From Climacium dendroides (Eukaryota; Streptophyta; Bryopsida; Hypnales; Climaciaceae), in assembly GCA_950106755.1 (NCBI GenBank), contig OX467083.1, forward strand, positions 29,941,029 through 30,005,028: 64,000 nucleotides of DNA, given 5' to 3'. Positions 1 to 64,000 of the stretch are shown here, piece by piece; position 1 is the stretch's first letter; each line of letters begins with the position of its first letter. A program made the translations under genes and the position numbers. The notes under the pieces are model-generated. The model did not search any database, was not told the DNA's origin, and saw only the letters and a list, made by a program, of their open reading frames with translations.

Positions 1-2352
1 ACTTTGACAAGAAATTGAGAATTGCAAATCCCAATGATAAAAAATTTCTTAAAAAAACATACTTCCTATATTGTTTTTATTTGAAAAATTCAAAATTGAG
101 TTTATAGAATGACTTTATATTTTTTTCTACCTTCATTAACTACAAAATAAAATCCCTCATAACCTTTTTAATTTCACCCCATTTTTGGAAATTGAAGGAT
201 TTAAGTGTTTTTGTGTAGGTATCAATTAAGCATCAAATATAACTAATTGATCTTTTTTTAGAGTATATTTTTAGTTGCCTACTTCAACATTGAGATAAAA
301 AATATAGCTTATAATTTTGCAATATATATTGGAATGATGTGAAACAAAGCTTTACATATAGATTATGATGATTAACATTCATCCTAGAGATTGCATGCAA
401 AAAGTTCAAATTATAAAGTCAATAGAACTTGCCAGAGTTTTTAAAAGCCTATAATGGACTCCTTAGTCCTTTAGAAGTTGACAAATGATCTCACTTGATA
501 TCTAAATTGGTATGAACTGAGTTGTAAGAATTCATTTAGGTACATCTAAGGACAATAACACATAAATTTTCAAATTTGGAAAATATCTTTGCATTCAAGG
601 AATAATTTTTTATTGATCACTATCATATGACAAGGCACAAAAACAAGCAAAGGAACAACTTCGCTTGTATATAAAAATTTCCATTTGTTTAATATTTAAC
701 ACAATTCTATGTTTATGGAAATTAGATGTATAATACATGATTAGATAGTTTTTGACAATACCTTTCCAATGGTGTAGCATATGCCCAATTTGGAGCCAAA
801 TTGTAATTTTAGTAATAAACACAATAGGTTGCACAATAATTGTGACATCTTATATTTTAAGCAAGCCATGTCTCCAATTAACATAACTCCATGATACATG
901 ATATTCTTCCAATAAAAAAATTTCAACTACTCTTTAATTAATCAGGGGCAATTAGCATGTAGTACATGCATACAAAAATATAAAAATTTGAACTTTTCAT
1001 TTGTCAAATTGGAACCATCTCTAATTTTTGATGCATGAGAGTCCTTATTTTATTTATTTATTCTTGGCTTAGCTCTAGATGTAAAGCATCTTTTAGTCAC
1101 ACTTCCTTATTAGTAGTTGTCATGATTTGTCATTTACTTTATTTGATCAATATATTTGACTACATGGAAGTGTGATTTTAACTCGTTAATGTTCAACATT
1201 GGATAGGCAATGCACGTTTGGGAAAGTGTATTTAATCCAATTGACATTCGTTGAGCAAGCTTCAAGAAGAATTGTGTAGTGTATTAGAAAAGAAAAGAAA
1301 CAATGCCAATGATACAAATTTATGTAAATGTACATATGAATACAATTGATACAAATGAATACAATGTTACATTTTATTCCTAAAGTCCTAATGTCCCTAT
1401 TAGGGATAAAATAAATTTCAGGTAGGTTCCTGAGTGAAAGTTTTAGTGTGTTTTTAAAAAAAAAATTCTCTAAGATATAATAACTTATTAGTTTTTTTGG
1501 AATATGATTTTTATTAGTGTTCAAAATAAAAAATTATACCACAATAAGCCCAAATTTCAATTTGGTAAGTTCTAAGTAAGAAAAATGTACAAAAACTTGA
1601 AATAAAATTTTTAAAAATTTGTTTCTCATAGATTTTAGTTTTGTCTACATAGAAAAATTTGATTCATTCCATTTGGATTTGTCATGTAAAAGTTATGGAG
1701 CATCTTGTTTTGTGGGAAATCAAAGCATCTTCTAGAGAAAATAATGTATAGTATTCATTTTTTAACTCAATTTTCACATTTTTTCAAAACACAAAGTTTC
1801 AAAGGGTTAACTTTTATTGCTAAAACAATCTAAGCATTGAAATTAGTGTGTCAATCCAATTCTATCTTAAAGTTATTAATGATTTAGTTTTTCCCTTTAT
1901 GTCATACTTGCCTCTATTTAACAAATTTTTAAAGAATGAAAATCACCTTTTAAAAAAAAAATTCCTAGACTCTCAAAGTCTCATAACTAGTTTGCCACAA
2001 TGCCCAAATCCTATGATTTCTTTACTTTGAATGCATTTATCTTGCAATCTATGTGGTCAAAATTTTTGAATATTTTTTATACATTTTAATACTAGTTTGT
2101 TGCAAGATTCTATGGTTTGATATGCAAAAAATCCATTTGAATTTTTTTTTCTTTTTACAATAGAAATGACAGTTTTGAGTATTTTTTGATAGAAAAAAGG
2201 CCTCGGGACTTTAGGATTTAAAATATATATACAAATGATTCAATGATATAAATGTTTTGGAAGAATAAATATTATGTATTATTGTTTTATCAAGTAAAAT
2301 CACTATTTTGTTTGAATACTAATGAATAAATAAAAATTATGTACTAATTCTA
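1..2352. other. AT-rich intergenic DNA
   Basis: No gene is recognisable here. Reading frames are short, AT-rich and unlike known proteins. Around 1580-2220 the sequence resembles the inside of the dispersed repeats seen at 24038-24924 and 40899-41834 (phrases about a fatty stretch of 'gaaagctttgattcattccatttgga' type), so part of it is probably an old, end-less copy. Confidence 0.5.
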
Positions 2353-3287
2353 TTAACCCCTAAAGGACCATCATGCATTTTTTGGCAATATAGAAATTTT
2401 TGGCAAGTATGTGTGACTAGGAATCTATATATTTTAGGTTGAAATTTTAATTAAAGGTGGGGATGAGGAATATCTTTCATATGCATTAAATTTCATGACA
2501 TTTAGAAATACAAGTTAAAAGTTATGGCCTAATATGTTACTTTTTTTCATAAATGGGTAGTCTGGGTAGATTAAAAAAAATCACTTTTTTCATGAACAAA
2601 AAATTTGAAATTGGTTTTCTAGAGTTAATATATATGTTGAAAGCTTTGAATCATTCCATTTTGATCAATGAGTCAAAAGTTATAAGGAATTTTAGTTTGC
2701 GGGCAATAATGAATTGTCTACTTCAAAATATACTTGAAGTCCTTTATCTTACTCAATTTTCAATATTTTTGGAAAAAATAAAATCACAGGATGTAGATTT
2801 TTTTTATTAAAACATTTCAACCATTGGGATTGGCATTTTCTAATTCTAGAATAAAATTCTTAACAATTGTGTATTTTGAATCATTCTTTATTTCTTTTTG
2901 CCTACTATTTTTTCCTATATGTTGTACAATTCAAAATGATTTGAAATTTTTCAAGCATGTCGCCAATTTCTCTTGAAGATTGAATCCAAAGAAGCACCAT
3001 CATTTTGGACATTTTTTCATACAAATGTGACCTTGTGAAGTGTAGTTGCCCAGTTTTTTGTAGAGCCAATAAAAAGATTTTTGTCACTTCAAACACTAAT
3101 ATTTTGCAATCTACATAGTAAAAGTTTCTAAAACTTCTTCCACATCTTCCCAAATCACTCTACTACAAGATCCTATGGTTACGTGTGTCCAAAAATATTT
3201 TCTTTTTCTAAAATTTGGTGCTTGTACTAGAAATGGTAGTTTTGGAGGTTTTTGGGTGAAAACATATTCATGATTGTTTAGGAGTTA
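2353..3287 (+). repeat. Dispersed 0.9-kb repeat with TTAACCCCTAAAGG end (copy 1)
   Basis: The left end reads TTAACCCCTAAAGGACC and the right end near 3287 is a decayed inverted form (GTTTAGGAGTTAGCC). The interior matches copies at 33924, 36447, 38315 (inverted) and 62048, sharing the core in which 'gaatcattccattttgat' is followed by a 'gaaagttatgag'-like phrase. No coding capacity is visible, so this is likely a non-autonomous element. Its superfamily is unknown. Confidence 0.6.
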
Positions 3288-3354
3288 GCCTTAAAAGGAT
3301 GAGATCTATCACCAATTTACTTTGCCAAAAATGGTTTGATTTATGGACCAATGT

Positions 3355-3528
3355 CACTAGTAGAAAATGCAGAAATTTTTGTTGTTTCGGTGACGTTGTT
3401 TTGGTCACCGAACAACAGATTTCTGCTGAAATTAACAGAAATCTGTTAATTTCAGCAGAAATCTGTTGTTTGGTGACCAAAACAACGTAACCAAAACAAC
3501 AGAAATTTCTGCGTTTTTTTTATTAGTG
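3355..3528. mobile_element. CACTA-type MITE, near-perfect palindrome
   Basis: The 174-bp unit begins CACTAGTAGAAAATGCAG and ends with an inverted form closing in TTAGTG. It is flanked by the 3-bp direct repeat TGT (3352-3354 and 3529-3531), which is the target duplication length of CACTA elements. The interior is a long hairpin centred near 3440, with arms reading CAGATTTCTGCTGAAATTAA and its inverse. It has no coding capacity. Confidence 0.8.
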
Positions 3529-4954
3529 TGTCTTCTTCTTCTACAATAATTTTGAAAGTCATTTGTTGACCATTTTTTGGATGCTTTGGTGTTATAGGGT
3601 TGCCTCCTATAGATTCATGATTGTGTTTTTATAAAAAAAAAAACCCTCCAAACTTTGACCATTTAGATCATAAGATGTTAATATTCAAAGTAAATTTTTT
3701 TTGTTTTAACCAAACAATCCTTGTTTTCAGATTTTGAATCCTTTTAGTTTTAAATTTTTTGCACTATACAGCTTTGAGGTAAAAATTTGAGTTGAAAATT
3801 TAAGGATTTAAAAAATAATAATTTTCATCCTTTAAAAATTGTTAAGTATAAATATATACAGTATGGAAGGAAAAATTGAATCATGAATAGTTTTTAAATA
3901 GAAATGAAACATGTCAATTCTAGTGGTGTGATAGTTGTAGCTAGTAAGCTACACAATGACAATTTATTTTGAAAAATTGTGAAAATTGAGCTTAGAAATG
4001 AATTGTATATGATATTTTTCAAGATATTTTGATTGCTTGCAAAACAAGATTCATTATAACTTTCACATAACCAATCCAAATCGAATGAATCAAAACATTC
4101 CAAATAGAGATGATTATAATTTGGTAAGGAAAAAACATAATTACTTTATAATTTTTGAAGGGTTTTTTAGTTGCCTACCATTGAGCATTTTGAGCTTTGG
4201 AGGGCATAATTTATTTTTTGTGCAACAATTGAAATAAAAATTACACTTGTAGAAATCAAGTACATTATCTTACCTTCAAAAGAAGTTTCAAGAACTTATT
4301 GTCAAATTTGTCAACATTGGAACCTACTTAAAATTCCTTAAAATTCCTTTGAAGACTTTGAACCCTTAGAGGTTAAAATCCTTTATCATTCCACAAAAAT
4401 AGAGCCTCCATTAAGAAGATATTATTGATTACTAAAAATAGAATCCCTCCCCAAGTTCCAAAGAATCATAAAAAGAGGTTTTCAACCCTCTAGTGATTTG
4501 ATACAAAGAACTTAAGGTATACAATCCATTTCCAACCAAGGCCCCATTTGCACAAGGTAGGGCAATTTAGTTTCATGAAAGTACTCATTGATGTGGTCTT
4601 AGCAACTTCATTATTGTATGACAAATAACAAATTGACATCTAATGAATTTGCTAAGACTAGTTCTTAGTATTGCGCTTCTTGGAAATAAGTTTGTCTATA
4701 CATTAAGAACAAGTTGGATTATAATCTATCCTTCCTTAATTTTTACTAATTCCAAACTTGATGAAAAATTAACAAAAAATAGTGCAATCTTTATTATCCT
4801 CTCTACCATTTCTATTTTTTGACTTAAAAAAATTATCCCCTCTACCATTGCTCAATTGGGCATATGCAAAAATGCACAACATTGTCAAAAATAGGGTGTA
4901 TACTTTAAGAATTGTATTCAGAAACCAAAGTCCATGCCACAATTCATGCCATGA

Positions 4955-5290
4955 GGGGTTGTTACACCTTCTTTACTCCATTCTCAATCTTTAAGGAATG
5001 GAGACGTATTAGTCTCTCCTTGAATTATAGAGGGTTCATTCTCTGAAGATTGAAAAGTTTCATTCTTCTCTTCTTGAAGAATGAGTGTGAAGGTGAAGAA
5101 TGGGTGTGAAGGAGTTTTTCCATCCTCCATGTTTCCATTTCTCTCCATTCTCCATTAGGAATTGTCACACCTTCTCTCCATTCTCAATCTTTGGAGAATG
5201 GGGATGTAACACTCTCTTGTTGGCTCATTGAGGCTTGTAGAGGGGCCATTATCTCAAGATTGAAAATGGAATTCTTTTCTTCCAAAGGTG
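4955..5290. repeat. Tandem duplication, period about 200 bp
   Basis: Two copies of a segment containing 'ccattctcaatctttggaga' lie at about 4963 and 5166, each followed by a similar stretch ending in a 'gaagaatgag.atgaag' phrase. The copies are diverged. Confidence 0.5.
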
Positions 5291-5476
5291 AAGAATGAGC
5301 ATGAAGAAGATTGCGCATGCGAATGTTTCACCTCTAAAAGCACCACTTTCATCCCAATCCCGTTGCCACTTTCACTGCTTTCATCCCCAACCATGTTGAA
5401 TCCCTGCAGACAACGATTCTCATTCTCCACACGACCTCAAAAGGAGTGTCTCACGTTCTTCATGGAGGATGGTTCC

Positions 5477-5725
5477 CTATTGGCTCCTCTCTTTACTTCA
5501 TACCTTCTCATTCTTCATAAAAGTTTCATCCTCGAAGAATGTATCACAACCCCTATTATTCTCAAAAGAGGTGTCATCCATTTTTTTTTTAAAATACGTT
5601 CCTATTGACTCCTCTTTTTTCACTCCATACCTTCTCATTCTTCATAAGAGTTGCATCCTCGGAAAAGGTGTCACACACACTTGCATGGTCTCTATCCAAA
5701 AAACAGAACCGGACCAAAAAAAGCA
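5477..5725. repeat. Tandem duplication, period about 124 bp
   Basis: The segment starting 'ctattggctcctct' at 5477 recurs as 'ctattgactcctct' near 5602. Both are followed by 'cataccttctcattcttcat' and a 'gcatcctcg.aaaaggtgtcaca'-like tail. Confidence 0.6.
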
Positions 5726-5821
5726 AAAAGCAAATCCCTGTTATAGAATGTTATGAAAAGTCCACCGAGGTGCTCTCCAATCCTCCAATCCAATCCTGAA
5801 GTGAGTGCTTCATGGGGCAGT

Positions 5822-5887
5822 ACTTTCTCATCTACTTTCTCGCCCACTTTCTCATCCATCTTTTCATCTACTTTCTCATCCACTTTT
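5822..5887. repeat. Short tandem repeat, about 12-bp unit
   Basis: Repeats of the pattern 'actttctcatcc/t' occur about five times in a row on the plus strand. Confidence 0.6.
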
Positions 5888-8380
5888 TGAAAGTCTGTAC
5901 TGTAGATAGGCTCTGTCAGTCTCCTCCTAATAATTAGTGCAGGTAGATAAGACTAGAGCCCTTGCATAGCTGACTCATCATTCCCGACAGCCACTTTCAT
6001 GTTGTCAAATTTGAAAAGTCACCCAATAACTTAAAAAGCTAAAAATGGCATCAGCTAAAGCGTCAGCAGCCACGCTGGCATTATGCTTATCTAGATTAGC
6101 ATTCTGACATTTTTTGTTTGATTTGTTTTTAAAAAAAATTTAAAAAAATGAATTGGAAAGATATTGAATCAAATATGCAAAGAGGAAAAAAAAATTGAAA
6201 AAAAAATTGGGAATACAATCAATCAATGTTTGGAGAGAATTGTTGGTTAGTTCATTGTCATTGTGTTACCCTATTGGAATTGGGAAAAAAAAACAATTGC
6301 AATTTGAAAACATTGGAAAAAATTGGGTGGAAAAATCTATAAAATTTCTATTTGGGGTAGTAAAATAGAGAAAGAATTGCACTCAAATACTTGAAAGAAA
6401 TAATTCAATGTGGAAATTGTAGAAAAATAGTTGGTAAAATCCAAAAAATGTCTCGAATGTTGCAACCAATCCTACCTAGTTGGTTTGTACTAGAAACTTT
6501 TCTCAATCCAAAGCATACATAAATGTCAAATTGCAAATTGGATCTTGTTTTTGAATTTTTGCACATTTTCGCTTATATCTTTATATGAGTATAAAATTTT
6601 CATTAATTTCATCAAATTGGTCATAGTGAAGGGTCATCTTCAACCTTGGGATGTTAAATCTAAAGAGTCACCAATGGATGACTTTCAAGACTATTGTAAA
6701 AATGAAAAATACACCTATTGGTCCAAAAATCAAATCATTTTTGTCCAGGTTGATTACCTTGGTGATAAAGTAAAAGATTCAAGAATTATTTTAGACGAAC
6801 AAGAAAAAATATTTGGATAAAACCTTGGCTGGAAGTACTTTGTTCATCATCCAACAAAATGTGCATGTTGGAGCTCAAACTTATAGGGTTAAAAGCTTAT
6901 TGTCATCACCTAGATTAGGTTTCTTATTTTTCCTTCTTTTTTCTCTTTTGAAAGTTCATGAATCAAATACACAAGGAGAAGAAGAAAAAAGAAATACGAC
7001 CAACCTAAGTCACACCAGAAATCTCTCCACTTCCAAAGCAAGCATGCAGAAATTTCAAACTTGCAACTACCGAGATACCCCAAACCCAGAAATCACGACG
7101 AGACTTGTGTGCAAACCACATCGGAGTTTGGTATTCCTGAGAACCACCAATGGTACTGACCTAGCTTCGTTCTTCCACATCAACACTGACTTTTCCTTCA
7201 ATGAAATTCAATCCATAGCATCACATTATTATCTCTTTAAAATGACACATCAGAAGCCCAGACAAACACTTGGACAAATTTAAAGAGGGTACTCTTTAAC
7301 ATGCTGAATGGTAGACCAAAATTAAGGTGGAACTACCCAATACCACCATTTACCCAATTCTGCCACCTACAGGTTCCTCCCATTTCCGTCACTGGCCCAT
7401 CTATTCCCACAATCTTACTCATCCATTATCATGATGGCAATGCACTGTGGAGTGGACACATCAGTCCATGCTTCAACAATGATGTGATCATGCTTCAACA
7501 AGGGTCTACTCACAGTTTATCATTCTAGTTTTGAAAAATCACAAAAAATTCAATTCTCGTCGGAATGTCTTCATTCTTTTTGAAATCGACTTCTCTCAAA
7601 CAATTCACTCTCTGAAAAATATGAGAGCTCATAAATAGCTTCTCCAAAGTACTTTTGTATAGTTGAGCAAGTTGGAGACAATGATATTGAAATGAGTAGC
7701 TCTACCTTAGTTCTACCTTAGTTGAGAAAGTTGGAGATAATGATATTGAAAAGGCAGACACACGTCACTGGAAGCACTTGCCACGTTCAAGAGTTCAAAA
7801 ATGTAGCTAGAGTGTAATTCACGAACATTGCATATGAGTGGTGTACCTTGCTGGTCTCTTTTTTGCCAGGGTTGATCTAAGGCTTAGAATGAGAAGTATT
7901 ATAGTTTATATAATATCCTTTTTTTCCCAGCCAAAGAGAGAGAATCAACTTGAACCTTGTTCGTAGACTAGCATAACTTAAGAATAAAGAGTATATACTG
8001 AAATCAACACGAAACTTCATACCACATACTCAGTCAAGCCAACGTGACAGTGACAGAGAAAGAGTTGCCTTGCACAACGGACTTGGCATTACGATTAATT
8101 TACTTCCACCATCACCACCGCCCCCACCCACCCACCCGTAATTTCCATGCCTCACATATGCTAAACACGCCAAGTTTACCTCATTACAACCCTGCATGCA
8201 ATTTCTAAGAATCCTGTATACAACTCCCTTAGAAGACCACGGCACTCCCCTAATTTACACATGAAGACCATATCCTGCACTACTAAACCTGTACTAAGAC
8301 CTTCCTATACGGTTGTTTATACATGAGCTGCAACAAACGCAGCTGCAAATGGATGCAAATGGAATATGGATCAGTCAGTC

Positions 8381-11300
8381 TCACGAGCCTAGCCAGAGGT
8401 CGTAGATATGGCTGGTGGGATCTTGGTTCGCCCTCTTCAGCCCTTCGAATTGTAAGCGACTGCCGAGAAATTGGTGTCGCAGCATAGGCACATGGCCAAG
8501 CTCGTCCAGGTCTGGGGAAGAGTACAAAGCGCGCAGTCGATCGGCGTGCTTGGAGTCCGTGTGCAGGGCTGCTTCCACTTCGGCTGGGGACAGGGGTTCC
8601 TGTTGAAAACACAGTTCAGGAGAGTGCAAAGACATGTGTTCCGAAGTACGAGAATCTGAATGTAAATTCGCATCTATACTTTGAAGGGAAGACCCCAAAT
8701 GTGTACAATAAGTAGTTCATGGACAAGATGTAAATTCTAATCTACACTTGAAGAAAAGTCGAATGTAGGCAAACAAACATTCAAAGGACCAATCACATTT
8801 AGAAGTTGAACTGCTTTTCTTGAACCCTAAACCCAAATGTGATCAACCAAATCTAAACATTCAACCCTACCAAATGTGATTTTTTTTTAAAAAGTTGGAT
8901 CTAACAGACGTTGGATGCAAGGGCCACACCTACCAAATGTGATCAATAAACATTTGATGGACCAATCACAAGGATAAGAATTTTTAGCACATTTGCAATC
9001 TGTTATGTGAATCCAAACTAAACTTCGCTGGGAAGGGCACGGGCTTGCAGGGTAGGTCGAAGGATGTTTGGAAGGATGCTTGGAAGACCGCAAGCTCACT
9101 TCATGTATTTCCCTGTAGAACATATGATTCGGCATGAACGGGTGGAGATGCTTTATGAGGTGATTTTTAAACAAGACTAAGAAATTCTATGTGAAATCCA
9201 AGATGGAAAGGAAGAGCATTTTGCAATTGAAAGTGCACTCTAATAGGAAGTGTCGAAATGCGAGCATTCCATTCCACAAGAAGTGGCGATTGTCAAGCGT
9301 GAATTGCAACCCCCGGGTGGTATTTCTGAGACGAGATTTCGGGGCTCAGAATTGCGTAGGGTTAAATATGAAATGAAATAGCGATATCACATACTAGAAG
9401 TTGAAAGATCTGATACCCCTAATTCATGTTTCTATGCGAACAGTTTATAACGAGCACATGAGAAGTATGAGTTTAGGGTTAACAAGTGTTGTTGCCGTAC
9501 CTGATAAAATGCGTAGACGAGGTTGATGATCTGCTCCCTGGTGAAGCCGTTTTCGCTGAAGAATGTCTGCGATGAAGGACCCAGCTCGGAGAATCGGTCG
9601 ATGGGGAACACGATGGTCAAGAAGGCACCTCGAAATACAATCTCCCGCTTATCACTGCAACATTTCAATTTGATCACTTTCCTTGACCATAACATTCTTG
9701 AATAATCTAATTAACTCTTGCACCCAACTGCTAATTTAAAGAAGAGCCAGGGTATCCAAGATGCTCCAACTCTCGAACATCTTAATTTATTGCCACAGAT
9801 TTTCTCACATCTTTACTTTCGGAATGAAAGCATTGGCAGTCAGCCAACGATCGAGCCACAACATTCTTGAAAGAGGCTCCTACCACCTCAGAAGCAACTG
9901 CAAAGTTTACCATTCTAAACGTCTTAATCCTTCATTGAATTTTTGTAAATTTCTGCTTAGATCATTGTACAAATACATTCTTTATCCCGCTTTCATCAAA
10001 ATGGTCAGATAGGAAGGTTGTCTTATAAAAGATTCCAATTGGTACTTTAGACGAGAAATTACTTGCACAAAAGATTGGTCAAAAGCACTCTGTTCATCTT
10101 CCAGAATACAGACTTCAAAGCGCTTAGAGGTTGACCCCAAATCCTCTAAACATCTGTTTTTTGGGACACATTTCATCACATCTTAGCATTGGCACTCAAC
10201 TAACCAGCTATCACAGGGAAGCGTGATTACTGCAAATCGAAGAGCAAAAGGGAGGCATGATAGTTATGAAATTCCACATTCTCGCGGCATGATATTCTGA
10301 TGCAAGTTCGAGATGCTTACCTTCGGCTGAGAGGTTTTGTGTAGATCTCTGTTCCGAGGGCTTCGTCCAGAGGGTCCTGAAAGCGAGACCCATTGTGATG
10401 GAGCCCATGGCCAGACTCTGATGCATTGCCATTTCCCACCAAAACCTTTCCTGCGCTGTTGGTGTACAGTTGAGCAGTAGCAGGGGTATCGGACACTACC
10501 CAAAAGATCGAGTCCAAGAGGCTCGTCGGTGTGTTAAGTCGAGGGAGGGTTCTACAGGGCTGCACACATCCACACAGAAAAGAATCCATTTCCTCTCCAT
10601 TTCAACACTGGAAAGAAACCGTAAACCCTAAATTTTGGAGTCACTATGCAGCAATTGAGAACATTTGAAAATTTCAAATGGACACTATTGATACCTAGTG
10701 GCATAAATAGGGCATCTTAACTTGACAAAATTGTGTCACTCTCTTATTGCAGAATTAAGAGCATCTACTATGCAACCTTGGTATATTGGCCGGTAACTAT
10801 ATAACTAACTTTTGAACAGTAAATGATTAGAACTTGAAAATTGCCTCATTGGAAGTGCATCCAAAAGAACTTGGAGAAGGTACAAAAAAATTCAAAAATT
10901 TGACATTGGACAAGTACTTCAAAAGCAAGGTAAACATCTGAAATTATAGAGGTCTTAGCAAATCACGGTTACCAAAGCATGGTTTGGCCATCGACCCTCT
11001 AAATGTGGCCAAATGTGGAGGATCGATGGCCAAATCATGCTTTGGTACCCATGATTTGCTACAACCTCTATAATTTCAGATTTTTACCTTGCTTTTGAAG
11101 TACTTGTCCAATGTCGAATTTTGAATTTTTTTGGTACCTTCTCCAAGTTCTTTCGGATGTACTTCTAATGAGATAATTTGCAAGTTCAAATCACTTACCA
11201 TTCAAAAGATAGTTATATAGGTACTAGCCAATATACCAAGGTTGCACTGTAGATGCTCTAACTACGTTATACAAGTAGAGCAAGATACCTAATTTTTTTA

Positions 11301-14300
11301 ATTGAGGTGATTAACCCCCAAATACTCAATAGACTGTATTTTGGACGATGAACAATGATTTTGAGGTGATTTTTTGTGCAAGTAACCTCTCATTTAGAGA
11401 AAGTAATGCATGGATCTTTAAAAGTCATACTTTATATATGATCAATTTTATGAAATTGAGGTAGATGATATATTTCTCATAAAGCTAAATTGAAGTAGAA
11501 AATATATTTTTTATAAAGCTATTAGTAAAAATAATTAAATTTTAAACAAGGTTTGGGAATGAAAGTTAGAAGTTAAGTCTCATTAGAAAGTTGGAAGCAC
11601 ATATTTGTAAGGTAGTTAGTTAATGAGGAGTTCAACTTTCAAGTTACCAAACTTCTGGTACTTGGTGTGGAATGGATTTAGCATTTCCAACCATTGATAC
11701 AAGCACAATTAGCAAAACTGGCAAATTGAATGTAAATTTATTGCAAATTAGTTAAAGGAAGTTGGCTTCAATTAGGTCATTGATACAAGTGGCCAGAGGG
11801 CTGCATTTAGTAACTAATTCTAATTACTTAGTAACTGTTCACAACCACGTCCACGTGCAGAAACCCTAAATTCTCTAAACAGCAATAACCAGCGCACCCC
11901 TAAACCCTAAACCCTAAAAACCCTAAGTTTGCATCCTTGTAAGTGATTGAAGATTTGTTTTCGATCCTACCTGCATACGAGGCCCTCGTCTTCGACGAAC
12001 GCCTTCCTTTGCCGCAGTTGCTTTTTTCTCTCGTTCCTCAACAGTGACCGCTGCTGCAATGTTGCCATTGGTGTGCACCGTGAAGTTTCCGAGTGAACTC
12101 TGCGATAACAAGATCAATTTTCGGGTGCACAAAACAGTTACAGAATATGCAAGGATTAACCAATGTATGCATAAGCCCAGGAATGGTTACAATTCAAAAA
12201 CACGACTGGCACACAGCAATTAAATTGGGAATTTCAGAATAGGAGCTCAGGTGGCCTACTTTGCTGTTGTGCTTCCCCTTTTTCTTCCAATCCAAAAGAA
12301 GATCGGCTACATCTCTTGCGAGATCGGCTGAGTATTGGACGCAGCGCAATGGGAAGCCGTCTCGAGCAGACATAATCCACATTGGCTGGGAAACCAAAAT
12401 CACTCTCCGGAGTTAGCATTAGAATAGATGCAGGAGATTGCAGAGAAAAATCACTCAATATCTTGTATCCGTCTATGCAATTGTTCAAGTGATCCCCCAA
12501 AAAACCCAAAGGAAAAATGATCACATTAAACCCTTCCAAATGTAACACAATTTAACACAATTTAACACAATTTAACACAATTTGGTACACATAAACCCTG
12601 CCAATTGTAACCCTTTGAATGCAATTCCTGCCAATCTTTCATGAGGTTCAGATTTGTGGGGGTACGTTTTCAGCTAGTGTGACCCAATGTTTGGAGAGTA
12701 GCTCGCAATTTGGAGGTTGAATGAAAGAAGGCAACGAGCTTACAGAGACAAGATGCAGATTGAGACCAATGTACTTGGAGATCGTTTCGGATTCACAAAC
12801 AACGTGAGTCGCCTTCGACCAATTCTCCACACATGTAGCGCCCCATGACTCCGCCGCTTCCTGTGACTGCGAATTACGGAAAATAAAACCCATCAACCCC
12901 AAAATCCTAACTCAAAATTCAGTTGTGTCAGATGTTAATGGCCAACTTAATGAAAGAGGTTATTGATGGCCAACCTTGAGTTGCAAGTCACGAGGAAGGG
13001 CAGGATCGATGAAGAAGCGAGCTCCAGCGAGCGCATGACACGATTTGTCCGTGGCAAGCGAGGAATGGGGAGTGCGAGGCATGCTGGTGGAGTTTCGCAA
13101 AGAACCTCCGGAACTGTTGGCCAAGGAAATCGGTTGCAAGCGCACAGCGGCTTCCATGTCCTGATTGTCTGCGGATGGAAATTTACGACGGTTGCTGCTG
13201 AGCACGGCTGCTGGCAAAGGGTCGTGATGGTCGTGCGAAAGCGCGAGGTTCCTGGGCACCATGTAGATCGATTCGTCCAACCGCGCTGCAAACACACCAA
13301 CGGCTTCATATCAAATGAATCTGATGCAACTGGATTGTAGTCGGTCAAAATTATCAAAAGCCCAAAGGACCAATTGGTTGGATCCGGCTCTACATCAGTT
13401 GAAGCTGCTGCAACTGGATTCTAATCGCTCGCAATTGTCAAAACTCTAAACGACAAATTTGTTGGATCCGGTTCCACATCAGTTGGAAGCTACTGCAATT
13501 GGATTGTAGTGGCACACAATTGGTAAAACTCGAAACTACAAGTTCGATTGATTCGGCTCCACGTCAGTTGAAGCTGCTACAACTGGATTCTAATCCCTCG
13601 CAATTGTTAAACCCTGAACGACCAATTTCATTGACCCCGGTCCACATCAGTTGAAGCTACTACAACTGGATTCTAGTCTCTCACTACTGTTAAAACCCTA
13701 AACGACCAACTCGATTGATCCTATTGTAAAATCCAATCATTCAATTTTTATTGATCACCAGCCTCAATGACGAGCAATGCATGTGTTGTGGTCCTTTAGG
13801 AAATTCCACCAGCTTACCGTTTTGCTTCACGCAATCCTCAAACCACGACATGATGACAACGTGTAAGCCCCTGTGCACGCCGTGCTTCACCGCGTGCTCG
13901 TACTTGCGACCGCTACAATTGTGTGCGAAGTCAAAGAATTCATGTTATGAGACGAACATGCAAACGGAAACTAAGATTACAATCACGCGTATGAAAACAT
14001 TATGAACAATTGAAGAGGATATTTGAACCACGAGATGAGTGCAGTTGACGTGAAGATCGCGACTGTACTGGCCGCCCATGCGCTCCGTTGTAATTTGCAC
14101 CTCCCGCCTTGCCTCTGCAAACCACCATCACGCACTCAGCTACAATTCAAATTCTACAACAGCAAGCTTGTGTTCTAAAACCCCAGGATTGGAAACTGAC
14201 CTCTAGAGAATCCCGTGACGCAGATGACAACTCCAAGGAACGGCTTGCTGTCCGAGAGCGATAGATGCGCAATGGGATTCTCTGAGAATACGTCCGTCGA

Positions 14301-14450
14301 CAAGCGAGCCAAGCCTTCCAATGGAACAGGTTTGCTTCGACGCTCGGGCTTGGTAGCAGGCATACCATTGCGAAACGAGGGGGATGCAGCGCGCGCACTG
14401 GGAGACTTGGACTTCATCGCTCTCCTCGAGTTTCTCACACTTCCACTCAT
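8381..14450 (-). CDS. Tandem-BRCT domain protein (TopBP1-like BRCT pair), ten exons
   Basis: Exons, read on the minus strand: 14450-14201, 14114-14029, 13912-13818, 13285-12975, 12866-12744, 12385-12260, 12099-11971, 10559-10321, 9654-9501 and 8599-8381, with GT..AG borders and a TGA stop at 8381-8383; about 577 aa. BRCT-1 (about aa 70-165) starts PFLGVVICVTGF and contains GGQYS, CTHLV and MSWFEDCVKQ. It is followed by RLDESIY, as after TopBP1 BRCT1. BRCT-2 (about aa 228-320) runs from ARFFIDPALPRDLQLK through WGATCVENW, THVVCES and PMWIMSARDG. The C-terminus (from VFRGAFLTIVFPIDRF on) is unlike known domains but looks like ordinary conserved protein. BRCT pairs read phosphoproteins in DNA-damage and replication signalling, so a nuclear repair role is inferred. 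All junction phases agree except exon 2 to exon 3, which is off by one base and may hide a short exon or a frameshift. The start is the ATG giving MSGSVRNS; an upstream in-frame choice is not excluded. Confidence 0.75.
10759..11258. mobile_element. PIF/Harbinger-like foldback MITE in a BRCT-gene intron
   Basis: This is a 500-bp near-palindrome whose ends are GAGCATCTACTATGCAACC and, inverted, GAGCATCTACAGTGCAACC. The flanks are the 3-bp direct repeat TAA (10756-10758 and 11259-11261), as expected for PIF/Harbinger. The two arms stay similar right up to the centre near 11010 ('aatgtggccaaatgtgg'). It lies in the 1.4-kb intron between exons 7 and 8 and would fold into a long hairpin in the pre-mRNA. 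Confidence 0.8.
11897..11927 (+). repeat. Interstitial plant telomere-type repeat (CCCTAAA)n
   Basis: Four nearly consecutive CCCTAAA units lie about 45 bp downstream (in transcription terms) of BRCT exon 7, inside its intron. Single AAACCCTAA motifs also occur nearby at about 10624 and 11861. Confidence 0.7.
12543..12582. repeat. 10-bp tandem repeat (TTTAACACAA)
   Basis: Four consecutive copies lie in the intron between BRCT exons 5 and 6. Confidence 0.8.
13322..13722. repeat. Minisatellite, unit about 88 bp, four to five copies
   Basis: It lies in the intron between BRCT exons 3 and 4. Each unit carries 'catcagttgaagctgct', 'caactggattctaatc' and a 'cctaaacgaccaa' phrase, with moderate divergence between copies. 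It ends just before exon 3. Confidence 0.7.
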
Positions 14451-14740
14451 AGAGAATCAACAACTACAAAACCAGGAACTCCGACACTTCCATATCCCCA
14501 GCGTAACTGCAATCCATACCCGAATCTCCACAACAATCGCGCTCTCAGAACTCACTTCTTACTCAATCTTACTCCCTCAAATCCAGTCCATAGTTCCGCC
14601 AAACTATCCAAATCTAACTACACGATCTCCAAAGCCTCAACCTAAATCCAGCCAGATGCAACCCCACTCCCCACACGCAGATCCACGTCCATACACAACA
14701 AAATCCACTTAAACCCACTGGGATACACTTCACTTCATTT

Positions 14741-14935
14741 CAACCCACTTCAATACGCTACAATACGTTGGAATCCACTTGAATCCACTCGATTAACTGG
14801 AATCCGCTGGAATCTGCTGAAGTCTGCTGGAATCCGCTTGCATGTCCTCGAATCTGCCTGAAACTGCTTGAAACTGCTTGAATCCGCTTGAAACTGCTTG
14901 AATGTGCTTGAATCTACTTGAATCTGCTGCTGTGT
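14741..14935. repeat. 10-bp period array (CTTGAATCNG), block 1
   Basis: About twenty degenerate decamers of the form CTTGAATCNG or CTTGAAACTG run head to tail, about 300-490 bp upstream of the BRCT start codon. A single-copy-looking spacer follows (14936-15024: 'tgtcaagatgattatgactc' to 'acgagtcaacta'). Confidence 0.75.
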
Positions 14936-15060
14936 CAAGATGATTATGACTCCCACACACAGCGGAATGCAAAAAAAACAGCACAGGTTGACGAGTCAAC
15001 TACGAAAATGAGCGCAAGCACCCACACACAAGTGTTGCAAATCCACGGCAATCCTCTAGA

Positions 15061-15215
15061 ATTCGCTTGAATCTCTTGAATCCGCTTGCAAGTGCTTGAA
15101 TCCACTGGAACCCGCTTCAAGGTGCTTGAATCCGCTTGAAAGCGCTTGAATCCTCTCTCACTGTGCTTGAATGTGCTTCACTCGGCTTGAATCTGCTTGA
15201 ATCTGCTTGACTGTG
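15061..15215. repeat. 10-bp period array (CTTGAATCNG), block 2
   Basis: This is a second, shorter block of the same decamer. It is again followed by a related spacer (15213-15302: 'tgtcaagatcatgactct' to 'acgagtgaacta'). The two array-plus-spacer modules are therefore a tandem segmental duplication in the upstream region of the BRCT gene. Confidence 0.75.
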
Positions 15216-15302
15216 TCAAGATCATGACTCTCCACCAAACCGGGATGCCCCCAAACCACCACAGACTGACGAGTGAACTATGCAAAATGACGGCAAACAA
15301 TA

Positions 15303-18300
15303 GCCTGCAACCCCGACTGGTCTGGTCCCCACTGCCACGGGAATCCCAAGGGGAGTGATGATGGCGAGAGGCTTGGCCTGCCTGCGCGTGTCCCGGCTTC
15401 CTGTAGCATCTCTCCGTCCGTCCGTCGTAAGCTTAATTACAGGCGACGAAAGACGGCGCCTTGCGCCACTCACTGCAAGGAGGGAGGAGGGAGGAATCTC
15501 CGGCGCTCCGGGCCTCCCTAACTTCACTTGTATACTATTCTTCTCGCCTGCGGGGATGCTTACTAATTTACTATAGCCACGTTTCCCGACATTTATAGTG
15601 GAGCCTGGTAAAGACAAATCGATGGACTGATGAGGGCTTTCAATTGGAGACTTGGAGTTTTGTTGTTTGCTTTTATTAGAGTTTCGAGGTCAGTCGTTTT
15701 CTCGATGGGTATCCGCCTGGCTGGCTTTCCAGAGAGATGAGGTGAGGTTTTTCGCATTTCCTCTGCTCACTGCCGAAGCTCATGAGGTGGCCAAGCTTAT
15801 TTGTGGCGCTTGGCTCGCTGGAAATTGATTGCGGGTTCGGCAACTTCGAGATGAGACAATTTGATGACAAGCCGTTGCGCACTGTTTCGGGTTCAGACCA
15901 GGGTGTTTGCGGTTGTGTTGTGGGATCCCTTTCATGGTGCCATCTGGGTTTGCACTTTGCAAATCAGTTGCAGTCTTGCAGATCAGTTGAAGACTATCGA
16001 GGCAACCCATTCCTGATCGTCTGAAACAGTGGGCGGTGTAATCCTGTGCAGGAGGTGACTAACAGTGATTAATTATGGCTCAGCTCCCGACGCAGTGGTG
16101 GCACATTATGATTGGCTACAAGACTCTCAATATTGGAGGACATTAAACCCAGCCCACTTTTGTGGGCTGAGCAAGCTGGATTTGCCCCAGGGAAAACGCT
16201 GGAATTTTTTATTTTCCATACTTGATAAAATTTGCAAATTTTAAATTCATATTTGCAATCAGAGACCCAAAATTAGTTGGGAGAGGTTTAGAACATATCT
16301 TAGACATGGCTCAAAATAGGGGTTTTTTTTACTTTTATCTTAGAGAACCCCAAAAATATCCTAAGGGGCCTACTTCATGGGTTGGATTTAGTGTCTTACC
16401 TCAATATTGCAACCACCCCTTGTTGGATTTTGCAACTAGCTTTTGGTCAAAAATAGGAAGGTCTACACAATGAGACATTGGGAAAAATCTAAACCCTGCA
16501 GAAGGCCATTAAAGTTTTGTTTTTTAGCATGTCGCAGTGCAAGTATAGGATTTTTTTTAATTATTATTTTTTTAATTTTAAAAAAATACTGAAACCTGAC
16601 GTGGTGCTAACGTGGCACCAGTAGTGCCACATCAGCTGCTGTCATTAAAAAAATAAGAAAAAAAAAAATAGTTTCATTTCCTTTGTAATTGCACAAGGAG
16701 GGTCAAAACTCGCAACCTTTTGGCAGCCTGAATTTTTTTGTAATGATGGGTGGAATAAAATCTTCAACTAAGAAAGTTCATAGTAATTATATTTTGAGAA
16801 ATAAAAATCTGAAAATTTATGAAAATCGTATGAACTCTATTTTTGCATGTGGAAAATTTTTCCCACTGTTGAAACCTTGAAATGAATTGCTTCCCTTAAG
16901 GTCATAGAGTCACAGAGCCATAGTCAATCATGTAGCTTTTTTGAAGCTTATTACCAATCTGATTTGGAATCTAAATATTTTGAGGCCAATTCCAAGAAGG
17001 GTACATTTTTAGAGGTGTGCACTTATTTTGTAGATCAAACCCAAGTAATATTATAATTTTTTAATTAAAATTATAATTCCTGTAAATTTTTGAAGTGGTC
17101 TACCCTAAAATTACACAACTATCCGTAGAATGGAGCTATAAACATCCTATAAACACTCATAACCGCCTTTCCAAGTATCTAATGGCATTTAAGTATTCAC
17201 CAGTAGAAGATTGACAAGTTATCCCATTTTGGCATAAATGCATTGATTTTGTCAAAATCTTCAACAAATTTGGATATTTTTTAGACATATTTGGATGTTT
17301 TTTTCAACCAAGTTGGGGCCAAAAGTAGGGGCCAAAATGGGCAATGAACGGAATTAGGTTGGTCTAAAATTGGTCTACATTAGCAATTGTAAGAAGTACT
17401 AGTGTTCGGGAAAAACAAAGACTAGTTCAAAATTACTAAGTGAAATTGTGAAAAAGATTGGTTGCAATTTTAAAATAGTGGCAAAAAACTAGTAAAAAAT
17501 CTCTCAAGTTTCAAGCCAAATAAATCATTTACTTTTATTATAGCATTCATCACTTATATTCATCCATTTATCCATCAATTTTTTTGGAGATTCTTGCATT
17601 AGTTCTTTAACATTTGTATGGTATAGATTATAAATACTTTCTTTGCGATTATTCTATGATTCAAAAGATATTGGTAGGTCTAGCCTCACAAAATAACTAT
17701 TTATCAATTCAAAAAACGATCCTTCAAAAATGATTTGAATAAAAGGTAAGAAACAAATTTCAAAAATCAATATGATTAGAACTTAATATATTGAACTTAA
17801 AGGAAACAAATTCTTGTGAAAATCACATATATTCAACCAACAATTGAGTTTAAAAAGAATTTGCAATTTTTGGCTTCAAAGTTTTTATTGAAAAATATTG
17901 GTTTGTATACTAGTCAATCTAACAATATCAATATGGTATGTGGATTATATTTTACAACTATTGTCTGAGATGAGAGTCGTCATTAAATTATTCTTTTAAG
18001 TTGCATTTTATAACACATCTTTCATAATTTTGGAAATCTAGACTACCCTTCGTAATCCTTAAGGGACTAATTCATTAATTCATTGATAAGAAGGTTTTAA
18101 CTTCTAAGTGCTCAAGCAACCATTTTTTGGTCATTATTTGACTTTGGGTAGAATTTTGGGCAATTTTTTTTTTTAATTTTTTAGTTTTTTAATTTTTTAA
18201 AACATTGGATTGTCTTTCAATATTTATATTCAAAACTAAGATCACTACATCCAAACAAAAATTATAAGTACTTCACATTATCTTCTTTGGTGCAAACTTC

Positions 18301-18912
18301 AAAAAAATTGTAGAACTTAGATTTTATAACACATTTGTATTTGGTCCAAACCCCTTGGGCTTTTAGGGGTTAGTAAGAATGTTAAACTTGTGGTCCTTCC
18401 AATCTTTTAAATTCTCTTCTACAATAGGCCCCACATAAATGCACCAAGGTTTTTTTTCATTTTTTAAGAAGTGGCAATTGAAAGTGGTAATATAAATTGT
18501 TATAGTAGTGCTCCAAATTTCAACATTCATCCACGTATTGGATAGAAAATATCACATTAGCACATATCACATATCTACAATTTGGTATTCATCCACAATC
18601 TGACGATTTCATCCCAAATCTTTTTTTAAATTAAAGTTTTCTAGTGAATGCATCTAAATTTTTTGGCATTTTTTAGCCAAATTCTTCTTTTTGGGTGCAA
18701 TTTGGCACCAAGAAGCTAGAAAAAAAAAAGCCTTAAAATGCACCAATTGATCTAAAACCACCATCATAACTCTCGGTACATCTCCAAAATCAATATGTAC
18801 CTATGTAGAAGAATTAATCAATTTCAGAATGATCGAACCTCTCCAATGCCAAAAAACCTTTGACCCTTCCTAACTTTTGCATACAGTATCCAAACGCCAT
18901 ATTCTTTGGTGT
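15303..18912. other. Intergenic DNA, no supported gene
   Basis: 15300-16060 is less AT-rich and contains a 131-codon minus-strand frame (15222-15617) without recognisable domains. Given its place upstream of the BRCT gene it may be promoter or CpG-rich DNA. From 16200 on the sequence is AT-rich and non-coding. A direct-repeat-like stretch at 16590-16650 ('acgtggtgctaacgtggcacc') has no clear identity. Confidence 0.4.
16060..16870 (+). repeat. Dispersed repeat, partner of 39870-40150 (inverted)
   Basis: Three separate phrases here recur in inverse orientation at 39870-40150: 'atggctcagctccc'-like followed by 'cattatgattggct'; 'aaataggaaggtctaca'; and 'aaaatctgaaaatttatgaa' with 'ttttgcatgtggaaaaattt'. 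Order is kept, so both derive from one repeat family. Confidence 0.5.
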
Positions 18913-18920
18913 GTTGGAAC

Positions 18921-19046
18921 CAGGGCTTTTTAGGACCAGTGTCCTCCCTGTTGGCAGCATTTAAGAGGCCAGTTTTTGGAGGGATGAAGCCAGAGAGGTC
19001 AGATTTCTGACAGTCTGGCAAAATTTCGCCAGAAAAAAAAGCCCTG
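18921..19046. mobile_element. hAT-type MITE with exact 8-bp target duplication
   Basis: The 126-bp insert has ends CAGGGCTTTTTAGGACC and, inverted, CAGGGCTTTTTTTTCTGG. It is flanked by the direct repeat GTTGGAAC (18913-18920 and 19047-19054), the hAT signature length. The host sequence around it (18770-19115) has a paralogue at 19840-20015 that contains a single, uninterrupted GTTGGAAC at 19970-19977, which acts as the empty site. Confidence 0.85.
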
Positions 19047-19440
19047 GTTGGAACTGCCTTTTCACTTGCCAACAAGAAAAAAAGAAAAGCAATGAAAATC
19101 TGACCCGCCGTAAGAGAGACGACTGTTTCCATGAGTGCGTTGCGTTGCGTTACGAGACTGTTTCCATGATCGAGTGTGTTCGTAAGCTAAGCTAGCCTCC
19201 AATGACATCATTTTTGTTGTTGTTTATTGGTCGTGACAATTCCTCTTGAACGACTGATTCATTCCATTCCAATGTTGCAGCGATCATGCGTTGATCGAGC
19301 GGCCTCACTTAGTTTAGTTTTCAAAGAGAGAACCACAGGACAGTTGAGATTGCATTCATTGTGAGTCTTTGTGAGTCACATGACGGTGCTGATTCATTTG
19401 TTTAATTGTTGATAAAAACAAAAACTTCCTGTTCGCTGCA

Positions 19441-19598
19441 TCATCGGGATGGTGTGCACAATTTCGTTTTCAAGACCATTCCGATGAAGCTAAGAATTGA
19501 ATTGAATTGAATTGCTGTTGGGTCATCGGGATGGTGTGCACAGTTTCGTTTCAGATCATTCCGAAGAAAGGAATTGAATTGAATTGAATTGCTGTTGG
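19441..19598. repeat. Tandem duplication, period about 82 bp
   Basis: 'tcatcgggatggtgtgcaca' occurs at 19441 and 19523. Both copies end in runs of GAATT repeats followed by 'gctgttggg'. Confidence 0.8.
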
Positions 19599-19729
19599 GA
19601 GCGTGATCGTTGGAGTGTCTGCACTGGAAAGGCCGCGGATTATGACTTGACTGTTCACTGTAGAAACGTTAAGACCAGGGGGTGCGTATTTGACTTGTTT
19701 TGAGCAATCGGCAGCCATGAAGATCCTGC

Positions 19730-19797
19730 TAATTATTGCAGGAGAATACACTTGCTTTGCCAATTATTGCAGGAGTATACAATTGCTTTGTCAATTT
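19730..19797. repeat. Tandem duplication, period about 34 bp
   Basis: 'aattattgcaggagaataca' plus 'cttgctttgcc' is followed at once by a second copy with few changes. Confidence 0.75.
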
Positions 19798-19839
19798 GCC
19801 AATTAAGGTAGGTACACCCAAATGTGCCACTGACCTTAA

Positions 19840-20015
19840 ATCGCCATCTATACCATATGTACATTTCCAAAATCAGTTCTGTGCCTATGTGGAAGAAACA
19901 CTTTCAGAACCAAACTTTGTTCCTTAATAACTTTTGCATACAGCATCCAAATGCCACGTTCTCTGGTGCGTTGGAACCTCCTTTCACTTGTCAACAAGGA
20001 CATATGAAAATTTGA
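19840..20015 (+). repeat. Paralogue of 18770-19115 lacking the hAT MITE
   Basis: It shares 'acttttgcatacag.atcca', 'tctggtg.gttggaacc' and 'tttcacttg.caacaag' with the upstream copy in the same order. This shows a local duplication of about 180 bp that predates the hAT insertion. Confidence 0.7.
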
Positions 20016-20101
20016 TCAGTCTAATAATAGAAAATAGGCTCTGTAGCAAAAAGTGGCGGTTCTGGGTGTACCTACCTTGTGCACCCTCTGTTCTCAACGT
20101 T

Positions 20102-20194
20102 AGAGAGCAGGCACGGGTTTGCAAATTTTGTAGATCAACTTGTCCTCTTGGCTCTCCTCATATGCAAAATCTGCAAACCCCTACCCGCTCTCTA
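20102..20194. repeat. Short inverted repeat, MITE-like hairpin
   Basis: The left arm AGAGAGCAGGCACGGGTTTG continues into CAAATTTTG. The right arm is its imperfect inverse (CAAAATCTGCAAACCCCTAC then CCGCTCTCTA). The loop is about 30 bp. No target duplication is convincing, so its origin is unclear. Confidence 0.5.
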
Positions 20195-20197
20195 GTT

Positions 20198-23100
20198 TAG
20201 TACAAAGAATGCATATTTTGGTTCAATAATTCAAGTATTTTGGTGACTATCTTGGTCATGAGGGGTTGTGTCCTTTAAGGGTTAAAATGGGTTTATTTTC
20301 TTGCATGCCAACAAACAAAGAATTTCAAGGTATGTAGAGTTAGTTTTTTTATCAAGATTGAAAAAAACTTGTAGTAATTTAAGATTCAAACACAGGGGAG
20401 ACTTATTAATGGGAATTATGTTAATCGTCGAGTTGTCACAATTCATACCAAGTAGGATCTTTGATTTACGAATCAATTAGTCTTAATTTATTAGTCAATT
20501 GGAGCCTATGATAATATAATCCTCACTATTTTCCAATTGGACTACAACGATTGTCCTTCCTCTATTTCACATTCACCCTATAGCCTTAGTGTTCGAGGTA
20601 AACAACTTAACATGTCTTCCAATAGAAATTAAATTATAACACACATACACACAACTTTAATAGTAACCACGTAATTGACTGACTCACTCAACCAATTGCA
20701 AAATAATTGAGAAATTACACACATTCAAAGTAACATCCACTTCAATTAACACAATAAAGAAAACACAAAGGCACAAAGGCCAAAATGATACTGCTGACCT
20801 CCTAGCACAAGCAGGAGTGTTCAACACCATGAACAACTAAATTGCCTATTGAAAAGTTTTTCTACTTAAAAGAAGAAGAGCGATTAGAATAGTTACCACC
20901 TATTGATTTTAAGTCTTTTTATCTTTCAATTTGTCCATATCTACCAATTTATTAATAATTGACTCTTATCGATCACTATGGTCTATTTACACTACCTAAA
21001 GCCAATCCAATTAAATAAAGCTCAAAGTTAGCTAGAAAGTTATCAATAGGATTTTTGGAATAAAATAAATATTACTACAAAGTACCTCATTGAGTGAAAT
21101 TGGCATGTAGGTTGTTTTTACACTCAATTTGAGAAGCCTTGAAGAAAGCTTGTCAAGGTCCACAACTTATCTTGGGAGGAAGTATAAGGAAGAAGAAGAA
21201 GGCACAACAATGTCCAATTTAGTATAGGTCGTAATGTGAGTGAGTTCTTTATAAATGATTGTCCATAAGACTTTCAGTCCAAGGGTCCCTAGAATTGTAG
21301 CCAAGTCTTGATTCTGGTATGCTTGTAAAAGGGATTACTTGTAAAAGTCTTTGAAGCAAATAACTTTGTAATGGGTCTAACTATAATTTCAGGATACTCG
21401 CAACTTATGCATTTTTTTGCCATGGAGGACAAAAGTGTCATCCATGTCATTTTCCCCCTTAGAATTACACTTTCAAGTATAACGTTACATTCTTTTATCT
21501 TCTCAATTTTGGAAACTCTCATTGGTTGAAAGCTTGCAATCCTCAACTTTTCACTTCTAGTATGAAGAAGTCTTTAGTCAATTGAATTTATAAAAATTGA
21601 TCCCTAAACTAATTTTTTATGAAATTGTTGATAATTTGTCCGTGCACAAAGTTATTGAATGTAAATTGTCACAAAAGCATGGGTAGTAATTCAATGATTT
21701 TGCAAAAAAAAAAACTAATTGCTAAAACATTCTAATATAGTTTATAATGTTATTCAACAAAGAACTAAGGGATTGGGTTGGGGTGTCTAAGGCTTATACG
21801 CAATTTTGTTGATGTGACATACACTAAACCACCATGGAATCAAACTAGTCATTTATGTTATCCTTTTAACTTAGTTTAGAGTTTCAAAATCTACAAAAAA
21901 TAATATAACTTCTAATGTAGAAACTTGTTTGTTAAACTTTCAACGACAATGTATTGTCTCCTTATTACTATGGGAAGCAATGTGCATTTTTTGCATGATT
22001 TTTTGCCACTTTGCTATGGAGAAAAAACAAAGGCTATTTCTTGTAAAGGAAATTTAACCCCTAAAATTCTTTCATGTTTAAAGGCCCAAAACTACTTCAA
22101 AATACTTATCCCAAAAGCAAGGTCAAAATCGTCTTCAATATTTGTTTTTTAACAAATCCAACCTTAAAGCCTTTGGTTGACTTGTTTAGGTACATTGATC
22201 CAAAATTTTAGAGTGAATATCCCGCCTAAACTTCAAAATGTAAGCTTTTCTAGCCCTTACAAAAATTAAAGTTTTATTTTTCAACAATTTTAAAAGAAAA
22301 AATGGATGTCCTCTAACTTATGCATTTTAGTCTACATGTTTTTAAGAAAATGGGTTGAAAATATATGAAAAAAAATTTAGCCAATTTTTTTTTATATTCA
22401 TTTAAAAAAATGGTGTAAACTAGAAGTTATTATCAAATGAAAGATAAAGCTAGGATGCTAATAAATTTTAAAAGAATTTGATCATTATTAATTAAAATAA
22501 TAAGAATATTTTAGTAAATAATTAATATCTTTTATCTTTATTTTGAAAATTTTGAAAATTGAGAGCCAATTAAGGATGATAGTTAATTCCAACTTATGAA
22601 GTCAATAGAATCCGCTCAAGTTCTCAAAAGTCCAAAGTAGGCTTGTTGGTCATTTAGGGATTAAGTTTAGTTTTTACAAAATAGTCAAATTTTATCTAGG
22701 TATCACCTAGGTTGCATATAGATATCACCAAGTATCATCCAAATATCACTAGAGTATTGAAGTTATGAGCTAGATTTTTCTCCAAAATGAAAGAAAAATA
22801 ATCATTGTTAGAAAACAATCAGTCTTCCTGAATAATATATATCTCTTGATAGTGTTGGAAGTTTAGTAACCATTCAATTTGTAGACATGAATTGTTTCAT
22901 CTTAAAGGCTAGTTGTTCATTGAGTAGACAATTGAAAATCCAACTAGATTCCTATAAAGTCAATTTGGGTTAGATGTTCACAAAACTTTGACACAAGGTG
23001 TGAATATGGACTCCCTTAGTAAGAATATAATTTTATATCTAATCAAGTACCGAAATCAAAAGTTATATTGTCCTGAATTTGTTTGGGCAACTAGAGCAAT

Positions 23101-24037
23101 TTGGGCATCTTTCGGGCATCTTTTGCAAATTTTTTGAAAGTTTGCATGTATGTAACTAATAAAATATGGCATACAACAAGATAAGAATAATTTAATTCTC
23201 AAATTATATTTTAAAAGAAATTGAATTTTATTAGTTATAATGGTGTGGTTTCAAAAAAAAGAATTCTTCTAACTTCAAGCCCTATTATTTTGCAATTTGT
23301 GAAGTCAAAGTTCTTCAAAAATTTCCCACATATTCCAAATGTTTGTTTCTATATTTTCACCATTTGGATTTCAAATTAAAAAATTCCCTCATTGTACAAG
23401 AAATCATCAAAAAATGACTAGTGTATTGCCAATTCACCTTAACTTCCTTGCATTGCAAGGTGATTTATAATAAGCTAGCCACTCTATATTTTCTTATGAA
23501 AATTTTCATAAGTGAACCTAACACCTTATGTTCATGAATGTTCAAAATCCACATTTTTGTATAAAGAAAAAATTTAACTCCAAGAAGGCTCAAAGTTTAT
23601 TAGACTTGTTTAGCAAAAATGAAAAAAAGTTTATTTTTCTAACTTCAAACATTATAATTTTTCAATGGATGCGTTCAAATGGATTGAAGTTTTTCCATAC
23701 AATCATTCATTTACTTGTTTAATACACTTTTGTATGGTTGGAATTTAAAAAAACTTTAATTTTTTTATTTTGGACAATAGAGTTAATCGTAAAGTAGTTT
23801 GGACTTTCTTTGAAGTTCCAAGCTAAATTTAAATTGTGGTCCCCAACAATAAATGCATTTATGGTATACCACTTCATCTTGAGTTAACCTCTAACCCATA
23901 AATGATGTTGTGGCCAATGAATGACAAAGAATCTTTCTATATGGGACAAAAGTGCAACTATTCCTTTTCCAAATTTTGTGTGAAAAAAGGAGGACTTCTA
24001 CTATAGTTTGACTTCCAATGAATATTTTTGGATATTT
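20198..24037. other. AT-rich intergenic DNA, nothing recognised
   Basis: I see no coding frame, RNA gene or element ends in this stretch. Isolated 'ctttaagggttaa' phrases (20272) suggest old ends of the TTAA-type dispersed repeat. Confidence 0.4.
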
Positions 24038-24924
24038 TTAACCTCTATAGGACCATTGTCCTTTCAGGGAACAAATTGGATTTTGGGTAGGTACCTCCAA
24101 TCTCAATTTTTCTCATAAACTTTTTTTGGAGATATAAAACTAATTATCTTCATGGAAATATATATTTTTCAATTGGTGTCTAAAAATAGAAGTTATGTCC
24201 AAATTAGCTCAAAACAAGGGAGACTAGGGAGCAAAAAAAATTAAAAATTTTGAATTTTTTTCCTCATAGATTACATTTTTTCTACAAGGAAAGCTTTGAT
24301 TCATTTCATTTAGATAAGTGATGTGAAAGTTATGAGCAATCTTGTTTTCAGGCGATCTAAGCATCTTATTGAAAAAATAACTTGTAGAATTCACTTATGA
24401 ATGCAATTTTTTCAATTTAAGAAAAAAATGTTCCACATAGTTTAGTTTGATTTTTAGAAAAATCTCACCTTTGGGATTTGTGCATTCTAATTCCATCTTA
24501 GAGATAACAATATTTTAGATTTTTCTTCTATCTCTTACCTAATTCTATTTAGTAATTTTTTTAAGAATGAAAATTATATTTTTTGAAATAATTTTTTTCC
24601 AAGATTCTCAATTTGATTCCACACCATAAATATTTAAACCTCAAAACTCTTTAGTTCAAAAAATTTGAAGTTAAGAAGGTTTAAAGTCAAAAAATCTAAC
24701 TATGTACCCAAAAAATTGTTTTATCTACTTTAAACACAAATATCTTGCAACTTGTGATATCAAAAATTTTGAAATTTATTCTGCACATTTTCATACTAGT
24801 TAGGTATATGATCCTATAGTTAGATGTGCAAAAAATACAATTTCAATTTTTTTTACTCTTTGCAATAGAAATGGCAATTTTGAGTGTTTTGGCAGAAAAA
24901 ATGGCCTTCGCCCTTGAGGTGTTA
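24038..24924 (+). repeat. Dispersed 0.9-kb repeat with TTAA ends (copy, subfamily 2)
   Basis: The left end is TTAACCTCTATAGGACC and the right end near 24924 is CTTGAGGTGTTAGAA, a decayed inverted form. The interior matches the copy at 40899-41834 read in the opposite direction (shared 'gtaggtac', 'ttttgggta' and 'agttatg' phrases in order). It is non-coding. Confidence 0.55.
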
Positions 24925-25537
24925 GAACAATGATTTCCATGATACCAAAATGGATGATTTCCACAGTCACTAGTTTGTCCTTTAAAGGTTAAACTCATAG
25001 TTGATCCGAAATTCTTTGACTTTTGCTAATCGAAGGGTAAAAAACCCTAGTTTCTTTGTAATTTACAATTAACTCTAATGCATCAAAAAATAGCAGTGTT
25101 GGACTTCCAAAACAAAACATCCTTTGGCCTTTCAGCCTTTAATTAGTGGTTAACCCCTCATTGCCTAAGGTCTATTTGAATTCAAAAACATTAGTGCTTT
25201 TGAATTGATGTAGTTCAAAATGTCACTAAGTTATAAAGATTTTAGTCGTACAATCTTGTAGTGTACATGTTCTAGATGACATGAATCAAATTTGGAGTCA
25301 TTTGACCACATAGATTACAAGATTTTAATGTTGTAGTGTTGAAAAAGGATGCTGAAATTTTTCTAACAACACATTTAGAGGTGAAATTCAATTTCTAAAT
25401 CTACTCAAATGAAAAAACTTTAAACTATAAAGTGATTCAAAACCACCATACAAACACAGCAAAAAATGTTGCAAAAAAACACATCTACAGCTAAACCTCC
25501 TTTTACTAAAATGCTTCTTAGTCACTTATAACTTCTT

Positions 25538-26060
25538 GGATTGATATGAAATTTTAGCCACATAAACTAGACTAGTATGCGCAACTTTCTCAATTTAAAA
25601 AAAATTGGAAACGGACACTATATAAAGAAGAAACATGCCGCCGAAGTTCACTGAAATCCAAAAATGTTAGGATTTTGAACTTTGAATTGCTTCCAAACAT
25701 TCAAAACAATTTGGATTGATATGAAAATTTCACCACAATAACTACTTGAAGGTGAACATAATCCAAGAAATTTTATTGAAAACGAACATCGGATGAACAT
25801 ACAAGCCTCCGAAGTTGCAGACTTGAAATGCAGTTTGGTGAATTCAAATTGAACCTGTGAACTTTGATTGGCTTTCAAGAAATTAGCATATGTTGGATTG
25901 ATTTGAAATTTTTATCACATAAACTAAAGAAGAAGGCACAAATTTACCAACAAATTTCATTGAATTTGAACATCGGATGCAAAATTTATAGCACTTTGAA
26001 TTGGACTTGAAACTATGTGAAGACACTTTTAATCCCCTTTGACTATGAGGGGTTAAAGAA
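25538..26060. repeat. Three imperfect tandem repeats of about 180 bp
   Basis: A phrase 'ggattgatatgaaattt..cacataaacta' recurs at 25538, 25713 and 25894. Each copy is followed downstream by an 'aacatcggatg' or 'gccgaagtt' phrase. Copies are well diverged. Confidence 0.5.
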
Positions 26061-26343
26061 ATTGACAAGCCAAGTCCAAAATCCAGTGTGAGGCTCAAAT
26101 TATGGTAGATCACACTAATTAATGCTTACAGTATATGCAAGTGCAAGTCATAAATTTAGCTTGTCAATTGAATCAGCCTTGGAAGCAGATCTATATGCAG
26201 GCCCGTATAATGAACCTGCCGGTTACACTGCACTGCACACCACACTGCACCTCTGGAAGGACGGACCCATGACCACTGATTTCAAGCTCCATTGTTCACC
26301 ACCAGCCCTTTTTAGGGGGCTAGATTGCACCATTTCAAAATAA

Positions 26344-27299
26344 ATTTCTACTTTTCACCAGAAAAAAATAATCTTTTTTGGCCAAAAATTTCATGTTTCT
26401 ATTTAAAATGAAAATGAAGTTGCCAACAAGTGCATGAATATAATTGAAAGGCTTTTTTTTTTGGTCCAAAAAATGAATGAATGTAGAATTACAATACTTC
26501 ACCAAATTTTAAGTGATTGTCATTTTGTCACTTTCTCAAAAAGTGAAAACAAAGTTATGAATCATAACTGTGTTTGCTACCACTTTGCAACTAAATGTGA
26601 ATGAAAAATTTTATATTTATTTTTCAAAGATGAAATCTTATGTCTACAAATAAGTCATAAAATTTTAAAACTTTTAGGGAAATTTGAAACTATTGTGAAT
26701 TTTTAAGAAAAGAATGAAGGAAACTCTTATCAAATACAAACTATATTTGAACTTAGATGATCAAAGTTACTATGTCACTTTAAAATTAGAAAATCAACAA
26801 ATCATGGTTATAGGCCCAAAGTTCATATTGCTATAAAATATTGATATTTAAGAATTTTTAAAAAAATTTCAATTGGAATAGAAAATAAACTTGATAAGCT
26901 TCATTACATTAATTGGACTCACATTCAAAAAAAAATTTATGGCTAAAATTCACATCAAGAGTAGATAGCAAGAAATAGCCAAAATTACACTACAAGGGTG
27001 ATCCATGACATCTTTTAATGGGTTAAGCTATGGCATCTTTTTCTTTAGACAAGTTAATAATACCATGACAAGGGAATTTGCAATACAATTCATTAGAAAT
27101 GTACTCAAGCAACTTCCCAAAAAACAATTGGATGAAAAAAACATTATTTTATATCCTAAAGATTTAGTTGAAGTCAATCAAAGGATGTTTTGCATCCTTA
27201 GAAGTGTTTTGGGGTTAAGGTAGCATTACAAAAAGAGAAAATCTTCCTAACTAGTTTCTGTAGATAATTGACTTGGATGTAAAGACTGCCAATTTTTGG
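26344..27299. other. AT-rich intergenic DNA, nothing recognised
   Basis: No coding or element signature is apparent. The short frame at 27005-27223 has no recognisable domain. Confidence 0.35.
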
Positions 27300-29050
27300 T
27301 GTTATTTTGGGGTAAAGTGCGTTTTTTTTGTAATTAATTGTATATTTTGCTGTCCAATTTGGTAGTTTTTAGCTAGTTGTTTGTTCCAAATAGTCAATTC
27401 TTCTATTAACTAGTCAGTTGTGGTGTGTGGAGGTTGGTTCCAATATTGGATTAGGTTGAAGTGATGATCTCTAGTCAATTGTCCCAATTGGTGAATTCAG
27501 TTAATTCCGAGTGTGTAAAGGGGTCAGTAGCTACTTCCAAGTTGGTTTCAGTGTGTGTGAATCGGAATGTTTCCAGCCAAATTGGATGAATGCTGGCGAG
27601 TTGAATGAAATTGGTATCATTGTTGGTGTTGTTTCAAATCCAAATCGGATGTTGTTGTCAGTTGGCTATCTTCTCCAAGTAGTAACCGTCTTTGTGAGTC
27701 CTATTAGGTTCCAAATTGAGTTCATTTTCTTTTACCCATTGTTGAGCGAATTCCAATGCGTGTCCCAGTCGGTAAAGGCTGCATATCTATTTTCTTGTGT
27801 GCTTGCGTTTGAGTGTGTGTGATTCCCAGTTAGGAAGTGTGTCTGCGTTAGTTGATGGTGATCCAAGGTCGGATCAGTTTGAGTGTGTCCTAGTCGGGGA
27901 TGTGTGTGTGTGCTAGTGTATGGCGATGTGTGCGATGTGTAGATGAGAAGTTGAAGAATTCTCCAATTCGGGAGTTGATTGTGAAGGAAGTGTGTAATGT
28001 GAAATTTATGGAAGTGTGTGCTTTAAGGAATTAAGATACACTGAATGCGAGAGATTCCAAGTTGATGCAAAGATCTAGATTAGATTCGAATTTGAAATAG
28101 TAGTGTGCAGAAAGGATGAGACTTTGTTCAAAAGTATTGTGTGATAATGTTTGATCAGGCAGATTAGTGCAAGACATGAAGTTTAGAAGAGAACTAAATG
28201 GCAATATTTTGTTGAGATGTTTTGAGCCTAATAGGGATATTATATTAGTTGGTAAAGAAATCATGTGGAACAGTTCATTGAACTCTGTTCGAAACAATTG
28301 TGAATGATCTATAACGGTGATCTGATCACCAATTCGGAATTACGTAAAGTATATATTCCTACTGAATTGGTGATGGAGAATTATTGAGTGTGATGCATTT
28401 GAGTTATAAAGATGAATTTATTGCATGATGTTGAAGTTAGTCTGTGTGATCCCAGTTGGAGTTATAAATGGGCCTTAATGTTTGATTTAGTCCTAATTGA
28501 TTGATGTCTGTAAGAATAAATTTTTGTACCAATTTGGGGTCTTTGAATGTACGTCGTTGTAATATGCTAGATGTGCTTATGTATGCATGTGTGATTTTTA
28601 AGTTAAGCATGCCTAATTGGAATTAGTAAGCCTGGTTGTTGATTTAAACTGAGTTCCAATTTGCATTAATTTGTACATATGGTTTACCAAAGGGGGAAGT
28701 TGTGTCTGAGTGATTAAAGAAGTGAATTCCCAGTTGGTGAGATTTGAGGGTGTGGTTCCCCATTTGAAAGACAAGAACTAGAAGATGGAAATCTAGTCCA
28801 AGTTGGAGATTGGAAGTACCTGATTGTACTAGTGTTAAGGCTGATTTAGAGCCTGTTTGGAGTCCAAGCTGATTTAGAGTTGTTGTATTTGGTTTGCGGT
28901 GCTGAGTTGGAGAACTAGAAGCCGATTTGGAAGACAGTGATTACGGATTTTGAAGGATTGAAAGTCCCAGTTGGAGATAAAAGAAATGAAGATAAAAATT
29001 AAAGATAAAGATTAAAAACCAATTTGGGAGCTACTTAACCCTTGTGGCCT
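27300..29050 (+). repeat. Compositionally odd G/T-rich stretch with recurring CCAATTTGG-like words
   Basis: The plus strand is rich in G and T and is studded with the partly palindromic word CC(A/C)A(A/G)TT(T/G/C)GG: 'ccaagttgg', 'ccaattcgg', 'cccagttgg', 'ccaatttgg', 'ccgatttgg'. These sit at irregular intervals of roughly 30-120 bp. No open frame spans it. It resembles a decayed repeat array or retroelement body; I cannot assign a class. Confidence 0.4.
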
Positions 29051-29631
29051 TTAAGAGTGGAGTGACAAATATGGCAATTAGAATTACCGTGAGGATAACT
29101 ATTGCATGTGGTTAATGAATTTCTTTTATAAATCTTGGTGGCAATGACCTACTAGGTGTAGTTTTAGAATCAAATCCTATTTAACCGGCCTCCTTGGAAC
29201 AAACTTATACTAGTTGGGTAATTCCAAATTTGGTTCCAACAACCTTCTACATTTTGGCTCCCTCAAAGATCAAATGACCAAAAAAAATTTAACAGGGTTA
29301 CTAGCTTACTAAAGAGAAATGCAATCCAATAAATTTTATAATTTTTGACATTTTAGTAATATTTTATAAATTTTCAAAGTTGAAGACATAAAATAGCCTA
29401 TATTTAATCCTAGAAGGATGCCAAACTATGACCAAGGTTGTCACTAAAAATTATTCTAATTTTTGAACTTATAGGTGCATTCTTCATTTTTATAGTGATT
29501 CGGAAAGTTATTCATCAACCACTTTTTAGGAATAACATCCTTATATTAAATTCACCTTGAATAGACACCCTTGAAGCATAAAATCTCTCAAACTTTGTTG
29601 GTTGCTTACAAAGACTCCTCACTTCTCATTA

Positions 29632-29656
29632 CACTAAAATTGGTAAATAGTGTTGG
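29632..29656 (+). repeat. Left terminal inverted repeat of the pogo-like element
   Basis: It is identical over 25 bp to the inverse of 32894-32918. Further AGTGTTGG words occur just inside, at about 29650, 29690 (inverted) and 29720. Confidence 0.9.
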
Positions 29657-30109
29657 GTGATAATTAGTGTCATTCCCTGGTTTTTACCCCCAACACTATT
29701 TTCCAACTTATGTGTAAATAGTGTTGGGCACTTAATTTGTGCTGCCTAAATCTGGCCCTACCTTGGAAACCTCAATTTTGGGAACCACAATTTTTGCCCC
29801 CTGCCCCTGAAATCTTGGCCTTCCCTGGAAACTTTACTTTTGGTCTTCTCTCTCGCCGTGGAAGTTTTCTCCTTCCTTGGAATTTTTGTTTTTTGTTTGT
29901 TTGCTTCGTGTCCGGCGATTCATCCCTTACCTGGCACACTACAATTTCAGCCCATTGTGGTATTCAGTTTTGGTTAGGCTTTGCCCCTCCATTCGCAATT
30001 TCAGTTTTGGGTTGGAGTTTTTCTTCCTTCTACATTGTGGGCGCCACCTTGGAAGCACAAGACAATTTTGGAGAGCTTCTTGAAAATTTCAGCCCACATT
30101 GTGAGCTTT

Positions 30110-30140
30110 ACGGGGGCGGGGGGGGGGGGAGGGGGGGGAT
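30110..30140 (+). other. G-run tract (possible G-quadruplex) in transposon leader
   Basis: Nearly uninterrupted G from about 30113 to 30138, broken by single C and A bases, about 210 bp ahead of the transposase start. It could fold as a quadruplex in the DNA or leader RNA. Confidence 0.5.
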
Positions 30141-30348
30141 TATAGTCCGACGACTCCCGCCGATTCCATTGCCGCTTGAATTTGAATTTGAATCTTCCGG
30201 TGCCCCTAACTTTCAATTGAGGTATGCAATTCAACTTTTGATTACACCATTGGATTTCTCTTCCTCTCTTCTATTTACTGTGAAAGATGGGTTTTTTTTT
30301 TGTCGCCATTTTTTTAAAACCATTTTTTTCTGGATTTTCTAGCCCGGC

Positions 30349-31887
30349 ATGGACCGCCCTCCGATTGCTGATCTCAATGCCTCTCCCCGATGCCTCCAAC
30401 AAGTTTCCAGCATTGCAACTCGACGAGCTGTCACTGCTTGGATGGTGGAGGACGTTGCCATTCACGGTGAGCATGGCCTAAATGTTCGCGTAATTCAAGC
30501 ATTTCTAGAACATTTTCGTGGACAGCGCTCTGCCAACCTTGTAAAAGCCGTCCGATGGTGGCAGCAACGCCACCAATTCGATAAGGACAATGCAGAAAAT
30601 GCAGCCCAAGTCACTGCATTGTCATGCAGCCACAACCGATTGGGCATAAGGCGGCACCATTGTCCAAAAGCCAGACCAGGCCGAGGCAAGAAAAAAAGTG
30701 AATGGGTACAATATTTGTACCCACTTTTACTTGAAGAATTCAACCGCCTTCGAAAATCAAGTGTAAATTTTTCTTCTCTTCTTCTTCGTGAGTTGGCCCT
30801 TTCCATTCTCGTAGCTCCCGAGTCCAATTTCACAGTCCAATCTGTTGACCCAAAGGATAACATTTTGTTGGTTAACAAAATTACCCCGAATTGGGTCAAT
30901 CAATTCATGGAGAACCACAACATAGTCCTCCTCTCCCAACGTGGCCGTTTGACTTGTAGTCCTCAAAAAGAACTCCAAATCGAACAACAAACCGCCTATC
31001 ATTTGGGGTTTTTGCAAAGGGGATTTGCATCCGGGGAATTTGATGAAAATCTAATGGAAAATCTGGATGAAACCCATTTTGTTGTCAATCTTGACAATGG
31101 ACGCACTTTAGGGTTTCGGGGGGACACAACAGTCAAATATGCTGAAGTGGTTTCGGATGGGGAGTCTATGACTATGGTGGTTCGTATTTCAGGAGGCCGG
31201 TGTGCTATGATAGAAGCTCCTATGCTCATTTTCACAAATGAAAATAGGAGCTACCCTATACGAGGTCTAATTGATAATATTCCCGGGGTGTCTTATAGGT
31301 CGGGCTCTAAAGGGTGGATGGACCAAACCATCTTACCCAAATATTTTTTGGAAAATCGGGCATATCAAGCCGATCTTCATCACCGCATGAAGATCATATG
31401 GCTTGATAATTGTACCAGCCATACGGTGACCCCTAGGTTGGCTGATGTCCTAGCAGCCAAAAATATAGTCTTCAAATTTTTACCTCCTTGTTCTACTCAC
31501 CTTTGCCAACCAGCAGATACATTCTTGATTTCAAAGATCAAAGATGCATGGACAAGACGGTGGGAAGCCAAAAAAATTCAGTTGATACAAGAAAATGCTT
31601 GGCAAAATGCACCCCGGGCAGATGGACAATGGTCAGGGAAGTTGACCAATCCAGGGAAACGTTTTTTCCTACAATTGGCTGCTGATAGTATAGAAGATGT
31701 TAATAGAGAGGTGGATTGTGACAACATCTGCTATGCTAGAAAAGTAATGATTCGTTGTGGCTTGGCATTAGGACTTGATGGATCTTGGAGTGTTGGACAA
31801 TTATTTCCACATCTCCAAGACATTATTGCAAAACATTTGCAATACTTTCAAGGGCAAGAAGTGCCTAATTTAAATAGGGCAGTTTAG
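30349..31887 (+). CDS. pogo/Tigger-like DDE transposase
   Basis: This is a 512-aa uninterrupted frame. The enzyme would bind the element's inverted ends and catalyse cut-and-paste transposition into TA sites in the nucleus. Visible parts: a basic helical N-terminal half with a CENP-B-type helix-turn-helix-like stretch (KITPNWVNQFMENHNIVLLS, about aa 177-196), then a DDE_1-type catalytic fold. The proposed acidic triad is D240 (ENLDETHF), D353 (IIWLDNCTSH) and D390 (HLCQPADTF), giving DD36D spacing; KGWMDQTILPKYF (aa 321-333) is the usual GW motif between the first two. Length matches the family (about 450-550 aa). The ATG at 30349 is the first in frame and follows the long leader. All three carboxylates are present and no stop interrupts it, so it may be active. 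Its mobility is inferred, not shown. Confidence 0.88.
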   Translation: MDRPPIADLNASPRCLQQVSSIATRRAVTAWMVEDVAIHGEHGLNVRVIQAFLEHFRGQRSANLVKAVRWWQQRHQFDKDNAENAAQVTALSCSHNRLGIRRHHCPKARPGRGKKKSEWVQYLYPLLLEEFNRLRKSSVNFSSLLLRELALSILVAPESNFTVQSVDPKDNILLVNKITPNWVNQFMENHNIVLLSQRGRLTCSPQKELQIEQQTAYHLGFLQRGFASGEFDENLMENLDETHFVVNLDNGRTLGFRGDTTVKYAEVVSDGESMTMVVRISGGRCAMIEAPMLIFTNENRSYPIRGLIDNIPGVSYRSGSKGWMDQTILPKYFLENRAYQADLHHRMKIIWLDNCTSHTVTPRLADVLAAKNIVFKFLPPCSTHLCQPADTFLISKIKDAWTRRWEAKKIQLIQENAWQNAPRADGQWSGKLTNPGKRFFLQLAADSIEDVNREVDCDNICYARKVMIRCGLALGLDGSWSVGQLFPHLQDIIAKHLQYFQGQEVPNLNRAV

Positions 31888-32019
31888 AGATCTTTTTTTT
31901 CTTCAGTTTTTACTGTTTTTTCCCTTCAATTTCTGGCCTACAGCTACGACTATTATATTGTACTTTTGACTCTTCATATATTTTGCAATATACACACATT
32001 ATGAAAAATTTCAGCATTT

Positions 32020-32700
32020 CACCATTGCATTGTTTATTTCACCATTTCATTGTTTTTTTGGGCTCTCTAGCATTTATTTCAGGATTTCATTTAACTTTCC
32101 AACTTTTCAGGATTTCATTGTTTTTTGGGAGCTTTTCAACATTGATTTTTGGATTTCAATGTTTTGTTGGGCTTTTCAACATTGATTTCAGGATTTCATT
32201 GTTTTTTGGGAGCTTTTCAACATTGATTTCTGGATTTCAGTGTTTTGTTGGGCTTTTCAACATTGATTTCAGGATTTCATTGTTTTTTGGGAGCTTTTCA
32301 ACATTGATTTCTGGATTTCATTGTTTTTTTGGGCTTTTCACCATTTATTTTAGGATTTTAGTGTTTTTTGGGGCTTTTCACCATTTATTTCAGGATTTCA
32401 TTGTTTTTTTGGGCTTTTCACCATTTATTTCAAGATTTCATTGTTTTGGGGGGACTTTTCACCATTTCATTGTTTTGGGGGGACTTTTCACCATTTCATT
32501 GTTTTGGGGGGCTTTCAACATTTATTTCAGGATTTCATTGTTTTTTTGGTTATTTCACCATTTCATTGTTGTTTTTTGGGCTTTTGAACATTCCAACATT
32601 TCATTGTTGTTTTTTGGGTTTTTCAACATTCCAACATTTCAGCATTTCAGCAATTCAGCATTTCAGCAATTCAAAATTTCAACATTTCAACATTTCAGCA
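32020..32700 (+). repeat. Minisatellite in the pogo-like element, 81-bp higher-order unit
   Basis: Repeats of about 40 bp ('ggcttttcaacattgatttc' followed by 'aggatttcattgttttttgg') alternate in two variants, giving an 81-bp unit (27 codons), followed by shorter 'tttcaccatttcattgtttt' and finally 'catttcagcaattcag' units. The multiple-of-three period keeps two frames open (31983-32756, 32368-32790), but the phenylalanine-rich products are translation of the repeat, not a gene. It lies between the transposase stop and the right inverted repeat. Confidence 0.85.
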
Positions 32701-32893
32701 TTTCATACACCAGATTTTTCCAACCATTCCAACTTCTATATTTTGTTACCATCTAACACTAAATGCACTCTTCTACAAATTCTGAAATGACGGAAATTTA
32801 CTTCAAAGCTAAAATAGTGTTAGAATCGGTACAAAAAGATCTAACACTAAGCGTGCACATCGCTATTAGTGTTAGTTGGGATAATTAGTGTTG

Positions 32894-32918
32894 CCAACAC
32901 TATTTACCAATTTTAGTG
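32894..32918 (-). repeat. Right terminal inverted repeat of the pogo-like element
   Basis: Exact inverse of 29632-29656, followed by TA. Subterminal 'agtgttag' and 'agtgttgcc' words lie just inside. Confidence 0.9.
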
Positions 32919-33511
32919 TAGTTGCTTCTAAAAAGTTCACATGTTTTTTAGTCCTAAAAGTGTTCATTTAGTGCAGCCATTTTTTAAGGATGTGAGAACA
33001 AAACATATCTAATTTAGGTGTTCACGTCTAACCTACAACAATTTAGTTTTTCCATGTATCTTGTACCTACTTCATCTTAACCATTTATTTAAAGAATGAA
33101 AACCATAGGGGGGGTATGAACTCTCAATTTGATTCTTTAACATAAAAAATGTTTAATTCACAATCTTCACTACACAAATTTTAAGTTAAGAGGATTCAAA
33201 GTCTTATAACCTAGTGAGACTAGGAGGAAAAAATGCATTTTCTTCACTTTGAATGTTGATGTCTTGTGATTGATATGGTTAAAATTTCTGAAATTTCTCC
33301 CATACATCTTCATACTAGTCTATTGCAAAATCCTACAATTGGATATGCATAAAAAAAATGTTTAAATTTTTTGTTGTTTGCATTGAAAATGAAAATTCTG
33401 AATGTTTTTTGATCCCCCAAATGGCCTTGGGACTGTATGGATTATATCTCAATAACAAAATACTTAGTTGCTACATAATATCAAAATACAAATATTTATT
33501 CCGGCTCTAAT

Positions 33512-33791
33512 TACTAGAAGAAAACTACGTTGCCCATGAGTTTAAACTGCATTGGAAACGACGAAACCATGTCATATGGATTTTGTTGAGATCCTTCTTT
33601 CGAACGCTGAAATTTTGCGTTGGAGTGCAGTTTTCAACGTAACATTCCAACGCAAAATGTTATGTTGAAAACTGCACTCTCAACGCAAGTTTTCAGCGTT
33701 CGAAACAAGGATCTCAACAAAATCCATATGACATGGTTCCATCGTTCCCAATGCAGTTTAAACGCATGGGCAACATAGTTTTCTTCTAGTG
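33512..33791. mobile_element. CACTA-type MITE, long palindrome
   Basis: The 280-bp unit ends in TTTTCTTCTAGTG; its left end is the inverse with one change (TACTAGAAGAAAAC, where C is expected first). Flanks are the 3-bp repeat AAT (33509-33511 and 33792-33794). The arms remain similar over nearly the whole length, with the fold centre near 33650 ('caacgtaacattccaacg'). Confidence 0.78.
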
Positions 33792-33923
33792 AATGTGCTT
33801 TGAGTCTCATGGATCTAATTTTAGTGTTTTTCATTCAATCTCTAAAGTAAAATGGGACCCCAAATGAACAAGCTCTCAATTTACATTAGCCAACACTAGA
33901 AGAACCTCTTGTTTCTAGTGGTA

Positions 33924-34640
33924 TTAACCCCTAAAGCCAAAAATTGTTTGGGACATCATAGTGAATTTCAGTAGCTCACTACAAATGAATTTTTTATTTT
34001 TATTCTTTGAAATTTTCATTCAATATGTGCTTGAAGACTAGCTAAATGATTCAATAATTTTCATAACATTTGGCTACATGGTTAAAAAGTTATTGTATGA
34101 TATGTAGTTTTCATTGCTTGGTGGGTAGCTCAGGTAGCTAAAAATATTTCTTTAAAAATCACTTTCTTAAAAAATAAAAAATAAAAAATTGATTTTTTAG
34201 ATTTATATATACATGGAAAGCTTTGAATCATTCCATTTTGATTAATTAGATGAAAGTTATGAGGAGTTCTAGTTTGTAGATGGCTTGTAGGTAGTTATGC
34301 AATCTCTACTCTAAGATAAACTTTGAAGTCCTATATTTAATTCAATTTTCAATATTTCTGGTGTAAATTGTTTATTACAATATTACAACCATTGGAATTA
34401 ACATTTTTTAATTCCATAAATAAATTGTTAACAATTTAGTAATTTGAATCATTTTCTACTTCTTTCTACTTATTATTTTTTTCTTGTATATTGTGTAGTT
34501 GTATATTGTGCAATTCCAAATGATCTCACATTTTTCAAGCATGTAGCCAACTTGCCTTGAAGAATGAATCCAAAGAAGCACCAATAACATGGACATTTTT
34601 TTCATACAAAAGTGAGCTTGTGAAATGCATTTCCACAAAC
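33924..34640 (+). repeat. Dispersed TTAA-ended repeat (copy, right end not found)
   Basis: Starts TTAACCCCTAAAGCC. The interior shares 'gaaagctttgaatcattcca' and 'ttttgattaattagatgaaa'-like phrases and a 'gcatgtagccaacttgcctt' phrase with the copies at 36447, 38315 and 62048. Confidence 0.5.
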
Positions 34641-36446
34641 AGTTGAAATTTGTTGTAACGTGCCCTAATGATTTCATATTTCACGAAAACAATTATTGAT
34701 ACCTTGTATTTGCATTCTTTGGAAGCCTGTTGTATACATGCCACATGGTTGCTATGTCATCTTTTTTCGTTTTGGCAATGTCCTTTTTTTAGTAAAAAGA
34801 TCACTATGACAATGTGGTAATTAAAAAACACATGGGATTAATTGTATGAAATAATAATTATTTAACTATATAAAATAATTATTTTTAAAGAATCACAAAA
34901 AAAATGAAGAAGAAAAATTGTCAAACTCAACAAAATTGACCATCTACCCTCAAAAGAATTTTTGATGGCAAAGTCAAGTAATTACTGAATTGACATTTAG
35001 TAAGAATGAAAGGTAGAGAGGTCATACTTATACTAAAATCCATTTTTTGTTCATTGTGGAAAAAAAAATATGGGATAATTCAAAGATATGGGAACTTAAT
35101 CACACCATAGCTGAACATTATTTTAGACATCTAGACATTATTTTAGACATGTTAATGTTTTTTTAGACATGTGGGCATTTTTTTAGACATTCTACTTTAA
35201 ATAGAATTCTTAGATTATACCTCAATCCACAATAACTTATAAAAATATATTTATCCCAAATGGATTGTCTTACTTCCTACCACGCCACTTATATAAAGAG
35301 TTTATCTTTTCATCCATATTGTGTATCCATCTATTTTTTTTTTACAAAGCATGTTATATGGTTGCGCTTCTTCTATGTTTTATACATTTGGTCTACATTA
35401 CACCTCAATCCACAATAACTTACAAAAATTTACCAATTGTGAATCTAGAACCTCTAGTTGACGTGGCACTTCCATGTTTTTACAACATTCTAATAAATGT
35501 GACCATGTTATATTTGATGTTCAGAAAAACATACACGTTCCCTTTATCATCCACTTGTTTTTGCTTTAACATCTCCATGTCTTTTCCAACATTGACTAAA
35601 AATTTGCTTCCCACAAGTTCAAAAATTCATAATATACTAATGTCAATGAAAACATGATCCATTTCTTCAACAAGCCACAAAAGGCAAGTTTCTTGTAGTG
35701 CAAAGAAGGCTAGAGTTATTTCTCTCTATCTACACAATTTACACATCCTAGATTGGTCCACATAGGTTTCTTATATCTATAATAGCTGAAGATTTTTGTG
35801 GTGCTAATGAACAAATCAATAGTAGATGACACCTAGGTCCTCATGAACCTATAAAAATCTACAAATATGTCGTCTCACACATTTTGCAAGTGCGGATGGG
35901 TGGTTAAAAGCATCTTCAATCTGCACCTTATGAAAGCATGACAACCACAAATTTTCTATGGGTGGATCCAAAGATACTTGTCCCAATGTTAATAGCACCT
36001 TCCATGTCACCTTTGTGGGCATTGCACTTCTTGGCCCTCACACAACATTTTCTAACATTTTCTGGTGCCCTCCAAGTGAGCTAGCAAAAACTCTAATAAT
36101 TTAATTATGTATGACCTAGCCAATGAGGTAGCAAAAGGATAACAAGATTAATTAAAAATAATTATTGTCATAATGAGTCAATAATTGCCTACTCTCGTGA
36201 AAGCCCTATTTGCCACATAATAAGGTTCTATAGAGCTTTGATATTGTATTTGCATTAGGGACTCTACCCTCCATTATACACTTTAAAAAAGAAGGCTAAA
36301 AAGAGACATTGCACCTTTTTTTGAAGTGGCCATATATTATATGTGGACTAAGGACGCTTTAAGGTTGGTACCCCTTCAAACCAACACTTTATGCTATTAT
36401 TAGATTGGTCAAATTTTCAAATTTTCTTTTTCACAAGTAGAGGTTC
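34641..36446. other. AT-rich intergenic DNA
   Basis: No supported gene. A short tandem run of 'attttttttagacat' words (about 22-bp period) lies at 35113-35195. The 130-codon frame at 35265-35657 is low-complexity and has no recognisable domain. Confidence 0.4.
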
Positions 36447-37345
36447 TTAATCCCTAAAGGACTAGCATGCGTTTTTTGGCAGTATAGAAATTTTGGGCAA
36501 GTACATGTGACTAGAGATTTGCATATTTTAGGCTAAAATCTTAATAGAAGGAATATCTTTCATATGCACCAAATTTCATGGCATTTGGAAATATGAGTCA
36601 AAAGTTATGGCCAAATATGTTATTTTTTTCACCATCCGGGCAGTCTGGGCAAATTAGTAAAAATCACATTTTTTGAAAAAAAATATTTGAAATTGATTTT
36701 CTAGAGTTATAAGTATATGGAAAGCTTTGAATCATTCCATTTTGATCAATGAGATGAAAGTTATGAGCAATTTTTGTTTGTGGGCAATTATGGATTCTCT
36801 ACTCTAAAATAAACTTTGAAGTCCTTTATCTTATCCAATTTTTAATATTTTTTGAAAAAAATAAAATCATAGGATGTAGGTTGTTTATTACAACATCTCA
36901 ACCATTGGGATTGGCATTTTTCAATTCCATAACTAAATTCTTAACAATTTTGCATTTTGAATCATTCTCTATTTCTTTCTACTTACTATTTTTTCCTACA
37001 TGTTGCACAATTCTAAATGATGTGAAAATTTTCAAGTATATAGCCAACTTATTTAGGAAAAATAATCCAAAGAAACACCAACATTTTGGACATTTTTTCA
37101 AAGAAAAGTGAGCTTGTGAAGTGAAGCTGCCTTGTTTTTTGTAGGGCCAAAAAATGATTTTAGTGAATTTGAATCATTATATCTTGCAATCCACATGGTG
37201 AATTTTTTTGAAATTTTTACCATGTGTTCTCAAGTCAGCATACTACAAGATCATACGGTTACATGTGTCAAAAAAGTTTTTTTTTCAAAAATTTGGTACT
37301 TGTACTAAAAATGATAGTTTTGGAGCATTTTTGGTGTTATTTCAT
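36447..37345 (+). repeat. Dispersed TTAA-ended repeat (copy, right end truncated)
   Basis: Starts TTAATCCCTAAAGGACTAG and then follows copy 1 (2353-3287) closely: 'catgcgttttttggcag', 'tagggctagaaattt'-like, 'cgggcagtctgggcaaatta'. The match fades near 37345 without a recognisable inverted end. Confidence 0.6.
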
Positions 37346-37820
37346 TAGAATTTTTATGTATAAGATAGAATATACAGCAAGAATTTCAAAAAATCTTCAG
37401 ATAAAAATTACTAAAATCTTCATATAATTTTTTTTATAAATAAGCATATACTGAAATAAACAATAGAAATTTAATGAATGATGAATGAAATACATGTAAT
37501 GATAAATACGGTAAAAGATACACATACATTAGAATGCATTAAAAATTTGACTCAATTGTTACAAAAAATAGCAATCCAAATAGAAGAATTTAAAGGAAAA
37601 ACTTGTAAATCAAAAGCTTTGTGAATAATTTAATTATAGTGAAATCCAAAATCGGTTCAATCTAATAAATTTCTCAAATCATTTGGTAGTAGCAATAGGA
37701 AATTGAAATTAGAAAATCAAAGCTCACAAAAGTATCAAAAGTATATAATTTAGAAATACAAAAGAAGTATAAAGCCAAGAAAAGAAATGGAATTGCTATC
37801 TTTATAATATCACCATTGAT

Positions 37821-38143
37821 CCTCTTTAATATCACCTCAATTGTAATGACTATATTATTTCTATAATATCACCCCTTATGAAAAGTGATATTACAGAGGT
37901 GATTGTGAATTGCTACTCTATTTCAGTAATATCACATTGTGTGATAATATGATTTCTATATATGCATGATTGGAAATATTTTTATAGAATAATTAAAATA
38001 GTTATTTTAAAGACTTATCAAAATCATTATCATGCATTCTATTTAAATATATCAAATTTTTACTAATATGTGATACAATGAATGCATAGTATAGCAAGCA
38101 CGAGCCCCTAGTATTAATTGTAGCATTTGTGATATTACAGAGG
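37821..38143. mobile_element. Possible MITE with CCTCTNTAATATCAC ends
   Basis: CCTCTTTAATATCAC at the left and GTGATATTACAGAGG at the right form inverted ends, and a further GTGATATTACAGAGG lies inside at about 37884. I see no clear target duplication, so the call is tentative. Confidence 0.35.
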
Positions 38144-38314
38144 GACTTATGATTTTAGTAGTATGATAGTATGATAGACCAAAGAACGTTGCATTTGGAT
38201 ACCATATGCAAAAATTATAAATAGTCAAAAAAAATTGGTAGATGTTCTACAATCATTTCTTTCACACAGATACATGTTGATTTTGAAGATGTACACACAG
38301 TAATGACAACAATT

Positions 38315-39273
38315 TTAAACCCTAAAGGATTTTGACTATGTATTCACAAAAAATGCTCCAAAATTGCCATCTTTAGTATAAGTACCAAGTTATTGAAAAG
38401 AAATCAATTTTGATACATCTAATTGTAGGATCTTATATTACTTTGGTTTGAGAATATGTAGAAATTGTTTTAGAAATTTTCATTGTGTAGATTGCAAGAT
38501 ATTAGTGTTCAAAGTAATAAAAATCCTTTTTTTGTCCCTGCAAAAAATTGGGCAGCTGCACTTCTTAAGGTCAGATCATTATGAAAAAATGTCCAAAATG
38601 GTGGTTATTCTTTAGATTCATTCTTCAAGGCAAGTTGGCTACATGCTTAAAAATTTTCAAATCATTTGGAATTGTACAACATATAGGAAAAAAAATAGAA
38701 AGTAGAAAGAAGTAGAAAATGATTCAAAATACAAAATTGTTAACAATTTATTTTTGAAATTGAAAAATGCCAATCCCAATGGTTGTAATATTTTAACGAA
38801 CAATCTACACCCTATTATTTTTATTTTTTTTCAAAAATATTGAAAATTGAGTCAAATAAAGGACTTCAAAGTTTATTTTAGAGTAGAGATTCCATAACTA
38901 CCTTCAAACTACCCACAACTACAACTCCTCATAACTTTCATCTCATTAATCAAAATGGAATGATTCAAAGACATCCACGTATAAATAAATCTAGAAAATC
39001 AATTTCAAATTTTTATTTAAAAAAAAAATGATTTTTAAAGAAGTTTTTTTTTTCTTGCCCGGACCACCCACCAAATAAAGAAAACTACATATCATACAGT
39101 AACTTTTTAACCATGTAGTCAAAAGTTATGAAAATTATTGGGCCTTAAAGATACTCCTTGGGCACATGTTGTATGAAAATTTCAATGAAAAAAGATAAAA
39201 ATTCCATTCATAGTGAGCTGCCCAAAATCGCTATGTTGCCCAAAAAAATGCCGTTTGATCCTTTAGGTGTTAA
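38315..39273 (-). repeat. Dispersed TTAA-ended repeat, both ends present
   Basis: The ends are TTAAACCCTAAAGGATT (38315) and, inverted, TTAACACCTAAAGGATC (39273 side). The interior is copy 1 in the opposite direction. At about 0.96 kb it is one of the best-preserved copies in the window. It is non-coding. Confidence 0.65.
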
Positions 39274-39869
39274 TCATGCATGGTACAATTTTAGGTGTAC
39301 CCACCTTCCGCAAGTTCAATGTGCACTCATCAGTGGATATCAATCACATTTGATATCAATTGAAATTGTTCATGTGGTTTAAAAAACAAAAAATAAACTT
39401 GATATGATTTTACAGTTCTATTTCCTGGCATTTATTGAAGTGTACTTTACCAATGAAATTAGTCATGACATCAAGGGAAATATTTGGTCCTGGAGAGTCT
39501 CTTTTGAGGTGTCATAATAATAAAAATAGTAATAGTAATAGCATGATAAGCTTGCTAACTTTGGGCCTTCATCATATTCTGGAAGTTGGTCTTGTACTGA
39601 TCTTTTGAAAAGCAATAGTATCAGATTACTATTAAAAAAAGAAAAAGGAAAGATTGTCAGAGTCCAAAGGTACACAACTCTACAAAAGGCATGTTCGCAC
39701 TTTGTGTTAGTGGTGTTGTTTGGAATGTGAATCTGGTATAAAATAGGTTTAAATTCATTTTTAAGACCCTCAGCAACAACACCTCTAACACCAAGTGCGA
39801 ACACACCTAAAAAAACATAATTCGGTAAGGGAGGCAACCCATTTTTGACCACTTAAGTAGAGACATGTA

Positions 39870-40150
39870 CTTGTAGGGCAGGTTTTAACAATGGAGAAAT
39901 TTTTCCATGTGCAAAAATAGAAGTCGTACGGTTTCTATAATTTTTCAGATTTCTATTTCTCAAAACATTATTACAGTGGTTGTTTTAGCTGAAGATTTTG
40001 TTCCACACATACTTGTTGTATAGACCTTCCTATTTTCCAACCAAGGGATTGGTTGGAAAATCCAACAAGGGTTGGTTGCAATATTGAAAATATTTTAGCC
40101 AATCATAATGTGTCATAACTGTACCAGGAACTGTGGCCTAATTAATCACT
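39870..40150 (-). repeat. Dispersed repeat, inverted partner of 16060-16870
   Basis: Contains, inverted and in the same order, the phrases of the 16-kb copy, including 'atagaccttcctattttcca', 'ttagccaatcataatgtg' and the 'gaaatttttccatgtgcaaa' phrase. Confidence 0.5.
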
Positions 40151-40898
40151 ATTAATCACCTTATGTTAAGAATTACACCATCTTATGGTACCATAATGGG
40201 TTGTTGATAAGGAATGAGTTGCCTCCCATAGTGCGGAGTATATCCAACTTGAGAATATTGCCACCAGTTGCACTCCATATGACCATTGTACCAATAAGTA
40301 GTAAGGCACTTACTGTCTTGTGAGATGTCATTGTGCCGTGGCCACATAATGATCTCCAACAACATGCTAAAATTTGGATTGGACATCATTATTTTATTGC
40401 ACCAAAGCACCAAGTCATGGTAAATGCTACTATGGTACTCTGTGAAATCAACAACTAAAGACTATTCTTCAAAACAAAAGAGATAGAGAGTTCTTTGCTA
40501 GGAAAAGTACTAGCTTGTTCTAAGGAGCTAGAAGGTTGATGCTTTTTTATTTTTTTGAATTAGAAGGTTGAATTTTATATTCTTAGGTGTGTACATTGTG
40601 AACAATTGGTTCCAAGGCATCCCTACATACTTAAAGGTTATACATTCAAACAAGGTTTGTGACTTAAATTTATATTTATATTATTATTTTTAGGATTCTC
40701 TCTTTCCTTCAAGAGTATGAGGTGTGTGCATTGTAAACAATTGATTCTAAAGCGTCCCTACATACTTGAAAATTATGCATTAGAACAAAGGTTGTACCTT
40801 CATTTTTATCTCATATGAGATTTTTATTTTTATTTTTATTATTTTTTTCCTGTAAGAATCCATTGTGATTACAAAATTTTCCAAAATTATATAGCTAT

Positions 40899-41834
40899 TT
40901 AATTTCTAAAGGACCAAGGCCTTTTTTTCTACCAAAAAACACTCAAAACTGCCATTTCTATAGCAGAGAATTAAAAAAATGGAATATTTTTTTGCACATC
41001 TAACCATAGGATTTTATACCTAAATTGTATGAGAATGTGTCAAAAAATTTGAAAATTTTGGCAACATAGGTTGCAAGATACCTATGTTTAAAGTGGAAAA
41101 GAAAAGTTTTTCAACACATTGCGGGACTAGTTTTTTGGACTTTGAACCTTCTTAACTTAAATTTTTTGCACTATAGAGTTTTGAGGTTTAAATCTTTATA
41201 GTAGAAAATTGAGTTGAGAGTCTAACTCGGAGTCTAGGGAAAAAAAGAATTTAAAAAAAACTTAATTTTCATTCTTAAATTTTTTTTAAAGTAGAAGTAG
41301 GTATAGAATGGAAGGAAAATCTAAATTGTTAGTATCTCTAAAATAGAAATAAAACACACTAATTCCAATGGTGAGATTGTTCTAGGAAACAAACTATATG
41401 ATGTGGAACTTTTTTTGGAATTATTGTAAAAATTGCATTCAGAAATGAATCCTACAACTTATTTTTTCAAATAGATTCTCTAATTGCCTAAAAATTAAGA
41501 TTGTCCATAACTTTCTCATAACAAATCCAAACGTAATTAATCAAAGCTTTCCATGTATTCAAAAATACAATCTATAAGAAAATTAATAAAAAAAAATTTC
41601 AAAATTCAAATTTCGAATTTTTTTGCTACCCCCTCTCCCCTATATTGAGCTTATTTGGGCATAACTTTTGTTCCCAGGTATTGATTGAAAAAAAATTATA
41701 TTCACATGAAGCTAATCAATTTTTCTATCTTCAAAAGAAAGTTTAAAAAAATCATGACAAAAATTCAGTCCGTAGGTACTTGCTCAAAATCCCATTCGTT
41801 GTCCAAAGGGACAATAATCATTTAGGGGTTAATC
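40899..41834 (-). repeat. Dispersed TTAA-ended repeat (subfamily 2), both ends present
   Basis: The ends are TTAATTTCTAAAGGACC (40899) and, inverted, TTAACCCCTAAATGATT (41834 side). The interior is that of 24038-24924 read in the opposite direction. Confidence 0.6.
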
Positions 41835-42744
41835 AATGTGATGAATAAAATAGCACACCAACTAAAAAGAACAACATAATTGATTTTCCTTAGCCTCATA
41901 GAAGGTCTTCCCTTTCTTTGCATGTCCCCCACTACCCTCCATCACATCTATGTCAACATGTTCCCAAAATTGAAATTACTATGAATTTTGGGAGCTAAAA
42001 AGTGTTATGGAATCCATAGCCAATGTCTAGAGTCTTCCAATTCCGATCAATCAAGATTATTTTCGTGATCAGTACTTCCTGCAGACTTTATGACAATTTG
42101 GGACATGTATCATCACTTTATTAGTCCCGACCTTGAAAATGAGAAGAAAACACATTTCACACTTGGGTTGTAAATTTGTTCTAGTCTTGGTTGGAAATAG
42201 TTGTACCCTACATGTTGGGTATGACTCCTTCATTAGGAATGGATGGTTCTATTTTATATAAGGTAACGACCCCTTTCATATCACTTAAGCAATTTAGCAT
42301 ATTTGCACTATGGGTATAATGAGGAGATTTTTTTCATTTAGAAAAATAGATTTCAGAAGGATTTAATATTTTTTTTCAAAAATAAAATAATTATGAATTT
42401 CTTTTGTAAAAATTCTATTCAACCTATTCTTATTTTATAGGTCATTGTATTTCCAACCAAAGGCTAGTTACAAAATTGACAATGCTTCAATCATAGCTTT
42501 CAATGTACATCTTGTGGTCATTGTATGTTTTCAAAGTAAACCTCCTAGACATTTGTGGTGCTTTTCCTCTACGTTGTTAGCATGATATGTCATCTAAACC
42601 ACAATTGATTGGAAACATGGCAATCTAACTAGCAAAAAAGGGTGACTAGTCGAAAAGGGGTTAGCTACCTTATCTACAATAATAACCTATGCTACTTTGC
42701 ACACCTCACTCAATGAGCAGTACTTGGAGTATTAAGATTGGTAC
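41835..42744. other. Intergenic DNA, nothing recognised
   Basis: No coding frame or element ends seen. Confidence 0.35.
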
Positions 42745-42747
42745 CCT

Positions 42748-42959
42748 CACTACAAGAAAAAGGGGTGTTTTAAGTATAGTCCTAAAGATAAGATTTTAAG
42801 TAATGACCTTTTTAGGAGATTTTAAGTAAGAAATACGCGTCTTTCTAATAAAATTTTACTAGAAAGATGCGTATTTCTTACTTAAAATCTCCTAAAAAGG
42901 TCATTACTTAAAATCTTATCTCTAGGACTATACTTAAAACATCCCTTTCTCTTGTAGTG
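42748..42959. mobile_element. CACTA-type MITE, palindromic, 3-bp target duplication
   Basis: The 212-bp unit starts CACTACAAGAAAAAGGGGTG and closes with the inverse (TTTCTCTTGTAGTG). CCT flanks it on both sides (42745-42747, 42960-42962). The arms are near-identical to the centre around 42850 ('aaaattttactagaaagatg'). CACTACAAGAAAA is a common plant CACTA terminus. Confidence 0.88.
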
Positions 42960-42996
42960 CCTCAAATCCACCATATGCTTCTATACCTAGGTACTA

Positions 42997-43552
42997 CTCC
43001 CTCAATCCCAAAATGATCTTCCTGTTGGCCTTTATTTTTTGTCCCCAAATGATCTTCCTGTTGACTTTTTAATTTGCAAATTGGTCAAATTTGGTTTTTG
43101 ATTGCTATTAGAACCAATAAAACAACTTCAAGTAATAGTTCCCCCTCTATCCATGCAATCGTCAATCAAAAGACAAATGAAATGACCAAAGGGGTGAAAT
43201 CAACATTCATATTTTTTGCATCTCTTTGAATATTGCCAATTGAAGGGGATGAAACTCTAGGAGGTGGAACAAAGGGTTAGACATAATCTTTGGCATATAC
43301 TAAATGCCTAAAAAATGACAACCTCACACTCAACAATTAATTGACCACTAGTGCTCTTTGAAAATGCCTCAAAAAATCTTCTTTTAATATTCCAAAACTA
43401 CAATTTGAAAAGGGCTCTGAAACTCAAAGTTTCTAGGATGCTAGGAGTATACCAAACTCTACTTATAGTGCAAAGTTGTTTTTTAAAATTTATTTTTAAC
43501 CTTAATCCAAAACATTTTGTCTGATAGGAAGATCATTTTAGGACGGAGATAG
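42997..43552. mobile_element. Stowaway-like (Tc1/mariner) MITE
   Basis: The left end CTCCCTCAATCCCAAAATGA follows a TA dinucleotide. The right end ATCATTTTAGGACGGAGATAG is its imperfect inverse and resembles the Stowaway consensus CTCCCTCCGTCCCAAAA. The right flank is TG instead of TA, probably mutated. The interior has a direct repeat of 'aaatgatcttcctgttg' at both 43009 and 43048. Confidence 0.65.
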
Positions 43553-46288
43553 TGTGATAGAACCACCTATCTTCTATCAAGGATCCATTACTAATATGTA
43601 GGGTGTAGCTATATCCAACCAAGGTTGGACTAGATTTTCAACCAAAGCTTGGAATGTGATTTTCTCTCCTTTTCAAGGTTGGGATTAATAAGGTCTTGGC
43701 ACATGCCCCAATGTAGTGAGTAAGAAAGTAGGAAGTAGAAAGCAAGAAAATAGTTTTTGAATGATTGGAATTGGAAGAGTCTATACATTAAATATGAATC
43801 TAAATCAACTTTTGGTTTTCAAAACTCATGGTAATTTCAATTGAAGGCATAGAATTACCAAAAAAATTCTTTTCCATAGGTACAAAATTGATTTTGGACA
43901 TAGCGAAGATGACAATTTACTCAATGCTTCATGATTCCTATAGAAGGTTTTAAATGAATTCATGTAGGGTTTTTTAGTGAATTCATGTAAATGAGTTCAT
44001 GTTAGGGGTTTTAAATGAGTTCATGTGGAAGAGAAGAAAACATTGCAAAAATGAAGATGTCATGCATAGATTTTACTTATGCCATAATTTCATTTTCGTA
44101 AAACCCCCCTCAAAATCTGCATCCACTTCCCTTGGAGGCATTCTTCAGGGGTTTAAATTGAGTTTGAAGAACATTGCTAAACAAAACAAGTAATTTGGGT
44201 CAAAGAAAACAACCCAAAAGGACTGGTATTAACTTATGGGACGGAGCGAAGTAAAAGATACCGATTTCAAAAGGTGAATGCACATTCATTCCCTTCACAA
44301 AACCAATAAATTGGAAACACAAATCCCCATTTGAATGAGGGCCTCCAAAGTTTCTAGGACATGTTTTGTTGCAGCTATGAGTTCATATCATCTACCACAG
44401 TTGCTGATTCTTCATCCCCAGTGTGTCAAAGCCTTCGCTACTTGGTAAGTGCAGAAAGACCAAAGTGCAGAATTGTGAAGGTCTCACAAATTTCTGTAAC
44501 AAATTCTATTGTTTGCCAAGAAAAATAGCCAGGGTAACTCAATAAGGAGTTCCAGTCCTTGAAATGCCAAAACCACATATGTTCTACAACATTAGGCTAC
44601 CTTGCAAAACTATAAAATCTTAAAAACAAAATAAATAAATTAGAACTACTCGTTGAGTTGCTCTTTCTGTTCTGAAACCATTTTTTCGGACATCCAAACT
44701 CTCGAAACTTTCTACGGCGTAAGACATATAGGAAGTAGAGTACTTAAAGCATCACAAAAATAGGTTAATTTATGGACATGTGAGTAGATCATTTGCATGA
44801 CAGACACACATGAATGTAATATACAACTTCCAGCTTTCTACAAAATCAATCGGCAAATGTAGCAACAAGTCAACAAGTATTGCACAAAGACAGACCTTTC
44901 AGAATTTTGTAAAGAAAATAACTCAATGAAAGCTGAAAAGTAATAATAAATGCGATCCTCGAAGAAAACGCCCCTTAACTTCGGAAACAAGATACCAGTA
45001 TGTGAAATCTGCAGACCAATAAAATCGGTTTCTATTTAGTTAGCAGAGATTAATCCAAATTTACAACGCACTGTCACACACTCTATTGGCAATCACACCG
45101 CTTTCCAACAGCAGCAGGGAATAGAGATGTAAATGCCACTTACTAACTCGGCTCATGAATAGGTCATCAACGATTCCTTGCAAACACAGAACCCAACACA
45201 AGACGAACACGGACAAAAATCTGATGGGACTGCCTCTACTACGTGAAGGCTAATGAATAACTGCACATTCGTTACTTTGAAGTAACACCTCAAAGCATTC
45301 CAGTATCAAACTCACACATCCACGAAAAGCTCGAAAGAAGTGTAGTTAAATCAAAATGAACGAGACGATTACGGGGGTAAAGCACCGAGGTAACACTAAC
45401 TATTGAAGAGAATATTAGGTCAAAATAAAAATCAAGGATTCCAAGACTATGCAAAATTGCACAACAAACTCAAACATTTGAAAGTGTCACTGGTCAATTG
45501 AACAGGTGATCGTTCTTGCGAAGCGCATTCAACACCCTCAGGTATGCATAACAGTCTTTAGCCTGCGCCTTTTACTTCGAGAATCAGATTCTGCATTGCA
45601 TTCTGACATTGCTGAACCCAAGTTTAGCTGGTTTCTAAACTTCAAAATTAGTAAGTATTATGCTCCTGCACACAGCTCCTATTAACTCTTTGCTAAACTG
45701 CCAATGACAATAAAGCAAACAAAAATACACTCTTGCTAGACATTTGATAAAATCAGAACAATGGTTTCAAATTCTTGGATGCAGAAGGGGAACTCTAAAG
45801 AGCATTATGCGTATAGCCCAGTGCTCTGACTAAATACTGTTGCAACGAGGAGGGGAGGGGTGTCCTTGGCTAATTTATCAAGAAACCCTAAAAACAAACT
45901 CAGGTCACAAAAACTTCGAAAGATCAATGCAGACGTCCTCAATTACAAATTGAACAAGGCGAAACCACGAAGAATTATTTAAAACAATCTCAGGTTACAA
46001 AAAAATAAAAATAAATAAAAAAACTGATACCCGCAATTGCAAAAACGAGGAACGAGAAATGAAGAAAACGGCTTGGTGCCTCATCAGAGACTTCACTCAA
46101 ATGTTGTGAACATTACTCCAGAGAAGAATACAACACCCACTAGATTACGTTCTATGACCAGCTCATGGACCCAACCCAGCTCTAGGGTTAGCAAATAAAC
46201 CGTCGCCGCCCAAGTCCTCTCTCTGTACCAGCCTACCCGCACCTTCCAAACCCTAACAAAAGCCAAGCACTCACCGAGTCAGTCTCTA
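43553..46288. other. Intergenic DNA and 3' flank of the eL30 gene
   Basis: AT-rich up to about 44330, then less AT-rich to 46288. The latter part must include the 3' untranslated region of the minus-strand eL30 gene, whose end I cannot place. No other gene is supported. Confidence 0.4.
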
Positions 46289-46627
46289 CTACTGGTCCGC
46301 AGGCATGGATCGGATGATATCGGAATCACCAGGGTCGGTGATGCTCAACGTGCAGACACGGAAGTACTTGCCGCACGCGGTGCCCAAGTCCACGTTGTTG
46401 CCGCTGTAGTGGTGCACGCCCGTCTTGGACAGCATGGCGTAGTACTCGATCTCGGACTTGCGGAGGGGCGGGCAGTTGTTGGCGATGATGACGAGCTTGC
46501 CCTTGCCGCCTCGGAGCGACTTCAGGGTGGTCGTGTAGCCGAGGGTGTACTTCCCGGACTTCATGACGAGCGCCAGACGGTTGTTGATGGACTCCTGTGC
46601 CTTCTTCGTCTTCTTGGTGGCCACCAT
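46289..46627 (-). CDS. RPL30: 60S ribosomal protein L30 (eL30), single-exon CDS
   Basis: A structural protein of the large cytosolic ribosomal subunit. The 112-aa frame has the full family length and fold from start to end: [20 protein letters not shown], then [60 protein letters not shown] and [20 protein letters not shown], ending RSMPADQ, so the L7Ae-type RNA-binding core is intact. The ATG sits in a good context (GTCACCATGG) and no downstream alternative is needed. No intron interrupts the coding region. The intact promoter-like telo-boxes upstream argue for a functional gene rather than a dead processed copy, although an intronless coding region is also what a retrocopy would show. Codon use is markedly GC-rich compared with the surrounding AT-rich DNA, as expected for a highly expressed gene. 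Confidence 0.95.
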
Positions 46628-46738
46628 GGTGACGGATTGAGAGGAGCTGTCGACGACGACTAGTGGGGCGGAGCTTAGGCTCGGGGCTGCGAGAGAGACA
46701 GAAAGGGCAGACTATCGCAAGACTGCTGCCATTTGGCC

Positions 46739-46766
46739 AAACCCTAAAACCCCAAACCCTAATCGG
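46739..46766 (-). promoter_or_regulatory. Telo-box cluster upstream of RPL30
   Basis: Two AAACCCTAA-type boxes plus an intervening AAACCCC lie within 28 bp, about 112-139 bp upstream of the start codon, next to GGCC words. Telo-boxes are a known promoter or leader motif of plant ribosomal protein genes, so a role in coordinated expression is inferred. Confidence 0.7.
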
Positions 46767-46875
46767 CCTTCCTCATTGTGATGCATGTGAGGGCGTTATT
46801 TTGCTACCCCCTTCTCCCTTTAAGGTGGAGCACCTATTCCCGTCATTTCAAGCAATTCCGCATACTTTGAGGTAG

Positions 46876-49817
46876 CAAAATAAAACATATGGAATCAAAC
46901 ATATGAAATTTTTTTTTTTCAATGCATTGGCAACCAAAAATTATGAATTTAAAAAAAATGATAATTTTTTTGAATATTTATGAATATGATGTGAATTTAT
47001 GAAGTTCAAATATGTGGAGTACACCAAACCATTTTTTGCATTCATATATGTAAGTCCTACATTCTAAACTTCCAATATCTACATATTTTCAAGATTTGTT
47101 TAGAATTTAGTGTTGAAAATGGGTGCCTCCACTTTTGGTTCTTTGAGTTGCATTTTTCATTGCATTTTCTTGGAGTTTGGTTTCCTCTTCTTGTTTGTAT
47201 GTTTTGCAACTTTTTAGAATTTTTTAGAATATTCATTTTTGACTCTTATATATAAAAAAATTACATTAAGAAGAAGAAAAGTAACTGTGGATTATGTGGA
47301 TGACTAAAGTTTTGTTACTTAGTGTACATGGATATTTGGTATACTATATTTGATTGTTGGAATTGACATCTTTCATCAAATAATTTTTTTCAAAAATGAG
47401 GTTTAATAGATGATTAAAAAATTATAATATTTTTATTTTTCTATAAAAGTATTCTTATTAAATATTTGATATTTATTTTTAAAAATGATTATTGCCATTC
47501 CTCATTGTTGGGTACAATACATTGGTTCATCATGTTTGTTTTAAATTACTAGAGTAATTTTGTATAGGATTATCTTGGTTTATTTATTAAATGCTAATTT
47601 CACCTTTTTAAAATTTAAAAAAAATCATTGATTTCTTCAACTTCTATTATCGTATGCAGTGGTCGATTTCGGCAGTCACTTGCCAAAATAATTAATTTTT
47701 TAATAGGACATGACTTCGCCATCCTTTTTTCCTTTTTTTCCAAATTTCGACAAGTAACTCAATGTATATTTGGCTTTTCGGCATCTCTCCTTGCTGTTTT
47801 AAACCTAACATTTGCGTCTCTTCTTGAAACTCATCGTGAAACTCATGGCGGGCACTCGGGCGGCGCTTGGGCGGACAAACAATCTGAACTCTCCACTTGA
47901 TCATTTCCTACTTGCGCGTTTAGCTTCTACTCTTCATTTGAATCCTAAATGCGGATTACTCAGATCATTCGATAGAGCATTCTAAACTGAAGCCAATTCA
48001 AAATCATCTCTTTTTGTAGGTGGGGACAACATTTGCAAAAAACTTGAAGAACTTGAAGAGCTTGATGAAGATTGGGACGATTTGTTTGATGATGTTGATG
48101 TTTTAGAGATGATGGTGAAGTTGACTATGTGATTTTTTAGAAAGACTAGTGCTAGGTAGTGAACTTAATTTGGGCTTAATACCTACCATGTTTTGTAGAA
48201 TCAAAGGTCTTTTTTCACTTTGATATAGTTTATGTACTCACTATTTGTAAATGGCTTTTCAATAATAAATAGTCATATTTATGAATTGCTTTTTAGGAAA
48301 AACCTTTCATTAACAAAAGGATTTATGAAGCAACTTGGTATTTTCGACTTTGTTGAAACTTAAAAGTATGAATCATAATTTATAAACAATCCTTCATGTA
48401 CAAAGGGTAGTATGAAATAAACTTTGCATTTCTATAAAATTTTAAAATATAAACATAATTTAACATCCAAATTTTAGAATTGATAAAAAAGGTTGATTTA
48501 CATAAGTGATTGTTTTCAAATATTGAAACTTAATACCATAGCCAAGATGGTGTAGGTCAAGTTAATTATTTTGCATGCATATTTCAATGCATGATTGTAA
48601 ATTTGTAATATTGTTGAATGTTGTTCCATTTGTGTCATGTTTTTATTCAAAATTCCTTGCATTTACAATAGAAGTACCTTAAACTTTGACATAATTACAA
48701 TTTTTTTGCAATATTAGGCAAAGTTGCTTAACAATTTTTTCAAATATTCTACAATTTCTGAAAAATATTTAAAGAATTTAGGCAATTCCAATTTCAATTA
48801 ATTTTTGCCGAATCCGACCCATGCGTAGGGTACAATACTTTCATATATAACTTTGTGTAAAAGATATTGTTTTAGTTACTTTTTTATGACATTTAATATT
48901 CCGTACAAGTTGTACTTGTCTTCTAGATTTTACAAATGAACCACATCTTTTAATAATCACTAATCCCAACAATGGTTTCAAACAAAATTATTATTAAAAA
49001 TAATTAATTTAAATTTATGATAAAATATTATATTTGTTTAATTCTATATTTAAAGAATTTTTCCAATTCATTATTTTTCTAAATTTTATTAGTAATTTGG
49101 ATTCTTTGGATTATTATCTTAATCCAATAGTATATCATCTTCCACAGGGGACTTCATTTTGGATACTTAAAGATTATCTTATTTGTTGCACTTGAGAAAA
49201 TTTTATTATAATTAAAAAATATATAAATTATTAAAATATTTAAAACTTTCTAAGAATAGTATTATATATGATAAATGAAAATAACTCAAAAATGATATAA
49301 TTTAGGTTTAAATTATTTTGTTTAGAAATAAATTTCCAAAATTAGTTATGAAATTCCAAGGAGATAGATATTTTGATGTTTAAATTGTTAAAAAATAGTG
49401 AAATTATTCAATAAATAAATAATTAATATTTTTAAAATTATTTTCTTAGAGAGATCTCATCTTCATTTATATTTTTAAGAAAAATTTATTTATTGTTTAA
49501 AAATGCACAAATGATAGTGCCTTCTTTATATAGAATTAGAAGATGATAAATTTTATATTTAGAGATGTACTTTACTGCATATGTAAGAATATTGCATAGG
49601 TACATGTTTAGATGTGTAATTTTAAATTCTTACAATGGTCAAAAGTATAAAAAAAACATAAATTGCACAAATGCAATAAATTAGTAAAAATTAGTTTCAA
49701 AATAGGAGAGTTTTTTTCAAAAGATAAAATCAATCATTAAAAGGACAATAGAATAATAGATACCTTCTCAATAAATTTCATATCCACTTTCTCATTATTT
49801 AAAAGGTTATAACATAA
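46876..49817. other. AT-rich intergenic DNA with one possible gene fragment
   Basis: Mostly non-coding. At 48019-48130 an acceptor-like 'tttttgtag' precedes a short open stretch ending in TGA whose product is strongly acidic (KKLEELEELDEDWDDLFDDV). Together with the open frame at 47628-47900 this may be debris of a transposon gene, but I cannot identify it. Confidence 0.35.
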
Positions 49818-49828
49818 GCCAAGTTGAC
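49818..49828 (+). repeat. Left 11-bp target site duplication of the MULE
   Basis: GCCAAGTTGAC, identical to 62037-62047. The length is within the 8-11 bp range of Mutator-like elements. Confidence 0.9.
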
Positions 49829-50036
49829 CAATGATGCTAGCATGTGAGCATGTGAGCATGAGCCTAAGAGCAGTGAGTAGGAATTGTGTGAGCCTGAAGA
49901 CTACAAATTTAAATCATGATATAATTTCTAATTTTTTTTAGTTAAAAAATTAAAAAGATTGATTTTTTTAGCAAAGTTTATTTTTAGAAAAATATGACCT
50001 ATTGCCACAGGACCCATGACCGTGGATTTAAAAGCC
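49829..50036 (+). repeat. Left terminal inverted repeat of the MULE
   Basis: Begins CAATGATGCTAGCATGTGAG and has direct subrepeats CATGTGAG. Its outer 45 bp and its inner block (CAGGACCCATGACCGTGG onward) pair with the right end. The middle part is diverged and of different length from the right end. Confidence 0.8.
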
Positions 50037-50375
50037 TAGAAAATTGGCGCTATTGCAAGTTCAAATTTTATATCTAGGTTTATTGGTTTAAATCACGTTT
50101 TCAAAGTCAGTATTAGAGTAGGCTTATAAAGTGAAAGTACAAATAATTAATCCAAAGGAAATTCTAAAATTGACAAAAAGACAAATGCAATGAAAATATC
50201 AAAAAAAATTCTACATCTTACAAATAGTAAAATATCTTTTCATTGCAACAAGGAATACATATTGAAATATAAATATAATACTTTGCAATATATGCAAATT
50301 TTAAAGATAATATGTTGGTACTATAGATTTACTTCATATCATGCTAATACTCATCAACTAACTTGTTCACTAACT

Positions 50376-53300
50376 TCAATTGCACGTCTTGATGATTCCG
50401 GCAGCAACAAATACTTGCTTAACTTCATCCAAACTGAGGGTAGGGGCGTGGATGAATGTGTCTATCTTGTAATCCAATTTGCAGAAGTAACGGAAGATGT
50501 AATAAAGATGTTTGCAGTTTATATACATACCACGCTTTCCAATTGAAGTTCCATTCATACCTCCATAATGGGGACAAATACAAGATGGAAAATTAGAAAG
50601 CGTGATATTATAAACCTTCTGATTAGGTTCAGTACCAGACAAAAGTGTAATAATAGCATCAAGTCCAGGGTAAGGAAGGAAGTTCACCCCAGTGATACTT
50701 GCTGTAACATTCCTTGCACTCTCCCATTGATTGCGGTGATTTTCGGTGGGGGCTTTACTACTCCGACGAACTTGCTTACCATTCCAAATAGAAGGAATTC
50801 TTTCAGCATGTGCCGGTCGAGGATGAGTCCACAATATAGGCTCAAATATCCTTGATGAGGTGAATAGCTGTCGAGGTGACATTGGAATGCTGGATTGCAA
50901 GCGAAATCCAGCTTCTTCAAACTCTATAATTTCGGTACGAGTAAGATTGGTACCAATAAGAACAGGCCAAATCTCAGGGATCTCAGGTCGGGTAAGAACA
51001 TGGGAACGCTTAGGTCCCATGACACATCGTGCAATTTGGTCAGCACAAAACCAAAAATCCTCAATTTGAATTGTTGTCCCCTTATACTCACGCTTTTGCC
51101 CTCTATAAGTAGGGGCAGCAGTGGATAATCCATACCTGACAATCAATAGCTTGCATTTGGCTTGTGTGTACTTCTGAATGGCATGACATTGTTTCCTTGA
51201 CTTGTGTGAAATTCTCGCTATATGCCATTCTGATGTATCACAATCGGTTTCTACAACAGATTGGGTATGGGGTAAAACTGTATTAGTTTCGATAACTACA
51301 GCCCCAAGTTGCACTCTACCAACAGCTAATCTGATTTGAACCTGAGGATGAGAGAAGTTTACTTTGTCAGGGCGATGAGAATCACCTTCAGAACCAATTG
51401 GAAGATCTAATTTCCTTTTGCTAGATCCAAATATTTCTTCACCCTCTAAATCTGGAATTCGAGTGCAAATGTTTTCCGCTCCAAGCATCTCACTAAGTGC
51501 ATCTGCAATTTTTTTTCCATCTCCAGATGCCATAGCCCTCTTCAATTTCAAATCTTCTTTAAAGGGGCCTTTTCTAGAAGGGCCCCCACAAAGATAAGTC
51601 CTATAGTTGGTCATTTGCATGAAGGCTTGAACCCAGTCATCACACATGGCAACGAACAAATCAGATCCACGCTTTCCTGAAGCTTGCATCCATTTATTGT
51701 GCATTGTTTCAGCCAAATTGCATGTTGGAATATCTGCTAATTCTTCTACTGTCAAATTCTGCAAATATATTAAATGAAGTCAGTCTTTGAAATATTGAGG
51801 ATATAGGATAAAAAATAGGAAAAAAACAATGAAAGTAGAGATCATACCGTATCCATGATTGCACCCCATTGACGATAGCGAAAGTGCCAAAATGCCAACC
51901 AATCCTCGAGTTCGCGAATAGCTGGTTCTGATGCAGCTCTAGAAGAATACCACCAAGCTTTGATTTTTAGATACATCTTATCTGCCTCAAACATTGATGT
52001 TGCATCCTTATACTGCCTGCAGAGTCGGATATGTTGTTTCTGAAACTCTTTGCTGATTAGTTTCTCCGTGTGCTTGTGCATGCTTGTCGCCCAATGGAAC
52101 AAACAAGTCCTTTCACGGTCCACCATTGGAATAGATGGGTCCCCCGACCCATACACAGTGCGAACTGCATTAAAGTTGGCTTGAGCACTATCGCACATAA
52201 ATCCCTTGAAGTTAGGATTTGACACTCCATTTTTTATCATGACCTTATTCAAACAACGCCAAAAAATGATTTGGCCTTCAGTGCCCTCAGTCTGCATATC
52301 ACATACAGCAATGGTCATGACTTTGCAATAAGAGGAATCATAAATGTGGCAAGCAATAGTCGTCCATAATTTCACTCTCTTGACATGATCGAACATGATA
52401 AAACAATTTTCAAGGTTGCCGCCTGGTTGCATCTGTCGTACAAGATTCACTCCACTTTCAGGTCCATCCACGAGCATCTTGAATAAATAGACCTTGTCTT
52501 GCCCTTGTCCTGGAAATACACTATCGTGGATATACTCCATTTTGGCATGTCCCTTCATGTCTAGAATTCGATCAATCTCGCCTCCTCCTTTGTTGTTGCT
52601 CCGAAAAGAGGAAATGATGTTGCGCACATTGGGCGAGCTAAGGAGCTTGAACTTATCCATGACATTCTCTAATGCATCACCGTGAAGCATCTCCTTTGGT
52701 CCAAGCCCATCGTGAATAAGAAACGTGTCAAGGAATTCCTTACTTGCCGCCAAGGTGATGGCAGAAGTTTTGGCTGTTGGAGTCTTAGCTACTTCGTTAG
52801 CAATTAGCCCAGTAATTGCTTCAAGAGACTCTCTACATTGACCATCAGTAACTGAATGTGAATGAACACCCAAATGGATGCATGCACGTGACAAATCTCC
52901 ACTTCTAAGTACATAATAAATTCGCGAGTTACATAGACTAAGACAAGTAGGAGGTTGTCTGCAGACTTTATAGAGCACAGTAGAGTCAGGAGGAGGAATC
53001 TGACCTATACTAAAAGGATGTTTGGTGGTTCCAATCCACTCAGTTTCATTGCTTTTCAAAGCTCGTGTGCGATAGTCACATTTTGTATTTTCACAAATCA
53101 AGTGTCCAATACAATGCGATTTCCTGAACTTCAAACCTAAGTCATTATAGATGTTTGATGTCATAGTGCGACACCATGCATGACCATCGTATCGCTTGTC
53201 CATACCTTCCATGCCTCTAGTTCTACATGTAGATCCACGACAAGGTGGCAGCTCGAAAAGAACATCCCCATCAAATCTAGATGGGAGGAACTGAACCTTC

Positions 53301-53989
53301 TGATAGTCAGTGGCATCAAAATCAATTTGGGCAAGTTCATTTCGTGATCCAGGCACTGAAGACAATTTGCGAAGGCATTGTAACACAGTTAAGGAATTGC
53401 CTTGATTGGGAGGAATAGGGGGGCGAGAAAACACGGATGATGTTGGACTACTAAGTGTACTACGGAAGATAGTAGGAATGGATGAATCTACCATACATGG
53501 AAAAACAACCTTCGAAGAAGAAGGTTGACAGACTTTCAGTGGCACCTCGCCTTCAGAATCGCTAGACAACTCAATTACAGGTTCTAGAGACTCGCGTTTG
53601 ATATTGAACACAATTGTATTCTCAGAGCATCCACTACCTAAAGACTCCACTTTTACAGGACATGGTAATGGGTGTTCACCCTTGGAGTTATCAGAAGTAA
53701 GTTTTAATATTTCAGTTGAAGGTGGCAAGAGCTCCGACAAGAGACCATAAACTCTATAGCGCCCTGCAGGAAGAAGCCAGTAGAATCCTTCATGATCACT
53801 ACATCTTGACTGCAAGATAGAGTCCTTAACAATGCCGTGATCTCCTTGGACTTCTTCTTCCACAATAATAGAAGAAGGGGTGAATCCAAACCGGACATGA
53901 AGGAGATGGGCAAGTACACGAACGAAACCTTGATTATCTAGTGGTAAAATACATGGAACATCATGACCTTTAGCAAGAATACTAGCCAT
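50376..53989 (-). CDS. MULE transposase with GCM/WRKY-like zinc region and SWIM finger
   Basis: Two exons, 53989-51848 and 51758-50376, joined in phase 0 (donor GTATGA, acceptor TTTGCAG), giving about 1174 aa. It would cut and paste the surrounding element. Order of parts: a SUMO-interaction-like motif EPVIELSSDSEGE (about aa 136-148); a Cys/His region at about aa 265-380 (GHAWC, SHCIGHLICENTKC, PTCLSLC, ending GVHSHSV) resembling the WRKY/GCM1 zinc-finger group often found on MULE transposases; a DDE-type domain with candidates D534 (FIMFDHVKR), D600 (GFMCDSAQANFNAV), the CLFHW Cys-His pair (about 629-632) and E693 or E695 (RELEDW); and a C-terminal SWIM finger, CIC at 1107-1109 with CKH at 1129-1131. 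No stop or frameshift is seen. The start is the first ATG of the open frame. The exact triad assignment is my inference. Confidence 0.85.
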
Positions 53990-54665
53990 AGTGAAGCATT
54001 AAGAAAATGGGGGGCAAGACGTAGTTTGAAGAAGTAAATAATGAAGTTTGTAAGTGCAAGAGGTGTAAATATAAAGGAGAAAATTATAGGGGTTGTTCGA
54101 AATGAATGAAATTTTTTTCATGGATGTACTGGAATTTGAAATTGGATTGATAATTTGAATGGTCATGAATAAATATTATATGGAGATTTGATATAGAAGA
54201 AGGTATATTAATAGTAGGTGTAATGAAGTTGGGTAAGACGGCGTACTGTATGGCATCAATTAACGCATCACCAATAATAAATGGATTATAGTATGAAGGA
54301 TATCAATATGTATTAGACCAAGTTGACAGTGTTACAACTATCACTGACAATAGAAAATAAGCCGTCAAGCATAATAGTTGATGATGATGTACGACATATT
54401 TACAATTATAATTATATATCTAGTGATAGTCTGACAAGATTAAAAAAATAGTGGTTGATGACAATATGAATAGGAAAAAAAACTAGCCGTTATTTAATCA
54501 TGAAATGAAAATATATCTTTATAAAGAGGAATTAGGGTTGTCTTATAGAATATGGAAGGTTGCAGGACATGAGGAAGTAGTAGATAGAAATGTAAGTTTG
54601 AAAGGGGGTGTGATGTAGTATGACAGATGTTGATATTGTAATGCCTTGATAGTTGATTATTTCAA
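53990..54665. promoter_or_regulatory. Shared divergent promoter region of the MULE genes
   Basis: 676 AT-rich bases separate the two start codons and have no open frame of note, so both genes must start transcription here. I see no clear TATA placement that I would defend. Confidence 0.5.
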
Positions 54666-55765
54666 ATGCAAGAGGATTTGCTTTCACCATCGTTAGTGGT
54701 TGACACTCTAGTTACACACAGGAAGAAGAGGAAGAAAAGTAGATTTCGTTATTCAAGTAGAAGGCAATTGTTAAGGGCTAGAATGATTAGACAGTTGTCT
54801 CGAATTAGTGCAGGTGATTTGTCAAGCTCAATGAGGAATTTAACATATGGAGATATAGTTCCATGTGAAGTAATAGAAGAGGATATTGTAGAGGTTGGGC
54901 GTATTTCTTGTGAAGGTCAACTAGAGATAGCTTCTATCTATAGCGATTGTAATGAACACACTGACGAAGAAGAAAAAGATGAAGTAGATGAAGACACAGA
55001 AGAAGAGGAAGAACATCAACAAAAGCATCAACAATTAGCACTACGAACATTGGAGTTGGAGATAGAACTTGAAGGTACAAACATAGAGGTATGTAAATAA
55101 TTTCTTCAAGCAATGGTAAATTAGAAAGTATGTGAAATTTTGTTTTGAGACACATTTGTAGGAGCTTTATATGATTTTGTGCGTGTCAGAAGCACGATTC
55201 CAACGGTATATAGCACGTAAAAAACGGATGCATATTGAGTGTTTTACGGCTTAAAAACTAAAACAGCATCTTGGAATCTTGCCTGAAATCTTTAGAAACC
55301 GCAGATTTTTAGGCGAAATCCAGCCTTTTGATTTTCAGCAGTTTTTGGCGATTTTTGTAAAATTGCTCGAGTGTCCCAAAATTTTGAAAAAAATTAGGGA
55401 AAATCTGACCCGTAGAATCTATAAGTACAAAAATTTTTGGCTTAAAATCTTGAAAATTGAATAAGTTATTCAAAAGATTCCCTTGAGGTACATCTACCAA
55501 TTTTATACTTGTTTTTTTTTTTTTTTTTGAGACTTGTTTCAACCTAAACCTTGTGGTTTCGGCGCACATTGTCTTTCAACTTTTGAAGGTATTAGAGGAA
55601 GAAGAAGCTTTCCCCATGGACGAAGGAGAGGCTATAGAGGAGGCTACGGCGGAATCATTGCGACGATTTGAGCGTGGAGAAACGATGATTCAAGAAAAAG
55701 AGGGGACAGCAAGTGCGCCGAGTGAGTCAAATCCAGGTGCGTGCCTCATTTTTTTCCGCCTCTCC

Positions 55766-56890
55766 AAACCCCAGCCGTTGACGGCTACACTTTTTCCAAT
55801 TCTATTTTGTTTTCAAAATTGCTTGGAATTGCCTTCATGTTTGTCTCTCCAATGGACAGCCATTGATGCTCATGCTTTTCTGAATTCCACTTTAGCGTTT
55901 AGGGTGCTACAATTTCGTAGAGCCCTACAATTTTTTGAGCCTTCTTAAACCCCAGCCGTTAACGGCTCCGCTTTTCTGAACTGTAATTTAGGAATTAGGA
56001 TGCTACGATTTTGTAGAGTACTATAATTTTTTGAGCCTTCTTAAACCCCAGCCGTTAACGGCTACGCTTTTCTGAACTCAAATTTAGGAATTAGGGTGTT
56101 CCAATTTTGTAGAGCACTACAATTTCTTGAGCCTTCTTACACCCTAGCCGTTGATGGCTATAGTTTTGAGATACACATTTGCTTCTACGAAACATTAGGA
56201 ATTTAGGCAAATGCTGAAATTCTTGGCTTCTATAGAACATTAAGGATTTCATTAGATGCTGAAATCTTTGTGACTTTAGACCCCAGCCGTTAACGGCCAT
56301 GCTTCCAGAGACATAAATTTCATGTCTATATATGCTACATTGATCAATACTTGCCGAATTGGCAAATTCTGAAAATTTTCAGGACTTCATAGACCCCAGC
56401 CGTTGACGGCCATGCTTTTAGTGACTTCAATTTTTTTCCCAATGTATGTTATCTATTTCAACAATTGCCAAATGTTGAAATTTTTCAGGACTTCATAGAC
56501 CCTAGCCGTTGACGGCCATGGTTTTAGAGACTTTTATTCTTTTCCCAATGTATGCTACATTACTCAACATTTGTCAAATGCTGAAATTTTTCAAGACTTC
56601 ATAGACCTTAGCCGTTGACAGCCATGCTTTTAGAAACTTCTATTTTTTTCCCAATGTATGCTACATTGCTCAACAATAGCCAATTTCTGAAATTTTTCAG
56701 AACTTGATAGACCCTAGCCGTTGACGGCCATGCTTTTAGAGACTTCTATTTTTTTCCCCAATGTATGCTACATTGCTCAACAGTAGCCAATTTCTGAAAT
56801 TTTTCAGGGCTTAATAGACCCCAGCCGTTGATGGCCATGCTTTTCGAGACTTTGATTTTCTTCCCAATGTATGTTACATTACTTATTTTA
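55766..56890 (+). repeat. Minisatellite with palindromic AGCCGTTNACGGC core in intron 2
   Basis: About ten units of 95-140 bp each carry 'accc(c/t)agccgttgacggc', in three units as the perfect 12-bp palindrome GCCGTTAACGGC. Later units also share 'cccaatgtatgctacattgctcaaca' and a 'ctgaaatttttcaggacttc' tail. The whole array lies in the 1.3-kb intron of the ParB-methyltransferase gene. AACGG words are known MYB/MSA-type cores in plants. Confidence 0.85.
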
Positions 56891-57025
56891 TGCTGAAATT
56901 TTTAGGCCTCCTTAGACCACATTCATTAATGATTTCTATACAAAATGGTATATATTATTGTACATACATGTAGACTAAAACTTGTTCTAATCATCATGTG
57001 CACATTGTTCTTGACATGTTGACAG

Positions 57026-57969
57026 AAAGAGATCCACAAGCACAAGAAGCTGATGCCGCACTTCAACCTCTTTCTCAAGATGAACTTGAGTTACAGTTGC
57101 ATGGATTCTTGAAGAAAGAGACTGTGAATACTTCTTCTCGTCTTGAGCGGTTGAGGTATCAACAACGAGCTCAATCAAAAATCAATATTCCTTTATGTCG
57201 TATGATATTTCTACCGGTGGTGAGGCCTTTCTTGAAGAATGATGTCATGAATTTAGCTGCACACTTTGTTACTTGTGGTTACATGGAAGGAAATGGAGTT
57301 TTCTATGTTGCCTTGGAGAACAATGAGGGGAAGACAATAGATGTTACGGATGAAATCATCAAAACATGGAGTCCAAACTGGGTGAGAGCAAATGCTGCAT
57401 TTGAGAGAGAATTGCAAAATGATGAGGATCTCAAAGTTTTTTCTGGCAAGATGTTTATGGGATGGGATGGCAACCATCGTTTACAAGCATGGATGCATCT
57501 TATCAACCGAGATCATGCAGACGACTTTCAATGGCATTATGCTGTTGAAAGTATCATTTTGGAGGTCAAAGGGGATGTTGCAACTATGCTGACAGCATTA
57601 CATGAAGTCAATTGGTAAACCATTATATTTCTTGATCCCTTTTTATTTTATTCATTTCTTTTGTTTTCCAAGTTTGTTTCACTTGAATCATTATCTATAC
57701 TGCTATTTTGCATTCTTTTATTTCAAAGTTTTTTTTATATGTTCTAATATAATAAATTTTATTTTGGTAGTAGAAATCAGAAGTCCCATGTCTCCATAAA
57801 TCTTGTTCACAAGCTCTATCGCATTCAAAATATTGCCGGATAGCCACTCTCGTATTTTGAAAAATTTGTTTCTAAGGAGGATCTTCTTGCAGCTAAAGCC
57901 AAGCAAAAATCGAAACAGAGAACTTGGTTCACTTTAACTCTTGAGGCTCTAAATGGAGTCTTATACCAG
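57026..57969 (+). other. ParB-like domain region (exons 3 and 4)
   Basis: The encoded order is the one expected of ParB/Srx N-terminal domains: an arginine-led strand (CRMIFLPVVRPF), a helix with LAAHFVTCGYM (compare 'LAesIkenG'), a long insert, then the box-II-like GWDGNHRLQAW, a VESIILEV strand, and ALHEVNCRNQKSHVSINLVH (compare 'aLiENlqRkdLspie'). The conserved GNHR stands where GERR or GHHR is usual. The stop at 57841 falls right at the end of this domain. Confidence 0.7.
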
Positions 57970-59705
57970 GTTCATTTCTTCATTTTTTTTTCTAGTTTTC
58001 AAATTTCTTTGAATGTTTAGGTTTCTTGACATTAACTTTTTTTTTAATTGCATTTCATATTTCTTCCTCTACTATTCAAAACATTTGTTATCATTTGCAT
58101 TTATGTTTATTCTTACATATTCTTCACTTTTTGCAGCAAGAATTGGGGAATGCTGCTGTTGCTGCTCAAAGAAAATTCTATGAGAAGTATCCCAATCCAG
58201 TGGATTGAACTTCAAGTGCAGTTTCCGAGTGGGTTTCAAAAGCTGTTGACAAGGTCAAGGTAACTTCTCATTCAGAATTGAAGAAGCAACTTCCCATTGC
58301 AGATCCAAAGCATACGAGCGCATTTTTGGAACAGATAAAGTTTCACTATGAAACTCATGATGACAATCCGGAGATGACCCAAGAAAAACTTTGGATGTTG
58401 GCAACTTCAGCGATGGATACTTCTATGAAGATCAAGTGGCTTGAGAGATGGAATAAATCTCCTTCTCTTCGTGAGGCTCTCAAATTCCCTAAACCGAAAT
58501 TCAGTGATCTCGAATTTCCTGAGTGGCTTCATAAAGCTACGTGGTGGGCTCAAGTGAGTACTTATCTTTCTTTCCTATTGTTTTAGTATTAATTCCTTGA
58601 ACCTTTTGGATCAATCAAAAATTCAAAACATTTTTTCTAATTTACAATTTATGTACATGGCAGTTGGCTATTGAGACAGAAAAACTCTTCAATGCTACAG
58701 TGGCAGATTTGGACGTATCTATTGACTATCTTCCCGATGGTATGGATCCCTTGCCTACTATTTTTGATTATGTAGAGACTATGTGCATATTGTTGTGGGA
58801 TACTGCATTCTTCCGTGAATTTGCTGTCGATAAGGGGGTTCACAAGAACAATAAGATAGACAAGCAACTCAACTTCAAATCAGCCATGCAAAGGGTGCTT
58901 TATAGATACTTTAAGTATGTTCTCTTCCCTACCAAAGCCATTTCCAAAACTCCCACTTTCTTTACCAATTATTTGGACAAAGAAAGTGAAGAGTGCATGT
59001 TCACAGAGGGGATCATGGAATCTTGGGATCCCATGCATTGGGAAAAATGTAGGTGGTATTTGGATTGTCCCCTCAAAAGACCACCAACTTTTGATGTTGT
59101 CCTCCGAGATTCTATTGAGCCTGCTCTCAAGGGTACAGCTATAGATGTTCTCAAGAAGGTCAGTAAGGATGCAGCCAAGAAGACCAAGAAGACCAAGTCT
59201 AAGAAGTTGGTAGTTGAACTTGATGATTCCAATGAAGATGTACCAGTTCAAGATACTTTGAAGAATCTTGTTGTTACTATACCTTCTTCTTCCGATGTTG
59301 AAGCAAAACTCCCTGCTTCAAAGCACCAGAAGACATCTTCTACTTCCGTTGTTTTGGTACCAACCTCCTCTCCTACCTTTGAGCTAGCTCCCAAGCTTAA
59401 AGGTATGATGAGTACATTGACTCCTTTGTCTACCAATCCTACATCTCTTGATCTAATCTTGAATGATTCTTTTGTTAGAATCGTTGAAGAGAAGAAGAAA
59501 AATGGTACATTTGGTACATCATATGACAACATTATGGCTTTTCTCTCAAAGGTCAGTTCATTTTTTTTATTTGTTTTCTTTTCATCTCATTTTTATTATT
59601 ATGAAATCATACATATTCTACCCAATTTACATCTTCTCATTTTGTTCTTTTATGACTTTGACATCTTCTGTTATGAATTAACATTTTTGAAATTTATCTT
59701 TGTAG

Positions 59706-60754
59706 GTCGGTGAAGGTAGAGAGTTCTTTTTTGATGGCAAAATTCAAAAGAGACCAGCTGTAGACCTCATCATTGCAGAGTATCCAGATGGTCTTCCAGT
59801 TCCAGGGGTTTCAAATCCATCATTTGAAATCCCTCATTGGAATGCTAGCATTCCAAGTTTTCTCCATGTAATGATGGCATTCTCTTTCACCTATCTTCAT
59901 GATGATGGAGCATTTCTTTTATTTTATCCTGATACTTCTACGGTGAAGAGCGAAGTGTCCGGATTCTTCAAGAACTACAAGTTGAAGATCAAAGATGAGT
60001 GGACTATTATAAATTGCTTACATTTGGCAAATCCCATGAACCCATCCAAATTTGTAAGTAGTAATTTCAATCTTTTACTTTTTATTTTGATTCACTTGTT
60101 ATTGCAGTTATTTTCATTTTAAGTGCACATTCTAATTTGATTTTGATTTTGATTTGCAGACTTTGAAGTTCAAGGCTTTGCTATTGATTCGATCATTTGC
60201 CTCTGCCATTGCTAGGCAACCTCGAGAGCTTCAAATTTCTATTGATCCCTCAATTCCTGATGTTGATTTAACCACAAATGATGTCCTTTTCAACACTATT
60301 TCGACAACAACTCAATCATGTAGAAAGGAAGATGGCAAGCCATGGAGGGGTGCTAAGGAAAAATCTGAGGTTCTCATGAAGCTTTTTGTTCATGGCTTAA
60401 GCCCTACAAATGGTATTGTGGCAGACATGACTGCCTCTACAGGTATTGTAATTTACAACATTGAATCATTATTGTTGTATATTCTGATTTGATTTTTTTC
60501 TCTACCTTCCAATTTTGATGTTCTTATAATGTCAATATTGTGTCTTATACAGGTTCTTCCATCAGAGCAGCTCATTCATCTAATCGTCATATTCTAGCAT
60601 TAGAAAGTGATGCCAAGCTTTTTGATGAGGTACTGAAGCCATTACAAACACCTACTATCATCTCCAAGACTCTTCATTCTACTACCACGGGTGATGGTAT
60701 GGAGATTGATGACGACTCTCCAATTGAAGATGTCGAGTTACTTGACTTATGTGA
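59706..60754 (+). other. Beta-class DNA methyltransferase-like domain region (exons 7-9)
   Basis: A permuted order is visible: motif IV region first (AVDLIIAEYPDGLP), a helix and GAFLLFYPDT strand like 'l.pgGhllvf', then the lysine-led helix before motif I, TASTG in the motif I loop, an RAA helix and the ALESD acidic strand end. The catalytic DPPY or equivalent appears as EYPD and the FxGxG loop as TASTG, so catalysis and S-adenosylmethionine binding are in doubt. Confidence 0.65.
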
Positions 60755-61912
60755 GTAAGTTTTTTTTTTGTTTTTTTTTCAACAATTGCAATTCAAAATT
60801 CAATACTTTGAATTTTAATTTGTTATTACATACTCAAACATATGGTTTGTTGTTTGCAGTTGGATGAGTCCATCACCAAGACAGACCTTGTCTTTTTTCC
60901 GACACTCTGGATTTTTTAGAAGTCCTTCTCTGAGTCCTCGTGGCCTACCTATTTATGCTGAAGATTTAGCATTAGCTTATGCTAATGTTTCATCTTATTC
61001 GTCTTCGATCTCTCTATCACCTCATAGATCTTATGATCCTAGAGTATGTTCTTATTTTGAACTCCGTGCATCTGAGTCAGACGATATTTGAGTTTGATTT
61101 TATACTTTTATATTTGATTTCTATTTACTTTATTCTATTTTGAATCTAACTATGCATGATGTGGCAACAATTCCATTTGATGGCCTTAAACTTCACTCTC
61201 TGCTCAAATTGAATAATAAATTGCAAGCCTTGAATTACACTACACCATTGGACTTTATAAAATTCTACATAATTCACTTTAATTTGGAATTAAATTAAAC
61301 TATTAGCATTGGATTTGTTTCAAAAAAAAGTTTGATTAAGATAGTCCAAAAATAGAGGCATTGACTAGAAAAATAATTGCTTAATTCATTCTAGGTTAAT
61401 ACATATACCTAGTATAATAAATGAATATTTTGTACATTTAAAATATTCAAAATTCAAGATTTTCTATTTTTATTTTAAATCATTTAAAAAAAATAAAAAT
61501 AAATAAATGGACCATTTTCATTCTTTAAATTTACATGAAGGCCAACAATTAAGACTTCATTTATCACTTAATCATAAACTCAAGACCATTTTTATGATCT
61601 AATGCTTGTAATATTTTGCCTATCATCAAATTTATATTCAACATCTACAATCCATGTTTATTGCCCCTTCTATTTTTACTTGATAAATGTACCCTTTAAA
61701 TAATGGTATTACAATGCATTGTATTTATCTCATATATGTCTTGTAGTGAAATATCCTAAACCGCTATATAGACCTATTTTCATTATGTGTTACTTACAAA
61801 AATTTCCTATTTTATAATATTTCAATTTAATAAAATATATTGGTTCAATTTTGGGGGGACAAAATCAAATAGGAACAAATTCATTTGTTGTTTATTTGGA
61901 CTATAGATCCTT

Positions 61913-62036
61913 GCATTTAAATCCACGGTCATAGGACCTGAACAGATTTATGAATCCTAAATGGATAAAAAAATGGAGGCTTATAGGCTCACAGGCTCAT
62001 AGGCTCACGCTCACAAGCTCACAAACTAGCATCCCC
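61913..62036 (-). repeat. Right terminal inverted repeat of the MULE
   Basis: Read inward from the right it starts GGGGATGCTAGTTTGTGAGC, followed by repeated GTGAGC/ATGAGCC words, then a short unique stretch and the inner block ending at TATGACCGTGGATTTAAA. Confidence 0.8.
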
Positions 62037-62047
62037 GCCAAGTTGAC
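62037..62047 (+). repeat. Right 11-bp target site duplication of the MULE
   Basis: GCCAAGTTGAC, identical to 49818-49828. It directly abuts the TTAA that starts the next dispersed repeat. Confidence 0.9.
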
Positions 62048-62785
62048 TTAACTCCTAAAGGTCCAAACACTATTTTTTGGCATTATAGCAATTTTGGATA
62101 GTTCACTATAAATGAAATTTTTATTTCTCTTTTTTGAAAATTTCACACAACATGTGCCCAAGGAGTAGCTTTAAGGCGCAACAATTTTCATAACTTTTGA
62201 CTACACAATGAAAAAGTTATTGCATAATATGTAATTTTCAACATTTTGTGGGCAGCTTGGGTAGCCCAAAAAACTTCTTTAAAAATCACTTTTTTAAGAA
62301 ATAAAAATTTGAAATTGGTTCTTTAGACTTATATATACGTAAAAAGCTTTGAATCATTCCATTTTGATTAATGAGATGAAAGTTATGAGGAGTTTCAATT
62401 TGTAGGTAGGTATGGTGTCTAGAGATTCCGTCTAGAGATTTCATCATGTAGCCAACTTGCCTTGAAGAATTAATCCAAGGAAGCACTATCATTTTGGACA
62501 TTTTTTCATACAAATATGACCTTGTAAAGTGCAGCTAGCCTATTTTTTGCAAGGCTAAAAAGGATTTCTGTCAATTTAAACGCTAATATCTTGCAATCCA
62601 TATAGTGGAAATTTCTAAAAAATATTCCACATTTTTTTGAACCATCTTATTACAAGAGCCCACTGCAAGAACCTATGGTTATATATTTTTCAAGATCTTT
62701 TTTTCTATAATTTGGCACTTGTACTAGAAATGATAATTTTGGAGTGCTTTTGGTGAAAACATAGTTAAGGAACTTTAGGGGTTAA
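62048..62785 (+). repeat. Dispersed TTAA-ended repeat, both ends present
   Basis: The left end is TTAACTCCTAAAGGTCC and the right end is GGAACTTTAGGGGTTAA, a clear inverted pair of 17 bp including TTAA at both extremes. The interior matches copy 1. At 0.74 kb it is shorter than the other complete copies. Confidence 0.7.
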
Positions 62786-62878
62786 CAATACTCAATGATA
62801 TTCTTAATAATTGTGCAAATAAGTATTCTCTCTAATTATGAATAATACCAATATTTCCTTTGTGAAGCACAAAGAAAA

Positions 62879-64000
62879 TTGATATTATTCATAAAAAGGG
62901 GTATCTATTATACAAAAAGTATAAAAAAATTTATTGACAACTACTCAAAAAGTTCCAAGACTTTTATTGGCAAAATTGAAATTTCCCTCATACCAGCAAC
63001 AACATTACAAGTCATTTCTACCTTCTATGAAAATTTATACACCACTAAGACATGCATACAAAGTGAATGCAACAAGAGAGAAGGTATAGGCAAACATGCC
63101 CTTAATAGTCATATAAAGACTAAATGCAAGTTTCATGTAGTCGATAACCGAAGGATGGATCATTAATGTAGATATCATTATAGAGGAAATTTTTTTGTTG
63201 GGGTGGAATGGGATCCCTCCCAAATTCCTACAATTGACAAGATAAAATACCAATTATTGGCTATAGTGCAAGAAATGTTTTGTACAAGACAATCAAGCCA
63301 ACAATTCAATTGCAGGCTAGTTACCCTCATCCCCATTAAAGGGAATTTGTCCTTGATCTTAAATTGTCATCCCATATCATTAATGGGGATATTCTAACAA
63401 CTTGTGATTTAAATGCTAGCCTAATAGCAACAATCTAAGACCTAGTCAAACACATTATTTACAAGGCTATTGCATCATTGCCAATATATTTCTAATATAA
63501 GAGTTGATATCTTGGGTTGAAGATAGTAGGCAAGACCTTGTTCTCCTACTATTGAATTTTTTTTAAAAACATTTGATAAAATAAATTTGTTTTTTTAAAA
63601 GGTATTCTCAAAAAATTGGAAATTGACTATGAATTCATCAAATTAGTTATTTTGTTATACACAATCAATTCATTGGCCATACTTGTAAATGGCAAAGTAG
63701 AACCTTTTTTTAGATCACTAGGCCAATTTATTAGGACTATCCATTAGCCCCATTCTTATTTCCCTTGTCATGGATACTTTAGATTACTTTTTGCAAAGCA
63801 AAACTAACTTAACACAAAGACTGAAGCTCTCAGACAACAATCTACTATGAGATGGTTCATTTGCAAACGATTTTCTTTTTTTTTAAGCCATTGATGAAAT
63901 CTTTGATAGGAAATCCGCAATACAACAAACATATTCTTGAGTCTTAGGCTTCAAAATGAATTGACCGAAGATGTACATGATTTGGGCATCCAAGGAACTA
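62879..64000 (+). pseudogene. Decayed LINE (non-LTR) reverse transcriptase, runs off the window
   Basis: Broken across frames, but the successive motifs of a LINE reverse transcriptase appear in order: STFYENLYTT upstream; NGIPPKFLQL (compare DGIPpeF); LVTLIPIKGN followed by HPISLMGIF (compare LIPK..NYRPISL); FFLKTFDKI (compare DF.KAYDKi); PISPILISLVMDTLDYF-like (compare PLSPlLF.l.mD.L); and FANDFLFF in place of the catalytic YADD (about 63858-63881). Many stops and shifts make it non-functional. The rest of the element lies beyond base 64000. Confidence 0.7.

Follow-up and report, generated by a model that had tools for sequence, protein, structure and literature searches.

ParB-DNA methyltransferase accessory genes are in print for Sola1-1_Ec32 of Ectocarpus and for green and red algal transposons, and self-methylation has been suggested for the algal transposon proteins (PMC12477816, with Iyer 2011 and Petroll 2025 among its sources). 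In Arabidopsis, the targets of VANC21 are arrays of tandem-repeat motifs, located upstream of VANA21 and inside introns of both VANC21 and VANB21 (PMC5735166). Here we describe an element that shares features with both. It occupies positions 49829-62036 (12,208 bp) of the window, i.e., of the whole stretch of 64,000 nucleotides that was analyzed, and it carries a two-exon transposase on the minus strand and, divergently, a multi-exon gene on the plus strand.

The transposon is enclosed exactly by an 11-bp target duplication, GCCAAGTTGAC, whose left copy (49818-49828) and right copy (62037-62047) are identical over all 11 bp and are the only occurrences on the plus strand of the window. The terminal inverted repeats are short and imperfect: the left one (49833-49866, plus strand), which holds GTGAGC repeats, agrees with the right one (62000-62033, minus strand) at 30 of the first 34 bases. 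With up to three mismatches allowed, GATGCTAGNNTGTGAGCNTGTGAGC is matched once at each transposon end, in opposite orientations, and nowhere else in the window, and 100 shuffles give no match. A subterminal inverted repeat has its left arm at 50008-50035 (plus strand) and its right arm at 61913-61940 (minus strand; 89% identity), and a short tandem array of the 16-bp unit AGGCTCATAGGCTCAC sits at the right end (61977-62023). The left end has no match in the plasmid search, and there are no Rfam families or tRNA in the window. When the joined flanks were compared with the window, the left flank showed no second copy at E ≤ 1e-5, and the hits of the right flank belong to a dispersed repeat, three other copies of which start exactly after the duplication, so that the comparison reveals no empty site.

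The region is rich in repeats. Could two unrelated elements, one inserted in the other, have produced a pair of genes without a common function? The abundance of repeats would suit such nesting, but among the 25 longest of the 48 inverted pairs, no second pair of ends is recognized around either gene, and the outer duplication with the outer ends forms the only coherent pair seen. We regard a nested composite as very improbable. The single element with its 11-bp duplication, the inverted ends and the divergent layout, all claimed in an initial annotation of this DNA, are borne out, and the evidence supports one transposon with two genes, a transposase and a divergent second gene.

The transposase is encoded by two long open frames with an 89-bp GT-AG intron between them (exon ends by inspection). 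Exon 1 (51848-53989, minus strand) contains the catalytic region, with conserved FDHVKRV, CDMQ, FMxDSA and CxxH, and a zinc pattern of SWIM type, CxC-x19-CxH, is found close to the end of exon 2 (50376-51758, minus strand). A protein search that scored the 7999 candidates sharing most words identifies 65 relatives, with E-values from 0 to 6e-24. MULE transposases have DD(E) residues, with a CxxH between the second and the third. We scored two acidic residues and the CxxH, counting only members that cover the given column, and found them conserved in 39/41 (D534), 30/31 (D600), 28/28 (C629) and 28/29 (H632) members. The Pfam MULE profile PF10551 has no match at E ≤ 1 in the 66 transposase members, 16 of which cover most of the catalytic region. 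The best Mutator-family match is PF00872 (E = 0.049, window transposase segment); segments of six relatives have no match to the Mutator-family profile, and Pfam SWIM does not match the zinc pattern (CxCxnCxH) of exon 2. The element has an 11-bp duplication, terminal inverted repeats and a SWIM-like zinc pattern, and target duplications of MULEs are 8-11 bp long (PMC6446971). Judged on the length of the duplication, the ends and the zinc pattern, MULE, the name given in the initial annotation, seems the best label, though it finds no support in the profiles.

For the plus-strand gene, as many as ten exons are predicted, with GT-AG introns between them. A possible first exon (54666-55088), basic and then acidic, is uncertain and is covered by none of four relatives; the next (55589-55736) is a probable coding exon with an acidic N-terminus, and P0002 has a comparable one by inspection. 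The ParB-like segment lies in exon 57026-57614. Three exons follow (57771-57969, 58137-58553 and 58664-59551), of which the last is alignable with P0003 and P0004 and has no Pfam match. The methyltransferase-like domain runs from exon 59706-60053 (motif IV region) through exon 60160-60442 (motif I) and is finished in exon 60553-60754; the last exon (60860-61091) encodes a serine-rich tail and the stop. In the window copy, the gene is broken by two in-frame stops absent from the initial annotation, a TAG at 57841 and a TGA at 58206, in the exons starting at 57771 and 58137, respectively.

A two-domain query identifies the four relatives among 5669 candidates (E-values 1e-58 to 1e-18), and they are mostly fragments; the whole product as query, scored against 8000 candidates, yields no relative at E ≤ 0.001. 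Scans of viral contigs (plus-strand protein, queries A3 and A4) and of genome contigs (queries A3 and A4) give pattern matches and no relatives by tblastn, and PDB sequence and profile searches give no meaningful match. By inspection, P0001 and P0003 end or have inserts at the splice points of the window gene. Because there are four relatives and the splice points are shared, we reject the notion that these frames line up as a gene by accident.

Is the gene instead an ordinary host or foreign locus, acquired once in the manner of Pack-MULEs and with no role in transposition? MULEs often carry pieces of host genes (PMC6446971), the window copy is broken, and the longest contigs of the four gene relatives (2781, 1479, 16407 and 2512) agree in length with none of those listed for the 65 transposase relatives, so that no contig common to both was seen, a weak comparison since short contigs cannot hold both genes. 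Against capture, an entire multi-exon gene is present, with its introns and a motif array (see below), divergent from the transposase; moreover, a search of limited sensitivity yields just four fragmentary relatives, one of which (P0002) looks like an internal deletion. Taken together, we consider capture unlikely.

ParB/Srx proteins have a DG(N/E)(H/R)R-type box after a beta-alpha-beta start. In the window gene, DGNHR is encoded at 57466-57480, and DGNHRLQAW is present in both the window product and P0001. From this motif and the order of segments, a ParB fold may be suspected for the ParB-like domain named in the initial annotation; no ParB profile is matched in Pfam, PHROGs, NCBIfam, PADLOC or PDB searches, none is found in the four relatives by Pfam or PHROGs, and a phage search with the ParB part has no match. 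P0004 matches “ParB-like partition protein” in PHROGs (E = 0.48) within a charged linker, which we take as chance.

Profile searches, named in the initial annotation as the check for both domains, do give methyltransferase matches for the window product: PHROG 3008 (methyltransferase) matches at E = 8e-5, Pfam N6_N4_Mtase at E = 0.0018 (18.7 bits, under the cut-off of 26.7) and PADLOC MTase_II at E = 0.0039, and hhalign gives P = 0.0011 over 43 columns (hhalign's own probability, 20%). Motif IV and then motif I are aligned in that order. NCBIfam reports no methyltransferase for the window segment, its one match there (E = 0.11) being to a family without relation to these enzymes, and Pfam and PHROGs match no methyltransferase profile in any of the four relatives, of which P0004 alone reaches motif I and is cut off there. 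The methyltransferase part finds no significant match in phages (three weak records, E = 7) or plasmids (five weak records, E 4-7). These findings give moderate profile support to a relative of the beta-class N4/N6 methyltransferases at the end of the product.

The catalytic motif of this domain is replaced. Where DPPYG, or more generally [DNS]PP[YFW], is usual, we find EYPDG in the window product (59778-59792) and in P0003, and DVPEG in P0004; the aromatic residue of motif IV is thus replaced in all three covering members among the five known (P0001 and P0002 do not cover the motif). DPFxGxG of motif I is likewise replaced, by DMTASTG in the window product (from 60424-60442, continuing into the next exon) and by DLSASTG, with two positions changed in both covering members. 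Since the catalytic motif is replaced in all three members, DNA methylation by the product is doubtful, and the methyltransferase-fold domain has probably lost catalysis, although a changed motif is not proof of loss. The same replacements weigh against an active self-methylating element, in which the ParB-like domain would bind the element's own DNA and 4mC or 6mA would be deposited by a methyltransferase whose catalytic motif is unusual. Such an element would agree with the relationship to DNA methyltransferases (PHROG, Pfam and PADLOC matches) and with the protein of Sola1-1_Ec32 in Ectocarpus as described (PMC12477816), which resembles the window product in its pair of domains, its size and its place on the opposite strand. 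The motif [DE]xP[DE]G is itself conserved and therefore may do something. On balance, self-methylation appears quite unlikely to us.

New in this analysis are ten copies of the palindrome GCCGTTRACGGC (55774-56835) in the intron 55737-57025 of the plus-strand gene. They lie within 1.06 kb, three in a 96-bp array, five in a 106-bp array and two as further copies; none occurs elsewhere in the window and none in 100 shuffles. The 12-bp core is preferentially conserved. Identity between arrays, with all ten units used and four of them (55774 and the three in the 96-bp array) compared with the other six (56286 and the five in the 106-bp array), is 0.917 in the core vs 0.471 outside it, and over all pairs of units it is 0.915 vs 0.581, the units being anchored on the motif, which favors the core. 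The intron has 27 CpGs, 17 of which sit in 120 of its 1,289 bp (9% of its length); outside the cores, the CpG observed/expected ratio is 0.30, and the second CpG is lost in three of the ten palindromes.

What might the palindromes do? Repeats in tandem inside a transposon intron may have no function. Because no copy is found within two mismatches near the transposon ends, we reject the palindromes as transposase sites. They might still be sites for a transposition helper like mudrB, which would act in targeting or synapsis or, as a nuclease of ParB type, in nicking. Some domains of this type are nickases, and DNA is nicked by a ParB-methylase of Bacillus cereus (PMC5512222); in maize, integration apparently requires the second gene of the element (PMC6446971). 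However, the palindromes are intronic and away from the ends, near which other repeats lie, and we see little chance of a helper role.

We favor the reading that the plus-strand product is a self-targeting, anti-silencing DNA-binding protein, for which the palindromes could be docking sites. With a probability of about 0.4, estimated from one copy of the transposon that is itself broken, the window element is a decayed member of an autonomous Mutator-type family of DNA transposons whose second gene is a VANC-like anti-silencing device made from ParB and methyltransferase parts. The gene would encode a sequence-specific DNA-binding protein, with a ParB-like segment followed by the methyltransferase-fold domain. 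In intact copies, this protein would bind the GCCGTTRACGGC arrays within an intron of the gene that encodes it, where it would load or spread, and would keep the non-coding DNA of the transposon open or unmethylated, which would lead to expression of both genes. If so, Mutator-type elements in a plant-like genome would be added to the published algal cases as carriers of a ParB-methyltransferase-like accessory gene, which would suggest that motif arrays offer Mutator-type elements a second and independent means of marking their own DNA. It is tempting, if unlikely in our estimate, to go further and picture a prokaryote-type ParB-methyltransferase turned non-catalytic reader, which loads at parS-like palindromes in its own gene, spreads and excludes silencing, in convergence with VANC; ParB-style loading, evolved for DNA partition, would then serve a plant transposon as an anti-silencing system. 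The palindrome makes binding directly testable, and the altered catalytic motif does the same for the question whether such proteins modify DNA or only read it.

Among known systems, the TET/JBP dioxygenase genes on fungal DNA transposons are likewise transposon-borne genes for DNA-mark enzymes, differing from the window element in enzyme, host and transposon groups (PMC12730594). Bacterial and phage ParB-methylases such as Bacillus cereus Bce_0392 resemble the window product in joining a ParB domain to an adenine methylase (PMC5512222), but phages (searched with both parts) and plasmids (searched with the methyltransferase part) give no significant sequence match for this product. Sola1-1_Ec32, by its description (PMC12477816), has, like the window element, a second gene inside a large DNA transposon, on the strand opposite the transposase, encoding approximately 1.1-1.2 thousand residues with ParB-like and N4/N6-type methyltransferase parts. 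The transposase differs, Sola1 in the Ectocarpus element and Mutator-like here, and the replaced catalytic motif and intronic palindrome array distinguish the window element from the algal proteins, compared by description only. The initial annotation presented such a gene as new for the partner of a plant MULE. The gene class is already published for algal transposons (PMC12477816), although among the papers listed, our literature search found no MULE-borne or land-plant ParB-methyltransferase accessory gene.

VANC proteins carry a DUF1985 domain. They belong to another protein family than the plus-strand product, for which no VANC-type Pfam family is reported at E ≤ 5. Like the window element, the Arabidopsis VANDAL elements are Mutator-type with an accessory gene (PMC5735166, PMC10398659) and have tandem arrays of short motifs in non-coding DNA, among other places within an accessory-gene intron (PMC5735166). 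The VANC21 motif YAGTATTAY, as published, is not palindromic, whereas GCCGTTRACGGC is; VANC function has been tested in Arabidopsis. Of the transposon-borne modifier of DNA marks or silencing first proposed for this locus, the methylating part has become doubtful with the replaced catalytic motif; the analogy with VANC drawn there is supported, and it is strengthened by the motif array in the intron of the plus-strand gene.

The element occupies 49829-62036 of the window, and its anatomy is settled. The 11-bp target duplication proposed in the initial annotation is exact: in a pattern search of the window, plus-strand occurrences of GCCAAGTTGAC are found only at 49818-49828 and 62037-62047, and the two copies enclose 12,208 bp. 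The inverted ends are likewise confirmed: a 25-base pattern occurs at both ends of the element, a single time at each and in opposite orientations, and nowhere else in the window at up to three mismatches, and the ends are identical at 30 of their first 34 bases. There is also a subterminal inverted pair (50008-50035 with 61913-61940, 89%). Two divergent genes lie inside this one end pair, as had been claimed: a transposase on the minus strand (53989-50376) and an exon chain on the plus strand (54666-61091). No inner end pair around either gene alone was recognized when the 25 longest inverted pairs, out of 48, were considered, and no further copy of the element was found within the window.

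On its right side the element adjoins a dispersed repeat (62048-62800; partial copy at 36548), whose copies begin TTAACNCCTAAAG. Three other copies, at 2353, 33924 and 39273 (minus), start at the identical base, TTAAC, and the window therefore holds no empty site. The transposon sits exactly 11 bp, the length of its own duplication, upstream of the start of one repeat copy. The dispersed repeat may be a TTAA-targeting element, or else the arrangement may reflect a target preference.

The window contains several other features. An open frame of 512 amino acids on the plus strand (30349-31884; Pfam: DDE_1, E = 3e-12) encodes a transposase that we take to be of the pogo/Tigger type, and tandem arrays with a unit of approximately 40 bp follow directly after it (32033-32641). 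An intronless frame for an apparently plant-like ribosomal protein eL30, either a gene or a retrocopy, lies on the minus strand (46292-46711; Pfam: Ribosomal_L7Ae, E = 5e-26). Four inverted repeats of foldback type (10758-11259, 42748-42959, 33513-33790 and 3364-3517, with arms of 251, 106, 110 and 76 bp, respectively) have 88-95% identity and little or no spacer. Arrays of a 10-bp, GAATCTGCTT-like unit (14800-14928 and 15050-15210) sit in a GC-richer stretch.

The transposase exons (53989-51848 and 51758-50376, minus strand), in our splicing, give a product of 1,174 residues. A protein search with exon 1 yielded 65 relatives (E-values from 0 to 6e-24) among 7999 candidates scored. The initial annotation had called this a MULE transposase, and the name holds by anatomy but not by profile: the Pfam MULE profile matched none of the 66 members at E ≤ 1, only 16 of which cover most of the catalytic region. 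The window member itself matches DDE_Tnp_1 (E = 0.43), and its catalytic segment matches Transposase_mut of the Mutator family (E = 0.049) and DDE_Tnp_1 (E = 0.12); the catalytic segments of six relatives match no transposase profile, their sole match being Smr, twice. Among the members covering each column, D534 is conserved in 39 of 41, D600 in 30 of 31, C629 in 28 of 28 and H632 in 28 of 29; we assign no third acidic residue. A zinc pattern of the SWIM type, CxC-x19-CxH, occurs near the end of exon 2, without a Pfam match. MULE target duplications measure 8-11 bp according to one source (PMC6446971), and that of the element falls inside this range. Because the duplication length and the SWIM pattern fit while the Pfam profile is unmatched, MULE is the best label, given on anatomical grounds.

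The plus-strand gene is a GT-AG chain (54666-61091) encoding 1,242 residues, with an uncertain first exon. Stop codons interrupt its frame at 57841 and 58206; the whole protein therefore cannot be made from the window copy. Its product has four relatives in the protein database: P0001 (E = 1e-58), P0002 (4e-52), P0003 (3e-32) and P0004 (1e-18). By our reading of the alignments, the end of P0001 and an insert or the end of P0003 coincide with splice points of the window gene, which supports the gene model; P0004 is continuous across those points, without inserts. P0002, from a 1479-bp contig, passes straight from the beginning of its ParB-like part into the mid-section of its methyltransferase-like part, the pattern expected of an internal deletion.

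The ParB-like domain of the initial annotation comes down to a motif. Exon 57026-57614, whose frame is free of stops in the window copy, encodes WDGNHRLQAW, kept in P0001, at what is presumably the place of the ParB box. Neither library profile and PDB searches nor tblastn against phages gave it support; the label is therefore a motif call, and a relation to ParB is plausible. For the N4/N6 methyltransferase-like domain, the product matches PHROG 3008, "DNA methyltransferase" (E = 8e-5), PADLOC MTase_II (E = 0.0039) and Pfam N6_N4_Mtase (E = 0.02 when searched at full length; E = 0.0018 for the segment alone, 18.7 bits vs. a cut-off of 26.7). An hhalign comparison with two bacterial or phage methyltransferases aligned 43 columns around motif I (P = 0.0011, probability just 20%). 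The tblastn matches are weak (E-values of 4-7): in phages, one phage's methyltransferase gene accounts for two of three matched records, and in plasmids two of five records fall on annotated methyltransferases and a third on a gene named rmsM. NCBIfam gave no methyltransferase, its sole match being an unrelated family (E = 0.11), and the methyltransferase profiles of Pfam and PHROGs matched none of the four relatives, although P0004 alone among them extends as far as motif I, where it is truncated. Taken together, a methyltransferase relation is likely.

In an alignment with two comparison methyltransferases (L001 and L003), VDLIIAEYPDGL stands opposite IHLILSDIPYGI and IDSIVTDPPYGL, and GIVADMTASTGSS stands opposite QIVLDPFSGSGTT. 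The catalytic aromatic position is replaced in all three covering members (D in the window and P0003, E in P0004), and the usual F and first G are absent from motif I in both of the members covering that motif. Identity with the window segment is 50% for P0003 and 35% for P0004, so the motif changes are old and have been retained. Read from these changes, methyl transfer appears to have been lost, and catalysis is unlikely.

The predicted intron 55737-57025 of the plus-strand gene carries ten copies of the palindrome GCCGTTAACGGC at up to two mismatches (55774, 55955, 56051, 56147, 56286, 56399, 56505, 56611, 56717 and 56824), and none occurs elsewhere in the 64 kb. A shuffled-sequence control with GCCGTTRACGGC at one mismatch gave 0 of 100 shuffles. 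The copies form a 96-bp array of three and a 106-bp array of five, with two additional copies outside them. When one additional copy is grouped with each array and the two groups are compared, identity is 91.7% in the 12-bp core and 47.1% over the remainder of the aligned unit, in a motif-anchored alignment that favors the core. The best 12-column window (94.4%) starts six columns ahead of the core, and the kept block is therefore approximately ACCCYAGCCGTTRACGGC. The cores, 120 of the intron's 1,289 bp, hold 17 of its 27 CpGs; the CpG observed/expected ratio is 0.30 in the intron outside the cores and 0.48 window-wide. The first core CpG is intact in all ten copies and the second in seven. 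It is tempting to hypothesize, on this circumstantial support, that the accessory protein might target its own element via the palindrome array.

Among the matches listed from the literature covered, largely outside subscription journals, we found no transposon-borne gene of this kind beyond the ParB-methyltransferase accessory genes described in one paper for algal transposons, such as Sola1-1_Ec32 of Ectocarpus (PMC12477816), and no MULE or land-plant case. VANC proteins, the accessory proteins of Arabidopsis VANDAL elements, are unrelated to the plus-strand product as far as Pfam shows. In one report (PMC5735166), VANC21 of Arabidopsis binds a short motif that has accumulated through tandem repeat formation and is seen upstream of VANA21 as well as within introns of both VANC21 and VANB21. 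As described there, the array layout of the VANC21 system closely parallels that of the intronic palindromes in this element.
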